From Callipepla californica brunnescens (lineage: Eukaryota > Chordata > Aves > Galliformes > Odontophoridae), in contig JALIRH010000044.1 in NCBI GenBank assembly GCA_023055505.1, positions 4,464,001-4,528,000 of the forward strand: a stretch of DNA of 64,000 bases. Reading direction: 5' to 3'. Positions 1 to 64,000 of this stretch are shown piece after piece. The notes under the pieces were generated by a model, which was not told the DNA's origin, did not search any database, and worked only from the letters and a program-made list of their open reading frames with translations. Within the stretch, counting starts at the first letter, position 1. Each line of letters begins with the position of its first letter. The position numbers were made by a program, and so were the translations under genes.

Positions 1-3000
1 CAGCTATTTTTTCCCACTCAAATCTAGCTTACAGTATAGTTGCTGCAAATGCCTGATGCTGGCACTTGATTCAAAGCCCTTTCTGGAGCTGATATGTCAT
101 TATGAACCTGCTGTGATTATTACTGTGTGTCTTTCCACTGTTCTCAGTTGTACAGTACAATGTGAATGGAAAGTATTGAGTCAGAAATCAGCCTCTAGCC
201 AGGAGAGGATGCTGTTACTTGGTGTGACTGAGGAAAGGAGCTGATGCCGTAGGGCTCTAAGTGGTCAAGGAGGGAGGCAGGCAGATGGTGCCACTAAAAT
301 GAGATCAGCTGGTGAAGGTAACAGGACCTCTGAGCATAGACCCCAAGTGCTGGGGCCATGTGGAGTAAAAGGGGCAAAAAGACAGTCCTCCAAGAACAGA
401 TGCTAAGGGAGGATGAAGAGATGCTGGTACATGTGGCCAGGCCAAGAAAAAGAACGTGAACATTTGGCTGGGGATGAAGGCCAGCAGTAGAGAAAAAGAA
501 GTAGGGATAAGATGTAGGAGGATCTTCATGTGACACTGTTAGGTTTTATGCAGTCTGTTGCACACTGGGGGATGTGGCGTTCCTCCAGGCCCTTCTTTGC
601 TTTTTTGGTCAGTATATCTCAAACACTCCTTTTAAATCTGTTCCACAAAAACATTTTTGAATTTATGGAATCTTCTCTATATTTGATTTGAATTTATTAT
701 TATTTTTTTTTTTTAGAGAGCGTTGGAGGGAGATTGAATTGATTTAGACACAGGGCTCAGACAAGGCCCAGTTCCAAACATCCCATTCAAGAACACTGAC
801 ACTGACTGGAACATTTCTGACTGGCACACAGCTATACAGGCTGGATTCACATCTCAGCTATGTGCCCTAAGCCAGCATTTTTACCAAGAAGCCACCATTC
901 ATTAGTAAGTGTCTTCATCATGCAAGCCATACAGAAATAATTAACCTTAATAAGCTTCATCCTCACTATATAGATGAAATTGACCCGAAAGCACAGCTAG
1001 TCACTGAGGGTAGCTAAGAAGAGGATTTTCACAGTGTTGATAATTCACATCCTCTGCTTCTAAATAAATTCTGCTAACAAGCAAGTTAAATGAGGTACTG
1101 ACAAAGCTGGTCTGTAAGTGGTTAACCTCAAATTAGGGATATTGTTTAGCATTAAAGTGCCTATTAAACTGATGATGTGATGTAGGGAAATATCTTTAGG
1201 TCACCTGTGTACTGCTCCTGTCATCTGGTTTCTCTGGAGGCCTGATTTTAGTGTTCAGGGAAAGTACCTTTTAGTCTTCTATTCATAGCCCTCTGAGAGG
1301 TAAACTTGGAGAATGCTAATACCGAAATTGTAGCAAAGAAATCAAAAGTGCACTCCTTAAAAAATGTAAATGCTTTGTCTTTTCTGAAGGACTACACAGC
1401 TCTATCTTTTGAGCAGGGGCACACTATAAAGTATTAAATTATTCTTGGACTGAATGGCAGCCGGTGCAGATGCAAAGTGGTAGCCTAAGCTTGCTATGAA
1501 ATTTAAAATCCATTTAGGCTGTTCATCAGCTTGGAACAGATTTAGAAAAGCATATGAATACACACATCCACTGTTGCCTGAAGCTTTGATGGATTCAGTG
1601 AGCATTCGTCCGTAGAAAAGCTGTCCAGGATTTTTAGTTGCTGAGCTGAGCTGTCCTGTAGTCTATCAAATGACCAGGGCTCACTGGAAAGGTGTGCTGC
1701 TCAGAGGTCCCCTGCCCAGGTACGTGAATCTATGGGAGAGGGGAATAGGGAAAGAGAAGTTTCTTAAACAAAATAAATTTTGATGTGACTGAAATGCTCA
1801 GGAAGAGCAAGACTGCATAGTGTGAAGGTGAGGGGATGCACTTCTCCCCATTCAGAAAGGCAGGTGAGCCTGTGCCAGGGCACGGTGCGATAGTGAGGAC
1901 TGTCACTCCTAGTTTCTAGATGTAATTTTAATTATAGTCATACGCATGATGCAGAATATGGAATGGAGTCCTTCAAGGAGCCAGCTGCCAGTTCCTGTCA
2001 AATTGTTGCCAGAATTATTTGATGGAATTGATCATCCTGAAAATATCAGATACCTCTTTCCCACATCTTCATCAGCAGTGTTTCCTCCTACATCCTGTAC
2101 CTTCATTTCATCATTGTTGAATGGGAAAATGCTCTGTTAATCTAAGATGCCAATACTATGGAGCATTTGAGACAAACTTAGGAATCCTTTTTTCTTTGGC
2201 AGTCAGTGGCGGTTTTATCAAGCAGTCATTGATGACCCATAGTGATTTTTTTTAATCCCCAGTATTTTTTCTTGCCACTCTCCATTCTAATAATACATCA
2301 TATTTCAGGCAAAGAAACGTGATATCAGTGCACACTGGAAGACAGTGTGGCATGTATCCGGTAGGGAGGAATTACGCATGTTAGAATTTACTGACATTTG
2401 ATCCTGCCATGCTGCTATTTATGAAAAGCTTGTCAGCAGAGGCTGTCTGCCCTTCATGTCCAGTCTGCACATGGATGGCCTCTTTGGACATCTCAAGTGC
2501 CAGGTTGGCCACACAGCTAGTTGCTGTCATTGCCCCCATTGTTCTCAGGCATTGCTAGTCCAGCTGGAGGCCCACTCTGGAGACCACAGATAATCACTGG
2601 AGACCTCAGCTGCAGTGCAGGAGCCTTCAGTCAGCTTGTACAGCCCTTGCTGGCAACATAAAATACATGAAAACACAATTATGTTGCATCCTTGGGAAGG
2701 TGGATGGCTGGAGCAGGAGAATGGAGTAGAAATGCCCCACAACTAGCAGTTGTGTGTTGTGTAAAATATTGTCCCCTTCCCGAAGAACAATAGTCAAATT
2801 CCCTGGGTCTCTTTGTAAGCGTTCAAGTACCTGAAGAATTGCTGGGTTAGCTATAGCAGTGCCCTACAGTGGCACTTAGTGCTTCTTTTTCACCAAGTCC
2901 CCACCTCTGTTTTCTCTCCTGACTTTGCTCGTTGGAATAGATCCTGCCAGGGGGCAGATGTGGGATGGTCAGTTTTGGTTTCCATGGTGTAAACTAAGGA

Positions 3001-6000
3001 GGTGGCAGAGCCTGGGGCTTTCACTGCCTCTCGAGTTGATAAGCGTCTGTTGTGTCCATGTCTAGTGGCAGCCTTGCCTTTTTAATACATATTTAAGTGG
3101 GATCTGTGTGGGACAGATAAAATGGCTTTTCGGTAATGAGTTCTTCTGTAATACAGAGTGATAACCATCCTTCTGTCTTTCCTGTGTGATTCTACCAGCG
3201 TTTGTCATTGTGATGTATTAATGCCAGCAGAGATTAATCTGATTCAAACAGAGCTCTCAGTGGCCCTTCACAGACCACAGCACTGTGATCTGCATGCTGA
3301 AAAGCATCACAGCCTCTGGGTTATTGGGGTGAGCTATAGTTGAAGGATAGATGACTTCAAAGCAGTGGTGGGAGATGTCTCCCCTTAGCCAACACCTGAA
3401 GTGATTACCTGTCTCTTCAAGCCCTCTTAGGACCTGCTTCTAGTTGAAGCTGGCTCAGCAAAGGTGGTCACTGTGGGGCAGACACGAATTGCTGCAATGG
3501 TCTGTTGGCATGCCACGCACCTTGCACCATCAGTCTTTTTGACAGCACGTGCACCTTCTTAAGTTTTTCATTGCATTTTTATTTTTTTTAAGTTCAGCAA
3601 AAGTGAGTAGTTTTGAAATGGGTTCATCACTGTATAAAATTAAGACAAACCCATAATCAAAATTCCAAATTGAAATGTGGGTTGTGATGTGTTCAGCTGC
3701 ATGCTCTATTGTTACATTTGTATTTTTTGAAGCTCCTTGTGCTGCAGTTCCTCCCAAGTAAAAGGCTTAAAATTGTGCTGCTATCTCCAACTCTTTGTCT
3801 GCCTTAATGTCAGATATGATCTATTATAAATTGTGTATAGTGCAGAGCATGTTAGTCGCCAAGTCCTTAGCTGAGACTACAAGTTGTTTATCTAGTCAAG
3901 ATGCTAGGGCCACAGTATTGGTCCTATTTATGTAGCGCCTAGTAATGGTAAGGTTTGTGATTCTGTGTCTGAAAGAAGTGAAGAAAGTTCTTCCTCAACT
4001 TCCCACCAGTGGAGGAAATGTAATAAGACATCTAAAATGTCTCAGGCCCTGTTCTTTAAAATGATGTATAATTACTTGTTCTGAAGTGCAGCTCAGGCTA
4101 AGACAACAGAAACTTTACCCAAGAAGTGCCATCTCAGATGAGCAGATTATTTAGAGATAAGGTCAAGCCAATTACTTGTTCACTATGGCTCACTTCAAAG
4201 ATGATTTTATTTTCTGAGGCAGGGTGGATGTTTTTGTTTCCAGGTGTGCTGCAGGTAATCACCAGTAGGTCATTAAAATACACCAAGTTTCTTTAGCAAG
4301 AGGTCACAGTTTGCAGAGTAGGGCAAGAATGAGAACAACCAGCTATGCCAGCATAAGCACACGTTTATATATATATAGGATGTAAATCTTGATGGCAGCA
4401 CTATAGAGAGCTGCAAGGTTCCAGGGATTGTTGCCTTCAGAATTACTGTGATTATCCAAGAACCAGAGGGGAGGGCCACATTGTGACCTCACTGAATTGC
4501 ATTAGATGGGAATGTCAGTGGAAACAATTAACTTACTATTGACCTTTAGTTCTGAGCTATTTTAGGCCACTAGTCTGTCTGTACAAAGTAACTCACTAGC
4601 TGTAGCTCCTAGGACTTCTTGTTGGAGGTGATAGTCACCCAGAGTGACTGGCATGAATAACCAGAGATTCAGCAGTAATTCTGAGGTTAGAAGGGTCAAA
4701 TTCAAGCTTAGGATGTCTGTCAGATAATGAACATAGCAGAAACCCACTATGATCATGACTGCTTTAAAACCTATGACTGCTGTCAACATTGTAAGAAGCT
4801 AGTTTACCCAAAGGTGCTACTACTTGTGAGACTGCTACTGGAGCATCAAGGATGGTGGTAAAGTCTTTGCTCATTTTCCTGGCCTCATTGAAGCTGAGCC
4901 ATGTGTGGAAGGACAGTCAGAACTCCAAGTGAGCTGGATCTACCTCTCTGCTATATTCAATCATCACATCACCTCTTTGTCATTTTCGGGCCACAGGCTG
5001 CCAGTGTTTCTTCCTTTCTTCTTTTCATGGCTTTTGTGCTTGTTGGGTTCTGGGCAGCAGCTTGCATTTTACTGCACTCTCCTCTTGTTGATGAGCTGTG
5101 TCTCACCGTTAGAGGTTCATTGCTATAACCAGCTAATGTCCTCTGGCAAATGCAGCTAGGGAAATGACTGACATTAAACAAGCTCAGGAAAGTAAGTGCT
5201 TTGTTCACTCTCACCTCAGTATCCTATCTGATCTGCAGTGCAGCTGTGTAAATAGTTTCACAAGCAAAAGCGTGGGAGGTATGAGATGTGTTGGACCAGA
5301 CATGGCTGTTAGTGGTAGCCACAGCTGACATCAGCTTCAGCTGAGGATGAGACATAGCTTCCTCCAGCATTTTTTTTTTTCTTCCATTTTGTGGTGCCTT
5401 TCCATGTGTGTTTACTGGTGAACATTTGTTGGTTGCATTTGCATTTAGTCTAAAGATAGCATAAAAGACCTCTTATATACAAGAAACAGGAAGGTGAGAG
5501 GAAAAGGAAAGTTGCTTCAGATGTTTTTGTTTTTAATTTTTTTACTTCTATGCAAGCCATCCTGAGCAATGCTGGCATCTAGACACAGTGATATCAAAAT
5601 ACAAATGCAATTTCACTGTTTCTTCCCTGCCCCAGCTTTTTGATGTTCCAAGCAGTGAGACTTTGACATGCTGTCTTGGTGCCAGCCAGTTGGATCAAGA
5701 AACCAGCAATCTAGGTTCAGAAGGAAATTTTGGTTCATTGAATCTAGTCTGCTTTTAGACTGTCACACTGTATGCACGTCTGTCTTTTTTGGAATGCTTC
5801 ATTTCTAAAATGAAGCAGTAAAGAAAGCAGGTTCTTTATAAGCAGAATACCTTCCTTGATTTGCTCTTAGCAGAAAACCCAAGACAGATATATTAACTGA
5901 TTTGTGACTCCAGTTCCAGCAATATATGGCTCTGTTTCCATGGCAGAATATAACGTGTTTTTTTTTTTTTACTGGTTCAATATTTTGTTTTCAGCAGATT

Positions 6001-7710
6001 GCTAAATATGTCTTTTTAAATAATTCATTACTTAAGTCATATTAATTTTCATTTGCATAATTACAGCAGCAGATTATAGTGTCAGCTCTTTCACTAACCT
6101 GTCTTTCTTTTTAAAAAAGTAATTACTGCACTCTTTCTAAGAGATAGGATTTAGTCAGAGATGTGCCTGCTTTCAGAATAGGTTAAACATTAAGAAGAAA
6201 AATTTCCAAGTAATAGCTGAATTCACCTCACTGTATGATCAGTCCTATGTCATTAGCATGCACAAATAGTGTAAAATGTAAGGACAAATGCTTTCCAGGA
6301 TAAAGCCCAAACTGATCTTTACATGTTTAATTTGTTTTGTCAGTCGTGACATTGTTCAGTTTGCTTTTTGAAGCAAGGTTATCCTGTTTTTTATTCTGGG
6401 TGCAAACCTAGCTGTCTGGGATGGGAAACAAGCCGCAGTGCCTTTCCACAGGTCGAGAGGTGTGTGTTTGAGTCTTGCCCTTGGCCCCTGCCAGCCCAGC
6501 TGTAAGTGGATACCTGGGTTTTCATACTCGTGCACCTGAAACATCCTGATGCGATGCCGGGCACATTACGCTCTTGCTCTCTACACTGCTGTTGGAGCAC
6601 CTCTGTGTTTTGCAGGCTTTGCTTGGCCGATCAAAAGACCCATAAACCTTTGTTTGAACTGGGAAATGGGAGTAATGCTTTGCAGCAGCGGGTGAGCTGC
6701 ACAGCACATCCAACAGCTGTGGAGTGTGGGAGGAATGGGTTTAGAGATTCTCTGCCCATTACTGGGTTATCAACATGTGTCTCCTCACCAAAACCTTTGG
6801 GAAATGTTCCAAAGTTTCAGTTTGTAACTTACAACATACAGCAGCAAAAAGGCCTGTAATAGTAAGCTCTCAAGATTATATTATACTGACTTCAGAGGCG
6901 TGTTTCTTAAGTCCTGAATAAGCAAAGGGCTTAGCTTTTTTGATTTTAGCTGAATTCTGAATTCTACACCTATTCGATTTCACACTGTGATCTTGTTGGT
7001 CCCATGAGTGTAGCTGCAGTCACACCTTTTGTGCAAGGAGGTCGAAGTCCCTGTCGAGGCAGGAGCCAGAGTAAAAGACCTTGTGAAGTACAAAGAGTAC
7101 TTCAGGGTAGGGTCTGGTTTGGCAGATGGTGTTCATGTTCATATACTACTACTGAAACTACCTCCCCTATAAATAGTCTGAGCTGCTAAATTACTGACGG
7201 TAATGCCTTGTGGGAAAAAAAAAACAAAAAAAAAACCAACACAACAAGCCCCTTATCTCTTGTCATTGTGGTAAGTGGAAGGATTAGCTATTAGATGGTA
7301 GCTAAATTACGACTAGTCTGTATACACACCTCCACCTAATTATGCTAATTACTGTAGCGTTGCTCATTTCCTGAGCTATTGTTCTGTGCAGTGTCTGACA
7401 GCTGGCAGGTTCCGCTCCAGAGATGGCTGCATCTGACCTTGGGGAAAAGTGTTTCTGTTCTGATCTCTGTTTTTCCAAGGATGAGGCTGTGACAGCCTTC
7501 CACTTGACAATGACACCTCTCTTTCTTGCAACTAGCCCTTGAATTTCTGATGTAGAGTGATATCTGACTCCATATGCTATGTTCAACCCTGAAGGTGACT
7601 GCTGTGCCTACAAAACTTCCAACTATTGACTTGCTTTTTGTGTGTGTGTGTGTGTGTTTTTGTTTTTGTTTTTGTTTTCTTTTTTCCCCTTTGTTTTCAT
7701 GTCACTGCAG
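1..7710. other. Non-coding DNA upstream of the first visible MARCHF8 exon (probably intron)
   Basis: No exon, CR1 copy or RNA gene was recognised here. Open frames are short (at most 117 codons, at 6506-6859) and lack splice or composition support. The stretch has ordinary T-runs, an AT-rich block at about 5990-6260 and a TG/T-rich tract at 7639-7690 just before the first exon. The exon for the conserved MARCHF8 N-terminus (about 51 residues in human) was searched for and not seen, so the stretch is most simply an intron of MARCHF8, with the promoter left of the window. Confidence 0.6.
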
Positions 7711-7790
7711 GCTGGAAGTCCAACCTCTATCACAGCTCCTCATAGCTTCTCTCGGACTTCTGTTACACCATCCAACCAGGACATCTGCAG
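7711..7790 (+). CDS. MARCHF8: MARCHF8 exon preceding the RING-CH exon
   Basis: This 80-nt exon sits between CACTGCAG and GTAAAT. It reads from AGSPTS through [15 protein letters not shown] and ends two bases into the Arg codon, just before the RING-CH finger. That is the human exon boundary, with three fewer residues than human. Confidence 0.88.
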
Positions 7791-10700
7791 GTAAATCTGT
7801 TTGCATACTACAGTGAGGCTTGTGTAAGGTTTGAGATGAGAAAAACCAAAAGCGAAAAAGCATGTGTATGGGGAAGTAAGCAACATGGGGTTCTGGTCTG
7901 AAGCATCCCATCTGTTTGACTCGACTGCTGTCTAACACTGCTTCGTTGAATCCCACTGACTGGCCCGCTATGTTTGCCATTCCCACACTAGCTGTAATTC
8001 TCATTTCTTCACTTTTAATTATATGTGTTCTCTTATGTAATTGTTTTTTTACTTTCTGTGCTTTTTATTCCACTGTTCTGCATGCAGTTCCAGTGCAGTG
8101 TTTTCTGAATGTTGTCATCCAGTGCAGTCTGCTGTTGTCTTGAAAAATCCTCACTGCCAGAGCTCTCTGACACAAGGGGTCACTGTGACAGTAATCTGTC
8201 AGGACACGTTACATGCAGCAAAGAGAAGCTCCCGTGGGCAGGATCGGGGCCAGGCACTCAGGTCTGCTAAGAGTGTAAAGCCCACCCGCACTCTGAAATT
8301 CTCCAAGTCCCTCAATGACGTGGACCAGAAGGCACAGAGCACCAGTGAGTGCTTTGACTACGTGGAGCGAACATGCTCGGAAGGCAAATTGACCCCGACT
8401 CAAGAGCAGTGTTTGAGGATTAACAAATTTCACCTTAAAGAGAGGAAATCGCTGAATCTCAGGCCTCTTTCTTTTAGCAATTCTAAACACTCCTACATCC
8501 CTTCCCTTTCCAACTATTCAAGTGCATCAGGAGGAGCAGAGAACCGCAGCGCTGTACATATCCCCTTGCTGGAGGACAGAGTGGACCATGACAACTCAAG
8601 AAGCAAAAAACTGTTGCGTTACCTTTTTTCCTTCTCCCACACCTCCAGCACCAGCAGCCTGCACAAGTTCCATGAACTGGAGAGCTATTCCAGTCACTTC
8701 CAAGCTGAGAAATCCTCCAGCATGCTGGTGGAAAGCACGGACTTCTGCTCTGAGGACATGGGAGACGATGACGTCTTTGAGGACAGCACCTCAATGAAAC
8801 TGAGAACAAAAGAGCAGCGGGCACCGCTCTGTTCGGTTGAGAAGGACAGTGACCTTGACTGCCCTTCCCCCCTCTCAGAAAAATTCCCCCCTCTCTCCCC
8901 GGTGTCTGCATCGGGGGATACCTGCAGGTTGGTGTATCGGAGAACTGCCTACCTTCAAGCCCTCCCGTGTGCAGTGGTGACCATTCTCCTTTCCCTGCCT
9001 TTGTGCTGTTTGTCTTTTCTTTCACCCTGTCACCTTGCTTTAATACGTGCAATGTGAAGCATGCAACCTTCTCTCTGCTTTCCTGCACCCCTCTGACGCA
9101 CTTAACAAGTCTACTAAGCAAAAGTATTTCCTTGGAAGTCAAATAAATTATTTTGCAATTTGTTTCAGATTCGGGGTTCTGAGATGGTATTTAGCTTTCA
9201 TCCTCGCCCAAACTGGGATTATCATGAGAGAATCAGCTACACGTATTAAACAATAAGCTGAAAATTTCTGAACTGTTAATGAGCAATGTGTTTTCCAGAC
9301 AGCCACTGCTGAGCTGTGTCAGAGGGTGGGCAATGAGAAAGAAGAGAATGCTTGAACACTGGTTATGAGATCTGGTCAATATAGGTTAAGATTGTTTTTT
9401 AACTTTTATTTCCCCATTTGTGGATGCCTATGACAAAAGGGAGAACTTAGCATTGGGTATTAGGGATGATAAGTGAGTAGTGAAAGGTACAAAAAGGATG
9501 GGATGTCCTTGTTCCAGCTACAGAGAATGAACTATATACATAGGTGATAGGAACATGCAGCTCTGGACTGTCTTCATGGTGAACTGTCTGCAGGCCTGCC
9601 CTGTCCCAGCTCCAGAATAATTGTAGGGAGCAGGAAGTGCCAAGTACAGGAATAACTGTCACATCCTTCTACAAAGCATTTTCCTATCTTAATCTTTCTC
9701 ATCTTCGACACTGCTTTCTGAAGATGGCTTTGCTACTACCTGCCAGTAATTTTTTATTCCCTCAGTAACCTGTTACCAGCAAAATCTAGTTCCTTACTGG
9801 CTTGTCATCCACAAGATGCTTTTTTAATCCACCCACTCTTTCAGTCCCGCTTGCTAGCTATCAGCAAGGTCACAAAAGGCAAGATGCTACACATCAGTGA
9901 GAGATTTCAGTAATAGACAGGGATGGCAGCATGCCAGGATGTGCTTCACATATGCTTAGTAACTTGTATTCATTCCCTGAGCTCCTCACCATACCCCTTT
10001 CAGTTCCTGGCTTCTTCCACATGGTTCAAAGGACTCAGTGATGTTTGATGCAGCACAAGTGCTGTGCGTAAATTGAAGCTGGAAATCAAATGCCAGCACC
10101 TGGTAGTAGCACTGTATCAGGTATCCTTGCTGTCTGCAGTCAGATGGTGAGGGAAACTGGGAATTTTGCAGAGCTGTTGCTTCCTTAGCAACTCTTGCAA
10201 AGTAGGAATTGGAAGAGCAAAGCCATTAGTCCTTTTAGAGTAGGTGTATCTGGGGAAAATGGATGCTATAGTTTTGCAGCGTGGTTCTGTCTTAGTATTT
10301 GGCACTAGAAATAACCATTTCCCTTGTGCAAAATTCAGACCAAATTAACTCTCCATGATACTGGGTTGGTCTTTTTCACGGTTCCTTTGGGAATTTTGTT
10401 TCATTTTCCGTGTTAGATCGTAATTCATGAGTAACTGTACCTCTCTGTGTGTATTTTGTCTTGGAAAGTGCTGTCTGATCTGTTTAAATGCTGTTTTCAG
10501 TTAAGTGCTATTGTTCTAGTAGATGAAAGATTGTTATTTCTCACACTTTTTTTTTTTTCCTTTTGGGTACTCAATTTCTGTCAGGCTCTGTGTCTCCACC
10601 TCATCTGTTAGAAGGCAGCTGTCTAGTTAGCAGTGTCTGTGCTCAATTATTGTGTGTGTGTGTGTGTGTATCTACTTGTGTAGCAAGGAAGTTCTTTAGT

Positions 10701-13700
10701 TTTAGCTCCTTTATGGAATACATTCCCTTGATATGTTTGTCTTAGGATCCTCAGCAGACAGCCTTGTGTGATCACAGATGTTACATGCCTCTTCCACATG
10801 CTTTCTGCTTCCTCTTCTCCTAATGAGCAGCTTTGCTTGTGATTCAGGATATGTCACTGTGAAGGAGATGATGAGAGCCCTTTGATTACCCCCTGTCACT
10901 GCACGGGAAGTCTTCATTTTGTGCACCAAGCCTGTCTGCAGCAATGGATCAAGAGCTCAGATACACGATGCTGTGAACTCTGCAAGTATGAGTTCATCAT
11001 GGAGACAAAGCTGAAGCCTTTACGAAAGGTAGGCTTTGTTAAACATACATTTGTGCTGAAAAGAGGCTGTCATTGCCCACAGTCCCACAGAAACAATTTG
11101 GTGACTCCTTAGTAATTCTGGTTTCATATAGGTGCCAAAGGATTTCGGTTGTTTAACACTCAGCCTCACAAATTCAGCATCAGTGGAGTCCAGCTATGAG
11201 AGGTGGCATTTTCCTGCTCTAACCACTGTCATAATAATTCTGCTTTGAGAATTCATCAGCTGCCCAAGAAGGAAGAAATGAGTCTCAGTCCTTCCTTTCT
11301 TTACATTGTCCAACATCTAACAGGAGAAAAAATATAGATTAAATACAACTTAGCAGCACTCTCTGTAAATGTATGCACATACACTCATACTCGTGCATAT
11401 GTGCATGCAGCAGCCTGATTTTTTCACAGTTGCTTTTCAAAGCTGGTTCACAAAGGCATTTACTTTCCAGTTATCCATGCTGTTTCTTTGGAAATACTGA
11501 GTTTTGTATTAAGCCTCTGCTTAGGACTTCAGCAAAGCTTTGCCATCTAAGAGCCGTAGCTTTTTCCTTGTTAGTCTCTTAGAACACAGCATAGAAGCTC
11601 TGAGCTGCAGTAATGGCTGCCACAGGCTCTGCTATCTACACAGACAGCTCTGCACAGCCCATCTGTAGGACTTAAAAGAAACTGGAACAGCCCAAATAAG
11701 AAGAGTTGCCATAGGTGATGGTTAGCTGCTGACTTTTCTGTGCTCACCCTGCCTGGAGTGGGCGGGAAGCATTTCCTGTGTATTGGTATGTGGTGAGAAA
11801 AAAGCAGTTGGTCACCTTCAGAAATGAGTCATTTGGTATCATTAGTTATATCTGAACATCCACGATAGAGAGTCCAGATGCCAGGGGGTGGGGGGTGAAC
11901 CATAAGTAGAAGGATAAGAAGGAATTTACCTTTCAAATATGCCTGAAGGATACTTTAGAGGTTCAGCTGCAGACAAGCTGTATCTTCAGCTCATCCTTTA
12001 TCGTATCCTGTCAGTCAGGACAAAACAGTCTGGAACTGGTGATTACAAACAGGATGGGACAAACGATGGGGCTTGTACTTGTCTTCAGGGGAGAAATGGA
12101 ATTTAACATCCTCAACATCTTAAGGCTGTGTTGCATCACTGCATATTGGCCTGTGATATGTTCAAACGCTAAGTAACTAGGGGAAGAGAATGAGGAACAG
12201 ACTGTATCACAGTGCAAGTGGAAATGAGGGGAGACAAGAGAGGAAGGCTCCATTTTATAATTCAAATAATTAAAAAAAAAAAAAGTAAAACCTGAAGATT
12301 CTGTGGATTCGATAGAAATTCTGGCTTTTTTAATTGTGAAATGTTGTTTGCTGTGTCATTAGAATAATGCAGCAGGGACCTAATACTAATACTATCCTAA
12401 GCAGTTTTGTCCAGTCTTTTTGTAACAGTAATTGGAAATGTGCAATTTTCCATGACACAAGTCTAGTATATCATTGCTGGAAGTCTTCTCCTGACGTGTT
12501 GAAATTTAGTTGTCCACTGATAAAGAAATGTAACTTGGACTTACCAAAGAGGTTGCTAGTTGTCAGGACAGGAAATATCACAAAATGTCTGTTCTGTGGT
12601 TCAGCCATTCTCGTATTTGCAGCAGTGGTAACAATCATTCAGGCTGTTGAGTGATCTCATTAAGGTCATCCTCATCATCTTCCACACTTCCTCCTTTTCA
12701 AAGTCAACTTTTTCTGCAAGTTATTTGAGGAGATACCAAATGCAGTTCTTGTAGAGCATATGGGTATGTATGTGCTGCTGTTTTGTGGAAAAAGAAGGAA
12801 AGCTTGTCTTAACACTGTTCCAAGAAAATGTGATGAGGGATGTGTAACACACCTGCAAAAGCTTTCTTCATACAGATAAATTGCTTTGGAAACAAAGCAA
12901 AAACAAAAGGAGAAGAAAAGAAGAAACCCCAACAACAACAATTTACTGGTGTCATTGGTAAAAAATAATAATAATAATAAAGAAAAGAAAGAAAAGCTGA
13001 TTATGAAAAATTTCCTGTATACTTGAAGCACCTGCTGTAACTTTCTTTGTATCCTTTCTAAACAGCAGTGACCTAATGTCATGGTTTCTCCTGTAGCTGC
13101 ATAAACATTACTGATAGGTGTAGGTCTGAGAGTTTAATTTCCTGCATCTTTTCAGTTATAAAATTGTCATCTGGGTTTTGCTGTATACTCTTAGGGCACA
13201 TGTTCAAGTGTACTTGAAACACTGAAAATAAAATCCGTGTTGCTGCTCTAAGTAGTGCTAAATATACGTGAAGATTGAATGAAACCTCCAGAGGTGGGAG
13301 GTGAGAACTAAACAGCCTTGAGCTGAGTGCTGAACAGCTTTGACTGCACACTAGGGGACTCTTAACAGCTCACAGTGAGATGCCATGCACATACTGGACT
13401 ATTGGATCATGTACCACTCCTACTGCAGTGTGTTACTGAATGGCTGCCTGAGCAACGGCACCCTTTTGCCCTTCATGATGCTCATTTCTAGCTGTGGGTG
13501 CTTACTATTCATTGCTTTGCAAATACACTGAGGAGCAGACATGCTTGTTTTGTGCTAGGATCCCTGTGGGATAACTTGGTATTGCAGCTTTGGATGGAGC
13601 TGTGCACTGATGTCTCCTCCTGCACCAGGAATGATTGTTCCCATTGTAGCAGAGCAGGCTGCCAGCTGCACATACTGTGATCAGAGCAATAATAGCATGA

Positions 13701-16650
13701 CTTTTTAAAACCCAGGAGGAAACTGGTCTTTTGCCTGCTTTTGGTTCTGATCAGTGTTTTCTTTTTATACTCTTTGGTAACTGTGATAAACACTTAATCT
13801 CTTGTTCTGCTTCTGGATTTCTTGCCAGTGGGAGAAGCTGCAGATGACAGCCAGCGAGAGGAGGAAGATCATGTGCTCTGTAACATTCCATATCATTGCC
13901 ATCACCTGCGTTGTGTGGTCTCTGTATGTCCTCATAGACAGGACTGCTGAAGAGATTAAACAGGGACAGACTACTGGTACGTTACTTGATTATCTTCCTA
14001 CTTATTCAGTTGGAATAATTCTTTATTCTGAATGCAGAGAAAGAGGATGCAAAGCCTGAGAATGCAGGTAATGCTTTTACTTCAATCAGTCTGATTTAGG
14101 CTGAGATTGAGTTGGTTTAAAAGAACAGTTCTGAAGTGTTTTAGATAAATTGGTGTAAATTTGTGGGTGCTTTTAAGTCTATTACGGTCAATTTTGCACT
14201 TGTGAAATGTGCAGATACAAGAGCCAATCCACTGTAGCCAAACACAAAATTGCGCTGTCTTTGCTAATTTATAGCAATCTGGAGCACTTACTGAGGAGAT
14301 AAGGATGTAAGTATTTGTTTGCTGCTATGGCTACATTTAGCTGAGTGAAATGAGAACAATTTTAAAAAGAGAAGAAGGAAGGGGAACCAAAATCCAAACC
14401 TCTGAGCCAAACTAACAGGATTATTCTTTCTATTCAGCTGTTTTTGAGATGCATTAGCACAACTTTCCTGTGGAAGACATATTTGACTGCAGAAGTTAAA
14501 GAGTGGTTGTGCAAGAAGCGGAGAAATTCAGGTTGATTCTTAGAATTCCAGTTCACTCAGCTGAGATGAGGTGCATTCCAATTGGTGCAGTGGTTGACAC
14601 TCTACACAGATGTCTTAACTAACAGGATAGCAGGCTTCCTTCAGTGTGCTAGCTGCGGGATTATCAAATTGAAATGGGTCGACTTTGGAGTGTCAGGCTG
14701 TGAATTTGAAGCGCTTACAGAGCTGTTTTTTCAGGCAGCTGAGCTCCCCCTAAAGGTGGGGATAGGAGGGACAGGTTGTACAGCAAGGCACAACTCTTTT
14801 ACGGCATACTGTCCTTGCTCACAGAGCAAGGAGCATTGAATGCCAACCTCATATGCAGTTAGGAAATGTCTGGCTTGAGTTTGAAGAGCTGAGCGTCAAT
14901 AAACCTGCAAATCCACAGAGTTTTTACAGTCTCTGTAGAGCAGAATCACACTTCAGAGAGATTTGCTGTCACTTTTTTCAGTTCAGCTGTAGTATGATTG
15001 TTCATAGTTTCAGTCAGGAAGCTGCTTTGAATGACTGCTTGTAGTTTCTGTTTCATCCAACACCATCATTTCCATGTACGGTGAAAATTATTCTTTCAGC
15101 ATAAGATTTCCATACGATAAAGAAAAACAAATGCTCTTTTTCTATCATATCCTCGTTATTTTATTCAATACATTAGATGACCATGACATGGAGTAGTATG
15201 ACTATACAGTACTTGTTACTCTACTTTCTTCACTCCCTTCATTTGAATTCTAAATCTGAGGAGCTGTGTTACATGTGTGGAGTGTGCTTGTGTTTATGCA
15301 TTCACGTCTGCACAGCAAAGTGTAGGCTATTGCTGCCTGCAGATGGCATCAGGTAGCTCCCCTGTGAGTATTCATCACCAGTGGGATTTCATCAGTAGTC
15401 ATGTTGCAGTGCTCTTTGGGTTTGGAGACTAAAATATTTTCATTCTTCCTACACTGCTGTAAATTTCCAAAAAAACAGTGGCCTGTATCTTGTAAAAAGC
15501 TTCAAGACTTGGCTATGATTTTTTTACTCTGCTGATGCACTGAGAAACCTGAGAGTAATTCAGCATGGTTTCATATCCATCTTGGGATACTTATTTTTCA
15601 AGAGGAGAGATACTGAGGAGAGAAACATCCTGTTTATAAGGAAAAGATTTATAAAATCAGTAGTTTCTCATTTAAAAGTAGGTGATAGGGATGTAACAAG
15701 ATCCTGCAAACCAGGCATGTTCAGTAAAAGTACTGGTGGTCATTTTTAATATGTCAAGTGAGTTTGCCAGAATGCTTCAGCTTCTCCAATGCTTGCCATC
15801 TTGCATCAAAAGTGACACTGTCATTCAAGTACAAGCTGCTGAGTCTCATGCAGATAATCAAACTGTCAGGTTTGTGTCAAGAACGTCTCAAGCTGAATGG
15901 TGACAATGGATCTCTTCAAAGACTTAAGGCCATTTGTACTGTGTGATCATAGAGTGGAACAGACTCCTTAGGCCTCTGAATGTCTTACTATCAAAAGGAA
16001 AGTGTGCCATAGAAGCCCTTTCATAATCTGATCCAATTTTCTTCTAAAAACAGGTGTAAAAGGACCTAAGGTTTATTACTGGCATTTGCTTTGATTGTGC
16101 TGCACAAGAGCTCAGTCATAAAGGATCAATTGGTTTTGTGTTTCCTTTTCCCTTTGGTGAGCAATATGTTATGTGAATTCAACAAGCGTAAAAGTCTAAA
16201 TATGTTAAACCTGAAGAGAGGAAAAAAAGGGAAAAAAAAAATGGCAAAATAAGAACTCTGTAATTGTCTCCTTAAGGAGTGTTTTTGAGAGACCCAGTAT
16301 TGACATCTTTTCTCTATTCCTTTCTTTTTTTTCCCTTTCTTCCAGGGATTCTAGAATGGCCATTTTGGACTAAGCTGGTGGTTGTGGCTATTGGTTTCAC
16401 TGGAGGACTTCTGTTCATGTATGTACAATGCAAAGTGTACGTACAGCTGTGGAAGAGACTTAAAGCTTATAACCGAGTAATATATGTACAGAACTGTCCA
16501 GAAACTAGTAAAAAGAACATTTTTGAAAAACCTGCACTAATGGAGCCAAACTTCGAAAGTAAAGAAATGCTTGGGGTTCACCATTCAGATACGAACTCTT
16601 CACATTACACAGAGCCAGAAGACTGTGCTGCAGAGATCCTTCACGTCTGA
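7711..16650 (+). CDS. MARCHF8: MARCHF8 (MARCH8), membrane-bound RING-CH E3 ubiquitin ligase, 3' part of the coding region
   Basis: MARCHF8 is a transmembrane E3 ligase of endosomes and plasma membrane. It ubiquitinates surface proteins such as MHC class II, CD86 and the transferrin receptor for lysosomal degradation. Exons 7711-7790, 10848-11028, 13829-13976 and 16346-16650 join in phase to 714 nt, the last 237 residues of the short form. The RING-CH C4HC3 ligands are visible: the first Cys pair in ICHC, the second in PCHC, His in FVH, Cys in QAC and the final pair in CELC. Two membrane spans follow, one per exon: [19 protein letters not shown], then the segment from [11 protein letters not shown] to MYVQC. 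The protein ends in AEILHV. An 840-nt exon at 8088-8927 is optional. The N-terminal exon is outside the window. Identity rests on near-identity to remembered human MARCHF8 across the RING-CH and both spans. MARCHF1, the closest paralogue, is the alternative but fits the C-terminus less well. Confidence 0.93.
8088..8927 (+). CDS. MARCHF8: MARCHF8 long-isoform cassette exon (280 codons)
   Basis: An uninterrupted frame runs from a strong acceptor (long T/C tract then CATGCAG) to a weak donor, GTTGGT. The exon is exactly 840 nt and has the same phase at both ends, so including or skipping it keeps the frame. It inserts 280 residues between DIC and the RING-CH domain. The insert has a Lys/Arg-rich first third, Ser-rich stretches (for example [14 protein letters not shown]), an acidic patch ([12 protein letters not shown]) and a Ser/Pro-rich end; I see no known domain. 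From memory the human gene has a long form of about 573 residues against 291 for the short form, a difference that matches. A weak donor is typical of an alternatively used exon. Confidence 0.82.
8928..10847 (+). other. MARCHF8 intron with possible alternative 3' end
   Basis: This intron starts at the weak donor of the 840-nt exon. The exon's frame stays open for another 43 codons to TGA 9055-9057, and AATAAA stands at 9142-9147, so a read-through transcript is possible. A TG repeat lies near 10650-10668. Nothing else was recognised. Confidence 0.6.
10848..11028 (+). CDS. MARCHF8: MARCHF8 RING-CH exon
   Basis: This exon lies between GATTCAG and GTAGGC. It completes the Arg codon and adds 60 residues, from [18 protein letters not shown] to KLKPLRK. 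It carries all eight zinc ligands of the RING-CH (RINGv) finger, including the [13 protein letters not shown] segment expected to contact the E2. It ends in phase 0. Confidence 0.95.
11029..13828 (+). other. MARCHF8 intron
   Basis: No exon, CR1 copy or RNA gene was seen. It contains an A-run at about 12270, an AAT triplet run at about 12964-12980 and purine-rich DNA at 12890-12990. Open frames of 60-135 codons on both strands lack supporting signals. Confidence 0.65.
13829..13976 (+). CDS. MARCHF8: MARCHF8 first transmembrane exon
   Basis: This 148-nt exon lies between CTTGCCAG and GTACGT. It encodes [16 protein letters not shown], then the first membrane span, then a short luminal loop ending IKQGQTTG. 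It ends one base into a Gly codon, which the next exon completes. Confidence 0.94.
13977..16345 (+). other. MARCHF8 intron
   Basis: This is AT-rich DNA between the two membrane-span exons, ending in a strong T/C-rich acceptor. No additional exon or repeat family was recognised. Confidence 0.65.
16346..16650 (+). CDS. MARCHF8: MARCHF8 last coding exon, second membrane span and cytosolic tail
   Basis: This exon starts after TTCTTCCAG and ends at TGA 16648-16650. It encodes [10 protein letters not shown], the second membrane span and a cytosolic tail with [30 protein letters not shown] and HSDTNSS, ending [10 protein letters not shown]. The membrane-proximal part is nearly invariant against human; the last 40 residues are more divergent. 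Confidence 0.95.
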
Positions 16651-18867
16651 TTGCTGGGTGGGAGGGGTGATTCTGTATGTCCTTGAAGATTTGAAATATC
16701 ATTGTTTACTGCAAGCTGCTCTACCTTTTCAAAATCGGCTAATAGCTGAGGGCTGGTGGATGACTTTTTTTACATTTGTGTTTTGCTGGAATTTTTTTAA
16801 ATCCCTTCAGCATGTCTGTCAATGTTATCATGGTTGCATACCTCTCAACATTGTGTTTCACATACTGGCTGATCAAAGAGCCACAGGTATCTGGGTAGAA
16901 TGAGCCTTGGCTGTGGTATCAAGCAAGCTGCTGGTGGACTGTCATCAACCGCTTATGGAGTCTGTTACTTTAGAAGATGACTGAATGATTCTGGAAGATG
17001 TGTAGAGTATGGCTTGGTTGTTTTTTGTTAGTTTGTTTTCTGTTGTTTTTTTTTTCCTAAGCATAATGAAGGAGGTTGTCCCAGACGCTGCAGGAAATGA
17101 GGGAGCTAGAGTCTAATCTACCGCTAACACTGCCACTAACATTTTGTCTTAGGCAGCAGGTGTAACATTATCCTTTACATATTGTGATGAGACTCACAAA
17201 GCATATAGCACTTTTAAAAATCTTTATTTTGTAATGTGTATGTCCAATGAGAATGAAACTTGAAAGAATGTGTCATTTGCAGAACATTTCTTCTTTCTTT
17301 GCCCCATCCATTCTACTAGAACGTAAGTCTCTTGCCTTATTAAAAAAAAAAAAAAGATTAAAAAATTTCAACCTGTGATTTCCAACACATGCCCACATTA
17401 TCCTTTTAAACATAACACTAAAAATCTGCCTCTCTGGGTTTCCTTTGTGGAGCAGTTCTTTTTGAAGGATATTGCACTTGTGACTTGTGGATGTGTACAG
17501 TGTTTGTTTTCAATGAATAAGGGTTTCAGTGCTATAGTTTAGGGATTGGTTTTGCTTCTTTGTTTTGTTCAGAACAGGTCAGACCATCAACAGATCTCCA
17601 CATAATACCTAATGTAACTTTCATTCCAGACCATCGGTAAAGGGTTTGCTGGTACATGGTAAAAATGTGAGCTGTTATGGAAGAAAGATATTTAGTCAGT
17701 ACAGTTGAAATTGGTATGAATTACCCAAGAATCTGACACTGTGAGAGGAGACGCTAAGATCAATATTTAGAAAGGAAATATTGCATTAAGTGAATGAATT
17801 AAAAAATACTTGCCTGTTTTAGTCCTGATGTGATGCATTTTGTAGTCAGAGGATAGCTTTATCTGTTGCTTTGAATTTGGGACTGGCTATTTAATCTGTC
17901 AGCCTTAATGTTTTCATTAAGGGGGACAATTTTAAAACCTGTTTGCAGAGCTTTAGACAGATTTGTCTGAAGCCTGGGATGTCTGCTATCAGTTCACTTG
18001 ACCTGTTTGCTTCACTGAACCACTGTCCAGCTTTGAGCCCTCGTTCAACCAAAGTCTCATGTCAGTGTGACTGGGGTGGACACGTAGCCCCACTGAAACT
18101 TAGTGCATGAGGCTTCTGTGTTTCAATGCTAATTTGCTCTACCTGAGCCCAGTCTAAATCTCTGTGAAGTCAATGATAATTTTCTGAATGATGTTAGTAG
18201 GAATCGCCCAGACTTCTCTGCTACATACAAGCCTCTACTTTCTTATTGAGACACTGAACGAAATCCCTAGGTCCAGTTTTTACTTTATCCTTTCCAAATA
18301 CAACTTCACTGGGCATGACCTTTTCATAATAAAAGAAGTTGCTTTAACATATCCCAAAAAATAAGAGATCATTGATTTTTCTTTTCTTTCTTTTTTTTTT
18401 TTTCCTGAAAATATTAATTTATTTCTATGTTAATCTTTTTAAAAAATGCCTGAGATGGGACTAAGGTAAGAGAACACACACGATGAGCTGTTGGAAGAAA
18501 AGTGTGTGCATGCATGCCTCTGTATGGTCTCATGCTTGAAGCTTACTGGCTGTGTTCTTCATGAACAGCACGGTACCTTGTTCCTGAGATGTTTTAAAAT
18601 ACACAGACCTCTAGGCAGTCCTAGCAAAGCTGCAATGGCATGGGTTTGCATGCTGTGCTAGGTGTCAGGATATTCCATGCTTATGTGATGTAGGCAGACA
18701 AGCCCTGCACACCTTACTGGGCAGCAGTCTTCATGACCATATGTGTGTAGAGCTTGTTGTCTATGCCTGCCATATTTTAAAGTGCAATTACTAAGACCCT
18801 TTCCTGAACTCTGCTATGAATGATCCTGTTCTGTGAACCTGGATAACATTCAGTCTTACTTTGTTCT

Positions 18868-18915
18868 TGGTTGTTTTTTTGGTTTTTTGTTTTTTGGTTT
18901 TTTGGGTTTTTTTGA
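18868..18915 (+). repeat. T/G-rich tract in the MARCHF8 3' UTR
   Basis: A run of T blocks broken by GG or GGG (GGTTTTTTGTTTTTTGG pattern) spans about 48 nt. In RNA it would be GU-rich. It could bind GU-element proteins or act as a downstream cleavage element, or be a plain low-complexity tract. Confidence 0.5.
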
Positions 18916-21026
18916 TCTGTGAAACAGATTTACTGGATAAACTCAGGTGGGTTAATATCAGGTCTTACATACCTTCATAATTTTCTTCAGAAATGCCCAA
19001 TGCACAAGGCTTTTCATGTCTGCATGATGTGCAGAATCAGCTGTATGCATTCTCATCCGGTCTGTGGCCAGTAGCAGAAATGAAAACAGGCAAGTCCTGG
19101 TGTGAAACCTGTTTGTGCTCCAGGTTGTATCTGAGAGGCATTGGTGTCTGATGTTCTAACAGTGCCACTATGGCATATTGTAACATGCTCGTCCTGTTTT
19201 AATCACTGTCATAAATGATTCTCGATGGAATATTGTGAAATCTCATTTGGCATTTTGGAAGCTCTGTGCAGCATATACCAGTTAGTGTTCAGTGTATTTG
19301 GGACGCTGAATGTTTTTGCTGTGGTCCTGTGTATCTTAAGAAGGAAAAACATCTCCATTAAAATCGTCTGGGGAAAAATAACTGCAGATAAAACTGTTTT
19401 AGGCAGCGTTACTACTAACCATTCCCTTTCTCCAATAGCTCTTACCTGAAGGAAAATAATGCCTGCTATTTAAAAAAACCAGGAAGGGCTGCAGAAGGCA
19501 TTTATCTGCCAGGACTTCTGATTTAAGCTGATCATACTTGAGCTGATTCTTGCTTAATGTTAACAGGGAGCTTCTGGAGCTGCAGTTCTCTGCCTCTTCA
19601 TGGTGCTATCAAATGGTATAAGAAGGCTGAATGGTGCTTTTTCCTTCTTGTTTCCTTAAGATTCTGTTGACTGGTGTTCAGCTTCCAGCTGCAAGGCACT
19701 TTTGCTAGCTTGGGTGGGCACCCTCCTGCCCACATGGATGTTGGTAATGGAAAACAGCACCCCTATCACATCAGGCATTCCAGAACTTCTTCTTGGCAGC
19801 TTTTGAAATGGCTGAAACAAAATCTGACTTGTTTTGGTACTTGCTCCTTGGCCAGTGTTAGTTCAGGTTACCTAGGACTTCTCTGGGACAAGAATTAAAA
19901 TAGGAGGGAATACAGACTTAGTAGTAGCTACTGCAGCCCTTTCCCTAGATTGTCAGAGTCTTTGCTCTAGAGATCTGACCAAACTCCCATGCTATTGACT
20001 TACAGCTTGTCCAGAAAAGCACTGGTTATGCCAAGGAAGTCTCCTTTCAGTGCATCTGCCAGGTCATGACCATGCATTATGTTAGAAGTACAGGTATGTG
20101 CTGTAGAAGATTGCTTCACTTTAAGAGAACACGAGACATTAAATTCCTATGAATTCTCAGGACTTTCTTTGGTCGTAATCCAATATTCTGGCTGAAGAGG
20201 TGGCCAGACTTAGAGACAGTGTTGAACATCATTGGGGTTGGCTGTGCTTCAGCAGGAAGGATTCAACAGAGGTTACACTGGTACAGAGGTAACTCCCTGT
20301 CCATCCCTCCTGCCACTTCCCTGCGCTGATCAGGGCACCTAGTCTGCATGTGCTGATGCTGTATCAGGAGCAGGTTCCTCTGCCCTATGTTTGGCTGACT
20401 ATGTTACATAGTGGCACTCGGATCCAAATTTCCCCTAGGCCAAGGCATATTAACAGAGGTTTCTGGTATAGCCTGCAGCGGAGGTTGTAGCCAGTGATGA
20501 AAAGGAGGTCTGTGAGTCTGGGTTGGGTCCCCTGCAAATATGGGATGAAACAGGGCAAATACAAAAGCATGGCTATTGCTGGCTGGGTTTTCACTGCATT
20601 ATATTGGATATGCAAAGAAAACTTCTAAACAGGACTTTTTATTTTGTGATTATCTTTTAGTTTGGAGATATTGCGGTGTCTGTATATTCCAATGAAGTAC
20701 TGAGAGCACTTGTCTTTGTATAGAAGATAACTGTCAAAAAAAAAAAAAAAATTGCAGCTGATCTTGTATTTAGGTAAAACATTTGTAGATAGGTTATTGT
20801 ATAACGTTAAACAACTTTACACTGGCATGTGTTGTATAGTTTATACAAGACACTTCACGGTTCTGCAGGATTTTTTAGTTAGTAAATTTCTAGTAACTTA
20901 AATGTATAGTTTTGTATCCTTTCATGTATGTTCTTTTACTCAGTATTACCACTTGCAGAATTATTTTTAGTTTCTTAAACTGTAATTGGTTATTTGTGTG
21001 TGATACACAGGGTTATTGACTGCAGC

Positions 21027-21032
21027 AATAAA
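21027..21032 (+). terminator. Candidate distal MARCHF8 polyadenylation signal
   Basis: AATAAA occurs in the context TGCAGCAATAAAGTG, the last canonical hexamer before the intergenic region, with T-rich DNA just after. Assigned by position only. Confidence 0.5.
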
Positions 21033-21050
21033 GTGTTTCTATAAAAAAAA

Positions 21051-24000
21051 AAATGGAACAAAACAAAAGCAGCATAGTATCCATTTTGTTTTAAAAAAGC
21101 GTTAGTGGCCCAGTCTGGAGCAAAGCTGAGCTCCTTATAGTGAGGTGACCAAATGAAGCCAGTTACTTTTACTGCAGCAAACATGGGACTGCATGGCTGT
21201 GTACATGTCAGTGTACACTGACTACATAACAACATGCAATAGGATCCATGGCAATTTGATGTCACGGATCATAAAGGGACAGTTAACCATGAAGAATAAG
21301 TGGGTGACTGTCATTGCAGTGAGAAGACATGATCTTGTGCTTTGGGGTCATGTTCAGGAATCATGGGAGAGGTTTCTGGCTTGTGCCATACAAGGAGTGG
21401 AGAGATGATTCCCACTGCCCTTAAAATGAATGGGTTTTCTTGCATCATTGCCGAGTGTTGCTATGAATGCTTCATGTCTCATGTTGGTGTTCTCAGTGCA
21501 TTGGTGCAGAGCAGATGATGCTCATTGCACTGATTGATGTCTAAGAAAAAATAAGCTCGTGTAAGTGTGGAGCAGTGGAAAACTGTGATAACCTTTCATT
21601 GCTGCCTGCATAAGCATAATCATAGTGTTACATGTGTATTCATGCCAGGACTGAGCCCTAGCACAGGAAGTCCTCAGTAGCTTTTTATGAATAGGTTTCT
21701 ACCACCAATAAGTCAAGGAAAATTGCCATCTGCTGTGCTGTGAGACAGCTTGTAACAAACATGTAAACGCCAAAGAGCAAATAAGATCTGCAAAGCTGTC
21801 TGCAACAGGCACAGTGGGTCTCAAAGAGACTCTTTTATCCTTTTTTTTTTTTTTTTTTTTCAGTAACTGGTTTTGAATTTTAATTCAGGTAGGAAACAGG
21901 AGGGAATTTTAATGTTACAATTTTAGAGAGATATTTTCCATGCAAAATGAAAGGTTGTCTGGTATTTCTCAGTGAAGCGAGCCTAGTTGTAGTACACAAA
22001 GGTACTTGTATAAAGCTTGCTAAATGCACCAGCAAGATCTGCATACAAAAATACCTTCCTGGAGAGATGGTAAGATGATTTCCAGGTTGAGACATTTGAT
22101 AGACAGTCTCTGGGAGGGAATGGTGATAGGCTACTTGATGAACAGAGCCTGTAGAGCTGTCTGGCCTCTGGTTAAAGTGTTCCTCATCTTGGGTTTGGGT
22201 ACCTCAAGTTAATTACAAAATAGCTTCTTCCCTCTTGCAAACCTCTCTTTGGTCTGAAGAATTCTTGCTGTCACCATGTGAAGTATCCATCTCGAGGCAG
22301 AGCCTCAGCTTAGTGCGGGTGGCACAGCTGAGATTCCAGGAGCTGACTCCCCTAGCTGACCCCAGCAGCGGAAGCAATGTGGTGAGTAGCTACTGTCACC
22401 CAATGGGCTAGACCAAGGCAGAAAGGCTGTACAAGGCAGGAGGGTAGCAGCAGGGCTCGTAAGATCCACTGGGTGCCTTCTGGAGGCTATGGAGGTGTCA
22501 GGCATGCAGAAGAGATCACCTCTGCAAGGGTGATACCAGGAATCCAGGGGAGGAAGGCCAGCTGCAGCGGAGGTAGCTGTGTCCAGGCCTTTGGGAGCCC
22601 ACAGCCAAGGGAAGGTTGTGGAGCAGGAGCACTACAGAAACTGATCAGAAACAGCAGGCGGTCTCTTGGGGAGGCTGGTAAGAGAGCACAGAGGGCTGAG
22701 CTGCCCCAGGGGTGAAGCCTGCTGCATGCACAGGCCTTTAATGACCATGTAGCTATGAGAAGCACAGTGCGTTGCCCATTGTGCAGTGGCTGAGCCTCCT
22801 CCAGCAGCCCTCCTCCCACAGCTGCCCTGTGGGCCACTCACCAGATTTGCCCATCCTCTGTCTGTTTACCCATAGTGCCCCTTCCCATTTGTTCTACCAA
22901 ATGGAACCCAAATGTCCCTTGTCTTCTCTCCATCCCTTCCTTTTCACTGCAGTCATTGTTTTCTTGGTGCTCAGCTTGTGTCTGGGCAAGATTGGGCAAA
23001 AAAGGCTGTGCTGGGAGGAACTGAACTACACCAGTGTGTGATTTATTAAGATGACCGTGGAAGTTCCCAAACCTGGCACTGTGTAAATAAAGCTCAGTGT
23101 CAACCTGCCATCCCAATTTTTCCTGGAAATCCTATATCTGGCTACATTCTCTAACGTGTAGGATGCTCTCTAATGTTCTGGTATTTAGGGGGTAAAGTGT
23201 TACCACAGTGCAAACACTCAGAAGAGAATGTTTCTTCACAGCCGTAGGGGGGATGAATGACGTCAGGAAAGAATATCTCGTTGTAGTATAAGGATCAAAC
23301 AGGTAAAAAAGCAATAATTAATCATATCCAAACTGGGGGTAGGATGTGGAAGTAACTCAGAAGGGAGGCAGGGGATGTTTTAAAAAATAAAAAATCAGTA
23401 GGGCTCTGGATAAAAGAAACTGGGAGAAAGCTCAGTGCATTACTCAAGGCAGAATAATTGGAAATGTAATATTGCTCAGAGGGGGGTCGAGTGGTGGCAA
23501 CCTTCAAGAATACTCTTTTAAAGTGTATTCTAGGAAAAGGCAAGGTTGACAATAGAGAAATTGGTAGCTGGAAATAAAGAGGAGACCTTGGCTGAGAGGG
23601 TTAAGGGGCTGAATGATTTTATCTCAAAGGCTTTAGCATCAGAGGACTTGAAGTAACTGAATAAAACAACCAGGAGGCTGCGCTGAGCAGAGGGAGAGCA
23701 CCTCTCAGGGTGTGCTTGCTAAACCTCTGAGGCTCAAGGAATCAGGCTGGCTATTCCTAACATTTTGAGACTTCGCTAAAATTAACCTCCCAGCCATTTT
23801 TGCTGGGAGCCCCATGCTGTGCCACTTACTCTGATGCTCCCTTCCTCAAAGGCCACCTGCAAACAGGGCAGGCCAGACAGGCATAGGAGGATTCCTCACT
23901 TGTGAAAGCAGCTTTCCTTTTCAGGGGAAATAGGGGTTTGGAGAGAGTACAAAATGTCTCTGAATGAAGACTTGATCACAACTGCCTTAGGCAATGTATG

Positions 24001-25625
24001 TAGCACTTTGTATGTGCCTTACTCCTATGCACCCCAAATTAACTTACAAAGTACTGTTGTTCTCTTCTTGAGGATGCACTGAGGTTCCCCTGGAGTCTGG
24101 CTTGCCCCTTGTCTTCTTCTTGTGCTTAACTTTCTGCTCATGAATCTGCTGTGCTATAGGAGGACAGATTCTTTTCCAAGACTACAGGATTATCTAAGTC
24201 AGCGTTTCTCCTGCCAGCAAGAACATGGTTTTTATTTTTATCCCCAAAGAGCGCTTTCAGGACCATGCAACATTCAGGGCCACACCTGAGCAGTTGATAC
24301 ACACCAGAGAAATCAGGTGACGATTAAATCCAACTATTCAGCAGCTTTCTGGCAGAGATGAGACAAATCAAGCAGTGGCAGAAGTTAAAGGTGTTACTCT
24401 GGGGATTAATTTGGACCAGCCTGACTTCAGATGGGAACTGATGCTGCACAAACTCTGCCCCTGTTGCCGGGGCCTGGGACATTTGCAGCAGGCTTCAGTC
24501 CCTTACTGCTGTTCCTGGCTGGCAGAGCGAGGGTACTCTGCTCACCCTGTGCTCCTGAAGATCTGTGGGTCCTCCAAGCAGGGATAGCAGCAGGAACTGC
24601 TGCTTTCTGGTCTGGTGGAGCAGCCACAATTAGGACCCATATATTCTCAGCTATCAAGCCCATGTCCCTTAGATTATTTATATAGCCTGGAAAGATCCGT
24701 AGGCTCTGCTAATCAACTCCATTATTGGTAATTACCATGTTACATCATTCCTCCCATCCTTTATTAGCATGCTCCAGGAGCCATCTGCCCATCCAAATCA
24801 TCTGTAGCCTCAGGGGAGCAGTAAGGAATGCAACATCCTCACAGCATAACCTTGCTTGTCACTAGCATTGCAAGGAGGTCGAGAGAGACAGCAATGGCCT
24901 TCCCCTGACAAGTTCAGTGCAGTGAACATGAGCAGTGCTTAGAGGGAGGGGACCTGTGAATAACCATCCTGTCCTACAGTGCCATGTGCTCTCCCCCAGC
25001 CCATGCTCTGGGTCTACCAGAGTCCCTCAGCCCAATGCTGGACCATCATGGCAGCTCCCTCCTTCCTTCTTTTTATTTCACGTTTCTGGGCAATTTCCCT
25101 GGCTTGTTCCAACAAGACTTGCAGGCATAGGTAGAAGCAATGATGTCTCTTTGTAAAAGGTCTGTTTGGGGTTGTGTTGTGCAGGTTCTTGATACGAAGC
25201 ATTTGATAATCCTGCCAATATTAAATACCACTGACAATAAATGACTGGAGGTGGAAGTCAAGGTAAAATCAAAAGGTACTAAAGAAATAGACTAAAAAGA
25301 GGGTGAGTTGTGAGGGGGCTGGAGAGTGTCATGTAGAGCATTGAGCTTAATTACTGTTTTCTTTAGCGAGTCTACAAGAGCACCGGGGAGCAGGAGGGGG
25401 TTCCAGCACCGCACCAGCGCACGGGATCTGACTCGCAAAGAAACGTGGAAAACCACCCAGTGAGGTTTGCACAGCGCTTTGCTCCGTATCTGAAGCAAAA
25501 CCGAAGGTGCCCAGAAGATGGCCCCGTGTCGGACAGGTGGAAGCACCACTACCTTCACAGGTTTCAGGTGACTTGCAGTGAAAGGTGTATGAGCCTCAAC
25601 TTGTCGCCATCTGTGGAAGAGAGAA
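21051..25625. other. Intergenic DNA between MARCHF8 and ALOX5
   Basis: No gene was recognised. A T-run is at about 21841-21860. A locally GC-rich block at about 22290-22900 is open on both strands but has no recognisable protein or splice pattern. An exon-like open stretch (25367-25567) ends just before the pentamer tract and is treated as a finding. No CR1 copy was seen. Confidence 0.55.
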
Positions 25626-25820
25626 GAGAGGAGAGGAGAGGAGAGGAGAGGAGAGGAGAGGAGAGGAGAGGAGAGGAGAGGAGAGGAGAGGAGAGGAGAG
25701 GAGAGGAGAGGAGAGGAGAGGAGAGGAGAGGAGAGGAGAGGAGAGGAGAGGAGAGGAGAGGAGAGGAGAGGAGAGGAGAGGAGAGGAGAGGAGAGGAGAG
25801 GAGAGGAGAGGAGAGGAGAG
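25626..25820. repeat. GAGAG pentanucleotide microsatellite, 39 perfect copies
   Basis: The unit GAGAG (equivalently AGGAG) repeats 39 times over 195 bp without a single interruption. The tract is all purine on one strand. It lies 1.1 kb upstream of the ALOX5 start. Open frames across it on both strands are artefacts of the repeat. Lack of any interruption implies recent expansion and likely length polymorphism. Confidence 0.97.
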
Positions 25821-26700
25821 AGAAACGGGTGGTATGGTTTCTTCAAAAGGAAAAGCAAAAATAAGGAAGGAGTTAAGAGTTTGCAGTGGGCTTTTGTAGG
25901 GTGAGTGAGGCAGGTAGGCCCCTTGGTGGCTGAGCCTCGGGAGGGCAGATCAGAGCCCAGATGCTGCAGGTGTACCATGTGGTGGTAGCAGCCTTGCACT
26001 TCTGATGCTATTTAAAAAGCAGCAGCATGCTGGACAGTTGTGCTGAGCAATTCTGCAGCGCCAGTGCTATGTGCATGTATGGAAATGCGTACCTTGAATT
26101 CGGGCGGGGCCTCAATATCTGATTGTGTTTCAGAATAGCAAGCAGCCGAGTTTCTGCACAGATGAGACCTCCAAGGAGTCTGAGGGAGTGCGGGTGTGTA
26201 TTGCCATGCTTCTGAGAAAGAGAAGGATGTTGCAGGTTGTCACCAGCACTGTGGCCACACTGAACAAGCCACAACCCATCAGCACTGCAGGTGCAGTGTT
26301 AGAGGCTGAAGCAGAGCCTCAGGAAACAACCCTGCAGCAGTGTTATGGCATCTGCAGGAGCCCCAGCCAGGCTGCTTCCAGCACGGGGCTGTGTGGCAGC
26401 ACGGCAGAATGAAGGGGGTGCCAGCATGGGGCCTTCTGTGTGCCCGATGAAAATGCAGGAGCATGGCATCAATGAGCTAGGTGCATCAGTGCCAGATGTA
26501 CAGCATCAGTGCTTTGGGGCTCTTTTCCTTGGCATAGGCTGAGCGAGAGAGAAGCACAGGCAGCTCTTCACTTGTCTCGGTGTTAGCATCTTAATTATAG
26601 CAGAGGTTCGGTGCTCGCTGCGCTCGGGGAGGGGACCGTGAAATGGTGGGATCCTCACAGTGCTTTGCGTAAACGCTCTGTGGATGTGTGCGTGTGTGTG
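25821..26700. other. ALOX5 upstream flank
   Basis: DNA between the pentamer tract and the CpG-rich promoter. No gene or repeat family was recognised. CpG frequency rises towards 26600. Confidence 0.55.
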
Positions 26701-26870
26701 CAGATCCGAGACACCGATGAGCAGTTCACGCTGCAGGTCGTTGTGCGACGGCAACGGGGCGGCTGCGAGCAATTCGGGTAATAAAGCGGAACAGAGCGGG
26801 TGGGCAGGATAGGGCCGGGCCGGGCAGCGGGGCGGTGCTCGCTGGGGGCCGGGTGAAGCTTAGCGGCGGG

Positions 26871-26914
26871 GCCGTGCCGTGCCGTGCCGTGCCGTGCCGT
26901 GCCGTGCCGTGCCG
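26871..26914 (+). repeat. GCCGT tandem array in the ALOX5 5' UTR/promoter
   Basis: Eight perfect copies of GCCGT plus a partial copy end 27 bp before the ALOX5 ATG. A 17-bp direct repeat, GCCGTGCCGGTGGGACC, follows as two copies (26906-26922 and 26925-26941), the second abutting the ATG. Confidence 0.95.
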
Positions 26915-26941
26915 GTGGGACCGCGCCGTGCCGGTGGGACC

Positions 26942-27091
26942 ATGCCGTCCTACACCGTCACCGTGGCTACGGGCAGCCAGTGGTTCGCGGGCACCGATGA
27001 CTACGTGTACCTGAGCCTGGAGGGCACGGCGGGCTGCAGCGAGAGGCATCTTCTGGACAAACCCTTCTACAACGATTTCGAGCGCGGAGCG
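26942..27091 (+). CDS. ALOX5: ALOX5 exon 1
   Basis: Residues 1-50, [20 protein letters not shown] to YNDFERGA, with donor GTGAGT. First half of the PLAT domain, including membrane-binding Trp14. Confidence 0.97.
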
Positions 27092-30000
27092 GTGAGTGCC
27101 CGCACAGCTCGGCTGGCAGTGGCCGTCCCGCTGCTGCCGGGCTGGGGGTGGGCGCCGGGGCTCTCCATCGCTCCGTCGTGACTTAAAGCTCAAGTTGGAA
27201 AACAGCGCGAACGTGCGGGGACGTAGAGCTGTGCTGGCGCTGGGTTGGCAGCGGGGCTGCTCGGACTCACCCCGAGCTGTGCTGCTATACCTGTGCTGTG
27301 CCCAGCTGCCATCTCCTGTACGCAGAGCACCCTTGTAGTACGGTGTTCATTTGTTTATTGTCTGACTTGAAAATAATAGACTCGGATTTTTTTTTTTTTT
27401 ATTTTTGAGTTAGGGTTGATGGTGTGTGTAGATACGGCCCGCAAATATATGTGGATAAACAACCTGAGAAAAGCAAATTCAGAGGCATGGGCACTTCCCT
27501 GTTGCTGTTGTTGAAATTACTTTCTTTCATGATTAAGCATTCATTGCATAGAGATCTGGTTACCCAGATCTCCCAAAAAGGCATCCACTCCTTCACAGAA
27601 TTACAGAATGGCTTAAGTTGGAAGGGACCTTAAAAGATCATCAAGCTCCAACTGTCCCCCCTCCCCTTCCCCCATGCCTTATTTTATCTGGTGAATATAA
27701 GCAAAGCTAAACAACATTAGCAAGAGAGATGGAAGAAGAACTCAGTCTTCCAGGAGGACTAAGTTCTTTTTGGTTGAGGAGCTGAGCTCCAGATTTCCAG
27801 AGACTGGACACCCTGCTCCCATCCTCAGGCTGCAAATAGGAGTTCAGGAGTGCTGGGCTCTGTGGGTGAGGGCATGAGTAGCCAGGCTTTGTGCAGCCCT
27901 GCAGCAGGTAATCTGTGCACCTGAAAGGAGTACATATGTTCTCCTTGGGAACGTAGCCTCTAGGTGGATTTGAAAGTCTTAGTCTGTATAAATGCCTTTA
28001 CCTGTACAAAGAGCTTGCCTGATGTTCAATACAAATATTGTGTACAAAATGTATTGTTAGGTAAGCAAGCTGAGGCAGGGACAATCTCTTTTTTTTCTCT
28101 TTTTTGTCAAACTTCTTTCCGGGTGCAAAAATCCGTGACTAATCCTTGACTTTTTTTTTTTTACTATCCAAATTATTTCCATATGGAGTCCTTCCTTAGT
28201 GTGTTCTGTGAGATGGCTGCCTCAGGGGCTGGCAGCATGATGTGTGAAGCTGTGTCATTGCAGGCAGTGTTTCCTTGGGCAGTGCCGTGCATTCCTCCGG
28301 GCACCTGAACAGGTAATGTTGTGCCCAAAACACCATGAATCTCACTGATAATGCTGTGCAAAGAAGGAAAGAGAGTTAAAAATAAAGATATGGAACAAAA
28401 AGTAAACAAGCAAGCAGAACCCCCTGAAGCACACTGTAACAATTCCAGGTTGGTTGCTTTGTAAAGTGCAGCAGTTGAAACCTGTTCTGCCTTTAGCATT
28501 TCGACAGCATCCTTACAATTTTCCTTTTCTTCCAAATAATTAAAATGTGATCATATCTGAAAATAAGAATAAATAGTACAAACAAATCACTTTTTTTTTC
28601 ATAGATAACCGGAATTCCACAGAACCGTCTTGTAAGGCTTTGTTACTTTCCAGTTTCTTTACTAAATGTTGGGCCAGTTTCAGTAATGCCATTATCCTGG
28701 GAATGGCTTCATTGGAATAAATGCACATGGTGAGTTTTCCTAGGCATGCTGAACAAGGCCTCCAATCGGCTCTGAGCATATCTGCGTGCCAAATGTTGAT
28801 AGAAGGAAAGGGATGTGGGAAAACTGGAAGAGGTTTTCACAATAGCAGTGCAGTTTTAGTTTCAGTCTGACCTGCTCCAAGCACTGGACATGGGCAGTTT
28901 AGAAAGCTGGAGCTGCTTTTCTTCACTCTCTGTCTTTTGAGTAAGTTCCTGTTGGTGTGAAACAATTTCAGTCTGGGTGTCATTGTGTCCCTTAGTTCTC
29001 TGCTTCCTGATACCCTTCCATCTGCTTTTTGCTGAAACACACCCAGAAGCACTTTCAGAGGGAAAACACAGTTCTGTGTGGCTCTGGGCTTTGTGCATGC
29101 TGGTATGTTGCTCCTTTTGTGGCACTGGGCTGGTCAGCAGGAGGCTCTTCCCAGCCAGGAAGAGCTCAGGTTTTGCAAAAGGGTAAATTGCTCAAACAGG
29201 ATGCTAAGGGACTTTGGACAGTCCTACAGCCTTCATTCATTCTGTTCTCTGAAGCCAAAACTTTAAAAACTCTCAGCTTCTCTGGCTCACCATGCAGGCA
29301 TTAGGGTGCAACGTGGTTTACCAGGAGACCTCAAATAACAAATTCAACAAAAACATTGAGCAACAAAGCACCTGCTTCTCTGGGCCTTGCACTGTCTGTG
29401 CAGCCTTGCCACACCTTTACTGCACGGGCAAAACTGCATCAGGTGATCTCAGTTCAGTCCTTGGCCTCTCTGGCTTGGAGGCAGAGGAAGCTGGATGAGG
29501 GGTCACCTCATTTCTGGGGTTGCCATTAACAAAGAACCACGAAGGTCATAAAATGGCTAAAGCCCATTGGGAACATTTGGTCTGACAGTGACTTATTAAG
29601 CTATTTCAGGGTTCTTTTAATACCTGCAAAGTGACTGCTACTGAAGGAATGAAGTCATGCCCAAGGTTTGGCTGCCAGTGTGACTCTTGGGTCAACTCTC
29701 TGGGTTTGGTTCACACCATTGCTTTATTTTTAATCCTAGATGTGTTTATGTAATTGTAAGTTTCTGTAAAGTAAGATTTTAGAAATTATATAAATAGGTA
29801 TGTGTAAATGAGAATTTTGATTATTATTATTTTTAATCGAGGCTAGCTAAACATTTGAAGAAGAGAAATTTTTAAAAGGGTAGTGGGGTATGTTGGTCAA
29901 GATCTCAGATTACATCCTACAGCCACTGCCTGACATAGTGGAGGCTTATGGCACTAGTGTGGTGATCTCTGGGAAAAGTCAGTCAGTATTTTTCAGTCCC

Positions 30001-33000
30001 CAGAGCTGGTTTAAACTCTTGAATCATGAAGGGAATGAATTTACGTGTGCACATTATCCTTCTAGCTGTTCTGGAATAGTGTATGTGAAGGAGTTGGAAG
30101 GGTTGAAGATTCAGCATCATAAACTCTCAACATGAGCATATGTGTTGACTCTATTGAAAGAACTATTTCTGTTCTGCTTGGAGATGCAAGGAAAAGTCAG
30201 AGACACCATTTTAATATGGTGGTTGAAATCTGAGCTCTGTGATTTTCATCTCCAAACTCCAGTCCTGTCAGGCAGATGCTGTCATGCCAGACTTGCTAAG
30301 GAGTGCCATGCTGTTTTTGTGAAGCACAGTTCCCACTACCACCTTGTGTGGATGGGCGTGCTGTTGACATCAGCACTGCATATTCTGAGTTAAGACCCAA
30401 CAAGTCTCCTTTTTGAAAGAACCTGTTCAGTGACTTTGGCTTTAGTAGGAAAGGGGAATATAGCTCAGAATGAGATTAGTCTGTTAAATCTCACTTGTAA
30501 GTCTAGACTGGTTTTAAATATTTGAGTTGAAGTGAAATTAGGCTGCACATTACAAGAAATTTCTGTGTCTTTGTTGATAGGAAGCAACCTCGTAGGAGGT
30601 ATCAATCTGCACTGTATCAATCATAGCCTGAACAGTTATAAAGTTGGTTGATGAATGTCACTGGGGGAAGATGAGCAAAAGCAAGGTTTTATTATCTGCA
30701 GCATGGATTTCAAAGCCGTTTGTTTGTTTGTTTCTTCCTTTTTCATTCATTTCTATGAGTCAGTTAGATAAGCAATGAAAGCTGGAGTTTCATGCGATGC
30801 AGTATGAGAGAACTGAGGTCTGCTATCTCAAACTTTGGTGGACACACTGATGTCTTCATCCTAGAAAGATCAACACAGCTATTTGTGCACAGCTTGTAGA
30901 GAGGGCGCTTTACATTGATAACATGGGAAAGATGTTAAAATGAGAAAGGAAGGAGTGCTGAGGAATTCTTCTTAGCATGTGTTCTTCTAATCATATAGAT
31001 GCAACTTGCTATGAGTCTTTCTTTTGTAACTGCTGAGGTGAATAGGTACCGTCTGGAAGTATTTTAAAATAGGTATTTTTTCCTTTCTCCTATCTGGAAT
31101 TTAATCTTGCATCACTTTTCAGTTTTGGTTCTTATGTGAAATAGCTTTTTTTTTTTTTTTTTTTCCCTAGTAAATAAGACAGTAGCAGTGTCTACCAGTT
31201 GTGTATACCAATTGGCTGGGGAGTGAGGAGAAGCAGCAGACCATGGTGTCTGGGCCAGGAGGTGAATGATACAACTCACCCAGGCAGGAGGGTCTTGCAG
31301 ACACTGTAGCATGTAGAGGAAGTGTACCTCACCCTTCGGGTATCAGCAGCTGCTTACTGTTTCTAAGGTTGTTGTCTGAGCTGCGAAAAACCACAAGAGA
31401 ATACAGTCCCTTCTTGCAGCCATCTCAGGCTTAGCAGGATCCTCTGAGCAGGCAGGCTATGGTCATAGTTGTCAGGATTGCTGTGGCAATTCAGCCTCTA
31501 CAATGGGAGCTTGACTGTTCTCCTTTGCCTTGAACTGTTTACACTGTTGGAAATGGAGAGTCAAACGGAGTTCCTTAGCACTGCATTTTGCCTTACAGGC
31601 CACATGCAGAATGATTACTCATTTCTTTCTGTTCTGATGTTACCTGGCAGTGCAATTGCCACCAGAACTGCATTTTTCCTGATGCCATCCCTGCATGCAG
31701 TAGGAGATCACACAGGTCCCTGAAAAGTTATCCCCAGCTTCATTAGGGGACTGAAGTACCAGTTCTTGAGTCATGAGTTCGCTATCCAATGTGTTAACCA
31801 TGTGATTATCCTTCTGGTGCAGCAGTGTGAATTGACATGCCCAATCAATACCTCTTTTGGCTATTGCAGTAGCAAAAGCTTTCACGCTCTGCAGATTTTT
31901 CTCAGTCTTGCAAACATTTAAGTGAGGGTGATACAATCTTTGGATTAGATACAAAATGTTTCCCCATTTTTTTGGAGTGTTTTATGTGGTCTTATTTTGT
32001 TCATCTTTCAGTTGTATTGCAATTCTGTAATTCTCTCTGTCCTTGTACTTGTCCTTCTCCCCGGCAGAAATCAAGAAAGTTTTGTTGCACCCATGCCATA
32101 CTGGCCACAAGGAAGACCAGGTGTGCTTGTAGAGCACTGGCTTTGCTTTCCACGTGAGCAGTGAGTCACTGACTATTTCTGCTCTGTAGGTTGACTCCTA
32201 TGATGTGACGGTGGAAGAAGACCTTGGAGAAATTCAGCTAATAAAAATTGAGAAACGAAAATATTGGTACCAAGATGACTGGTACCTTAAACATATCACT
32301 GTAAAAACACCACTGGGTGATTATCTGGAATTCCCATGTTACCGTTGGATTACAGATGAAAAAGAGGTTGTCCTTCGAGATGGAAGAGGTGAGCACCGTA
32401 AGAAACCTCCTGTGCAGCACCCAGAATTTTCCCACCTCTCCTTCCTCTTTCCCTGTGTACATCCCAGACTTCTGTGATATTTGTCTGTAATTCAGAGTAT
32501 GGTGAAATGAAGGACAAAAGCGAGTGAAACCCTGTTGGTACCTTAAACACAGCCAGTTGGGAACTGTTAGCCACATTATATATATATTATCAGTTGTATT
32601 TCCTCCAATACTTCCAACCTCAAATAGCTATTTCCATAAAACTCCTGCTGACTATATCTGCCTTTCCATTTGCCTATGTAAAGCATGTCACGTACTTTGT
32701 GCTTTCTCCTCATCAATAAGGAAATCTCTATCTTATTTAGCAGTATGGTGGATACATGGTCCAAAGAGCAAGTTGTCTGGAACTGAAGCTTCACTGGGTT
32801 GCCCTTCTGTTCTCATGGCTGGAAAATGTGCTTATAGCCTCACACTGGCTGAGGAGAGTATAGCTCAAGGAGAGAGGATGGAAGATATTTCCTAGTGTTG
32901 TAGTTTAACTTACAACATTGTCCCAGACAATATTGTGATTTCTTTGATTGATGAAATTTCTCCTTGATACTGAAATATAAAATTAAGTCCCATGACTCTT

Positions 33001-36000
33001 CTGAGGCCTTTTAACACTAAGTGTGTGCCTTAGGAATTCTGGTTTTATACAGAGACAAGATAGTCATTTTTAGCTTAATCAATTTGCCCCTTGAAGCACC
33101 ACATTAGGAACTTGAGGTAATACACTGGATTATGTGAGCATTTCCCACAGAAATTTTGTAAAAGTCTAGGACAGAAGTTTGAAGGCTTTGAAACACTGGT
33201 GTCCTTCTCAAGACCTGACTGATGATAGATGAACTTCATAACCTTGTCTCTTTCTCCTGATCCACAGCAAAGCTCCCCAGGGATGACAAGACCCAGATAC
33301 TCAAGCAGCACAGGCGCAAAGAGCTTGAGAATCGTCAAAAAATGTACCGGTGAGTCTCTCACAGCTCCCCAAAAAACCCAGGGCCTGTTGTCATCAGGTC
33401 AGGGGTTGGCAGAGTGCATTCAGACAATCATATTGCTCAAATACTGAACTGCTGGTAAAATAAAACCAAAAGTTCCTGTGTTGGCTGTATGTGCATTTTT
33501 TTACTTAGATGGGATTCATTGTAAATGATGTTCATCCTGCTGCATGTGGCTGCATTACAAGATAGTTGAGTCCCAGATAAGCCTGTCTGGAAGATGTCAG
33601 GTGAAATTCAGTGGTACAGTCTCTATATGAACCTTCTCACCTATAGTTGCACTTTCAAGAAAAGATGAAGATAGATTTTGTTTGTCTTTTACAAGTAGGA
33701 CTCCAGTTTTGGAATCTGATACCAACATGTCATCTCATTCTGGAGCTTTTTGTCTGCTGTAGTGAGTTTTAGTCACTTCTTGAACCAGGATGTGGTGTAA
33801 GATCTGGCCTTGCTTGAGCAGACTGAAATGTACCATCAAAATACAGTGGTGTTACCCATCAGTATGCAGTTATAGACATTTGCGTAATCGAGAGAAGGTC
33901 ACAACAGGAAAATCTTTTATCAGTAGATAACTATGGAAGACGTCATACATTTCCTTTTCATAGAAACATACTTCTAAAAGAATAAAATTTTCTCTTGCTT
34001 CCCTCTCCTTATCAGGAGAATGGAGATGAGAATAACAGGATTCATTCACAACTTATGGACTGAGGTTTGGCACATGTGTTGTTGGTATAATTTGACTAAG
34101 AAAGGACCTTGAACAAAAATAATGGGAAACAGCAGAGGAAAATTTGGATGAAAAAGATAGATGGCATAAAATTTTGTTTACACATGCAAAAAGGAAGGCA
34201 AAACCACTGGTAATTCCAGGAAAACAGCATTTTGCAATTCAGATGTGTAACTGATAGTGCACAATGAATTCTATGTGTGGCAGGCAATATGGAAACACTG
34301 TTGAAATATTCCCCATCACAAATGGCCTCCTTTTCTTTTGTGGTAAAAATGGTGCACCGTACAAGATCATACACAGCAGAGGGCGAGCACCACAGCCATC
34401 AGGAGGTGGGGCTCAGGAGCTGAGCCAGGGTGCGTGCACCTCTGGTAACGCTGCCTTTCTGAGGAAATGAGATACCTGCCTGATACACTCAGCTGATAGT
34501 CATTTCACAGTACTTTTTTGCAAATGTGGGACGGATGATTTTCCTGCTCAGTGACTTCTGCAGTGCCTGTTGGGTAGATCAGTATTACCTTATGGAGGCA
34601 GCTGTTTGAGCGTGCCTTTAGATACCAAAGATTTCTGACAGCATTCAAGTCACTTAAAACCCATGTTTCTCTCTATGTCCTGCACAAATATGATGAACAA
34701 AATGATGCCGCATTGCTGTTTACTCCAAGTCTCGGGCTGTTTGTTTCACCCTTTTATAGCCGTGTCTTAGTTTGCAGAACTGTGGCCTCAAGGATGAGGT
34801 TGATGTGACTGAACAGTGCACACTGTGCAGCTATCTTTCTCTCTGTCCCTTTCCCTTCCCAGTAAATGTGTAGTTACTATCAATTCCAACCAGTTGTGAC
34901 AGGCATTTGGAAATATCACAGGTATTAAGACACGTTAAGTTTTGTGACAGTAGTTGGCTAAGTAGATACCTCCTGTTGTACTTCATGTTTTTATAAGTTA
35001 CTGGTAGTTACCACTGTAGTGTAAGTCAGAATCTTTCTCCCAGGTGGATCTGAAGCAAGTTTTCTTTATAGCTGAGTCACAGCAGCAGCCACTGCTGTGG
35101 TGAAATTATATAATTAATCCAACTTATCTTTTCTCAGCTGGAAGGAGTGGCATCCTGGCTTTCCATTGAGCATCGATGCCCATTGTCACAGTGAACTGCC
35201 CCGTGACATCCAGTTTGACAACGAGAAAGGAATTGACTTCATTCTGAACTACTCTAAAGCGTAAGTGTTCGTGGTACTTCAGACATCTTCAAATGTAAAG
35301 GAAAATATATCTTTTTTGTTTGTTTGTATTTTAATTTAGTGTTCTAAGGTTTTCACTCTTGGAGCTTGCTGACCTCTTCATTCTCATTAGACACTGTTTT
35401 GGCTGTAGACAGGATGAGGGATGGCTCTGCTCAAAAGCATGGGAAAGAGAGTTATTGGCACCTACTGCCTTAGGCATCTGTCTGTGCTCAGTGTTGCCCC
35501 TTGAAGATGCTTCTCTCCTCTGGCTATGTGGGAAAATTAGGCCTTTCAATCAGGTACCAAAAGATGGTGTCAGTGCACCTTTGAGACCCTGCTGAAGAAA
35601 AGCTATTCCCATCAGATGTGGGTTAAGCCTATCACTGAACCACACCTGAGTGTAATCTGCTCCAGGCATCGAAGTCATTATCCTGCCTGAATTTGTCATG
35701 TCATTGAAAAAACAAAGTCCTGGCCACTGGCTGAGCCTGAAAAATCTTGCCCAGCAGTTAGGAATGGTACAGGGTTAAAGGGTGAATAGGAACCCTCTGC
35801 TTCTGAGTGGGTCTGCTTCTGAGCTGTCTCACAAACCTTAGCCATGTCATACTGTACCAAATGGTGGGACAGAATGAGATGAGGCTTCAAGATCACCTGC
35901 AGTTCTTAAATCTATGACTGATAACATGCTGGTCCCTATGTATTTTGGAAAGATGTGCCTCTCAGTGTTTCAGTGATCAGATGGGGATTACATCATCAAG

Positions 36001-39000
36001 CATAGGTTGATAAGAGAACCAGCAGGTTTCACAGCCATTCTAAGAAAGCTGCAGCTCCAAATAACAGTGAACACTTTCTTATCAAGTCCATCCAGTGACC
36101 TGACATGGATGACCTTACATGGTTACACTTCCTTTAAAAAAAGTTCATCTGACATTCAGACATTTAGTATCTGTCCAGGAAGTCTTGCCCAATTCTCTTT
36201 TCTTCTTTTGATGCTCAGGAAAGGCCATTCTGTGCTCCCTGTACAATCCTTCTGTGCTCCTGTCAGGACTTATAAGACCTCCAAAGAGGTTGTCTCCACG
36301 TCCAGTCTAGATAATTGCACAAGATGCTTCCTAACATGCCTTCAGGCACCTCTACTTATCTTGACTGCTATCTGTAGCAGTAGAAGCAGTCGGTTCCACC
36401 TGTTCCTTGTCTGGACTCAGTATAACAATAGCTCTTCTGTCTGATTTCTGGTTATACTGATTGGAATCCTCTTTCAAAATGCCACTTGCTGTCTTTGTGG
36501 GCTTCTTGGGCTCTTTGGTCACTTCTAATCCTGTTCATTTTAAGGTATCTCAGACTTGGTTTATTATTTACAACTACTACCTTCTGGGATTGTTCCCCCC
36601 TTAAATTCTGTTCAGGAGGATTTGCCATTTCACTGTAACTATTATTTGTTCTGTTAACTGCCTTCCCCATCTTTGTGCAGCATATGTCCTTTTCTTTGCA
36701 CATTTGAAGATGCTAGCAGAAAGGAAACCAGACTCTAAATCCACCGTCGTGTAATCAAAATAAATGTTTTCTATTTCATAACAACAGAGCTACCATTCAT
36801 GTAACAATATAAGACTTTGCTTTTAGGATGGAGAATCTCTATATCAACCGTTTTATGCACATGTTCCAGTCTTCCTGGAGTGACTTTGCAGATTTTGAGA
36901 AGATCTTTGTGAGAATCAGTAACACAATCTCTGGTGAGTTCATTAGCATTTTCTCACATGTACCTCATCAAACAACTAATTTTCTATCTTGAATATATCT
37001 GATTAGGATGGAAAAGGCTGACATACACTTCTGCTTGCACATCGTTTACCATAAACAGACAGTAATCTTAGACTGCTGATCATACAACAACCCACAAGAC
37101 CACAAAGCAGTGTTACCATAGAAACACAGATAGGCTTGGGTTGGAAGGGACCTCCAGTTCCAAACCCCTGCCAATGGTTTGGATGCTTTTGGTGGTACAG
37201 GTTGTTCCAGTTGGTTGTTTTGACAAAACTTGCAAGCCATCAGGCCAGTACATCTGGGGACATGTTGCAATGGGCTGAGAATGAGCTGGGAGCTGCAACT
37301 TCTTCACCTGGTCCTGAAGCAGACAAAATAGTCCATCTCTCCACAACTGGAGCAGGTGTAATTCTTGCTGGAAGCCTTTGATTTGTGAGCCAGACCCAAC
37401 CTGCTACTGTGGCCTGCAGTTATATTAATGGAAATTATTTTACTGTAGTACTGGATATAATAGATTCACAGATGCTATTATTCAGTTAACATGTAACTCC
37501 TCAAGCATGTGTAAGTGCTCATTCTGGCTCTGCAAAGGATCGTACTTCCTGCTCTGAAGTTTTGCCCCTCTTCAGGCTGACTAAGGGCCAGTTAACAGAA
37601 ACAGGAGGCATTTCTATGGTTTCAAGTATGAAGTAAAGCACACAAGGAGGCTAGGTCTTTTAAAGCTAATTACATAAATTTGTTACATTTAATAAGATTG
37701 CTTCCTAAAGTACAAGGATTAGATATAACCTACATTCAATTTCATTATTAAATGTTTCTCTACCTATGAGGAAAGCTCCAGTTTCAAGTTTTAAACTATA
37801 AGAATGGATCTCAGCTATATGAGTGTACCTCTGAATCTGATTATTATCAAGCCTTAGCAGAAACAAATTCACAATGTTTTTCAGTCATGCAGTTGACATT
37901 AGCAGGATTTTGTTTTCTTTTAATCATGTCTTTTCTGATTCTGAACTTGCTGTTTGAAGTGGCAATAATGACATAAGGAAACAGAGGACTGCAGTGTGGG
38001 AAACACACAGTACTACTAAAAATGTAATAGTAAGGAGATGGAGTCCCCCAAGCCAGTGTTTTATTCAGAAGAGTTGTTAATCTGCTTTTTATTAACAATT
38101 GAAAAATAAAATAAGCTAATGAGCAGTGTTAGTGAGAAGCCCAAAGTCAGCATCATTCTCCAGGAACCCTTCACCCAACTCCAGTCACTGCTGTTCTTGC
38201 CCTTCCCACCTTGGGTATTCCCCTTCCCTTGCCTGTGCCAACATGTTGGGGCTTACCTGTCTGTATAATAAATCCCAAGAATTTGAAGACTGAGGTTGAA
38301 GAATATCACGGAAGACCTAAGGAGGTGACCTGCAGATGGACAGCATAATTTTCATAGAAGTTGTATGTTTCAGTGCAGTATAACAAAAGGAGTGGGGGAG
38401 AAACAGAGAAATCCCAAATGCGCTGATATTGATGCTGCAAACTTGTTTTCCTTTAGAATATGTGATGCAGCACTGGAAAGAAGATTTTATGTTTGGCTAC
38501 CAGTTTCTGAATGGCTGCAATCCTGTGCTGATCCGGCGATGCACAGAGATTCCCAAGAAGTTGCCAGTGACCATGGATATGGTAGAATGCAGCCTGGAGA
38601 GAAACCTGACCCTGGAGGAAGAAGTGAAGGTAGGGCTTGGGGTGAAGTTGGACTCCATCTGCTCCTTGTTGTGTTCTCTGACCTCCACTCCTTTTTCTAG
38701 CTATGCTTCAGCCACATCTCCTCTCTTGAGCTGCAGGTGAGGCTCTACTACAGGTCCAATTAAAGAGATGTCTCCACAAGGTGAAGGGTACTTCACAATG
38801 CTTTAATCTCAAAGGATAGGGAGTGTGAGAGGGGCAAAGCATCCTACCCTTTCACAGAAGGATGGTACGCTCTGTCACTCACAGAGCTGAACTAAAATGC
38901 TGAAGAAGGACTGGGAGGATGGTACATTCCTTTTGCCTGTACAGTGAGCATGGGGTGTGGAACAGTGTGAAAACTGTTTGCACCTCAGTGTCACTGCATG

Positions 39001-42000
39001 AATGCCAAACACATAGTTGCTCCTTGCTGAGTTGCTTGCTGCTGGGCTCAGCAGACACAAGTCAGGTAGCTTGTGTAGAGGTGCTTGCTGTCCCAATGGC
39101 AAACATCACTCCTGAGCCACCTTGAGCAAGGGTGGGCCAGCAGCTGCCTGCAACTACAGGACATGAACCAGCCTCTGGCCAAGACTCCCCAGCCTTAGTT
39201 CTGAGCCTTGCTGCTCGTGCCTTTCTGCTTTTCTTTCTTGACCTCTCTCTGTGCTGTCTTCTTCCTTTCTCATCTACCTTCCAGCTGCTAATCTGTTCTT
39301 TTTCTGTCCTTTCCACCAGGAACACTGTTTGCTGTGTTTTTTCATCTTTACCTCTCTCCGTTAAAACACGCCAAATCATTTTCTTTCTTTTTTTTTTTTT
39401 TTTTTCCAGCAAGGAAACATTTTCATTGTGGACTATGAACTGCTGGATGGTGTGGAAGCCAATAAGACAGACCCATGTACAATACAGTACTTGGCTGCAC
39501 CTATCTGTTTGCTTTACAAGAATCTGGAGAATAAAATAGTACCCATTGCAATCCAGGTGAGCTTGCTTTCAGAGAGTTGAAAGGGGCACGTTGCTTTCTG
39601 TCTCATCTTAAACACAAATGTATTTGGGGATTGTATTGTTTCCATCTCTTTCAGCTTGGTCAAAAGCCTGGGCCAGAAAATCCCATATTCCTTCCTTCAG
39701 ATGCCACCTATGACTGGCTACTGGCCAAAATTTGGGTTCGTTCGTCTGATTTCCACATCCACCAGACGGTGACCCATCTCTTACGGACACACCTCGTCTC
39801 AGAGGTGTTCAGCATAGCTATGTTCCGGCAGCTGCCTGCTGTGCATCCCCTCTTTAAGGTTGGTCCTTCTGTAAAGAAGTTCTGGGGGAGTCAAGGAGGT
39901 TTTCTTTTTTCAAAAGTATGTCCTGGTGGTAGCTCAGATGGGATGGCTTGACTGGCTGCCTGGCAAGGCAGTGTAGAGCTACCTGCACTCATCAAGGACT
40001 TCAAATTCTGCAAATGGTTGCTGTTGAATTCAGTCAAAGAATTTGCCCTCTTCCATTGTTTGTCATATTTCACAGCTGTTGGTGCCACATATGCGGTTCA
40101 CAATAGCCATCAACACCAAAGCTCGAGAACAGCTCATCTGTGAGTGTGGTCTTTTTGACAAGGTAAGTAATCCCCTTTGCAAATCTTTGTTATTTTTCAT
40201 GGGTTCCTATGTGTTTTAATTCTTTAACTGTCACATACTGCATTGTTTCTTGACTTTTCTGCTAAAGCACAAACATAAACAGCATCGTCTGAGACACAGA
40301 AACGGTGCCTTGAGTTAATTCACTTCCTGTTGTGCTAAAGATAGTATCTTTCAACTCTAAGTCACCAATTCAGAACTGTATGGTATCCAAACATCTAGAT
40401 TCAACTGTACTAGTATTTACAACTGCTCTTCATTTCCTTGCTACACCAGAAATAGCACGTCTCATCTAGGAACCACAATGGGTTGACGTGCAGCACTCTC
40501 TGTGGAAATGTGCTAGCTGCAACCAGGACATTTTGAGAGGTTTCAGAAGACCTTTCATAGAGAGAGCCTCTGTCTCAGAACATCTCTGTTCCTCATACAC
40601 GTCTGGCACTGGACAAATTCCAGGCTTAAATCCCAGGGTCCCTAACAGTAAATGTCATTCATAACCACCACCTGTCATCAATCTTAAACCACTCTGCAGC
40701 AGCAGTTGGTAGTTTAGCGAAAGCTCCGGTCTGGTACACTCCTGACTGCCCTCCTTCATACACACACTCGTTCTGGAGCATGGAGCTGGCAGAAAGTGCT
40801 CTGGGTTCAGTACTTCTATACTTCTGTACTTTATTACTGTATTCCATAGTACTATTATAAGATGATACTTAAGATGTGCCCATGGAAAAAAAAAAAGGGT
40901 ATATTATCAGTGGTTTGTGGAAGAGATGTGAAAACTCTGAAGTCAAAATGCAGAGCTGCAGTAGACATCTGCAGTTTGGTACTTGTTTGTGTGGAGATGT
41001 ATTTCTCTCCTGGTAAAAACAAACCTCCTGGGAATTTGGACAGCCAGTCTTGGCACAAAGTGAGCCTAATTTATCTCCCACTGTTCATATCTTGCTGTTG
41101 TCCCTGCAGGCAAATGCCACAGGTGGAGGAGGACATGTACAAATGGTTCAGAAAGCAATGAAGGATCTGACTTACAGCTCACTCTGCTTCCCTGAGGATA
41201 TAAAAGCTAAGGGGATGGACAGCAAAGAGGATATTCCCTACTACTACTACAGAGATGACGGCATTAAAGTCTGGGAGGCTATAAAGAGGTAAGAGACTGT
41301 AGATCTGGAAAGGGCCAATAAAGTCTTTGTCCCAGAGACACTACTCCATTTTGTCTCTGCTCACTTTGCTCTACATCACAGCCTTGTGAATACGCGTTTG
41401 ATCACGTAGTGTCTTTTTTGTGCAAGGAGGGGATCAGTAGGTCATATTGGTTGGTGCCTGGTGCTCCTTTCTTCTGTATGTGGTTTGTATGTTTCCTCTA
41501 GTGTGTTTTCTGCTCATGAAATGTGTTTATGATTCTTCTTCCCTCTCTTGTCAGCAACAAGGCTAAACCATGAATTAAACAGTGTGTTTTCAGAAAGACG
41601 GGAGCTGAGGGTATAGAAGCTGGAGGAGTAAAGAGAAGTTCCAAGAGTTAGCATTGTTTAGGTATAGAAGAGAGGAGACAGGGTGGAATATGCAAAAAGA
41701 TAAAACGTTTCATCAAAAAGAATTTTTCCCTGTGTCTGTAGACACAGGTTCTTTAGCCTTGAAGAAATTGAAGAATTGACAATAAAAACGATTTTGGGTA
41801 GACTTCATTCAAATTATTCTTTGATTGAGAGAAGCATGGGAACAGATTGTTTTGATAGCCTGCAGAGTCCCCAGGGGTGAGGGCTTCCAGTACCATTTAA
41901 AATAATTTCCTAAAGTGGTATAGATTGAAATGATCTTTGTCCTAAGGCAAGGAATAAATGCCTTCACGTGGGTGAAGGAGAGTGTTGTGAACCCATCCTG

Positions 42001-45000
42001 AAGAACAGTTCTTAGCTTTCAGCTCCTGCTGAGAGGTCAGGTTTTGCTGCCTCTCTCATATTTGCTAGTGTGAGGCATAACTGAGCAGGACAATGGCACA
42101 GCTGATAACCTGAAAAACAATCTCTTACCTGCAAACTACTGGCTGCCTTCTGTCTGGTTTTGAGCTCAGAGAGTGTTTGAGTCCAACAGTCATGCCATTA
42201 ACCTTAATTTCATCTGAGGAAAAATATATAGTCAAGCATATGCTCTTGATTCCTGCCCTTTCTGAGCCTATATTCTTGCATTATGCATTTCAGAAACCCC
42301 TGTATATGTATTCCTCTACAGGATGTCACTTGAGATGTCCCTGTTCTTTGCAGGGGAGTTGGACTCTTCCAACTCAAACGATTCAGTGAATTTGGCCCTG
42401 CAAAGGAAATTTAATTAGCCTTTTTTAGCTATGCACAAACCAAGAGAGAACGGAGCAGCCTGAGCCACCCATGTGAGCTCTTTGGGGTTTTTGTGGAAGT
42501 GAAAATGTTAAGTATGGCTTGCATGAGAGAGTTGTGTTTTGAAGCCCAGTAAACTAAAGCATTAACTGATTTGAACTAAATCTTTCTTAAAGAGCTATAA
42601 AATTCCAAGGCACAGATCTTGCCAGGAAGGGCAGCAAGTTTTTATCTGGAGAGGTCTTGCAAGACTGAAACAGCTCCTCTTCAGAAAATGGGATGTTTAA
42701 AATGCAAGACTGATGTTAAGAATGTTGGTTTTATCTTTGTCTTCTGTAATTTTGGAGCAGGGAATATCTTGCCATATTTCCTACAATTACTGGTGCCCAT
42801 TTGAGAGAAAAGGAAATTATAACTTTTCGGTGGTTGGTTGATGTAGTTTCCCTGCCTGGTGTGCTTATTCCCACCCTCCTCTTTCCTGTGCTATCTTGTG
42901 CTAATTGAGATAGGATATCTTTTAAAATACCTGATAGCAAACTCAATTTAGTTTGACTGTTTGCTGTTGTTAGCTGGAGGAGGACTCAGGCTTGGCTGAG
43001 AGATTCATAGTAAATAGTTGGTTTCTAAGTGGTGTGAGCGGTGAGCTTCTGTGTGCTGGGTGTCCTCAGACCTGAGCCCACAGCCACACATGTGCCATCA
43101 CAGCCTCCTTTTCTCTAAGGCGGTGCCAGGCTCTGCTCTTTGATGAAATTACTTCTATCCCCAGCATTGCTGCCTGGGTGGTCCAAGCTCAAAAAGCTAA
43201 GTGTGTCCCTCTGGAACCACTGAGGGTTACCCAGTGGATTTTTAAACCCCTTCTCTGACGTTTTTTCGTCTGCTTTTTATTTTCAAACTAACTACAGATC
43301 TTGACAAAGATATTTCATCCCAAAAGGCCACACATGTACTTGATATCCTACTTTGCATTTGCACGGAAGGAGGGCTAAAATACTGCTGCTGTGTAACAGA
43401 AGGATTCCCTTTTACATGCAGTTGGTAGGGTACCAGGGGATGGAGGCAGAGCTCAGGCAGAGCCACTTTTTCTCTGCATGTTGCAGGTTTTTCTTTTTGT
43501 TTGGTTTCTCATGAAAGCAAAAATTACAAAAACCTTTGATGTGTATGCAGTTATTCATCTGTCTGCTTCAGTATTAACATTTGGTTTGGTTTGGTTGGCA
43601 AACAGAAATTGCATTAACAGATCTGCAGAGGTCTTCTGAATTGCAGTTAATGGATAGAGAAATCTGAACTGGACAACAATTCTTAATTCCATTGGTAAGC
43701 TTCTGCAGCCAAATGTTTCACCCTATAATTTGTTGTCATAATATTTGACAAGAGATTGTAGGTACCTGCAGAGCTAACAAAATGTCTCCGCATACTTCAT
43801 TTAATCAGTCATTAAGTCACGAGATACAAATCTACATTAAATCAGGCTTTTCTGTTCTCACTGCTTCTAGAACTCTTTCTATTACCTTCATGTTTTCAGA
43901 CCCTTTTTTTTTCCATGATGAGTTAGCCTGTGTTGCATGTATAGAAGGAGGGACTGTGAGAAGAGGAACTGAACAGGGAGATGTCTGCTGTGTTCAGTGG
44001 GCATATTGAGAAGCTGTAGACTTGTTGTAGCCAACAGTAGCTTCCAGGGCCACCCCCACTTTGGAGCATGCCACTTAGACATGTGATAGGAGGGGGGTGA
44101 GCTGTCTGAACAGTATTCAGGAGCAGCTTTGGAATGTCTCATGTGCAGGGGGTCTTCACTGTTTGGGAACCCCTGTTCCCTGTGGGTGATGTACAGAGGG
44201 AGACTGTGCTAAGTGAAGAAAAGGATGTAGATGTGAGGGCAGAGATCTGGGGAGGATAAACAGTTCAAAAAACAGACTAAGGAGCACAGAGGAGCACTGG
44301 GACTATTCAGGAGAAAAGAGAATGTCTGATTTTTGAGGAGTCTTGTGTAGAGTCAAGAGTTGGATTTGATGATCCTTCTGGGACCCTTCCATCTTGGGAT
44401 ATTCTATACTTCTATGAGTGTGATCCAACATACTTTTGGTGGTGGAGCAGTGATTCTGCATTTAGAAATGATTGCACTCACGCTTTTTATGGGAGGGTGT
44501 TGAGCCCCACTCTTCCTCATGCAGTGTGCCCTCTCTGCAAGCTCAGCAGAAGGTCTTCAGTAGGATTTCTTACTGCTTTTTTGTTTTGTCTTTTTCATTT
44601 GTTCCTCTGTCTGCAGTTTTGCAGAGGATGTGATTCAAATCTACTATGAGAGCGATGAGGTGGTGTGTGAAGATGTGGAACTCCAGGCCTTCGTCAAAGA
44701 CATTTACATGTACGGCATGAGGGGTGTGAAGGCCTCAGGTAATGTATGATGGCCTGGCCAGGTCTGCAGCATGACGGGCCCCTAGTGATGGCAAGGCTGT
44801 GTGCACTTCGTGTTTTAAACTGTTGGTGACCTCCTCCCTTCTTGGCCCGCAGACTCAGTTTTATGGATTAGACCCTGGATCAGGCCCTTCCTCCATCAGG
44901 AGACTGCTCCTTTTTCTGCATTTCTCACCACGAGATTGAGCAGTACATATGGTCTCTGTACACTGGGGATCAGACCTTTGTTTTTCTATGCTGAGGTTTT

Positions 45001-48000
45001 AAGCTTATTAGGAAAAAGGCTGTCTTTATCTGTTGCTGACGACAGATTGTGCTAGAAATCCTTTGAATCCTGTCCTTCAAACCTTGCACCAAATAACAAG
45101 TGAAAATCTCCCCATCAGTGTCATACTGCACTTTAGATTTGAGGAAAAAATTTTTCTTTGAAAGAGTGGTCAGGCACTGGAATGGCCTGCCTAGGGAGGT
45201 GGTTGAGGCACCGTCCCTAGCGCTGTTCAAGAAGCGTTTAGATGAGGTGCTAAGGGATTTGACTTAGTAGCTTAGTTTGATGAATGTCAAGTTTGAGCTG
45301 TTCTTTACAATAAGTGTTTTCCTTTGCTCTATTTACTCTTGTTGCCTTTCATTGCTGGAAAACTATTACTTGGCTGTATTAACTCTTACCTCTAACATAG
45401 TTCTATTCTCCCACATACGTTAAGGGTCTCCTGCGTTTTCCTAAACATATTATTTTCTTCCACACACATGTTTTGTCCAAGAGAGATTTTAGGAGTTTTT
45501 ACAGATGGGTGGAGATTTTTTGTGCTGACCTGGCTGAGTTATATCTGGAAGACTCTTTTGGCTAGAGCTCCATGGCAGATTGCTGTGACACTGTCTGTGT
45601 GAATATCTGTGTCTGTGAAGTCCAGGCAGAACTCTGATGTTTCCACTCTTTATAACAGTGCGAACTTCATGTTCGACGTAAGCATTTTGATTGGAAATGA
45701 ATACAGTGCCTTTCAGCCGGGATGGGACACTACAAGTATCACTGATGATAGGACTGGACTGACCCTATAGGCTGGAAACCTGCCCAGCTGCAGTCCCCTC
45801 TCCACACTGCTGCCATAAGGGCTGGGGTAGAGCGAGAAGGATGACCTGGGTTGGTAAATAGGAAGAGCATATGTGGGGGACGCTGTTGCACAGTAGAGCA
45901 TGCCAAGTTCCTTTACAAGGTGAGCACAGTGTGCTGAGAAAAGGAGGGTACAGGAAGGGGTGTGCATCCTCTTCTCTTAGGGCTTGGTGTTTGACGAGAA
46001 ATAACACATCTTCTTGTCTTGGTTGAATTTGCATCTTCATCAGATTCATGGTACAGACGTGGCAGAAGCTGGCACAGTAGTTCACTCTGAGCTTCTGTCA
46101 GCTCTCTAGGTATCCTGGGATCTGTCAACATGCTGGGCTGGGACAGGGTTAGGGAGAAGAGGGCGGGATTGTAATGCTGGGACAGGAAAGATGCAGGCAC
46201 AGATGTGCTTTGGTGACAAAATATTTCCCTTGTCCCTAACTATTCTGTTCTTTCTTTAAATAGCTCTATTTGATTACACCCCCTCAAAGACTGCTTGATG
46301 CAACTATTTCTGTTCCTCATTCTGTTGTTTTTTTTGTTTCAGAAGTTCTCATTTCCTTGCTTACTGTTTCAGCAAATAAGCTCTCCCCACACTTGTTCAC
46401 ACAGCATGCTTGATTGCTGAGCCTCAGACATTTAAATGCAAGCAGACAGCCATTTGCTCTTTGGCATGATCTTTCCCTGCTTGCATTGCATTAGGAAGAA
46501 AAAGGACTCTCTGGGTTCCTTGATCCACTGTAGGTAAGGTGTGAGGACAGAGATGCCTCACATTTTAAAGGTATAATTATGCTTTGCCTTTCTCCTAAGG
46601 AATGACACCTGCTTAGCAGACAATGATGATGCCTTACAAATCTGTTATGAGGTAAAGCAGGATCACTCTGCTTTTATGGCTGGACAGCCAAGACACAGAG
46701 TTTGAGTAACTCCTGTTATAGAACATGACAGAACCAGCAACAGGGTCAGAAAGAGATTGCCCTGCTCTTTGGTTACTGTTGCATGGTACTCCAATTCACA
46801 CCTTCAACTGGTATCTGCTAGGTAACTGAGTTATTTCATGGCTGGGTTACTTATTCTTTTCTTCTCCTTCATTCAGGGTTTCCCAAGGTGATCAAGACAC
46901 GAGAGAAACTAGCAGAATACCTCACAGTGATAATATTTACCACATCAGCCCAGCACGCAGCTGTGAATTTTGGTCAGGTAGGAATTTCTGGGACAACTAC
47001 TCATCCTTCTGGGCTGGGAGATGCCCCTGCAAGGGCACTGTCTGAGACGTACTGTTTGGTAGATAAGCAGACATTACATTGCTCTTTCTGGCATAGGGAA
47101 TCACAACTCAAACAACAGGTATTATCACCAGATCTGGGGATTTTAAGAATGGTGCGTTATGACTGAAGAACAGCAAACGTATCCTTCAAACACAACATAA
47201 ACTGCAAGCATTTTTTACCATGGTACTGCAGGCATGTTCTTAGAGCAGGTTTTGCAGAACAGAGCAGTCAGAGAAAGTGAAATTGTACCACTTTTAGTGA
47301 CTTCATCAGAGATGACCTCAGACTGTGCTTATTAAAGTAGCTAAATTCTTACCCTGACCAATGAATCTGGGCCTGTGGTCAACAGAATAATTGCTCCTAT
47401 GAAGGTGACCACACTCTCTCCATTATGGCATCCTTCTGGGAAAGACAGTAAGGACTTTCTTATCTCAAGAGCATCTCTCTGTCCTTTAGTTTCATTAGTA
47501 TCTTCTCTTTCTGAGGGACTGATATTACACAAACAGAATCACAAGTGCCAAATTTCATCATTACCTTTGCAATGTTCCTGAATACCTGCCATTGTAGCTT
47601 TTCGCTGTGCTTTCTTGCCTTGTGCAGTATGACTGGTGTTCATGGATTCCCAATGCCCCACCGACGATGCGCTGCCCTCCTCCGACAGAAAAGGGGACAG
47701 TCACCATCGAGCAGATTGTGGAGAGTCTGCCAGACAGAGGGCGTTCTTGTTGGCACCTGGGAGCTGTCTGGGCCTTGAGCCAGTTCCAGGACAATGAAGT
47801 AAGATGACCTCCTTTTTCCAGGCAGTGGGGATGTAGGTGAGACGAGAGCTATGCTAACACCATGTTGACTCATGAGGTCGTAGTACTCCTGGCCATGTTT
47901 GACGTGAGCATTCACAAATGAGAAACAGCAGCCAGGGGTGGAGGGAGGACAGTACACATCTTTCCTTGGCAGTGCTAGTGTAGGCTAGCTCAAACACTGA

Positions 48001-48304
48001 TTGGACATAACAGTAGCACTCCTAAAGCTCAGGGTGTTGTTCTGCTAGCAGAACCTAGCATTGAGACAGAACAGTCTTTTTGATCTCAAAGCATGATTTC
48101 TTGGTGTTTTTTCATTTCAACTAGCTTTTTCTGGGCATGTACCCGGATGAACATTTCGTGGAGAAGCCAGTGAAAGAGGCTATGGCAAAATTCCGCAAGA
48201 ATCTGGATGAGATCGTCAGCGCCATCACTGAGCGCAACAAGAACAAAAAGCTCCCTTACTACTACCTGTCCCCAAACCGCATTCCCAACAGTGTTGCTGT
48301 TTGA
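26942..48304 (+). CDS. ALOX5: ALOX5, arachidonate 5-lipoxygenase, complete (14 exons, 674 residues)
   Basis: 5-lipoxygenase oxygenates arachidonate to 5-HPETE and dehydrates it to leukotriene A4. It works at the nuclear envelope with FLAP after calcium-driven membrane binding. Fourteen exons join to 2025 nt with every phase consistent, giving 674 residues, the human length. A PLAT/C2-like domain (about 1-115) has the membrane-binding Trp residues 14, 76 and 103 (human 13, 75, 102). The catalytic domain has iron ligands His368, His373, His551 and Asn555 (human 367, 372, 550, 554) and the Phe/Tyr cork at 178 and 182. The last residue is Val, where the family normally has Ile as the fifth ligand. 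The ATG has A at -3 and gives the expected [15 protein letters not shown] start. ALOX15-type paralogues are excluded by the 5-LOX-specific FY cork and overall sequence. Likely functional. Confidence 0.98.
27092..32189 (+). other. ALOX5 intron 1 (5.1 kb)
   Basis: The largest ALOX5 intron. Its 5' end is CpG-rich and may carry regulatory sites. A short CR1 3' end lies at 27594-27665. Otherwise AT-rich with T-runs (for example at 31146-31164) and no recognised exon. Confidence 0.75.
27594..27665 (-). mobile_element. CR1 LINE 3'-end fragment
   Basis: The typical CR1 3' end in reverse orientation: CACAGAATTACAGAATGG, then TTGGAAGGGACCTT and AAAAGATCATCAAGCTCCAAC. Severely 5'-truncated. Confidence 0.85.
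32190..32388 (+). CDS. ALOX5: ALOX5 exon 2
   Basis: 199 nt, residues 51-116 plus one base. Starts [16 protein letters not shown] and ends EVVLRDGR. Carries Trp76 and Trp103 of the PLAT domain ([16 protein letters not shown]). Acceptor TGTAG, donor GTGAGC. Confidence 0.97.
32389..33267 (+). other. ALOX5 intron 2
   Basis: AT-rich; no repeat family, exon or other feature recognised. Confidence 0.8.
33268..33349 (+). CDS. ALOX5: ALOX5 exon 3
   Basis: 82 nt, the same length as the human exon, encoding [20 protein letters not shown] and NRQKMY. Linker between the PLAT and catalytic domains. Acceptor CCACAG, donor GTGAGT. Confidence 0.97.
33350..35137 (+). other. ALOX5 intron 3
   Basis: No repeat family or exon recognised. 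Confidence 0.8.
35138..35260 (+). CDS. ALOX5: ALOX5 exon 4
   Basis: 123 nt. Starts [19 protein letters not shown] and ends DFILNYSK. Contains the Phe178 and Tyr182 pair that corks the active-site entrance in 5-lipoxygenase. Donor GTAAGT. Confidence 0.97.
35261..36826 (+). other. ALOX5 intron 4
   Basis: No repeat family or exon recognised. Frames of 72-145 codons on either strand have no splice or composition support. Confidence 0.8.
36827..36933 (+). CDS. ALOX5: ALOX5 exon 5
   Basis: 107 nt encoding [17 protein letters not shown] and [17 protein letters not shown]. Acceptor TTTTAG, donor GTGAGT; phase matches both neighbours. Confidence 0.97.
36934..38456 (+). other. ALOX5 intron 5
   Basis: Contains a diverged CR1 3' end at 37115-37180. 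No exon recognised. Confidence 0.8.
37115..37180 (-). mobile_element. Diverged CR1 LINE 3'-end fragment
   Basis: Reverse-orientation CR1 end: CATAGAAACACAGATAGG, then GGTTGGAAGGGACCTCCAG and a degraded CCAAACCCCTGCC. The 5' limit is uncertain. Confidence 0.7.
38457..38629 (+). CDS. ALOX5: ALOX5 exon 6
   Basis: 173 nt encoding [19 protein letters not shown] to [17 protein letters not shown]. The residue equivalent to human Ser271, an MK2 site, is Thr here (RNLTLE). Acceptor CTTTAG, donor GTAGGG. Confidence 0.97.
38630..39409 (+). other. ALOX5 intron 6
   Basis: Ends in a long T-run as the acceptor tract. Nothing else recognised. Confidence 0.8.
39410..39556 (+). CDS. ALOX5: ALOX5 exon 7
   Basis: 147 nt encoding [19 protein letters not shown] to NKIVPIAIQ. 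Acceptor TTTCCAG, donor GTGAGC. Confidence 0.97.
39655..39858 (+). CDS. ALOX5: ALOX5 exon 8, first iron ligands
   Basis: 204 nt, residues 328-395. Contains [19 protein letters not shown], where His368 and His373 are catalytic iron ligands. Only a 98-nt intron separates it from exon 7. Donor GTTGGT is weak. Confidence 0.97.
40076..40162 (+). CDS. ALOX5: ALOX5 exon 9
   Basis: 87 nt encoding [19 protein letters not shown] and [10 protein letters not shown], with the Cys pair at human positions 416 and 418 retained. Donor GTAAGT. Confidence 0.97.
40163..41109 (+). other. ALOX5 intron 9
   Basis: No repeat family or exon recognised. Confidence 0.8.
41110..41288 (+). CDS. ALOX5: ALOX5 exon 10
   Basis: 179 nt encoding [20 protein letters not shown] to [11 protein letters not shown]. 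Acceptor CCCTGCAG, donor GTAAGA; ends two bases into a Ser codon. Confidence 0.97.
41289..44616 (+). other. ALOX5 intron 10 (3.3 kb)
   Basis: Contains a CR1 3' end at 44350-44420. No exon recognised. Confidence 0.8.
44350..44420 (+). mobile_element. CR1 LINE 3'-end fragment
   Basis: Forward CR1 end: GAGTTGGATTTGATGATCC, TGGGACCCTTCC and the terminal ATTCTATACTTCTATGA octamer-like repeat. Left boundary unclear. Confidence 0.8.
44617..44738 (+). CDS. ALOX5: ALOX5 exon 11
   Basis: 122 nt encoding [16 protein letters not shown] to [13 protein letters not shown]. The residue equal to human Ser523, a PKA site, is kept, but Arg520 of the consensus is Val. Donor GTAATG. Confidence 0.97.
44739..46876 (+). 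other. ALOX5 intron 11
   Basis: Contains a CR1 fragment at about 45138-45290. No exon recognised. Confidence 0.8.
45138..45290 (+). mobile_element. CR1 LINE fragment without the terminal octamer
   Basis: Forward CR1 3'-region text: GAAAGAGTGGTCAGGCACTG, then GGCCTGCCTAGGGAGGTGGT and TTCAAGAAGCGTTTAGATGA. The last part before the octamer repeats is missing or eroded. Confidence 0.8.
46877..46977 (+). CDS. ALOX5: ALOX5 exon 12, iron ligands His551 and Asn555
   Basis: 101 nt, residues 525-558. Encodes [20 protein letters not shown] then [11 protein letters not shown], where His551 and Asn555 coordinate the iron. Acceptor ATTCAG, donor GTAGGA. Confidence 0.97.
46978..47627 (+). other. ALOX5 intron 12
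   Basis: No repeat family or exon recognised. Confidence 0.8.
47628..47798 (+). CDS. ALOX5: ALOX5 exon 13
   Basis: 171 nt encoding [20 protein letters not shown] to [15 protein letters not shown]. Acceptor TGTGCAG, donor GTAAGA. Confidence 0.97.
47799..48124 (+). other. ALOX5 intron 13
   Basis: Short intron; nothing else recognised. Confidence 0.8.
48125..48304 (+). CDS. ALOX5: ALOX5 exon 14, C-terminus
   Basis: 180 coding nt, residues 616-674 plus TGA at 48302-48304. Starts [20 protein letters not shown] and ends [12 protein letters not shown]. The terminal Val replaces the family's Ile. The human destabilising Lys triplet (653-655) reads Lys-Asn-Lys. The Ser-Pro site equal to human Ser663 is retained. 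Confidence 0.97.
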
Positions 48305-49590
48305 ACAACAAGGAGAGCTCAGAGAAGTATAAAGCCAGTGAATGTTCTCCTGTTACATACGGTTCTCATTAGAGACCTTTCAGAAATTGGTAAAATAACA
48401 AACACGCTCTCTCCATCAGAGCTGACCTATGGTCTATTTTGGCCTTCAAAGCAAATTAAGTATGACAAATCTTGCACACAATTTAGGTGGCAACTCCTTA
48501 GGTCAAATTTGTTACAAGATTATTATATCACCAAGATTTTTATATCAGTCTTATAATCAATATCTGCATTTGTGTTAGCTTTCCTTTTCCCAGTCAAAAC
48601 AAAGAAATCACAGAAATTACGTTGCTTTCAAGCTGAATACTGCCACAATGTATGTGAGAATTGGACAGTAACAGTGAAAAGGTAATGAACAAAGATTGGT
48701 GTCTTCATATTCCTCATTTCGCACATCTGATTCAGTGAAAATAGTATCAGGAGCAATAAAAAAAAGTCACATTTTTAAAATCCTTCCTATTTTTAATAGA
48801 TGGTACTCATGACATGAATTCATAGTCTTTAAAGTTTGTGTGTTTTTTATATCTGATTTAAAAAATGTAAGTTAAATATTTTCTCTACAACTTTTCCCCA
48901 GTCAGGATGAAGGCATCTTTGTAATGCAGACATACTTTTTTTATCACCTTGAAATCACTTTCTATCACAGTGGAATCACTGTTCTCATCTGAAATGAGAA
49001 AATCTGATTTATAGGAGATGAATTATTTTATCTATTTGTACCTATATATTTTTCACATAAAACTATTAAGGTTTTTTCTCAGCCTCTGCCAGAAGAGTTT
49101 TCTGTCATTGATATGCATGGGCAAATGTTTTGCTTTGCACAATAACAAGTACAGACTTAGCAGTGGTTATTCTGTTTCATTGCTGGGAAGGCTTGGGTTT
49201 TGTGGGTAGCTTCTTTTGTTCTGGGAGAGAAGAAAGACTACCTTGTGTAAAGATTATGGAGAAAGGTCAAATGATGGCTTATAAGAAGAATCTTGGGATT
49301 TGGCCTATTAATCATATCTGTTCCACCTCAGAGATATCAGAGTTGTGTCTATTGTATTTAGAGATGATTGGGCTTGAGTATCTGGGCTTTGTTTCAACAC
49401 TGAGAGAGTCACAGAGGTAACTAAAGGAAAAAATGAGGTTTGGGAAATTTAATAACACTTTTAGCTTATTTTTTTGTTTTGATTTTGTTCCTTGTACTAG
49501 TAGTGTAAGTCTGCAGTGTTTGTTTTGTTGTTTATTTTTTAAATAGATAAGAAAGCTGCTTACGCTAATAAAACAGAACTGAACAAGAAA
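48305..49590 (+). other. ALOX5: ALOX5 3' UTR (extent inferred)
   Basis: AT-rich DNA after the stop with AATAAA hexamers at 48755-48760 and 49567-49572. The second is followed by T-rich DNA and is taken as the main end. Two alternative 3' ends are plausible. Confidence 0.65.
49567..49572 (+). terminator. Candidate ALOX5 polyadenylation signal
   Basis: AATAAA in GCTAATAAAACAG, about 1.26 kb after the stop codon, followed by TTTTATTTCTT. Confidence 0.6.
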
Positions 49591-49696
49591 GTCTAGCTTT
49601 TATTTCTTAACCCACTTTCTAATGCTGTATGTTTTGAAAAACTTGATAGGAATCTAAGGTTTACATAAGAAATTTAGGAAGATAAGATGATATGTA

Positions 49697-49880
49697 TCAC
49701 AGAATCACAGAATTATAGGGGTTGGAAGGGACCTCTAGAGATCATCTAGTCCAACCCCCCTGCCAAAGCAGGCTCCCTGGACCAGGTTGCACAGGTAGGA
49801 ATCCAGGTGGGTCTTAAATGTCTCCGGAGAAGGAGACTCCACTACCTCTCTGGGCAGTCTGTCCCAGTGCAGTATAAAGA
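49697..49880 (-). mobile_element. CR1 LINE 3' fragment
   Basis: Reverse CR1: TCACAGAATCACAGAATTAT, then GGTTGGAAGGGACCTCTAGA, TCCAACCCCCCTGCC and CTCTGGGCAGTCTGTCCCAG. Younger looking than the other copies here. Confidence 0.92.
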
Positions 49881-52504
49881 AATGAAGCTCCTGTACACTG
49901 AGAAAATATAGTTATTTCTGTCACTCTTGTGTGTTTCAGAAAAGACTGGTGTTAAAGTGTCCTTCGTGTTTCATATGAAATACATAATTGGAAAGGACAA
50001 CTATTTTAGACCCTTGAGGGTAGTCTGATTCCCTTTTTCATCTACCAGCGAAAGAGCTTCACCGAAAATGTGGACAGTGAGACCACTTCCTTCTCTTGAG
50101 GAAGTACGCTTATGACTTAAGCATTTTCCTCTTACCGCAACCCATGAGAAGTGGTGTCTGCAGGCACCAAGGCATGCGTTTGTGAGTGGTGCTGGAAGAG
50201 TGACAGAGGATCAGAGACCATAGCATGCAAACCACAAAAGAAAAAAATAATAAAAGAATAACTGAATTTCACAACAAACTAATGCAATATATCCGATTTA
50301 GCACCCTAACTCTGTTCTTCTCCTGTATGTAAGTGTGCATCTTATTGCCTCAGCTTTCCTATGATAATAATCTGTACAGTCAAGCACTTTTCTAGAAAAA
50401 ATATAGAAAGAGAAGCTGATGGCTGCTCTGTTGTATCTGTTCCCACCCTGTGGAGCTGGGTCTGAGGAGAATTTTGGGGAACTGGTTATGCAGCTTTCAA
50501 GGCTGATAGTAGCAATCTGATTTAACTGCAGCAGGGGCCGTGGAATGGGGTGAGGAGGTTACAAGTAACACCACCATTAGTAAGAAAGCAAATATAAGCA
50601 AATACCAAAGTACTTATTTTTCCAGGGGATGTGGGTACACGTATTCCCACCATACTCCCTACTCCCTGCTCCCTTTTCAGTCAGTCAGCATTCACCAGTA
50701 AGTCATCTTCCTGTGCATGGCCTGTGAGTTGCACCACAGCGTCCTTAGCCATGACTTGAACAGATGCATTCCTGAAGCCATGCTCCTAAGGTTCTGTAGT
50801 GTCCCCTCCCAAGAACGTTCCTGGGCAGCAATGGCAGGATCAGCTCTCTCTGAAGTGGGCCATGCACTCAACTGTATTATTTAACAGGATTTGAAAGTCA
50901 GTGTGGCATGTGCATTAGTTGGATGTCAGATGGTCATTCCAAGAAAATGTAACCTGCCTTCTGAGCTCCAGATACTTTGTTGTCTTTCCCAATTGCAGTG
51001 ACTATGGGCTGGGAGATATCCTCTGCAAAATGTCCTTGCAGAAACTCAGGAGGCTCTGTTGTCTCTGTCCTTCCTCTTGATGCTTGGTCACAGAAGAGGC
51101 CCTCCAACTGTAAAACACCATTAGTAGTAGTAAGAATAGGGGCAATACTTTCCAGCCTCTTTGGCCTTACAAGTAGAGGAGAAACCCTAATGTTTTCTCC
51201 CGAAGCAGGTAACAAAAAAGGGAGAAGAGAAGGCCTTGAGAGGGAGAAGAGACACATTAACAGAGGGACAGGACAAGCACTTCCCTGAATATCTGTTTGT
51301 TTGGGCTCATCGATGACAGGGAGGAGTTAGCCCCCTGCAGCCTCCCATGTTTTCTCCCTTTAGTAGAGCAAAATTCAGGTCAATTCCCTAGCTCTCTTCT
51401 GTGTTGCATGAGAGAAGACCCTCTCAGTCGCCAGTGCAGCCACAACACCATTGCTCTATCCCATTCCTCTGCCCAAGAGTGATTCAGTTCCCTGCTCACA
51501 CCTATCCAGTTCTAGAAGGCTGATTGCATGCTCCTGTTTGGCAACCCAGAATTATTTGCTCTGTTGTAAACAGGGTAGAACATGGAATAGCTCCCAGAAG
51601 ACTTGTTTATAAAGACTAAGTTTTAATCAACATTCAATCTTCTCTGCCACAGGAGTGTCTTGAGAAGTAATTGCACTTGCTAAGATGGTAGCACAGAGTG
51701 CTTACTTTGTTTATTTGTACAATAAACAAGGATAAATATTGCACAATCAGACAGAGCTGATAAGTTAAAATTTTAACTGAGTCATGAGGATTTTTTTTTG
51801 TCCAGAGGATGAGGTTATGATCGCTTTGAGTGACCTCAGCATAACACAGGTATCTAGATTTCCCTGAAGGATTTCCTTCTTCTATTCAAGAGGCACTTGA
51901 ACTGTCTTTGCCAAAATTTCGTAATATTCTGAAGTAGAGTTCACTCTGGTGCTTCACTCACTTGTCTCTCTGGTGATCTCTAGCCTGCGTGCACGCAGTT
52001 GTCGCTTCTTGCAAAAGGCAGCTTCTTGCAGTAGCTCTGTGTGGCTGAGGATCCTTCTCTGACTGGTTCCCTACTACATCCTTCCCCTTTCCTTTACTAA
52101 ACTAAGTAGATTTAATTTCCTGCAGCCTTTTGTTGTAAGGCTTCCTTTAAATCTTTTGTCAGATCATATCACATATTTATTAGCCCTCTGTGCACAGTTG
52201 CCAGCCACCACAGTTGAACAGCTATTTCAGTTATTATTTCCTAAGCTGGATTTCACTCTGCCTGCAGCTATATATCTACAGTTCATCCGTGGATTGAGAT
52301 ATTGCTGCCATCTGGAAAGGTGGTGCCTGCAGTGCTGGTAGATGTCACAGAATGTATGCCAGCTCTGCAGGCAGTGGGGAAATACAATCTGCAGAGATTT
52401 GGCCATAATGACCCAACAAGTTAGAACATAACTCAGAGAAATAATGGTGTCAGGCCAAAATTTATTTCCCATATTGCCTGAGTTTCCATACAAAGCCAAA
52501 GTTG

Positions 52505-52719
52505 ATGCTTAGGAAAAATTTCTTCCATGAAAGGGTGGTCACATGCTGGAAAACACTGCCCAGGGAGGTGGTTGAGCCACGGTCTCTGGAGGTGTTCAAG
52601 AAACATTTAGATGTTGTTCTAAAGGACGTGGTTTAGTGGGGAAATATTGGTGGCAGTTTGAACTGGTTGATCTTGGAAGCCTTTCCCAACTTTGATAGTT
52701 CTATGATTCTCTGATTCTG
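52505..52719 (+). mobile_element. CR1 LINE 3' fragment with intact terminal octamers
   Basis: Forward CR1: GAAAGGGTGGTCACATGCTG, CCCAGGGAGGTGGTTGAGCC, TTCAAGAAACATTTAGATG and the terminal TTCTATGATTCTCTGATTCT repeat. Confidence 0.93.
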
Positions 52720-54099
52720 TATTTGTTCAGATGCATAGCAGAATGATGGGTTGTAGACAAAGTACTGTTTGTCTTCAGCAGTAGTAGGAGAGAAGAGCAT
52801 TACCAAATGAAAAACTAAACTCCAGACAAAGCATACCTTTATTTGGCAAATACTGGGAAGGCTGTTTGCCTTCTCTGACATTGTTATGTCTTATCTGAGG
52901 CTATTATATATTTTATATTAATGAGCTTTATGTAACCAAAGAACAACACAACAGAAGTAAAGGTTTGTGGAGGGTACTTTGGAGACTGAGGTTATAATTA
53001 AAGTAAGTCAGAAAATAATTTAATATCCATAATGCGTTACACTGTCCCTGTACAATCTGTCAATTTTTGGGTCAAGACTGCTTTTAGGAGTTGTGAATTA
53101 TTGACCATTGCCACCTTATCTTCAGCAGCTGTCAGGCTTTTGATGCAAATCTTAGATGCTGGAAACTAAAATGGGCAAGGTTCTTGGCATGCCCTGCACT
53201 ACTGTAGCTAATTTGAAGTAATTCATAGTTATATGGACTAACACCCACTCAGAGCTATCTTTCATCTTTTCAGTTGTAGATGTTGTTGACTGTATCTATC
53301 CCTTCCCATTCATTCCTGGAAACAGCACTCTACCTAACCTCAGCTCATAGCTAAGAATTGTGGACAGATCGTTTTCCAGGGCACTAGAGGGCAGCAATAG
53401 TATGTTAAAAATAAATCTCTTTCCAGACCCCATCTTTGCTAGCACTAGCAAGAAGAGCCTCGCTTTCTCCTTTTAGTCCTCTGAGCTGTTGCCTTTTATT
53501 TGGCCATATCTGACATGCCTGTTGCATTAGCATAGTCTGTATTTTGATTTTGTGTGCTGGGTTATTTTCCATTTGAGGCAGTAATGTCAAACATATGGAA
53601 ATTCTGAATAGGGTACCCGTGTCAACCCTTTGTCTGGAGAGATTGTTGTCTTATCCAGTGCCTCTCCTGTTCTTGAGATTTCACAGGTGGAAACTGTGTT
53701 TTTCAGGTTATCTGGAATTCTTGCCCAGAAAGAAGAACTTCAATAGTTTCAGCTTTTTCTGTTTCAAGTAGAACAAATGAGGCAGGCAAGACCAAGACAG
53801 CAAGAATTTAACAAGTTAGATGACAGAAAAAGTTGTATGTGGTTAGAGTTCCTAAATTCTACAAGGGTTTGAGGATAATTGCAGTAGGTTTCATAAGTCT
53901 TGCACTTCAGATCACAGTCAGAACAGGAGAAATCCTTTAAGTTTCAGCAGGTGATTCAACATCTCTACTGCTGTAACAAGCAAGACTCAAGAGCCAAAGG
54001 CATTCCCTTTTCATCTAAGGAGATTTGTTTTTGTGTTTTGCAGAAATTAGTGAAGCTAGGCAATTTCAAGGCAAAAGACAAGAAAGAGCATGGGTTAGG

Positions 54100-54431
54100 G
54101 AATGACCTGCTGAAAGGAGCTCTGCAAACAAGGACCTGAGGGTCCTGGTGGACAACAGGCTGGCCATGAGGCAGCAATGCGCCCTTCAGGACAAGAAGAC
54201 CAAAGGTATCCTGGGGTGCATTAAAAAGAGCATGGGCGGCAGGTTGAGGGAGGTGATCTCCTCTCCTCTACTTTGCCTTGGTGAGGCCACATCTGGAGTA
54301 CTTTGTCCAGTTCAGGGCTTCTCAGTTCAAGTAAGACAGGGAACTACTACAGTAGAGGGCCTGCTTTAGCAGGGGTTGGACTTGATGACCTCCAGATGTC
54401 TCTTCCAATCCCTACAATTCTCTGATTCTGT
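54100..54431 (+). mobile_element. CR1 LINE 3' fragment with internal deletion
   Basis: Forward CR1: GACCTGAGGGTCCTGGTGGA, CAACAGGCTGGCCATGAGGC, GGTGAGGCCACATCTGGAGT, then directly TTGGACTTGATGACCTCCAG and TTCTCTGATTCTG. The part between the last two blocks is shorter than in a full CR1 end. Confidence 0.92.
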
Positions 54432-55607
54432 AATTATATAACTGGGTTATCACCTCATAAATAAAACCAAGAAAAATATATGTGAGAAATCAATAAACTT
54501 GATTGTTCGTAAGGCCTCCCATTCTTGCAAGGCTTCTGCCAAAATCAAGGGACCACCATGTGGCAAGCGGGCATGCCATGGTTTCTTTATTACGGGAAGA
54601 AACATGACGAGTTTCTTGGCATGTCAGTGCAAAGTTCGTATCTCCACCTTTTCCGAGAGTTACCTGGACTGAAGCCAGGACTGAGTGAAAAACAAAACGG
54701 ATGAAGCCATACCCCAAAACACAGGTAAGCCCTGAGCACTTCACCTCAGCTCCCTGGTCTAAACCTCAGCTGGATTCCTAGCAGACACCACCATTTTCCA
54801 CTGCTTTCCTAGGCAGCTCCTGCCATAAGAAAATCGGATTTTTACAGAGAAGAAGAAAAACTAAAAGGAACTGACAACGGGAGAAACCAGGAAGGATGTT
54901 TTTTTCTCTCTAGAAATACGCATTCAAGACATAAAAAAGGGAAGCAGCAGACACCCTGCTTGGGCTTGTGCACCATGTGGTGAGTAATACCACTTCTATT
55001 TCTTGTGAAGGCAATAATATATATATTTCAGTTCTAATTACTGAATTCCTCAGTGATTTTAAAGAATAGATGAATTTGTCTTTGGCTTTGCTGTCATTTT
55101 CCCTACTTCCTTCCTGACACGCTCCCTGTGGGATTAACTGCACTTTTTGGCTCACCTCCTGAATGCAGGCTGCTCTTACTGATAGAGTTATTTGGTGACT
55201 GTAAGACAAATGTGCTTGGGAAGAATGCCAGCAAGCAAGACTAGTTGGCAGGTTCAGCTAGAGATCCTGAGGTAATCATAATGGTTTTGTACTGGCTCTG
55301 CTTTTCTTTCTTTTTAAACCACAAACTGTAGATGGTTTATTGTGTATTCACCTGCTCAGAGTGCTGATAGATCTATTTTACAGAACTTACCGTCTGACCT
55401 CTTTCTCTATCTGATCTCCAGGCTTGCCCCTGATCCCTGACAACAGTCTGGCCATTGAGTGTGATAAGTCATATCACTGTGATCTGCTTCAAGTGAACAA
55501 CGGTGCCTTATTGAATACAGTACAAGGAACAGTATAGGGGAGAAGTCAAGCACACATGTGAATGTCACTGTCATTTGTTCTGCAATTCTAGAAACACACT
55601 GAGAGGA

Positions 55608-55662
55608 ATGAATCCCAACAGTGATACAGAAATCTGTCTTCGGTGTGGAGAAAAGAAATGTG
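55608..55662 (+). CDS. TIR-like gene, first coding exon (Cys-rich start)
   Basis: ATG at 55608 (G at -3) opens MNPNSDTEICLRCGEKKC and the donor GTAAGG splits a Gly codon. An acceptor-like TTCTAG at 55585-55590 suggests the transcript starts further upstream. The frame is open above the ATG, so a longer N-terminus is not excluded. Confidence 0.6.
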
Positions 55663-58600
55663 GTAAGGGTCTCCAAAGTCAGTCCATGTAGGCTGCAACC
55701 TGCAGCTGGTCCACAGGCTCAGAACATTGCTATCTGAACTGGAAACAACCCAGCTCACTATTAAAAAGTCAATATTGACCCAGATCTGTGGGGTAGATCA
55801 GAGGAGATGGTGAGAAGGAAATGCTTGAAAGTGATCAGCCTCTTGGAAGAAATTATCAACAGGGAACTTCAGAGCAAACAACTCAAGTTTCAGTCTTGAT
55901 GGTATAGTATGCTAATTGTACCATACCTTAACAAATAAGTTAAGTCTTAATTTTCAAAAAAACAAATGCAATAGGAACTTAAGGATAAAACTTAAGGGAA
56001 GTTTACTTCCAACACTGGAATAAATGCATAGCCTTCTAGTACTTTAAGGGACTGCTTACAAGCAGGAAGGGAACTGAATTTTTACAGTTTGATAGTGATA
56101 GGACAAGGGGAAATGGCTTTAAACTAAAAGAGGGGAGATTTAAGTTAGATGTTAGGAAGAAACTCTTCACTCACCAGGTGGTGATGTGCCAGCACAGGCT
56201 GCCTAGAGAAGCCGTGGGTGCCCTATCCCTGGAAGTCCTCAAGGCTGGGTTGGATGGGGCCCTGGGCAGCCTGATCTGGTGGTTAGCAGCCCTGCCCATG
56301 ACAGGGGGTTGGAGCTGGATGATATTCAAGGTCCCCTCCAAGCTAAGGCACTCTGTGATTCAGAACCTGAGTTTCTTTGGGGCTGCCCTGATCTGCAGTG
56401 ACATTGTTCTGGTTTGCTAGTAAGCACATCAACTTCTCTTTGATCTATGATTATTGAAAGTACTGGGTATTTTTAAATAGTTCAATGTACCTTTGGCATT
56501 AGTCCTCCAGAGCCTCTTCATAAAGAATCAAGGGGAAGTAGTTTTCTTCTCCCAGATCTTTAACTCAATTCCAAGCTGGTTGTGTTGAATAAAATGGAAA
56601 GAAAAGAGGATGACCTACTTTACCAAGACGAGATCTTGCTCTGTACTTGACCTTTTTGCTAAACTAAAACTTGAGACTCTTCTGAAGAAAAAAATGCAAA
56701 AATCCAAAATCTTTTCAGAAACTGAAATCATAAATTAATTTGATAGATACCATTTGCTTTCATTCAAAGTACAGGATTCCATTCAGACTCTGCCTGCTTA
56801 TACACTGCCCCAGTGCACGTCCAGTTGGGAAAAAACTAATGCTCTTCTTCCCAGTGAAGGAGCAGTCCTTGCACTGTAAAATTAACTGAACTTCCTGAAG
56901 GGACATTCCCGTGTGGAACCAATATTCCCAAATGAGTGGAGTAAGCTGTATTTTAGTCATCTCATGTCCTTACAGGTGACCTCATTTTTCATAAGCTGTA
57001 TTGCTATGACCTCTACATTCCATCTGCACCTGCACCACGGAATAAGGAGCAAACAGATGTCGACAGCTTCATCAATGAGAAGATTGTTGAAGTCCTGGAA
57101 AAAGATGATTACTGCTGTTACCATGGCTGCAGGAATTTTGTTGGTGGAGATACCATCATACAGGCCATACAGAAACCCATGAAGATTATTCCAGTTACGC
57201 TTATACCTGTCTACAAAGATCAGTACTCCCTAACTCTTTTAGACATGCTTGTAACTGCAGATAAACTGAGGAGGATCATACTGCTGTTGTTTGATGCCAC
57301 CCAAATTAAGCCCGATCTATGGCAATGTTGTTTTTCAGTAGAAGCAAAAGACCCCAAACTTTTGGATAAAATAAAGAAAACTATAGATCGTCATAGAAAA
57401 CAGGCATCGTTGAGAAAGAAACAGATAGTGTCAAGAGAAATGGACACAGGTAAGATTAAAAATCTTGTCATGTTTGACTGTTGGATTAATTTACTTTGAA
57501 GTTTATTTTGCACAGAAGAGGGAGAGGGGGGTGACAGCTTTTGTGAGAGACAGTTTCAAATATGAGAGGTTAAGGATTGTGCAGCAACACTGGTGCAGAT
57601 TTCTGCCAGTTGTACAGTATTCGTCCAGGCTTCCTCCATGGATACAAGTTGGACCAAGGCAACCTGAAATAACTACTTTAGTTGACCTAAAATATCTTGT
57701 CTAAAGAATTCCAAGATTTCTTAGTGCTCCAGTGAATTCTGTGTATCTTGAGAAGCCAAAATCTTTTCTTTCCAACAATATGAGTATCTATTTTATATTT
57801 TTAAAGAGCCAGGGGGATGTAGAATATTCAAGCTGCTGCTCTGTAGGACTGAACATAACTTCCTAGCCATCAGTTTGGTATTCTGAAAGAAGACACACTT
57901 CTTGTGATAGATTTTCAGTGTCTGACTTTGTTTGGGGAATATACTCAGCAATAAACCTCCTGAGATGTAGACATTCACTGAGTTGTGTATATGCACCCAG
58001 AATTAAATACACGCATGGTGCCAGATAATAAACATTCATCACACGTCAGCTGGAGTGCTTATTCCAGAACAAATTAAACATGATTATACTTTATGATTAT
58101 TTATATTCTGTTACATTCCAGAAAAGAGTTCTCCTTAACTTCCCCCTTTTCAGATTCTACATCACTCTTGTCATCCTTCACTAGCAGAGACTGTAATTAA
58201 TACCACTGTTTTAATGTATACATTTCTGTAGCATGTCTGCAGGATAACAGAGATGGATTTAGCCAACTAATGTTTCTGTGCTCTGTTTTTTATTACAGCT
58301 CCTTTCAGAAGGTCAGATGGATCAAGGAAATCATTTGGACCATGTTGCAGACATTCCTGCACCTCTTCCTCCAGCAACTCCTTCCTGCCACATAGAATGC
58401 TTCCCCACAGAGGTACTGCTCCTGCTCTCTGGTAATACTGTCCCAGCCACAGAGCTACCCAGCACATAATACTCCCACACAACAACATCAGGGTGAATTT
58501 TATTGCAATAGACATTAGGACATTTCAAATTCTGCACAAAAGTCTCCTGCCTTCCCATTTGTGCTTTTGATTTGCAAACAATGGTTGTGTTTATCTGCAT

Positions 58601-61600
58601 CAGAGTAATTACTTGTAGATGATTCATATAAGCACAACGCCTTCTGGTTAATAATCACTGCAGTGGAGTTGAAAAGTGGGTTCTTAATGTATCAAGAGTT
58701 AAGCCAGAAGACTGTAAAGGAAAGATTTGGTGAGGAAAAGAAGCATAAATTGTATGTGTCTTTCTTATTTCATTGTGTACAGCTGATTGGTGAAACTCAG
58801 TAGGAGAGCTTGAGTCTCATAGGATTATATAGTCTTAATGGGCAAGAATAAGCTAAAACTTGGACTGCAAGCATTATTTCAACAATGCTATGAGCCAACT
58901 TCAGACCATTGCTGGTATTAAGATGTCACCTCTTCCAATTTATCTCCTCCAAGGGTACAGTAGGTTAACCCCTTCATGAAAAACACAAGCCATGGGCAGG
59001 TTTTGACTACTGCACAACGTCCAGGATAAGTATATGGCTTTCTATTCAAGGAGATTTTTGAGGACCAATGTGTGCAAGGTTTGCGCAGGACGTCTAATAG
59101 CGTAGTGATGACTGACTTTCTTCCATGCCTTTCAGACTTCTGGTAGCTTGTAGGTACATTCATTGCTATGTTCCTGGTAACATCCCAAATCATATCTTCT
59201 TCTCCATGGACAAGCACACTAATGATCCCTGTAGATTGTGATCCAGCACAGAAACCAGCTAAAATATCTGAGAGAGTTCCAAATGGTATGTTTATTTTGT
59301 TTTCTATCCAGAAACCGAAGACATTGTGAAAGAAATGACCAATATATCCTTTGAAGGGATAGATAATTATTTCATGAAATGCTGGGATGCTGGCAGTGTA
59401 TGGACCAGGCAGCATATCTGTCAGGCTTTGGTCAAAAACATCAAGAGGGACTTTCTGACCTTCTGTAAGCTGGCAAACTTGGAGAGATTGGAGATGAAAG
59501 TGAGAAGTCTCATACAATGCAATGGTTTTGCTTCTAGTCAGGAGCTCCACATTCAGCTGGAGAAACTATACTGCTGGATTCTGGCAGCAATGTTTGTTCA
59601 TGTCTCTACAATGAACAATGCAAAGCTGGATGCTCTGTTGAGAGGCATGGTCTTTACAAAATGCACAGTCTCTTCAAAGGAGAGGAATTACAAGTATCTG
59701 TGCTTTAGCGCCTACCAGAAAATCAGAATGGCCATCTCCACTGCTGCAAAGAAAAAAAGACCCTGGCAAAATTCCATACAGAAACACCTGAAGCACCTGG
59801 AAAGTTTCCTTAACACACTGGAGAAAAGAGTGAATTGCGCAAATGAGAGGACCCTGCAGTTCCGATACATCCAGAAGCAGCTTCAGAGAGTACCCTGGAT
59901 TATAAGACATATATTCATTCTTGTTCTTACTGAAAAGGTGAGTAACAAACTGATCACACTACCCTGGTATTCCTTTTATAACTCCTGACTTGTTCTCCTC
60001 TCCTTGGAATGATGTTACTCTGTAAGCAGCATATACAGGAGCTGGGAAGGAGACTTGATTTATGCATTTTTTTCTTAGTCAGATGTGAAGTCACTTAATA
60101 TGAAAGAAGGCAAATGGCACCAACCAAGTTCACAGTAAACATGTACAAGTGGAGTGTAGTCAATTTCTGTCTGTATTTTCCAGGTGTTTGAAGCCAAACT
60201 GCTTGCTGTCAGCCAACCCTTCTTATTTCATGTGTGCACAAAGATGGGAAAAAAACACTGGGAGATCTTTTTGGAAATCACAGAGCGCATCACTGAACAT
60301 ATCCAGGCCAGCCACACACAAGGTAAGGAAATGCAGGACTCATTTAGGGTGTAGGACATGCCAGTAGTTACTGTGGGCATCAGGTTTCAGGCAACAGAAA
60401 AAAAAACACCTCTCTGCTGATCACCGCTACAAAAAGTCTCAGTTGCATTACTTATTAGACTGTATGTCCAACTATTATTCCTTTTTAATCTATCCTTCAC
60501 CACTGATCAGTGTAAATGAGGAAAACAATGGCAGTGACAAAAGTAAAACTTTTGAGGAGGAAGCAGGACTGGGCTTTCAGTTTCTTAGATAAAGCAGCTG
60601 AGATTTTCACTATCCAGTTTTCCTGAGCTGATTGCTTTTCTGATCATTGAACTGAGCCCTCTTCTACTAAGATAAAGCTCTCCATAGAGCCATAAACCAG
60701 TTCTGCAGATATCCAACTGGACACAGCGTCGTGGTGACTTGGCTTTGCTTAGTCGCTGCTAGAGCAGGTAGCTTCCAATACCAAACCATTGTACCATTGT
60801 GCCACATTCTTTTTAAAAATTGAAATGTGTGGTTTTAGGTCTCACTGAGGCTTCTAGCCTTTAGTGAGATATCCTGGCTCCTCTGCCACACATTAACGGA
60901 TCACTTCTCTGTCACAGGGGCAGTAAGAGAATGCCTGGATCTGCTCCAGGGCCTGTGGGAATGGTGCATGCAAACTGCCTCCGAAAAGAAGAAGAGTTTG
61001 GCAATGATCATTCTTAATCACTCCTTCCATAAGCTGCTTTACCACTCCCTGAGTGAGGTGAGGCACTGTGTTGCACCCCTGCTCTTTGGCGAGGATGGCA
61101 CATACACACCCATTGCTGAGCTGGGACACAAAGCAATCCCAGCAGACCCCTGCCACGTGGAGGCAGCTCTCCGGGAATGCCTGCAGGCCACCTTCCCTGA
61201 ACTGACCCTCAAGGGACAGATGAAGACAAATGGCAGTTTTATGTTTGTGCAAGGAGCCACACATGCAGGCAAAGCAAAGGTCTGCATAGCCAAGCAGCAG
61301 AGCCTGAATGATATCTTGCAGACAAATACCACTGAGAGTGACTTTGAAAGGTTTCAGGAGGTGATCAAAATAGTGGCTGTGTGTCAAGACAGGGAGTTCA
61401 TTGCCGAGCTGCACAAGTCCAGTGCCTACGGAGTGCCTCCACTGTATGTGATTGAAGATGGGAATCCACTCTTAACTTTTCTGCAGGAGAAGAGGAATAA
61501 GCTTACCCTATCTGCTATGATAGGCATTTTGAAAGATATTGCTAGAGCTGTCTGGTCGTGTCACCAGAAAAAGGTTTTGCTTTGCAGCATCACTCCAGCC

Positions 61601-63391
61601 AGCTTCACTGTGGTCAGAGGCGAGCAGCAAGGAACAGGAGCACCTCAACTCCAGGTCAAGCTGTCTGATTTCCTCCAGGCCAGGCTGACTCCCCCCGAGG
61701 ATGAGAAAGACTATTCATCTAGTGACTGCCTTTATGAAACTATCAAATCTGTACAGCTTAGAGGTACAAACACATAGAGATGGCTGTTTTTAGTGGGCTG
61801 CCATTCACTGAGCTTGCTTCTGTTAATCTTTTCTTTACCCTGAGGTTTAGCATTCTCAGGGAAATTAAGATTTGTTTGTCCTTCCCATATCTGTGAAGGC
61901 CTCAGAGAGCTGTGATAAATGCAAGCTAAGACTATTATTGATATAAATGTGCAAAAAAAAAAAAAAAAAACAGGAAAGGGAAACTGAAGAAGTCTCAAAA
62001 AGGACTTGTTCTTACCCTGACTGCAGTTGAAACAACTGAATTTGTAGAATCATAGATTCATAGAATAGTTTGAGTTAGAAGGTACCCTTAAAGGCCATCT
62101 AGCCCAACTGCCCTGCAATGAACAGGGACACCTACATCTCCATAAGGTGCTTAGAGCCCTGTCCAATCTGACCTTGGATGTCTGCAGAGATGGGGCATCC
62201 ACCACTTCTCAGGGCAACCTGTGCCAGTGCCTCATGATCCTTACTGTAAAAAACTTCTTCCTTATGTCCAATCTGTATCTACTCTCTTTTAGTTTGAAAG
62301 CAGTTCAGGTGCTGGGACCTCACCTTGCTCTCCTCCTGCTCAGTTTTCAGCCATTCTGAAGTGGTTCTTACTGCATGGCTGGGGCTGGCTGACTTTTAGG
62401 CTCTTTATGCATGCATAGTACAAGTAAGCAATCAAAACTGCTCAGATAGCTTTAATCACATGCTTCTAATAAGGAAATGAGTTTAACAAAAATAATCAGT
62501 TCACAAAGTGAATAAACATTCAGCCAGTTTCTGTAAACAGCACCCCTCGTGTCTTTTCCTGGGCAGCTGCCATACAGACTAATGTTAGATCACTGAGTTG
62601 TCAGAAGTGATAGAAAGCTTGTTCTGCAAATGATCTTAATCAAAGATTAGGAGGAAAAAGCTGTCCCAGAAAGTGACATGAGTATTTAGACTTTAAAGTC
62701 TTTCAGCTCTTTGAAATCTCAAGCAGAAGCATACCTCCTTCAGTTTCATGTCGTGTTACTGGAGCCAGGCAAGGCTGGTGGCCCAGGAATACACTGTAAG
62801 TGTGGGTGACTGTGGGTTCTGGAGTGTATAATACAGGCTGAGCCATGCTATGGCATTCCTCCAGTGAAGATACTATGAAAAACCCCTTTCTTCACACCTG
62901 TCAGAACTTCTCTGAGACCTTCATCCTTCAGTCAAATCTGGTTTCAATGTATTTCTAAATTATTAGGGTTTGATAGAGACAGCCTCACACAGGCAGAATC
63001 AAATGTTTTCCATATTTTGCTTCTTTACCCTCCTCATGAGTAACTTGTATGCTGCCTAGTATCTGTTGCTAAGAGCAGTTTCACCTTATATTTTATTGAC
63101 CACAGCCAGATGCTCTGAGGGTGGTTATTGACATTTACAAAGAAAAATCTATATCCATGACAAGGGTATGAGATTTCTGGTCACGGCCTTTGTCCTGATT
63201 TTCTTAACACAGGAGACAGTGAGGATCCACTGCCCATATACTTCAGTGCTCCTGAGTGCCTGCAGCATCATCTCTTCTCGGCTTTCTCTGATGCGTGGGC
63301 CACTGCTGCTACCTTTTATTCTGTTCTTCTGTATGGTGCACAAACATACTTTGAGCTCAGGCACTTGCCTGTGGCCAGATTCATAGGAGAG
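55608..63391 (+). CDS. Unnamed TIR-like / helical / pseudokinase protein, 3' end beyond the window
   Basis: I do not recognise this gene. Exons 55608-55662, 56976-57449, 59312-59937, 60184-60322, 60918-61763 and 63213-63391 have GT-AG borders and join in phase to 2319 nt, 773 codons without a stop; an optional 114-nt exon (58299-58412) also fits. A Cys-rich start (CLRCGEKKCG) leads into a TIR-like domain (about 28-150) with a YDLYI first strand and a box-2-like RNFVGGDTI. A long helical region (about 177-490) follows. Then comes a kinase-like fold (about 500 onward) with a VCIAK strand, ILKDIARAVWSCHQKKVLLC where the helix and HRD loop should be, SDF in place of DFG, SAPECL for APE and SDAWATAATFYSVLLYG as helix F. 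Loss of HRD suggests no phosphotransfer. A role as an innate-immune scaffold is inference. TLR, IL1R, MyD88, SARM1, BCAP and IRAK families do not fit. Confidence 0.75.
55663..56975 (+). other. Intron of the TIR-like gene
   Basis: Contains a CR1 copy at 56085-56365. No other feature recognised. Confidence 0.65.
56085..56365 (+). mobile_element. CR1 LINE 3' fragment
   Basis: Forward CR1: GATAGTGATAGGACAAGGGG, AAATGGCTTTAAACTAAAAG, GTTAGGAAGAAACTCTTCAC, then GGTTGGATGGGGCCCTGGGC and TTGGAGCTGGATGATATTCA. Ends in a decayed CACTCTGTGATTC. Confidence 0.93.
56976..57449 (+). CDS. TIR-like domain exon
   Basis: 474 nt between CCTTACAG and GTAAGA. Encodes DLIFHKLYCYDLYIPSAPA, an acidic first helix (VDSFINEKIVEVLEKDD), YCCYHGCRNFVGGDTIIQAI, a KIIPVTLIPVYKDQYSLTLL strand and loop, IILLLFDATQIKPDLW and a basic tail (KKTIDRHRKQASLRKKQ). 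Order and hydrophobic pattern fit a TIR fold with box 1 and box 2 recognisable. The acidic residue after the fourth strand is Asp instead of the Glu of enzymatic TIR domains. TIR assignment is by eye. Confidence 0.7.
57450..59311 (+). other. Intron(s) between the TIR-like and helical exons
   Basis: Apart from the possible 114-nt exon at 58299-58412 nothing was recognised: AT-rich DNA, no CR1. Confidence 0.55.
58299..58412 (+). CDS. Possible optional exon of the TIR-like gene
   Basis: 114 nt between TATTACAG and GTACTG; enters and leaves in phase 1, so it can be included or skipped without changing the frame. It would encode 38 residues rich in Ser, Arg, Pro and Cys (FRRSDGSRKSFGPCC, SCTSSSSNS). 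No domain. The composition is unusual for a linker, so support is the splice sites and phase only. Confidence 0.35.
59312..59937 (+). CDS. Helical region exon of the TIR-like gene
   Basis: 626 nt between TTCTATCCAG and GTGAGT, 208 codons open in one phase. Encodes ETEDIVKEMTNISFEGIDNY, VWTRQHICQALVKNIKRDF, LQFRYIQKQLQRVPWIIRH and similar amphipathic stretches rich in Leu, Lys and Cys. Predicted all-helical with no recognised domain. The antisense strand is also open for 210 codons but has no splice logic. Confidence 0.8.
60184..60322 (+). CDS. Short helical exon of the TIR-like gene
   Basis: 139 nt between TTTTCCAG and GTAAGG encoding VFEAKLLAVSQPFLFHVCTK and HWEIFLEITERITEHIQASH. Continues the helical region in phase and ends one base into a Gly codon. 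Confidence 0.8.
60323..60917 (+). other. Intron of the TIR-like gene
   Basis: No repeat family or exon recognised; ends at CTGTCACAG. Confidence 0.7.
60918..61763 (+). CDS. Pseudokinase N-lobe and catalytic-loop exon
   Basis: 846 nt between GTCACAG and the donor GTACAA. Starts AVRECLDLLQGLWEWCMQTA, a last helical part, then a kinase-like N-lobe (GSFMFVQGATHAGKAKVCIA then Lys), PPLYVIEDGNPLLTFLQE as hinge and helix D, ILKDIARAVWSCHQKKVLLC as helix E, LCSITPASFTVV replacing the HRD-containing loop, and VKLSDFLQARL replacing DFG at 61667-61672. The β3 Lys may be present but the catalytic Asp is absent. Confidence 0.8.
61764..63212 (+). other. Intron of the TIR-like gene
   Basis: Contains a CR1 copy at 62046-62345 and an A-run at 61952-61970. 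No exon recognised. Confidence 0.7.
62046..62345 (-). mobile_element. CR1 LINE 3' fragment
   Basis: Reverse CR1: AGAATCATAGATTCATAGAA, GGCCATCTAGCCCAACTGCC, GATGGGGCATCCACCACTTC, then GCCAGTGCCTCATGATCC and TTCTTCCTTATGTCCAATCT. Long and well preserved. Confidence 0.94.
63213..63391 (+). CDS. Pseudokinase C-lobe exon (APE and helix F)
   Basis: 179 nt between TTAACACAG and GTAAGT, phase 0 at the end. Encodes DSEDPLPIYFSAPECLQHHL and SAFSDAWATAATFYSVLLYG then AQTYFELRHLPVARFIGE. SAPECL aligns with the APE motif, SDAWA with the SDVW start of helix F, and LLYG with the conserved LL.YG. The rest of the C-lobe must lie downstream. Confidence 0.82.
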
Positions 63392-64000
63392 GTAAGTAGC
63401 TATCACAGAGGATCAGAAAAACTTCACTTCTACACAATGGGGGATGTTTTCTTGATGCCAGAGAATGGTGAGTTTGTGGAGGGACACTAATAGTGAGCCA
63501 TGAATAGTAGCCATGAAAAATACAACCTAATTCAGCCTGACATGCTGAAGTTTGCATTGAATCTGGTCTTTCAAACCTGTGGATCCCGTCGGCCATAAAA
63601 ATAGACTGTACCTATCTAACAGGCTACACACCCACATACAGGGTCTGGATAAGCTCAATTTTCCTCAAGGTAAATGGAGGAATGAAACTGTATTAGAGCT
63701 CTGTGAAAATCACTTGTATATGAGCATTGTCTCTGAACTGGCACGGGGGTAGGGTCCTACACCCATATGCTTGAAAGATCTATGATTGCTGTGTTGTAAA
63801 CTGGGGAAAAGAGAAGAGTGGGAGCAACTGGGGTATAAAGGGATATAATTACAAATTGTAGGATGCTTTCAAAGATGAAGTCATCAGGGAAAAGTACTAC
63901 ATGCAGTCGAATAGCAATGGTTTAAAAACACAGTTGCAATGGGGAAGTGGAACAGTGAAAGGAGCATTTCAGTAGAACAAATTCTGCTCCATTATACTGG
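63392..64000 (+). other. Right edge: intron of the TIR-like gene
   Basis: No confident exon. A 114-nt frame at 63862-63975 could follow in phase 0 and ends in a stop, but its acceptor (AATTGTAG) is poor and its product does not resemble a kinase C-lobe. Confidence 0.5.

Follow-up and report, generated by a model that had tools for sequence, protein, structure and literature searches.

A tetrapod gene, found in the California quail, encoding a TIR-like domain followed by two kinase-like domains that have lost catalytic motifs

The JAK JH2 domain and HER3 are pseudokinases that act by their shape, tyrosines of BCAP serve for the docking of SH2 proteins, and SARM1 has a helical repeat region in addition to its TIR domain. 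At least 25 human genes encode TIR proteins, comprising the TLRs, the IL-1 receptor family, the adaptors and PIK3AP1/BANK1 (PMC9440496), and the word "kinase" occurs nowhere in the main text of that article. BCAP binds MAL and MyD88 (PMC7128310, excerpted text), and the RIPK2 homologs of lancelets include LRR-TIR-Kinase proteins (PMC11747288, excerpted text). No TIR-kinase fusion is described in the excerpted text of PMC8242945, and that of PMC9978483 uses "Tir-kinase" in another sense. We found no vertebrate protein that joins a TIR domain to a kinase or pseudokinase in the literature searched (open-licence papers). The initial annotation knew of no vertebrate TIR protein with a kinase-like domain, which fits that literature, lancelets being invertebrate chordates. 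A TIR domain and a kinase in one chordate chain are already in print, and a vertebrate TIR-like domain with two pseudokinases appears in none of the papers searched. Here we describe a 17-exon tetrapod gene that, as we judge with moderate confidence, encodes a cytosolic scaffold of about 1300 residues combining TIR assembly, two pseudokinases and a phosphotyrosine tail that recruits partners.

We analysed a 64,000-nucleotide stretch of the Callipepla californica brunnescens genome (the window; positions 4464001-4528000 of its contig in a 1.085 Gb assembly). On the + strand, a joined frame begins with the ATG at 55608, and 63391 is the final base of a coding exon. Seven coding exons with consistent phases, whose borders were chosen by eye as AG/GT sites, give 811 amino acids without a stop within the window. 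A Cyrtonyx protein matches all seven in order at 76-96% identity (tblastn). These end points and the consistent phase are exactly those of the initial annotation, but in place of its six exons the window contains seven, out of 17 for the whole gene; the exon overlooked was probably exon 3. The gene extends past 63391 on the same contig through 10 further exons to a stop at window-style position 75262, giving a complete model of 1298 amino acids, and the exons beyond the window encode the remainder of pseudokinase 1 and all of pseudokinase 2. For these 3' exons only AG/GT borders were allowed and the best match to the Cyrtonyx protein was selected, so their borders are not independent evidence. 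The residues encoded by the microexon, exon 10, are present at that place in all seven relatives compared. Judged from the sequence, chance is excluded as an explanation of the window gene because the seven exons match in order at the identities given above and 16 database proteins also match. One copy was seen in this genome, the other matches of the Cyrtonyx protein scoring 25-39 bits and being confined to the kinase part (36 of the 52 initial candidates scored).

Table 1. Exons and sequence motifs of the gene, in window and window-style coordinates.
Feature	Position	Strand	Remarks
Exon 1	55608..55662	+	ATG; CCHC Cys 1-2; aa 1-19; 95% to Cyrtonyx
Exon 2	56976..57449	+	Phase 1-1, 474 nt; CCHC His and last Cys; entire TIR-like domain
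Box 1-like motif YDLYIPS	57005..57025	+	Wording of boxes from excerpted text of PMC9440496
Box 2-like motif CYHGCRNFVGGD	57116..57151	+	RDxxPG appears as R[ND]xxGG
Exon 3	58299..58412	+	Symmetric, phase 1-1; Ser/Arg-rich linker
Exon 4	59312..59937	+	Bulk of helical region
Exon 5	60184..60322	+	Helical region
Exon 6	60918..61763	+	Symmetric, phase 1-1; last part of helical region; N-lobe and catalytic-loop position of pseudokinase 1
Pseudokinase 1 catalytic-loop position VLLCSITPASF	61574..61606	+	HRD Asp replaced by Ser
Pseudokinase 1 DFG position KLSDFLQAR	61658..61684	+	DFG Gly lost
Exon 7	63213..63391	+	APE motif at 63239-63256; pseudokinase 1 C-lobe begins
Exon 8	window-style 64157-64304		Beyond window
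Exon 9	window-style 65328-65398		Beyond window
Exon 10	window-style 66377-66395		19-nt microexon, encodes GYLDSR
Exon 11	window-style 67106-67173		Beyond window
Exon 12	window-style 68098-68229		Beyond window
Exon 13	window-style 70849-71043		Beyond window
Exon 14	window-style 71615-71730		Beyond window
Exon 15	window-style 72247-72400		Beyond window
Exon 16	window-style 73242-73393		Beyond window
Exon 17	window-style 74854-75262		Includes stop

The surrounding sequence contains parts of other genes and repeats. Upstream of the gene, ALOX5 exons lie on the + strand at window 38384-39951, where the exon near 38.4 kb matches arachidonate 5-lipoxygenase (E 2.3e-27) and that near 39.6 kb matches the Pfam lipoxygenase model (1.3e-12). 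An exon at window 16276-16650, which we take to be MARCHF8-like, has no Pfam match. In the downstream stretch (L011, about 1400-7600, + strand) open frames read as cytochrome P450 exons. A GAGAGGA-type simple repeat spans window positions of about 25620-25815 and reads in frame as GEERR or LLSSP, and intron stretches at about 56080-56400 and 62050-62350 resemble CR1 retroposon remains. An Rfam search of the window gave no match.

The gene is conserved from quail to frog. A first protein search (6035 candidates) returned 16 proteins matching at 33-95% identity, the weakest with an E value of 1.6e-101. They come from birds (Cyrtonyx, Colinus, guinea fowl, owl, the cuckoo Phaenicophaeus, ostrich and emu), the alligator and the frogs Ascaphus, Discoglossus, Mantella and Rana. 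A second search with a profile (7985 candidates scored) returned 17 proteins, those new being Bombina and eight general kinases, and a third, which used the first 200 residues of the alligator protein as query (505 candidates), returned eight, none of them new. Compared with the 1298-residue model, identity is 94% over 1290 aligned positions in Cyrtonyx, 92% over 1061 in Colinus, 72% in the owl, 55% in the alligator and 32-37% in four frogs. A restriction to birds or sauropsids, which the initial annotation had considered possible, does not hold, as five frog genera carry the gene. The relatives are named "uncharacterized", "hypothetical" or "unnamed" in their sources, with no functional name on any. 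The three protein searches gave no relative from a mammal, turtle, lizard or fish; since the profile search missed three of its own query rows, this is no proof of absence.

The encoded protein consists of a CCHC motif, a TIR-like domain carried on one symmetric exon, a helical region, pseudokinase 1, pseudokinase 2 and a tyrosine-bearing tail. In a single vertebrate gene the initial annotation had read a Cys-rich start, a TIR-like domain, roughly 300 residues of helices and a pseudokinase; annotated proteins show this order from quail to frog, and the Cys-rich start can be refined to the CCHC motif, found in 13 of 14 N-termini scanned. The AlphaFold model of the helical region contains 16 consecutive helices. 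Its fold-search lists were filled by kinase matches, and FERM, SH2 and death domains are not among the fold matches listed, which is not a test of their absence. Residues 476-544 of the Discoglossus protein, in the helical region, match Pfam DUF1539 weakly (E 0.0051; 17.3 bits, cut-off 23.8), one of the unrelated Pfam models with sub-cut-off matches in two relatives. At E <= 10, Pfam found no FERM, SH2, TIR_3, DBB, ankyrin-repeat or death domain in any of seven proteins, and in these seven there was likewise no LRR and no SAM match. The tail, the last 118 residues, is acidic, with 25 Asp and Glu versus 11 Lys and Arg. Close to the C-terminus, 11 of 18 rows contain Y-x-D-[TV]-G, a putative SH2-docking site; these rows are five birds including the window's own protein, the alligator, Ascaphus (three records), Discoglossus and Mantella. 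The Bombina tail reads YEDIYG, and the remaining six rows are cut short or continue into other sequence.

The case for the exon 2 domain being a TIR domain is good, not proven. The TIR identity proposed initially agrees with the order of elements and with Boxes 1 and 2, but not with Box 3, and Pfam is silent on the window's domain. In particular, Box 1 (FDAFISY-like) is present as LYCYD....S in all 15 rows that cover it (18 scanned), and Box 2 with its BB loop (GYKLC-RD-PG) as C[YF]xGxR[ND]xxGG[DE] in 15 of 15 covering rows, with the usual Pro replaced by Gly. Box 3 is missing: its Trp, expected close to the C-terminal helix, is absent, as none of eight rows has a Trp past column 116 of 159 and only two of the eight have one at column 116 itself. 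The initial annotation had anticipated a profile match; the Pfam TIR models match neither the window's own domain (E <= 10) nor seven whole relatives. When eight members were cut out as domains, TIR matched one (E 0.094) and TIR_2 matched one (E 0.17). Defence-system profiles run against the TIR-like part of eight members matched 0 families. Structure prediction, the other check proposed, put the elements in a TIR-like order at low confidence (mean pLDDT only 56.8), and with this model VIA-align gave a mixed outcome.

The domain could instead have another flavodoxin-like fold that merely resembles TIR, in which case the protein would act as a scaffold of tandem pseudokinases with no part in TIR pathways. 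We consider this unlikely, if worth weighing: Boxes 1 and 2 are correctly placed, the first 11 Foldseek rows obtained with the model are all TIR (best E 0.0085), and the sole Pfam matches of the domain, weak and in single members, as well as its PDB sequence matches, also weak, are all TIR.

The kinase fold anticipated in the initial annotation was found by both profile and fold, and is mainly of the tyrosine-kinase type. There are, however, two kinase-like domains rather than one, the second located past the end of the window. Among solved structures, they come nearest to tyrosine kinases (Trk, Abl, Eph, ZAP-70, IGF1R and JAK), with MLK1 and MLK4 close behind in one profile search; a single PERK row also appears among the kinase matches. 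IRAK and RIPK are absent among the best 60 of 922 matches in the profile search, so that the IRAK/RIPK-like scaffolding suggested earlier is unsupported. Bacterial kinase models of NCBIfam match the kinase part, all far under cut-off, as are two unrelated NCBIfam models in one protein (E 0.15 and 0.23). In a viral fold library, viral kinases made up most of the matches, alongside several proteins without a name, one of which ranked first (E 4.5e-13).

Both kinase domains look catalytically dead, with key residues lost. In pseudokinase 1 the HRD Asp and DFG Asp occur together in none of 15 rows. Pseudokinase 2 is the domain for which activity might be argued: as an unusual active kinase under the control of pseudokinase 1, it would make the protein a JAK-shaped enzyme in which the TIR-like domain replaces FERM-SH2. 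Its HCD motif retains the catalytic Asp in 17 of 17 covering rows, its best profile matches include JAK kinases (E about 1e-22 to 1e-24), and the best Foldseek match of the tandem is TYK2 JH2-JH1. We nevertheless find activity quite unlikely, as the DFG Asp is replaced by Arg or His in all 16 rows and the catalytic-loop Asn by Tyr or His in 16 of 17, Asn being kept only in Mantella.

SARM1 resembles the quail protein in having a TIR domain beside a helical repeat region, here the run of 16 helices, and the TIR-like domain might on this likeness be a SARM1-type NAD-cleaving enzyme regulated by the pseudokinases. In the quail protein, however, the two parts stand in the opposite order, SAM is not found and the kinase-like tandem is added. 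We take the catalytic Glu of TIR enzymes to be expected at the column following the TIR-STING EWSKF stretch; that column holds Leu, Gln or Arg in eight of eight rows, in an alignment that depends on a weak match. An NAD-cleaving function is accordingly rated as very improbable.

Several of the relatives, which are annotated, predicted proteins, have visibly incomplete models. The Colinus model lacks exons 3 and 16 and almost all of exon 15 and ends in a P450 (PF00067), and the guinea fowl model lacks exon 3 and most of exons 4 and 5. Since exon 3 is symmetric, its omission keeps the phase. Three Ascaphus records, including a named isoform, have nothing aligned to the residues of bird exon 6 (0 of 282 positions covered). 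Because exactly this stretch is missing, exon borders look common to frog and bird, and because exon 6 is also symmetric, a form of the protein without it may exist. That gene predictors joined two adjacent genes is hardly credible, for although all relatives are predicted proteins and the P450 continuation in Colinus means that such joins happen here, annotations of birds, alligator and frogs all contain the identical join, and the Ascaphus trio has the TIR-like part and the kinase part on a single chain without the exon 6 stretch, with borders that look shared.

By the features tested, the protein is not a member of the JAK, BCAP/BANK1 or IRAK families, and its combination of a TIR-like domain with tandem, mainly tyrosine-kinase-type pseudokinases is a full match to no family tested. 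Like TYK2 and JAK1-3, it carries a tandem of tyrosine-kinase-type domains; unlike them, it has a TIR-like domain and helical region in place of FERM and SH2, both kinase domains are without their catalytic motifs, and superposition on TYK2 JH2-JH1 as a tandem fails (rmsd 24.5). It would share with BCAP (PIK3AP1) and BANK1 the character of a large cytosolic TIR scaffold, whereas it has kinase-like domains instead of ankyrin repeats and DBB, and no Y-x-x-M occurs within the last 120 residues of 10 proteins. Compared with the Myddosome of MyD88 and IRAK, it would unite contact with TIR domains and a kinase-like scaffold in a single chain, but it has no death-domain match, and its kinase part is mainly tyrosine-kinase-like, without an IRAK among the best 60 of 922 matches. 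The lancelet LRR-TIR-kinase proteins likewise place TIR and kinase in one chordate chain; as compared by description only, from the excerpted text of PMC11747288, they are RIPK2 homologs with LRRs and one named kinase, whereas the quail gene is a vertebrate one with no LRR match and encodes two mainly tyrosine-kinase-type pseudokinases.

The most likely mode of action is that of a TIR scaffold coupled to a pair of pseudokinases shaped like a JAK. We infer that its TIR-like domain, presumably lacking the catalytic Glu, would join TIR-TIR assemblies near TLR/IL-1R receptors, like MAL, MyD88 and BCAP, and that the helical repeat region would bind a partner. The two pseudokinases would work by shape in the manner of JAK JH2 or HER3, bringing and switching an active kinase; the tail tyrosine in Y-x-D-[TV]-G would then be phosphorylated and dock SH2 proteins, so that a single chain would couple TIR assembly to tyrosine-phosphate signalling.

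More tentatively, the gene might represent a separate signalling class, JAK-shaped, with a TIR-like module for the receptor-binding half and with a pseudokinase 2 that possibly binds ATP. Such a class would be ancestral to tetrapods and perhaps lost in mammals, and would directly connect assemblies of the TLR/IL-1R type with phosphotyrosine signalling. A conserved tetrapod protein in which a TIR-like domain is fused to two mainly tyrosine-kinase-type pseudokinases would, if true, add a class to the vertebrate TIR proteins and provide a direct path from TIR assembly to tyrosine phosphorylation. If the gene is absent in mammals, birds, crocodilians and frogs would hold a part of innate signalling that is invisible to work on mouse and human.
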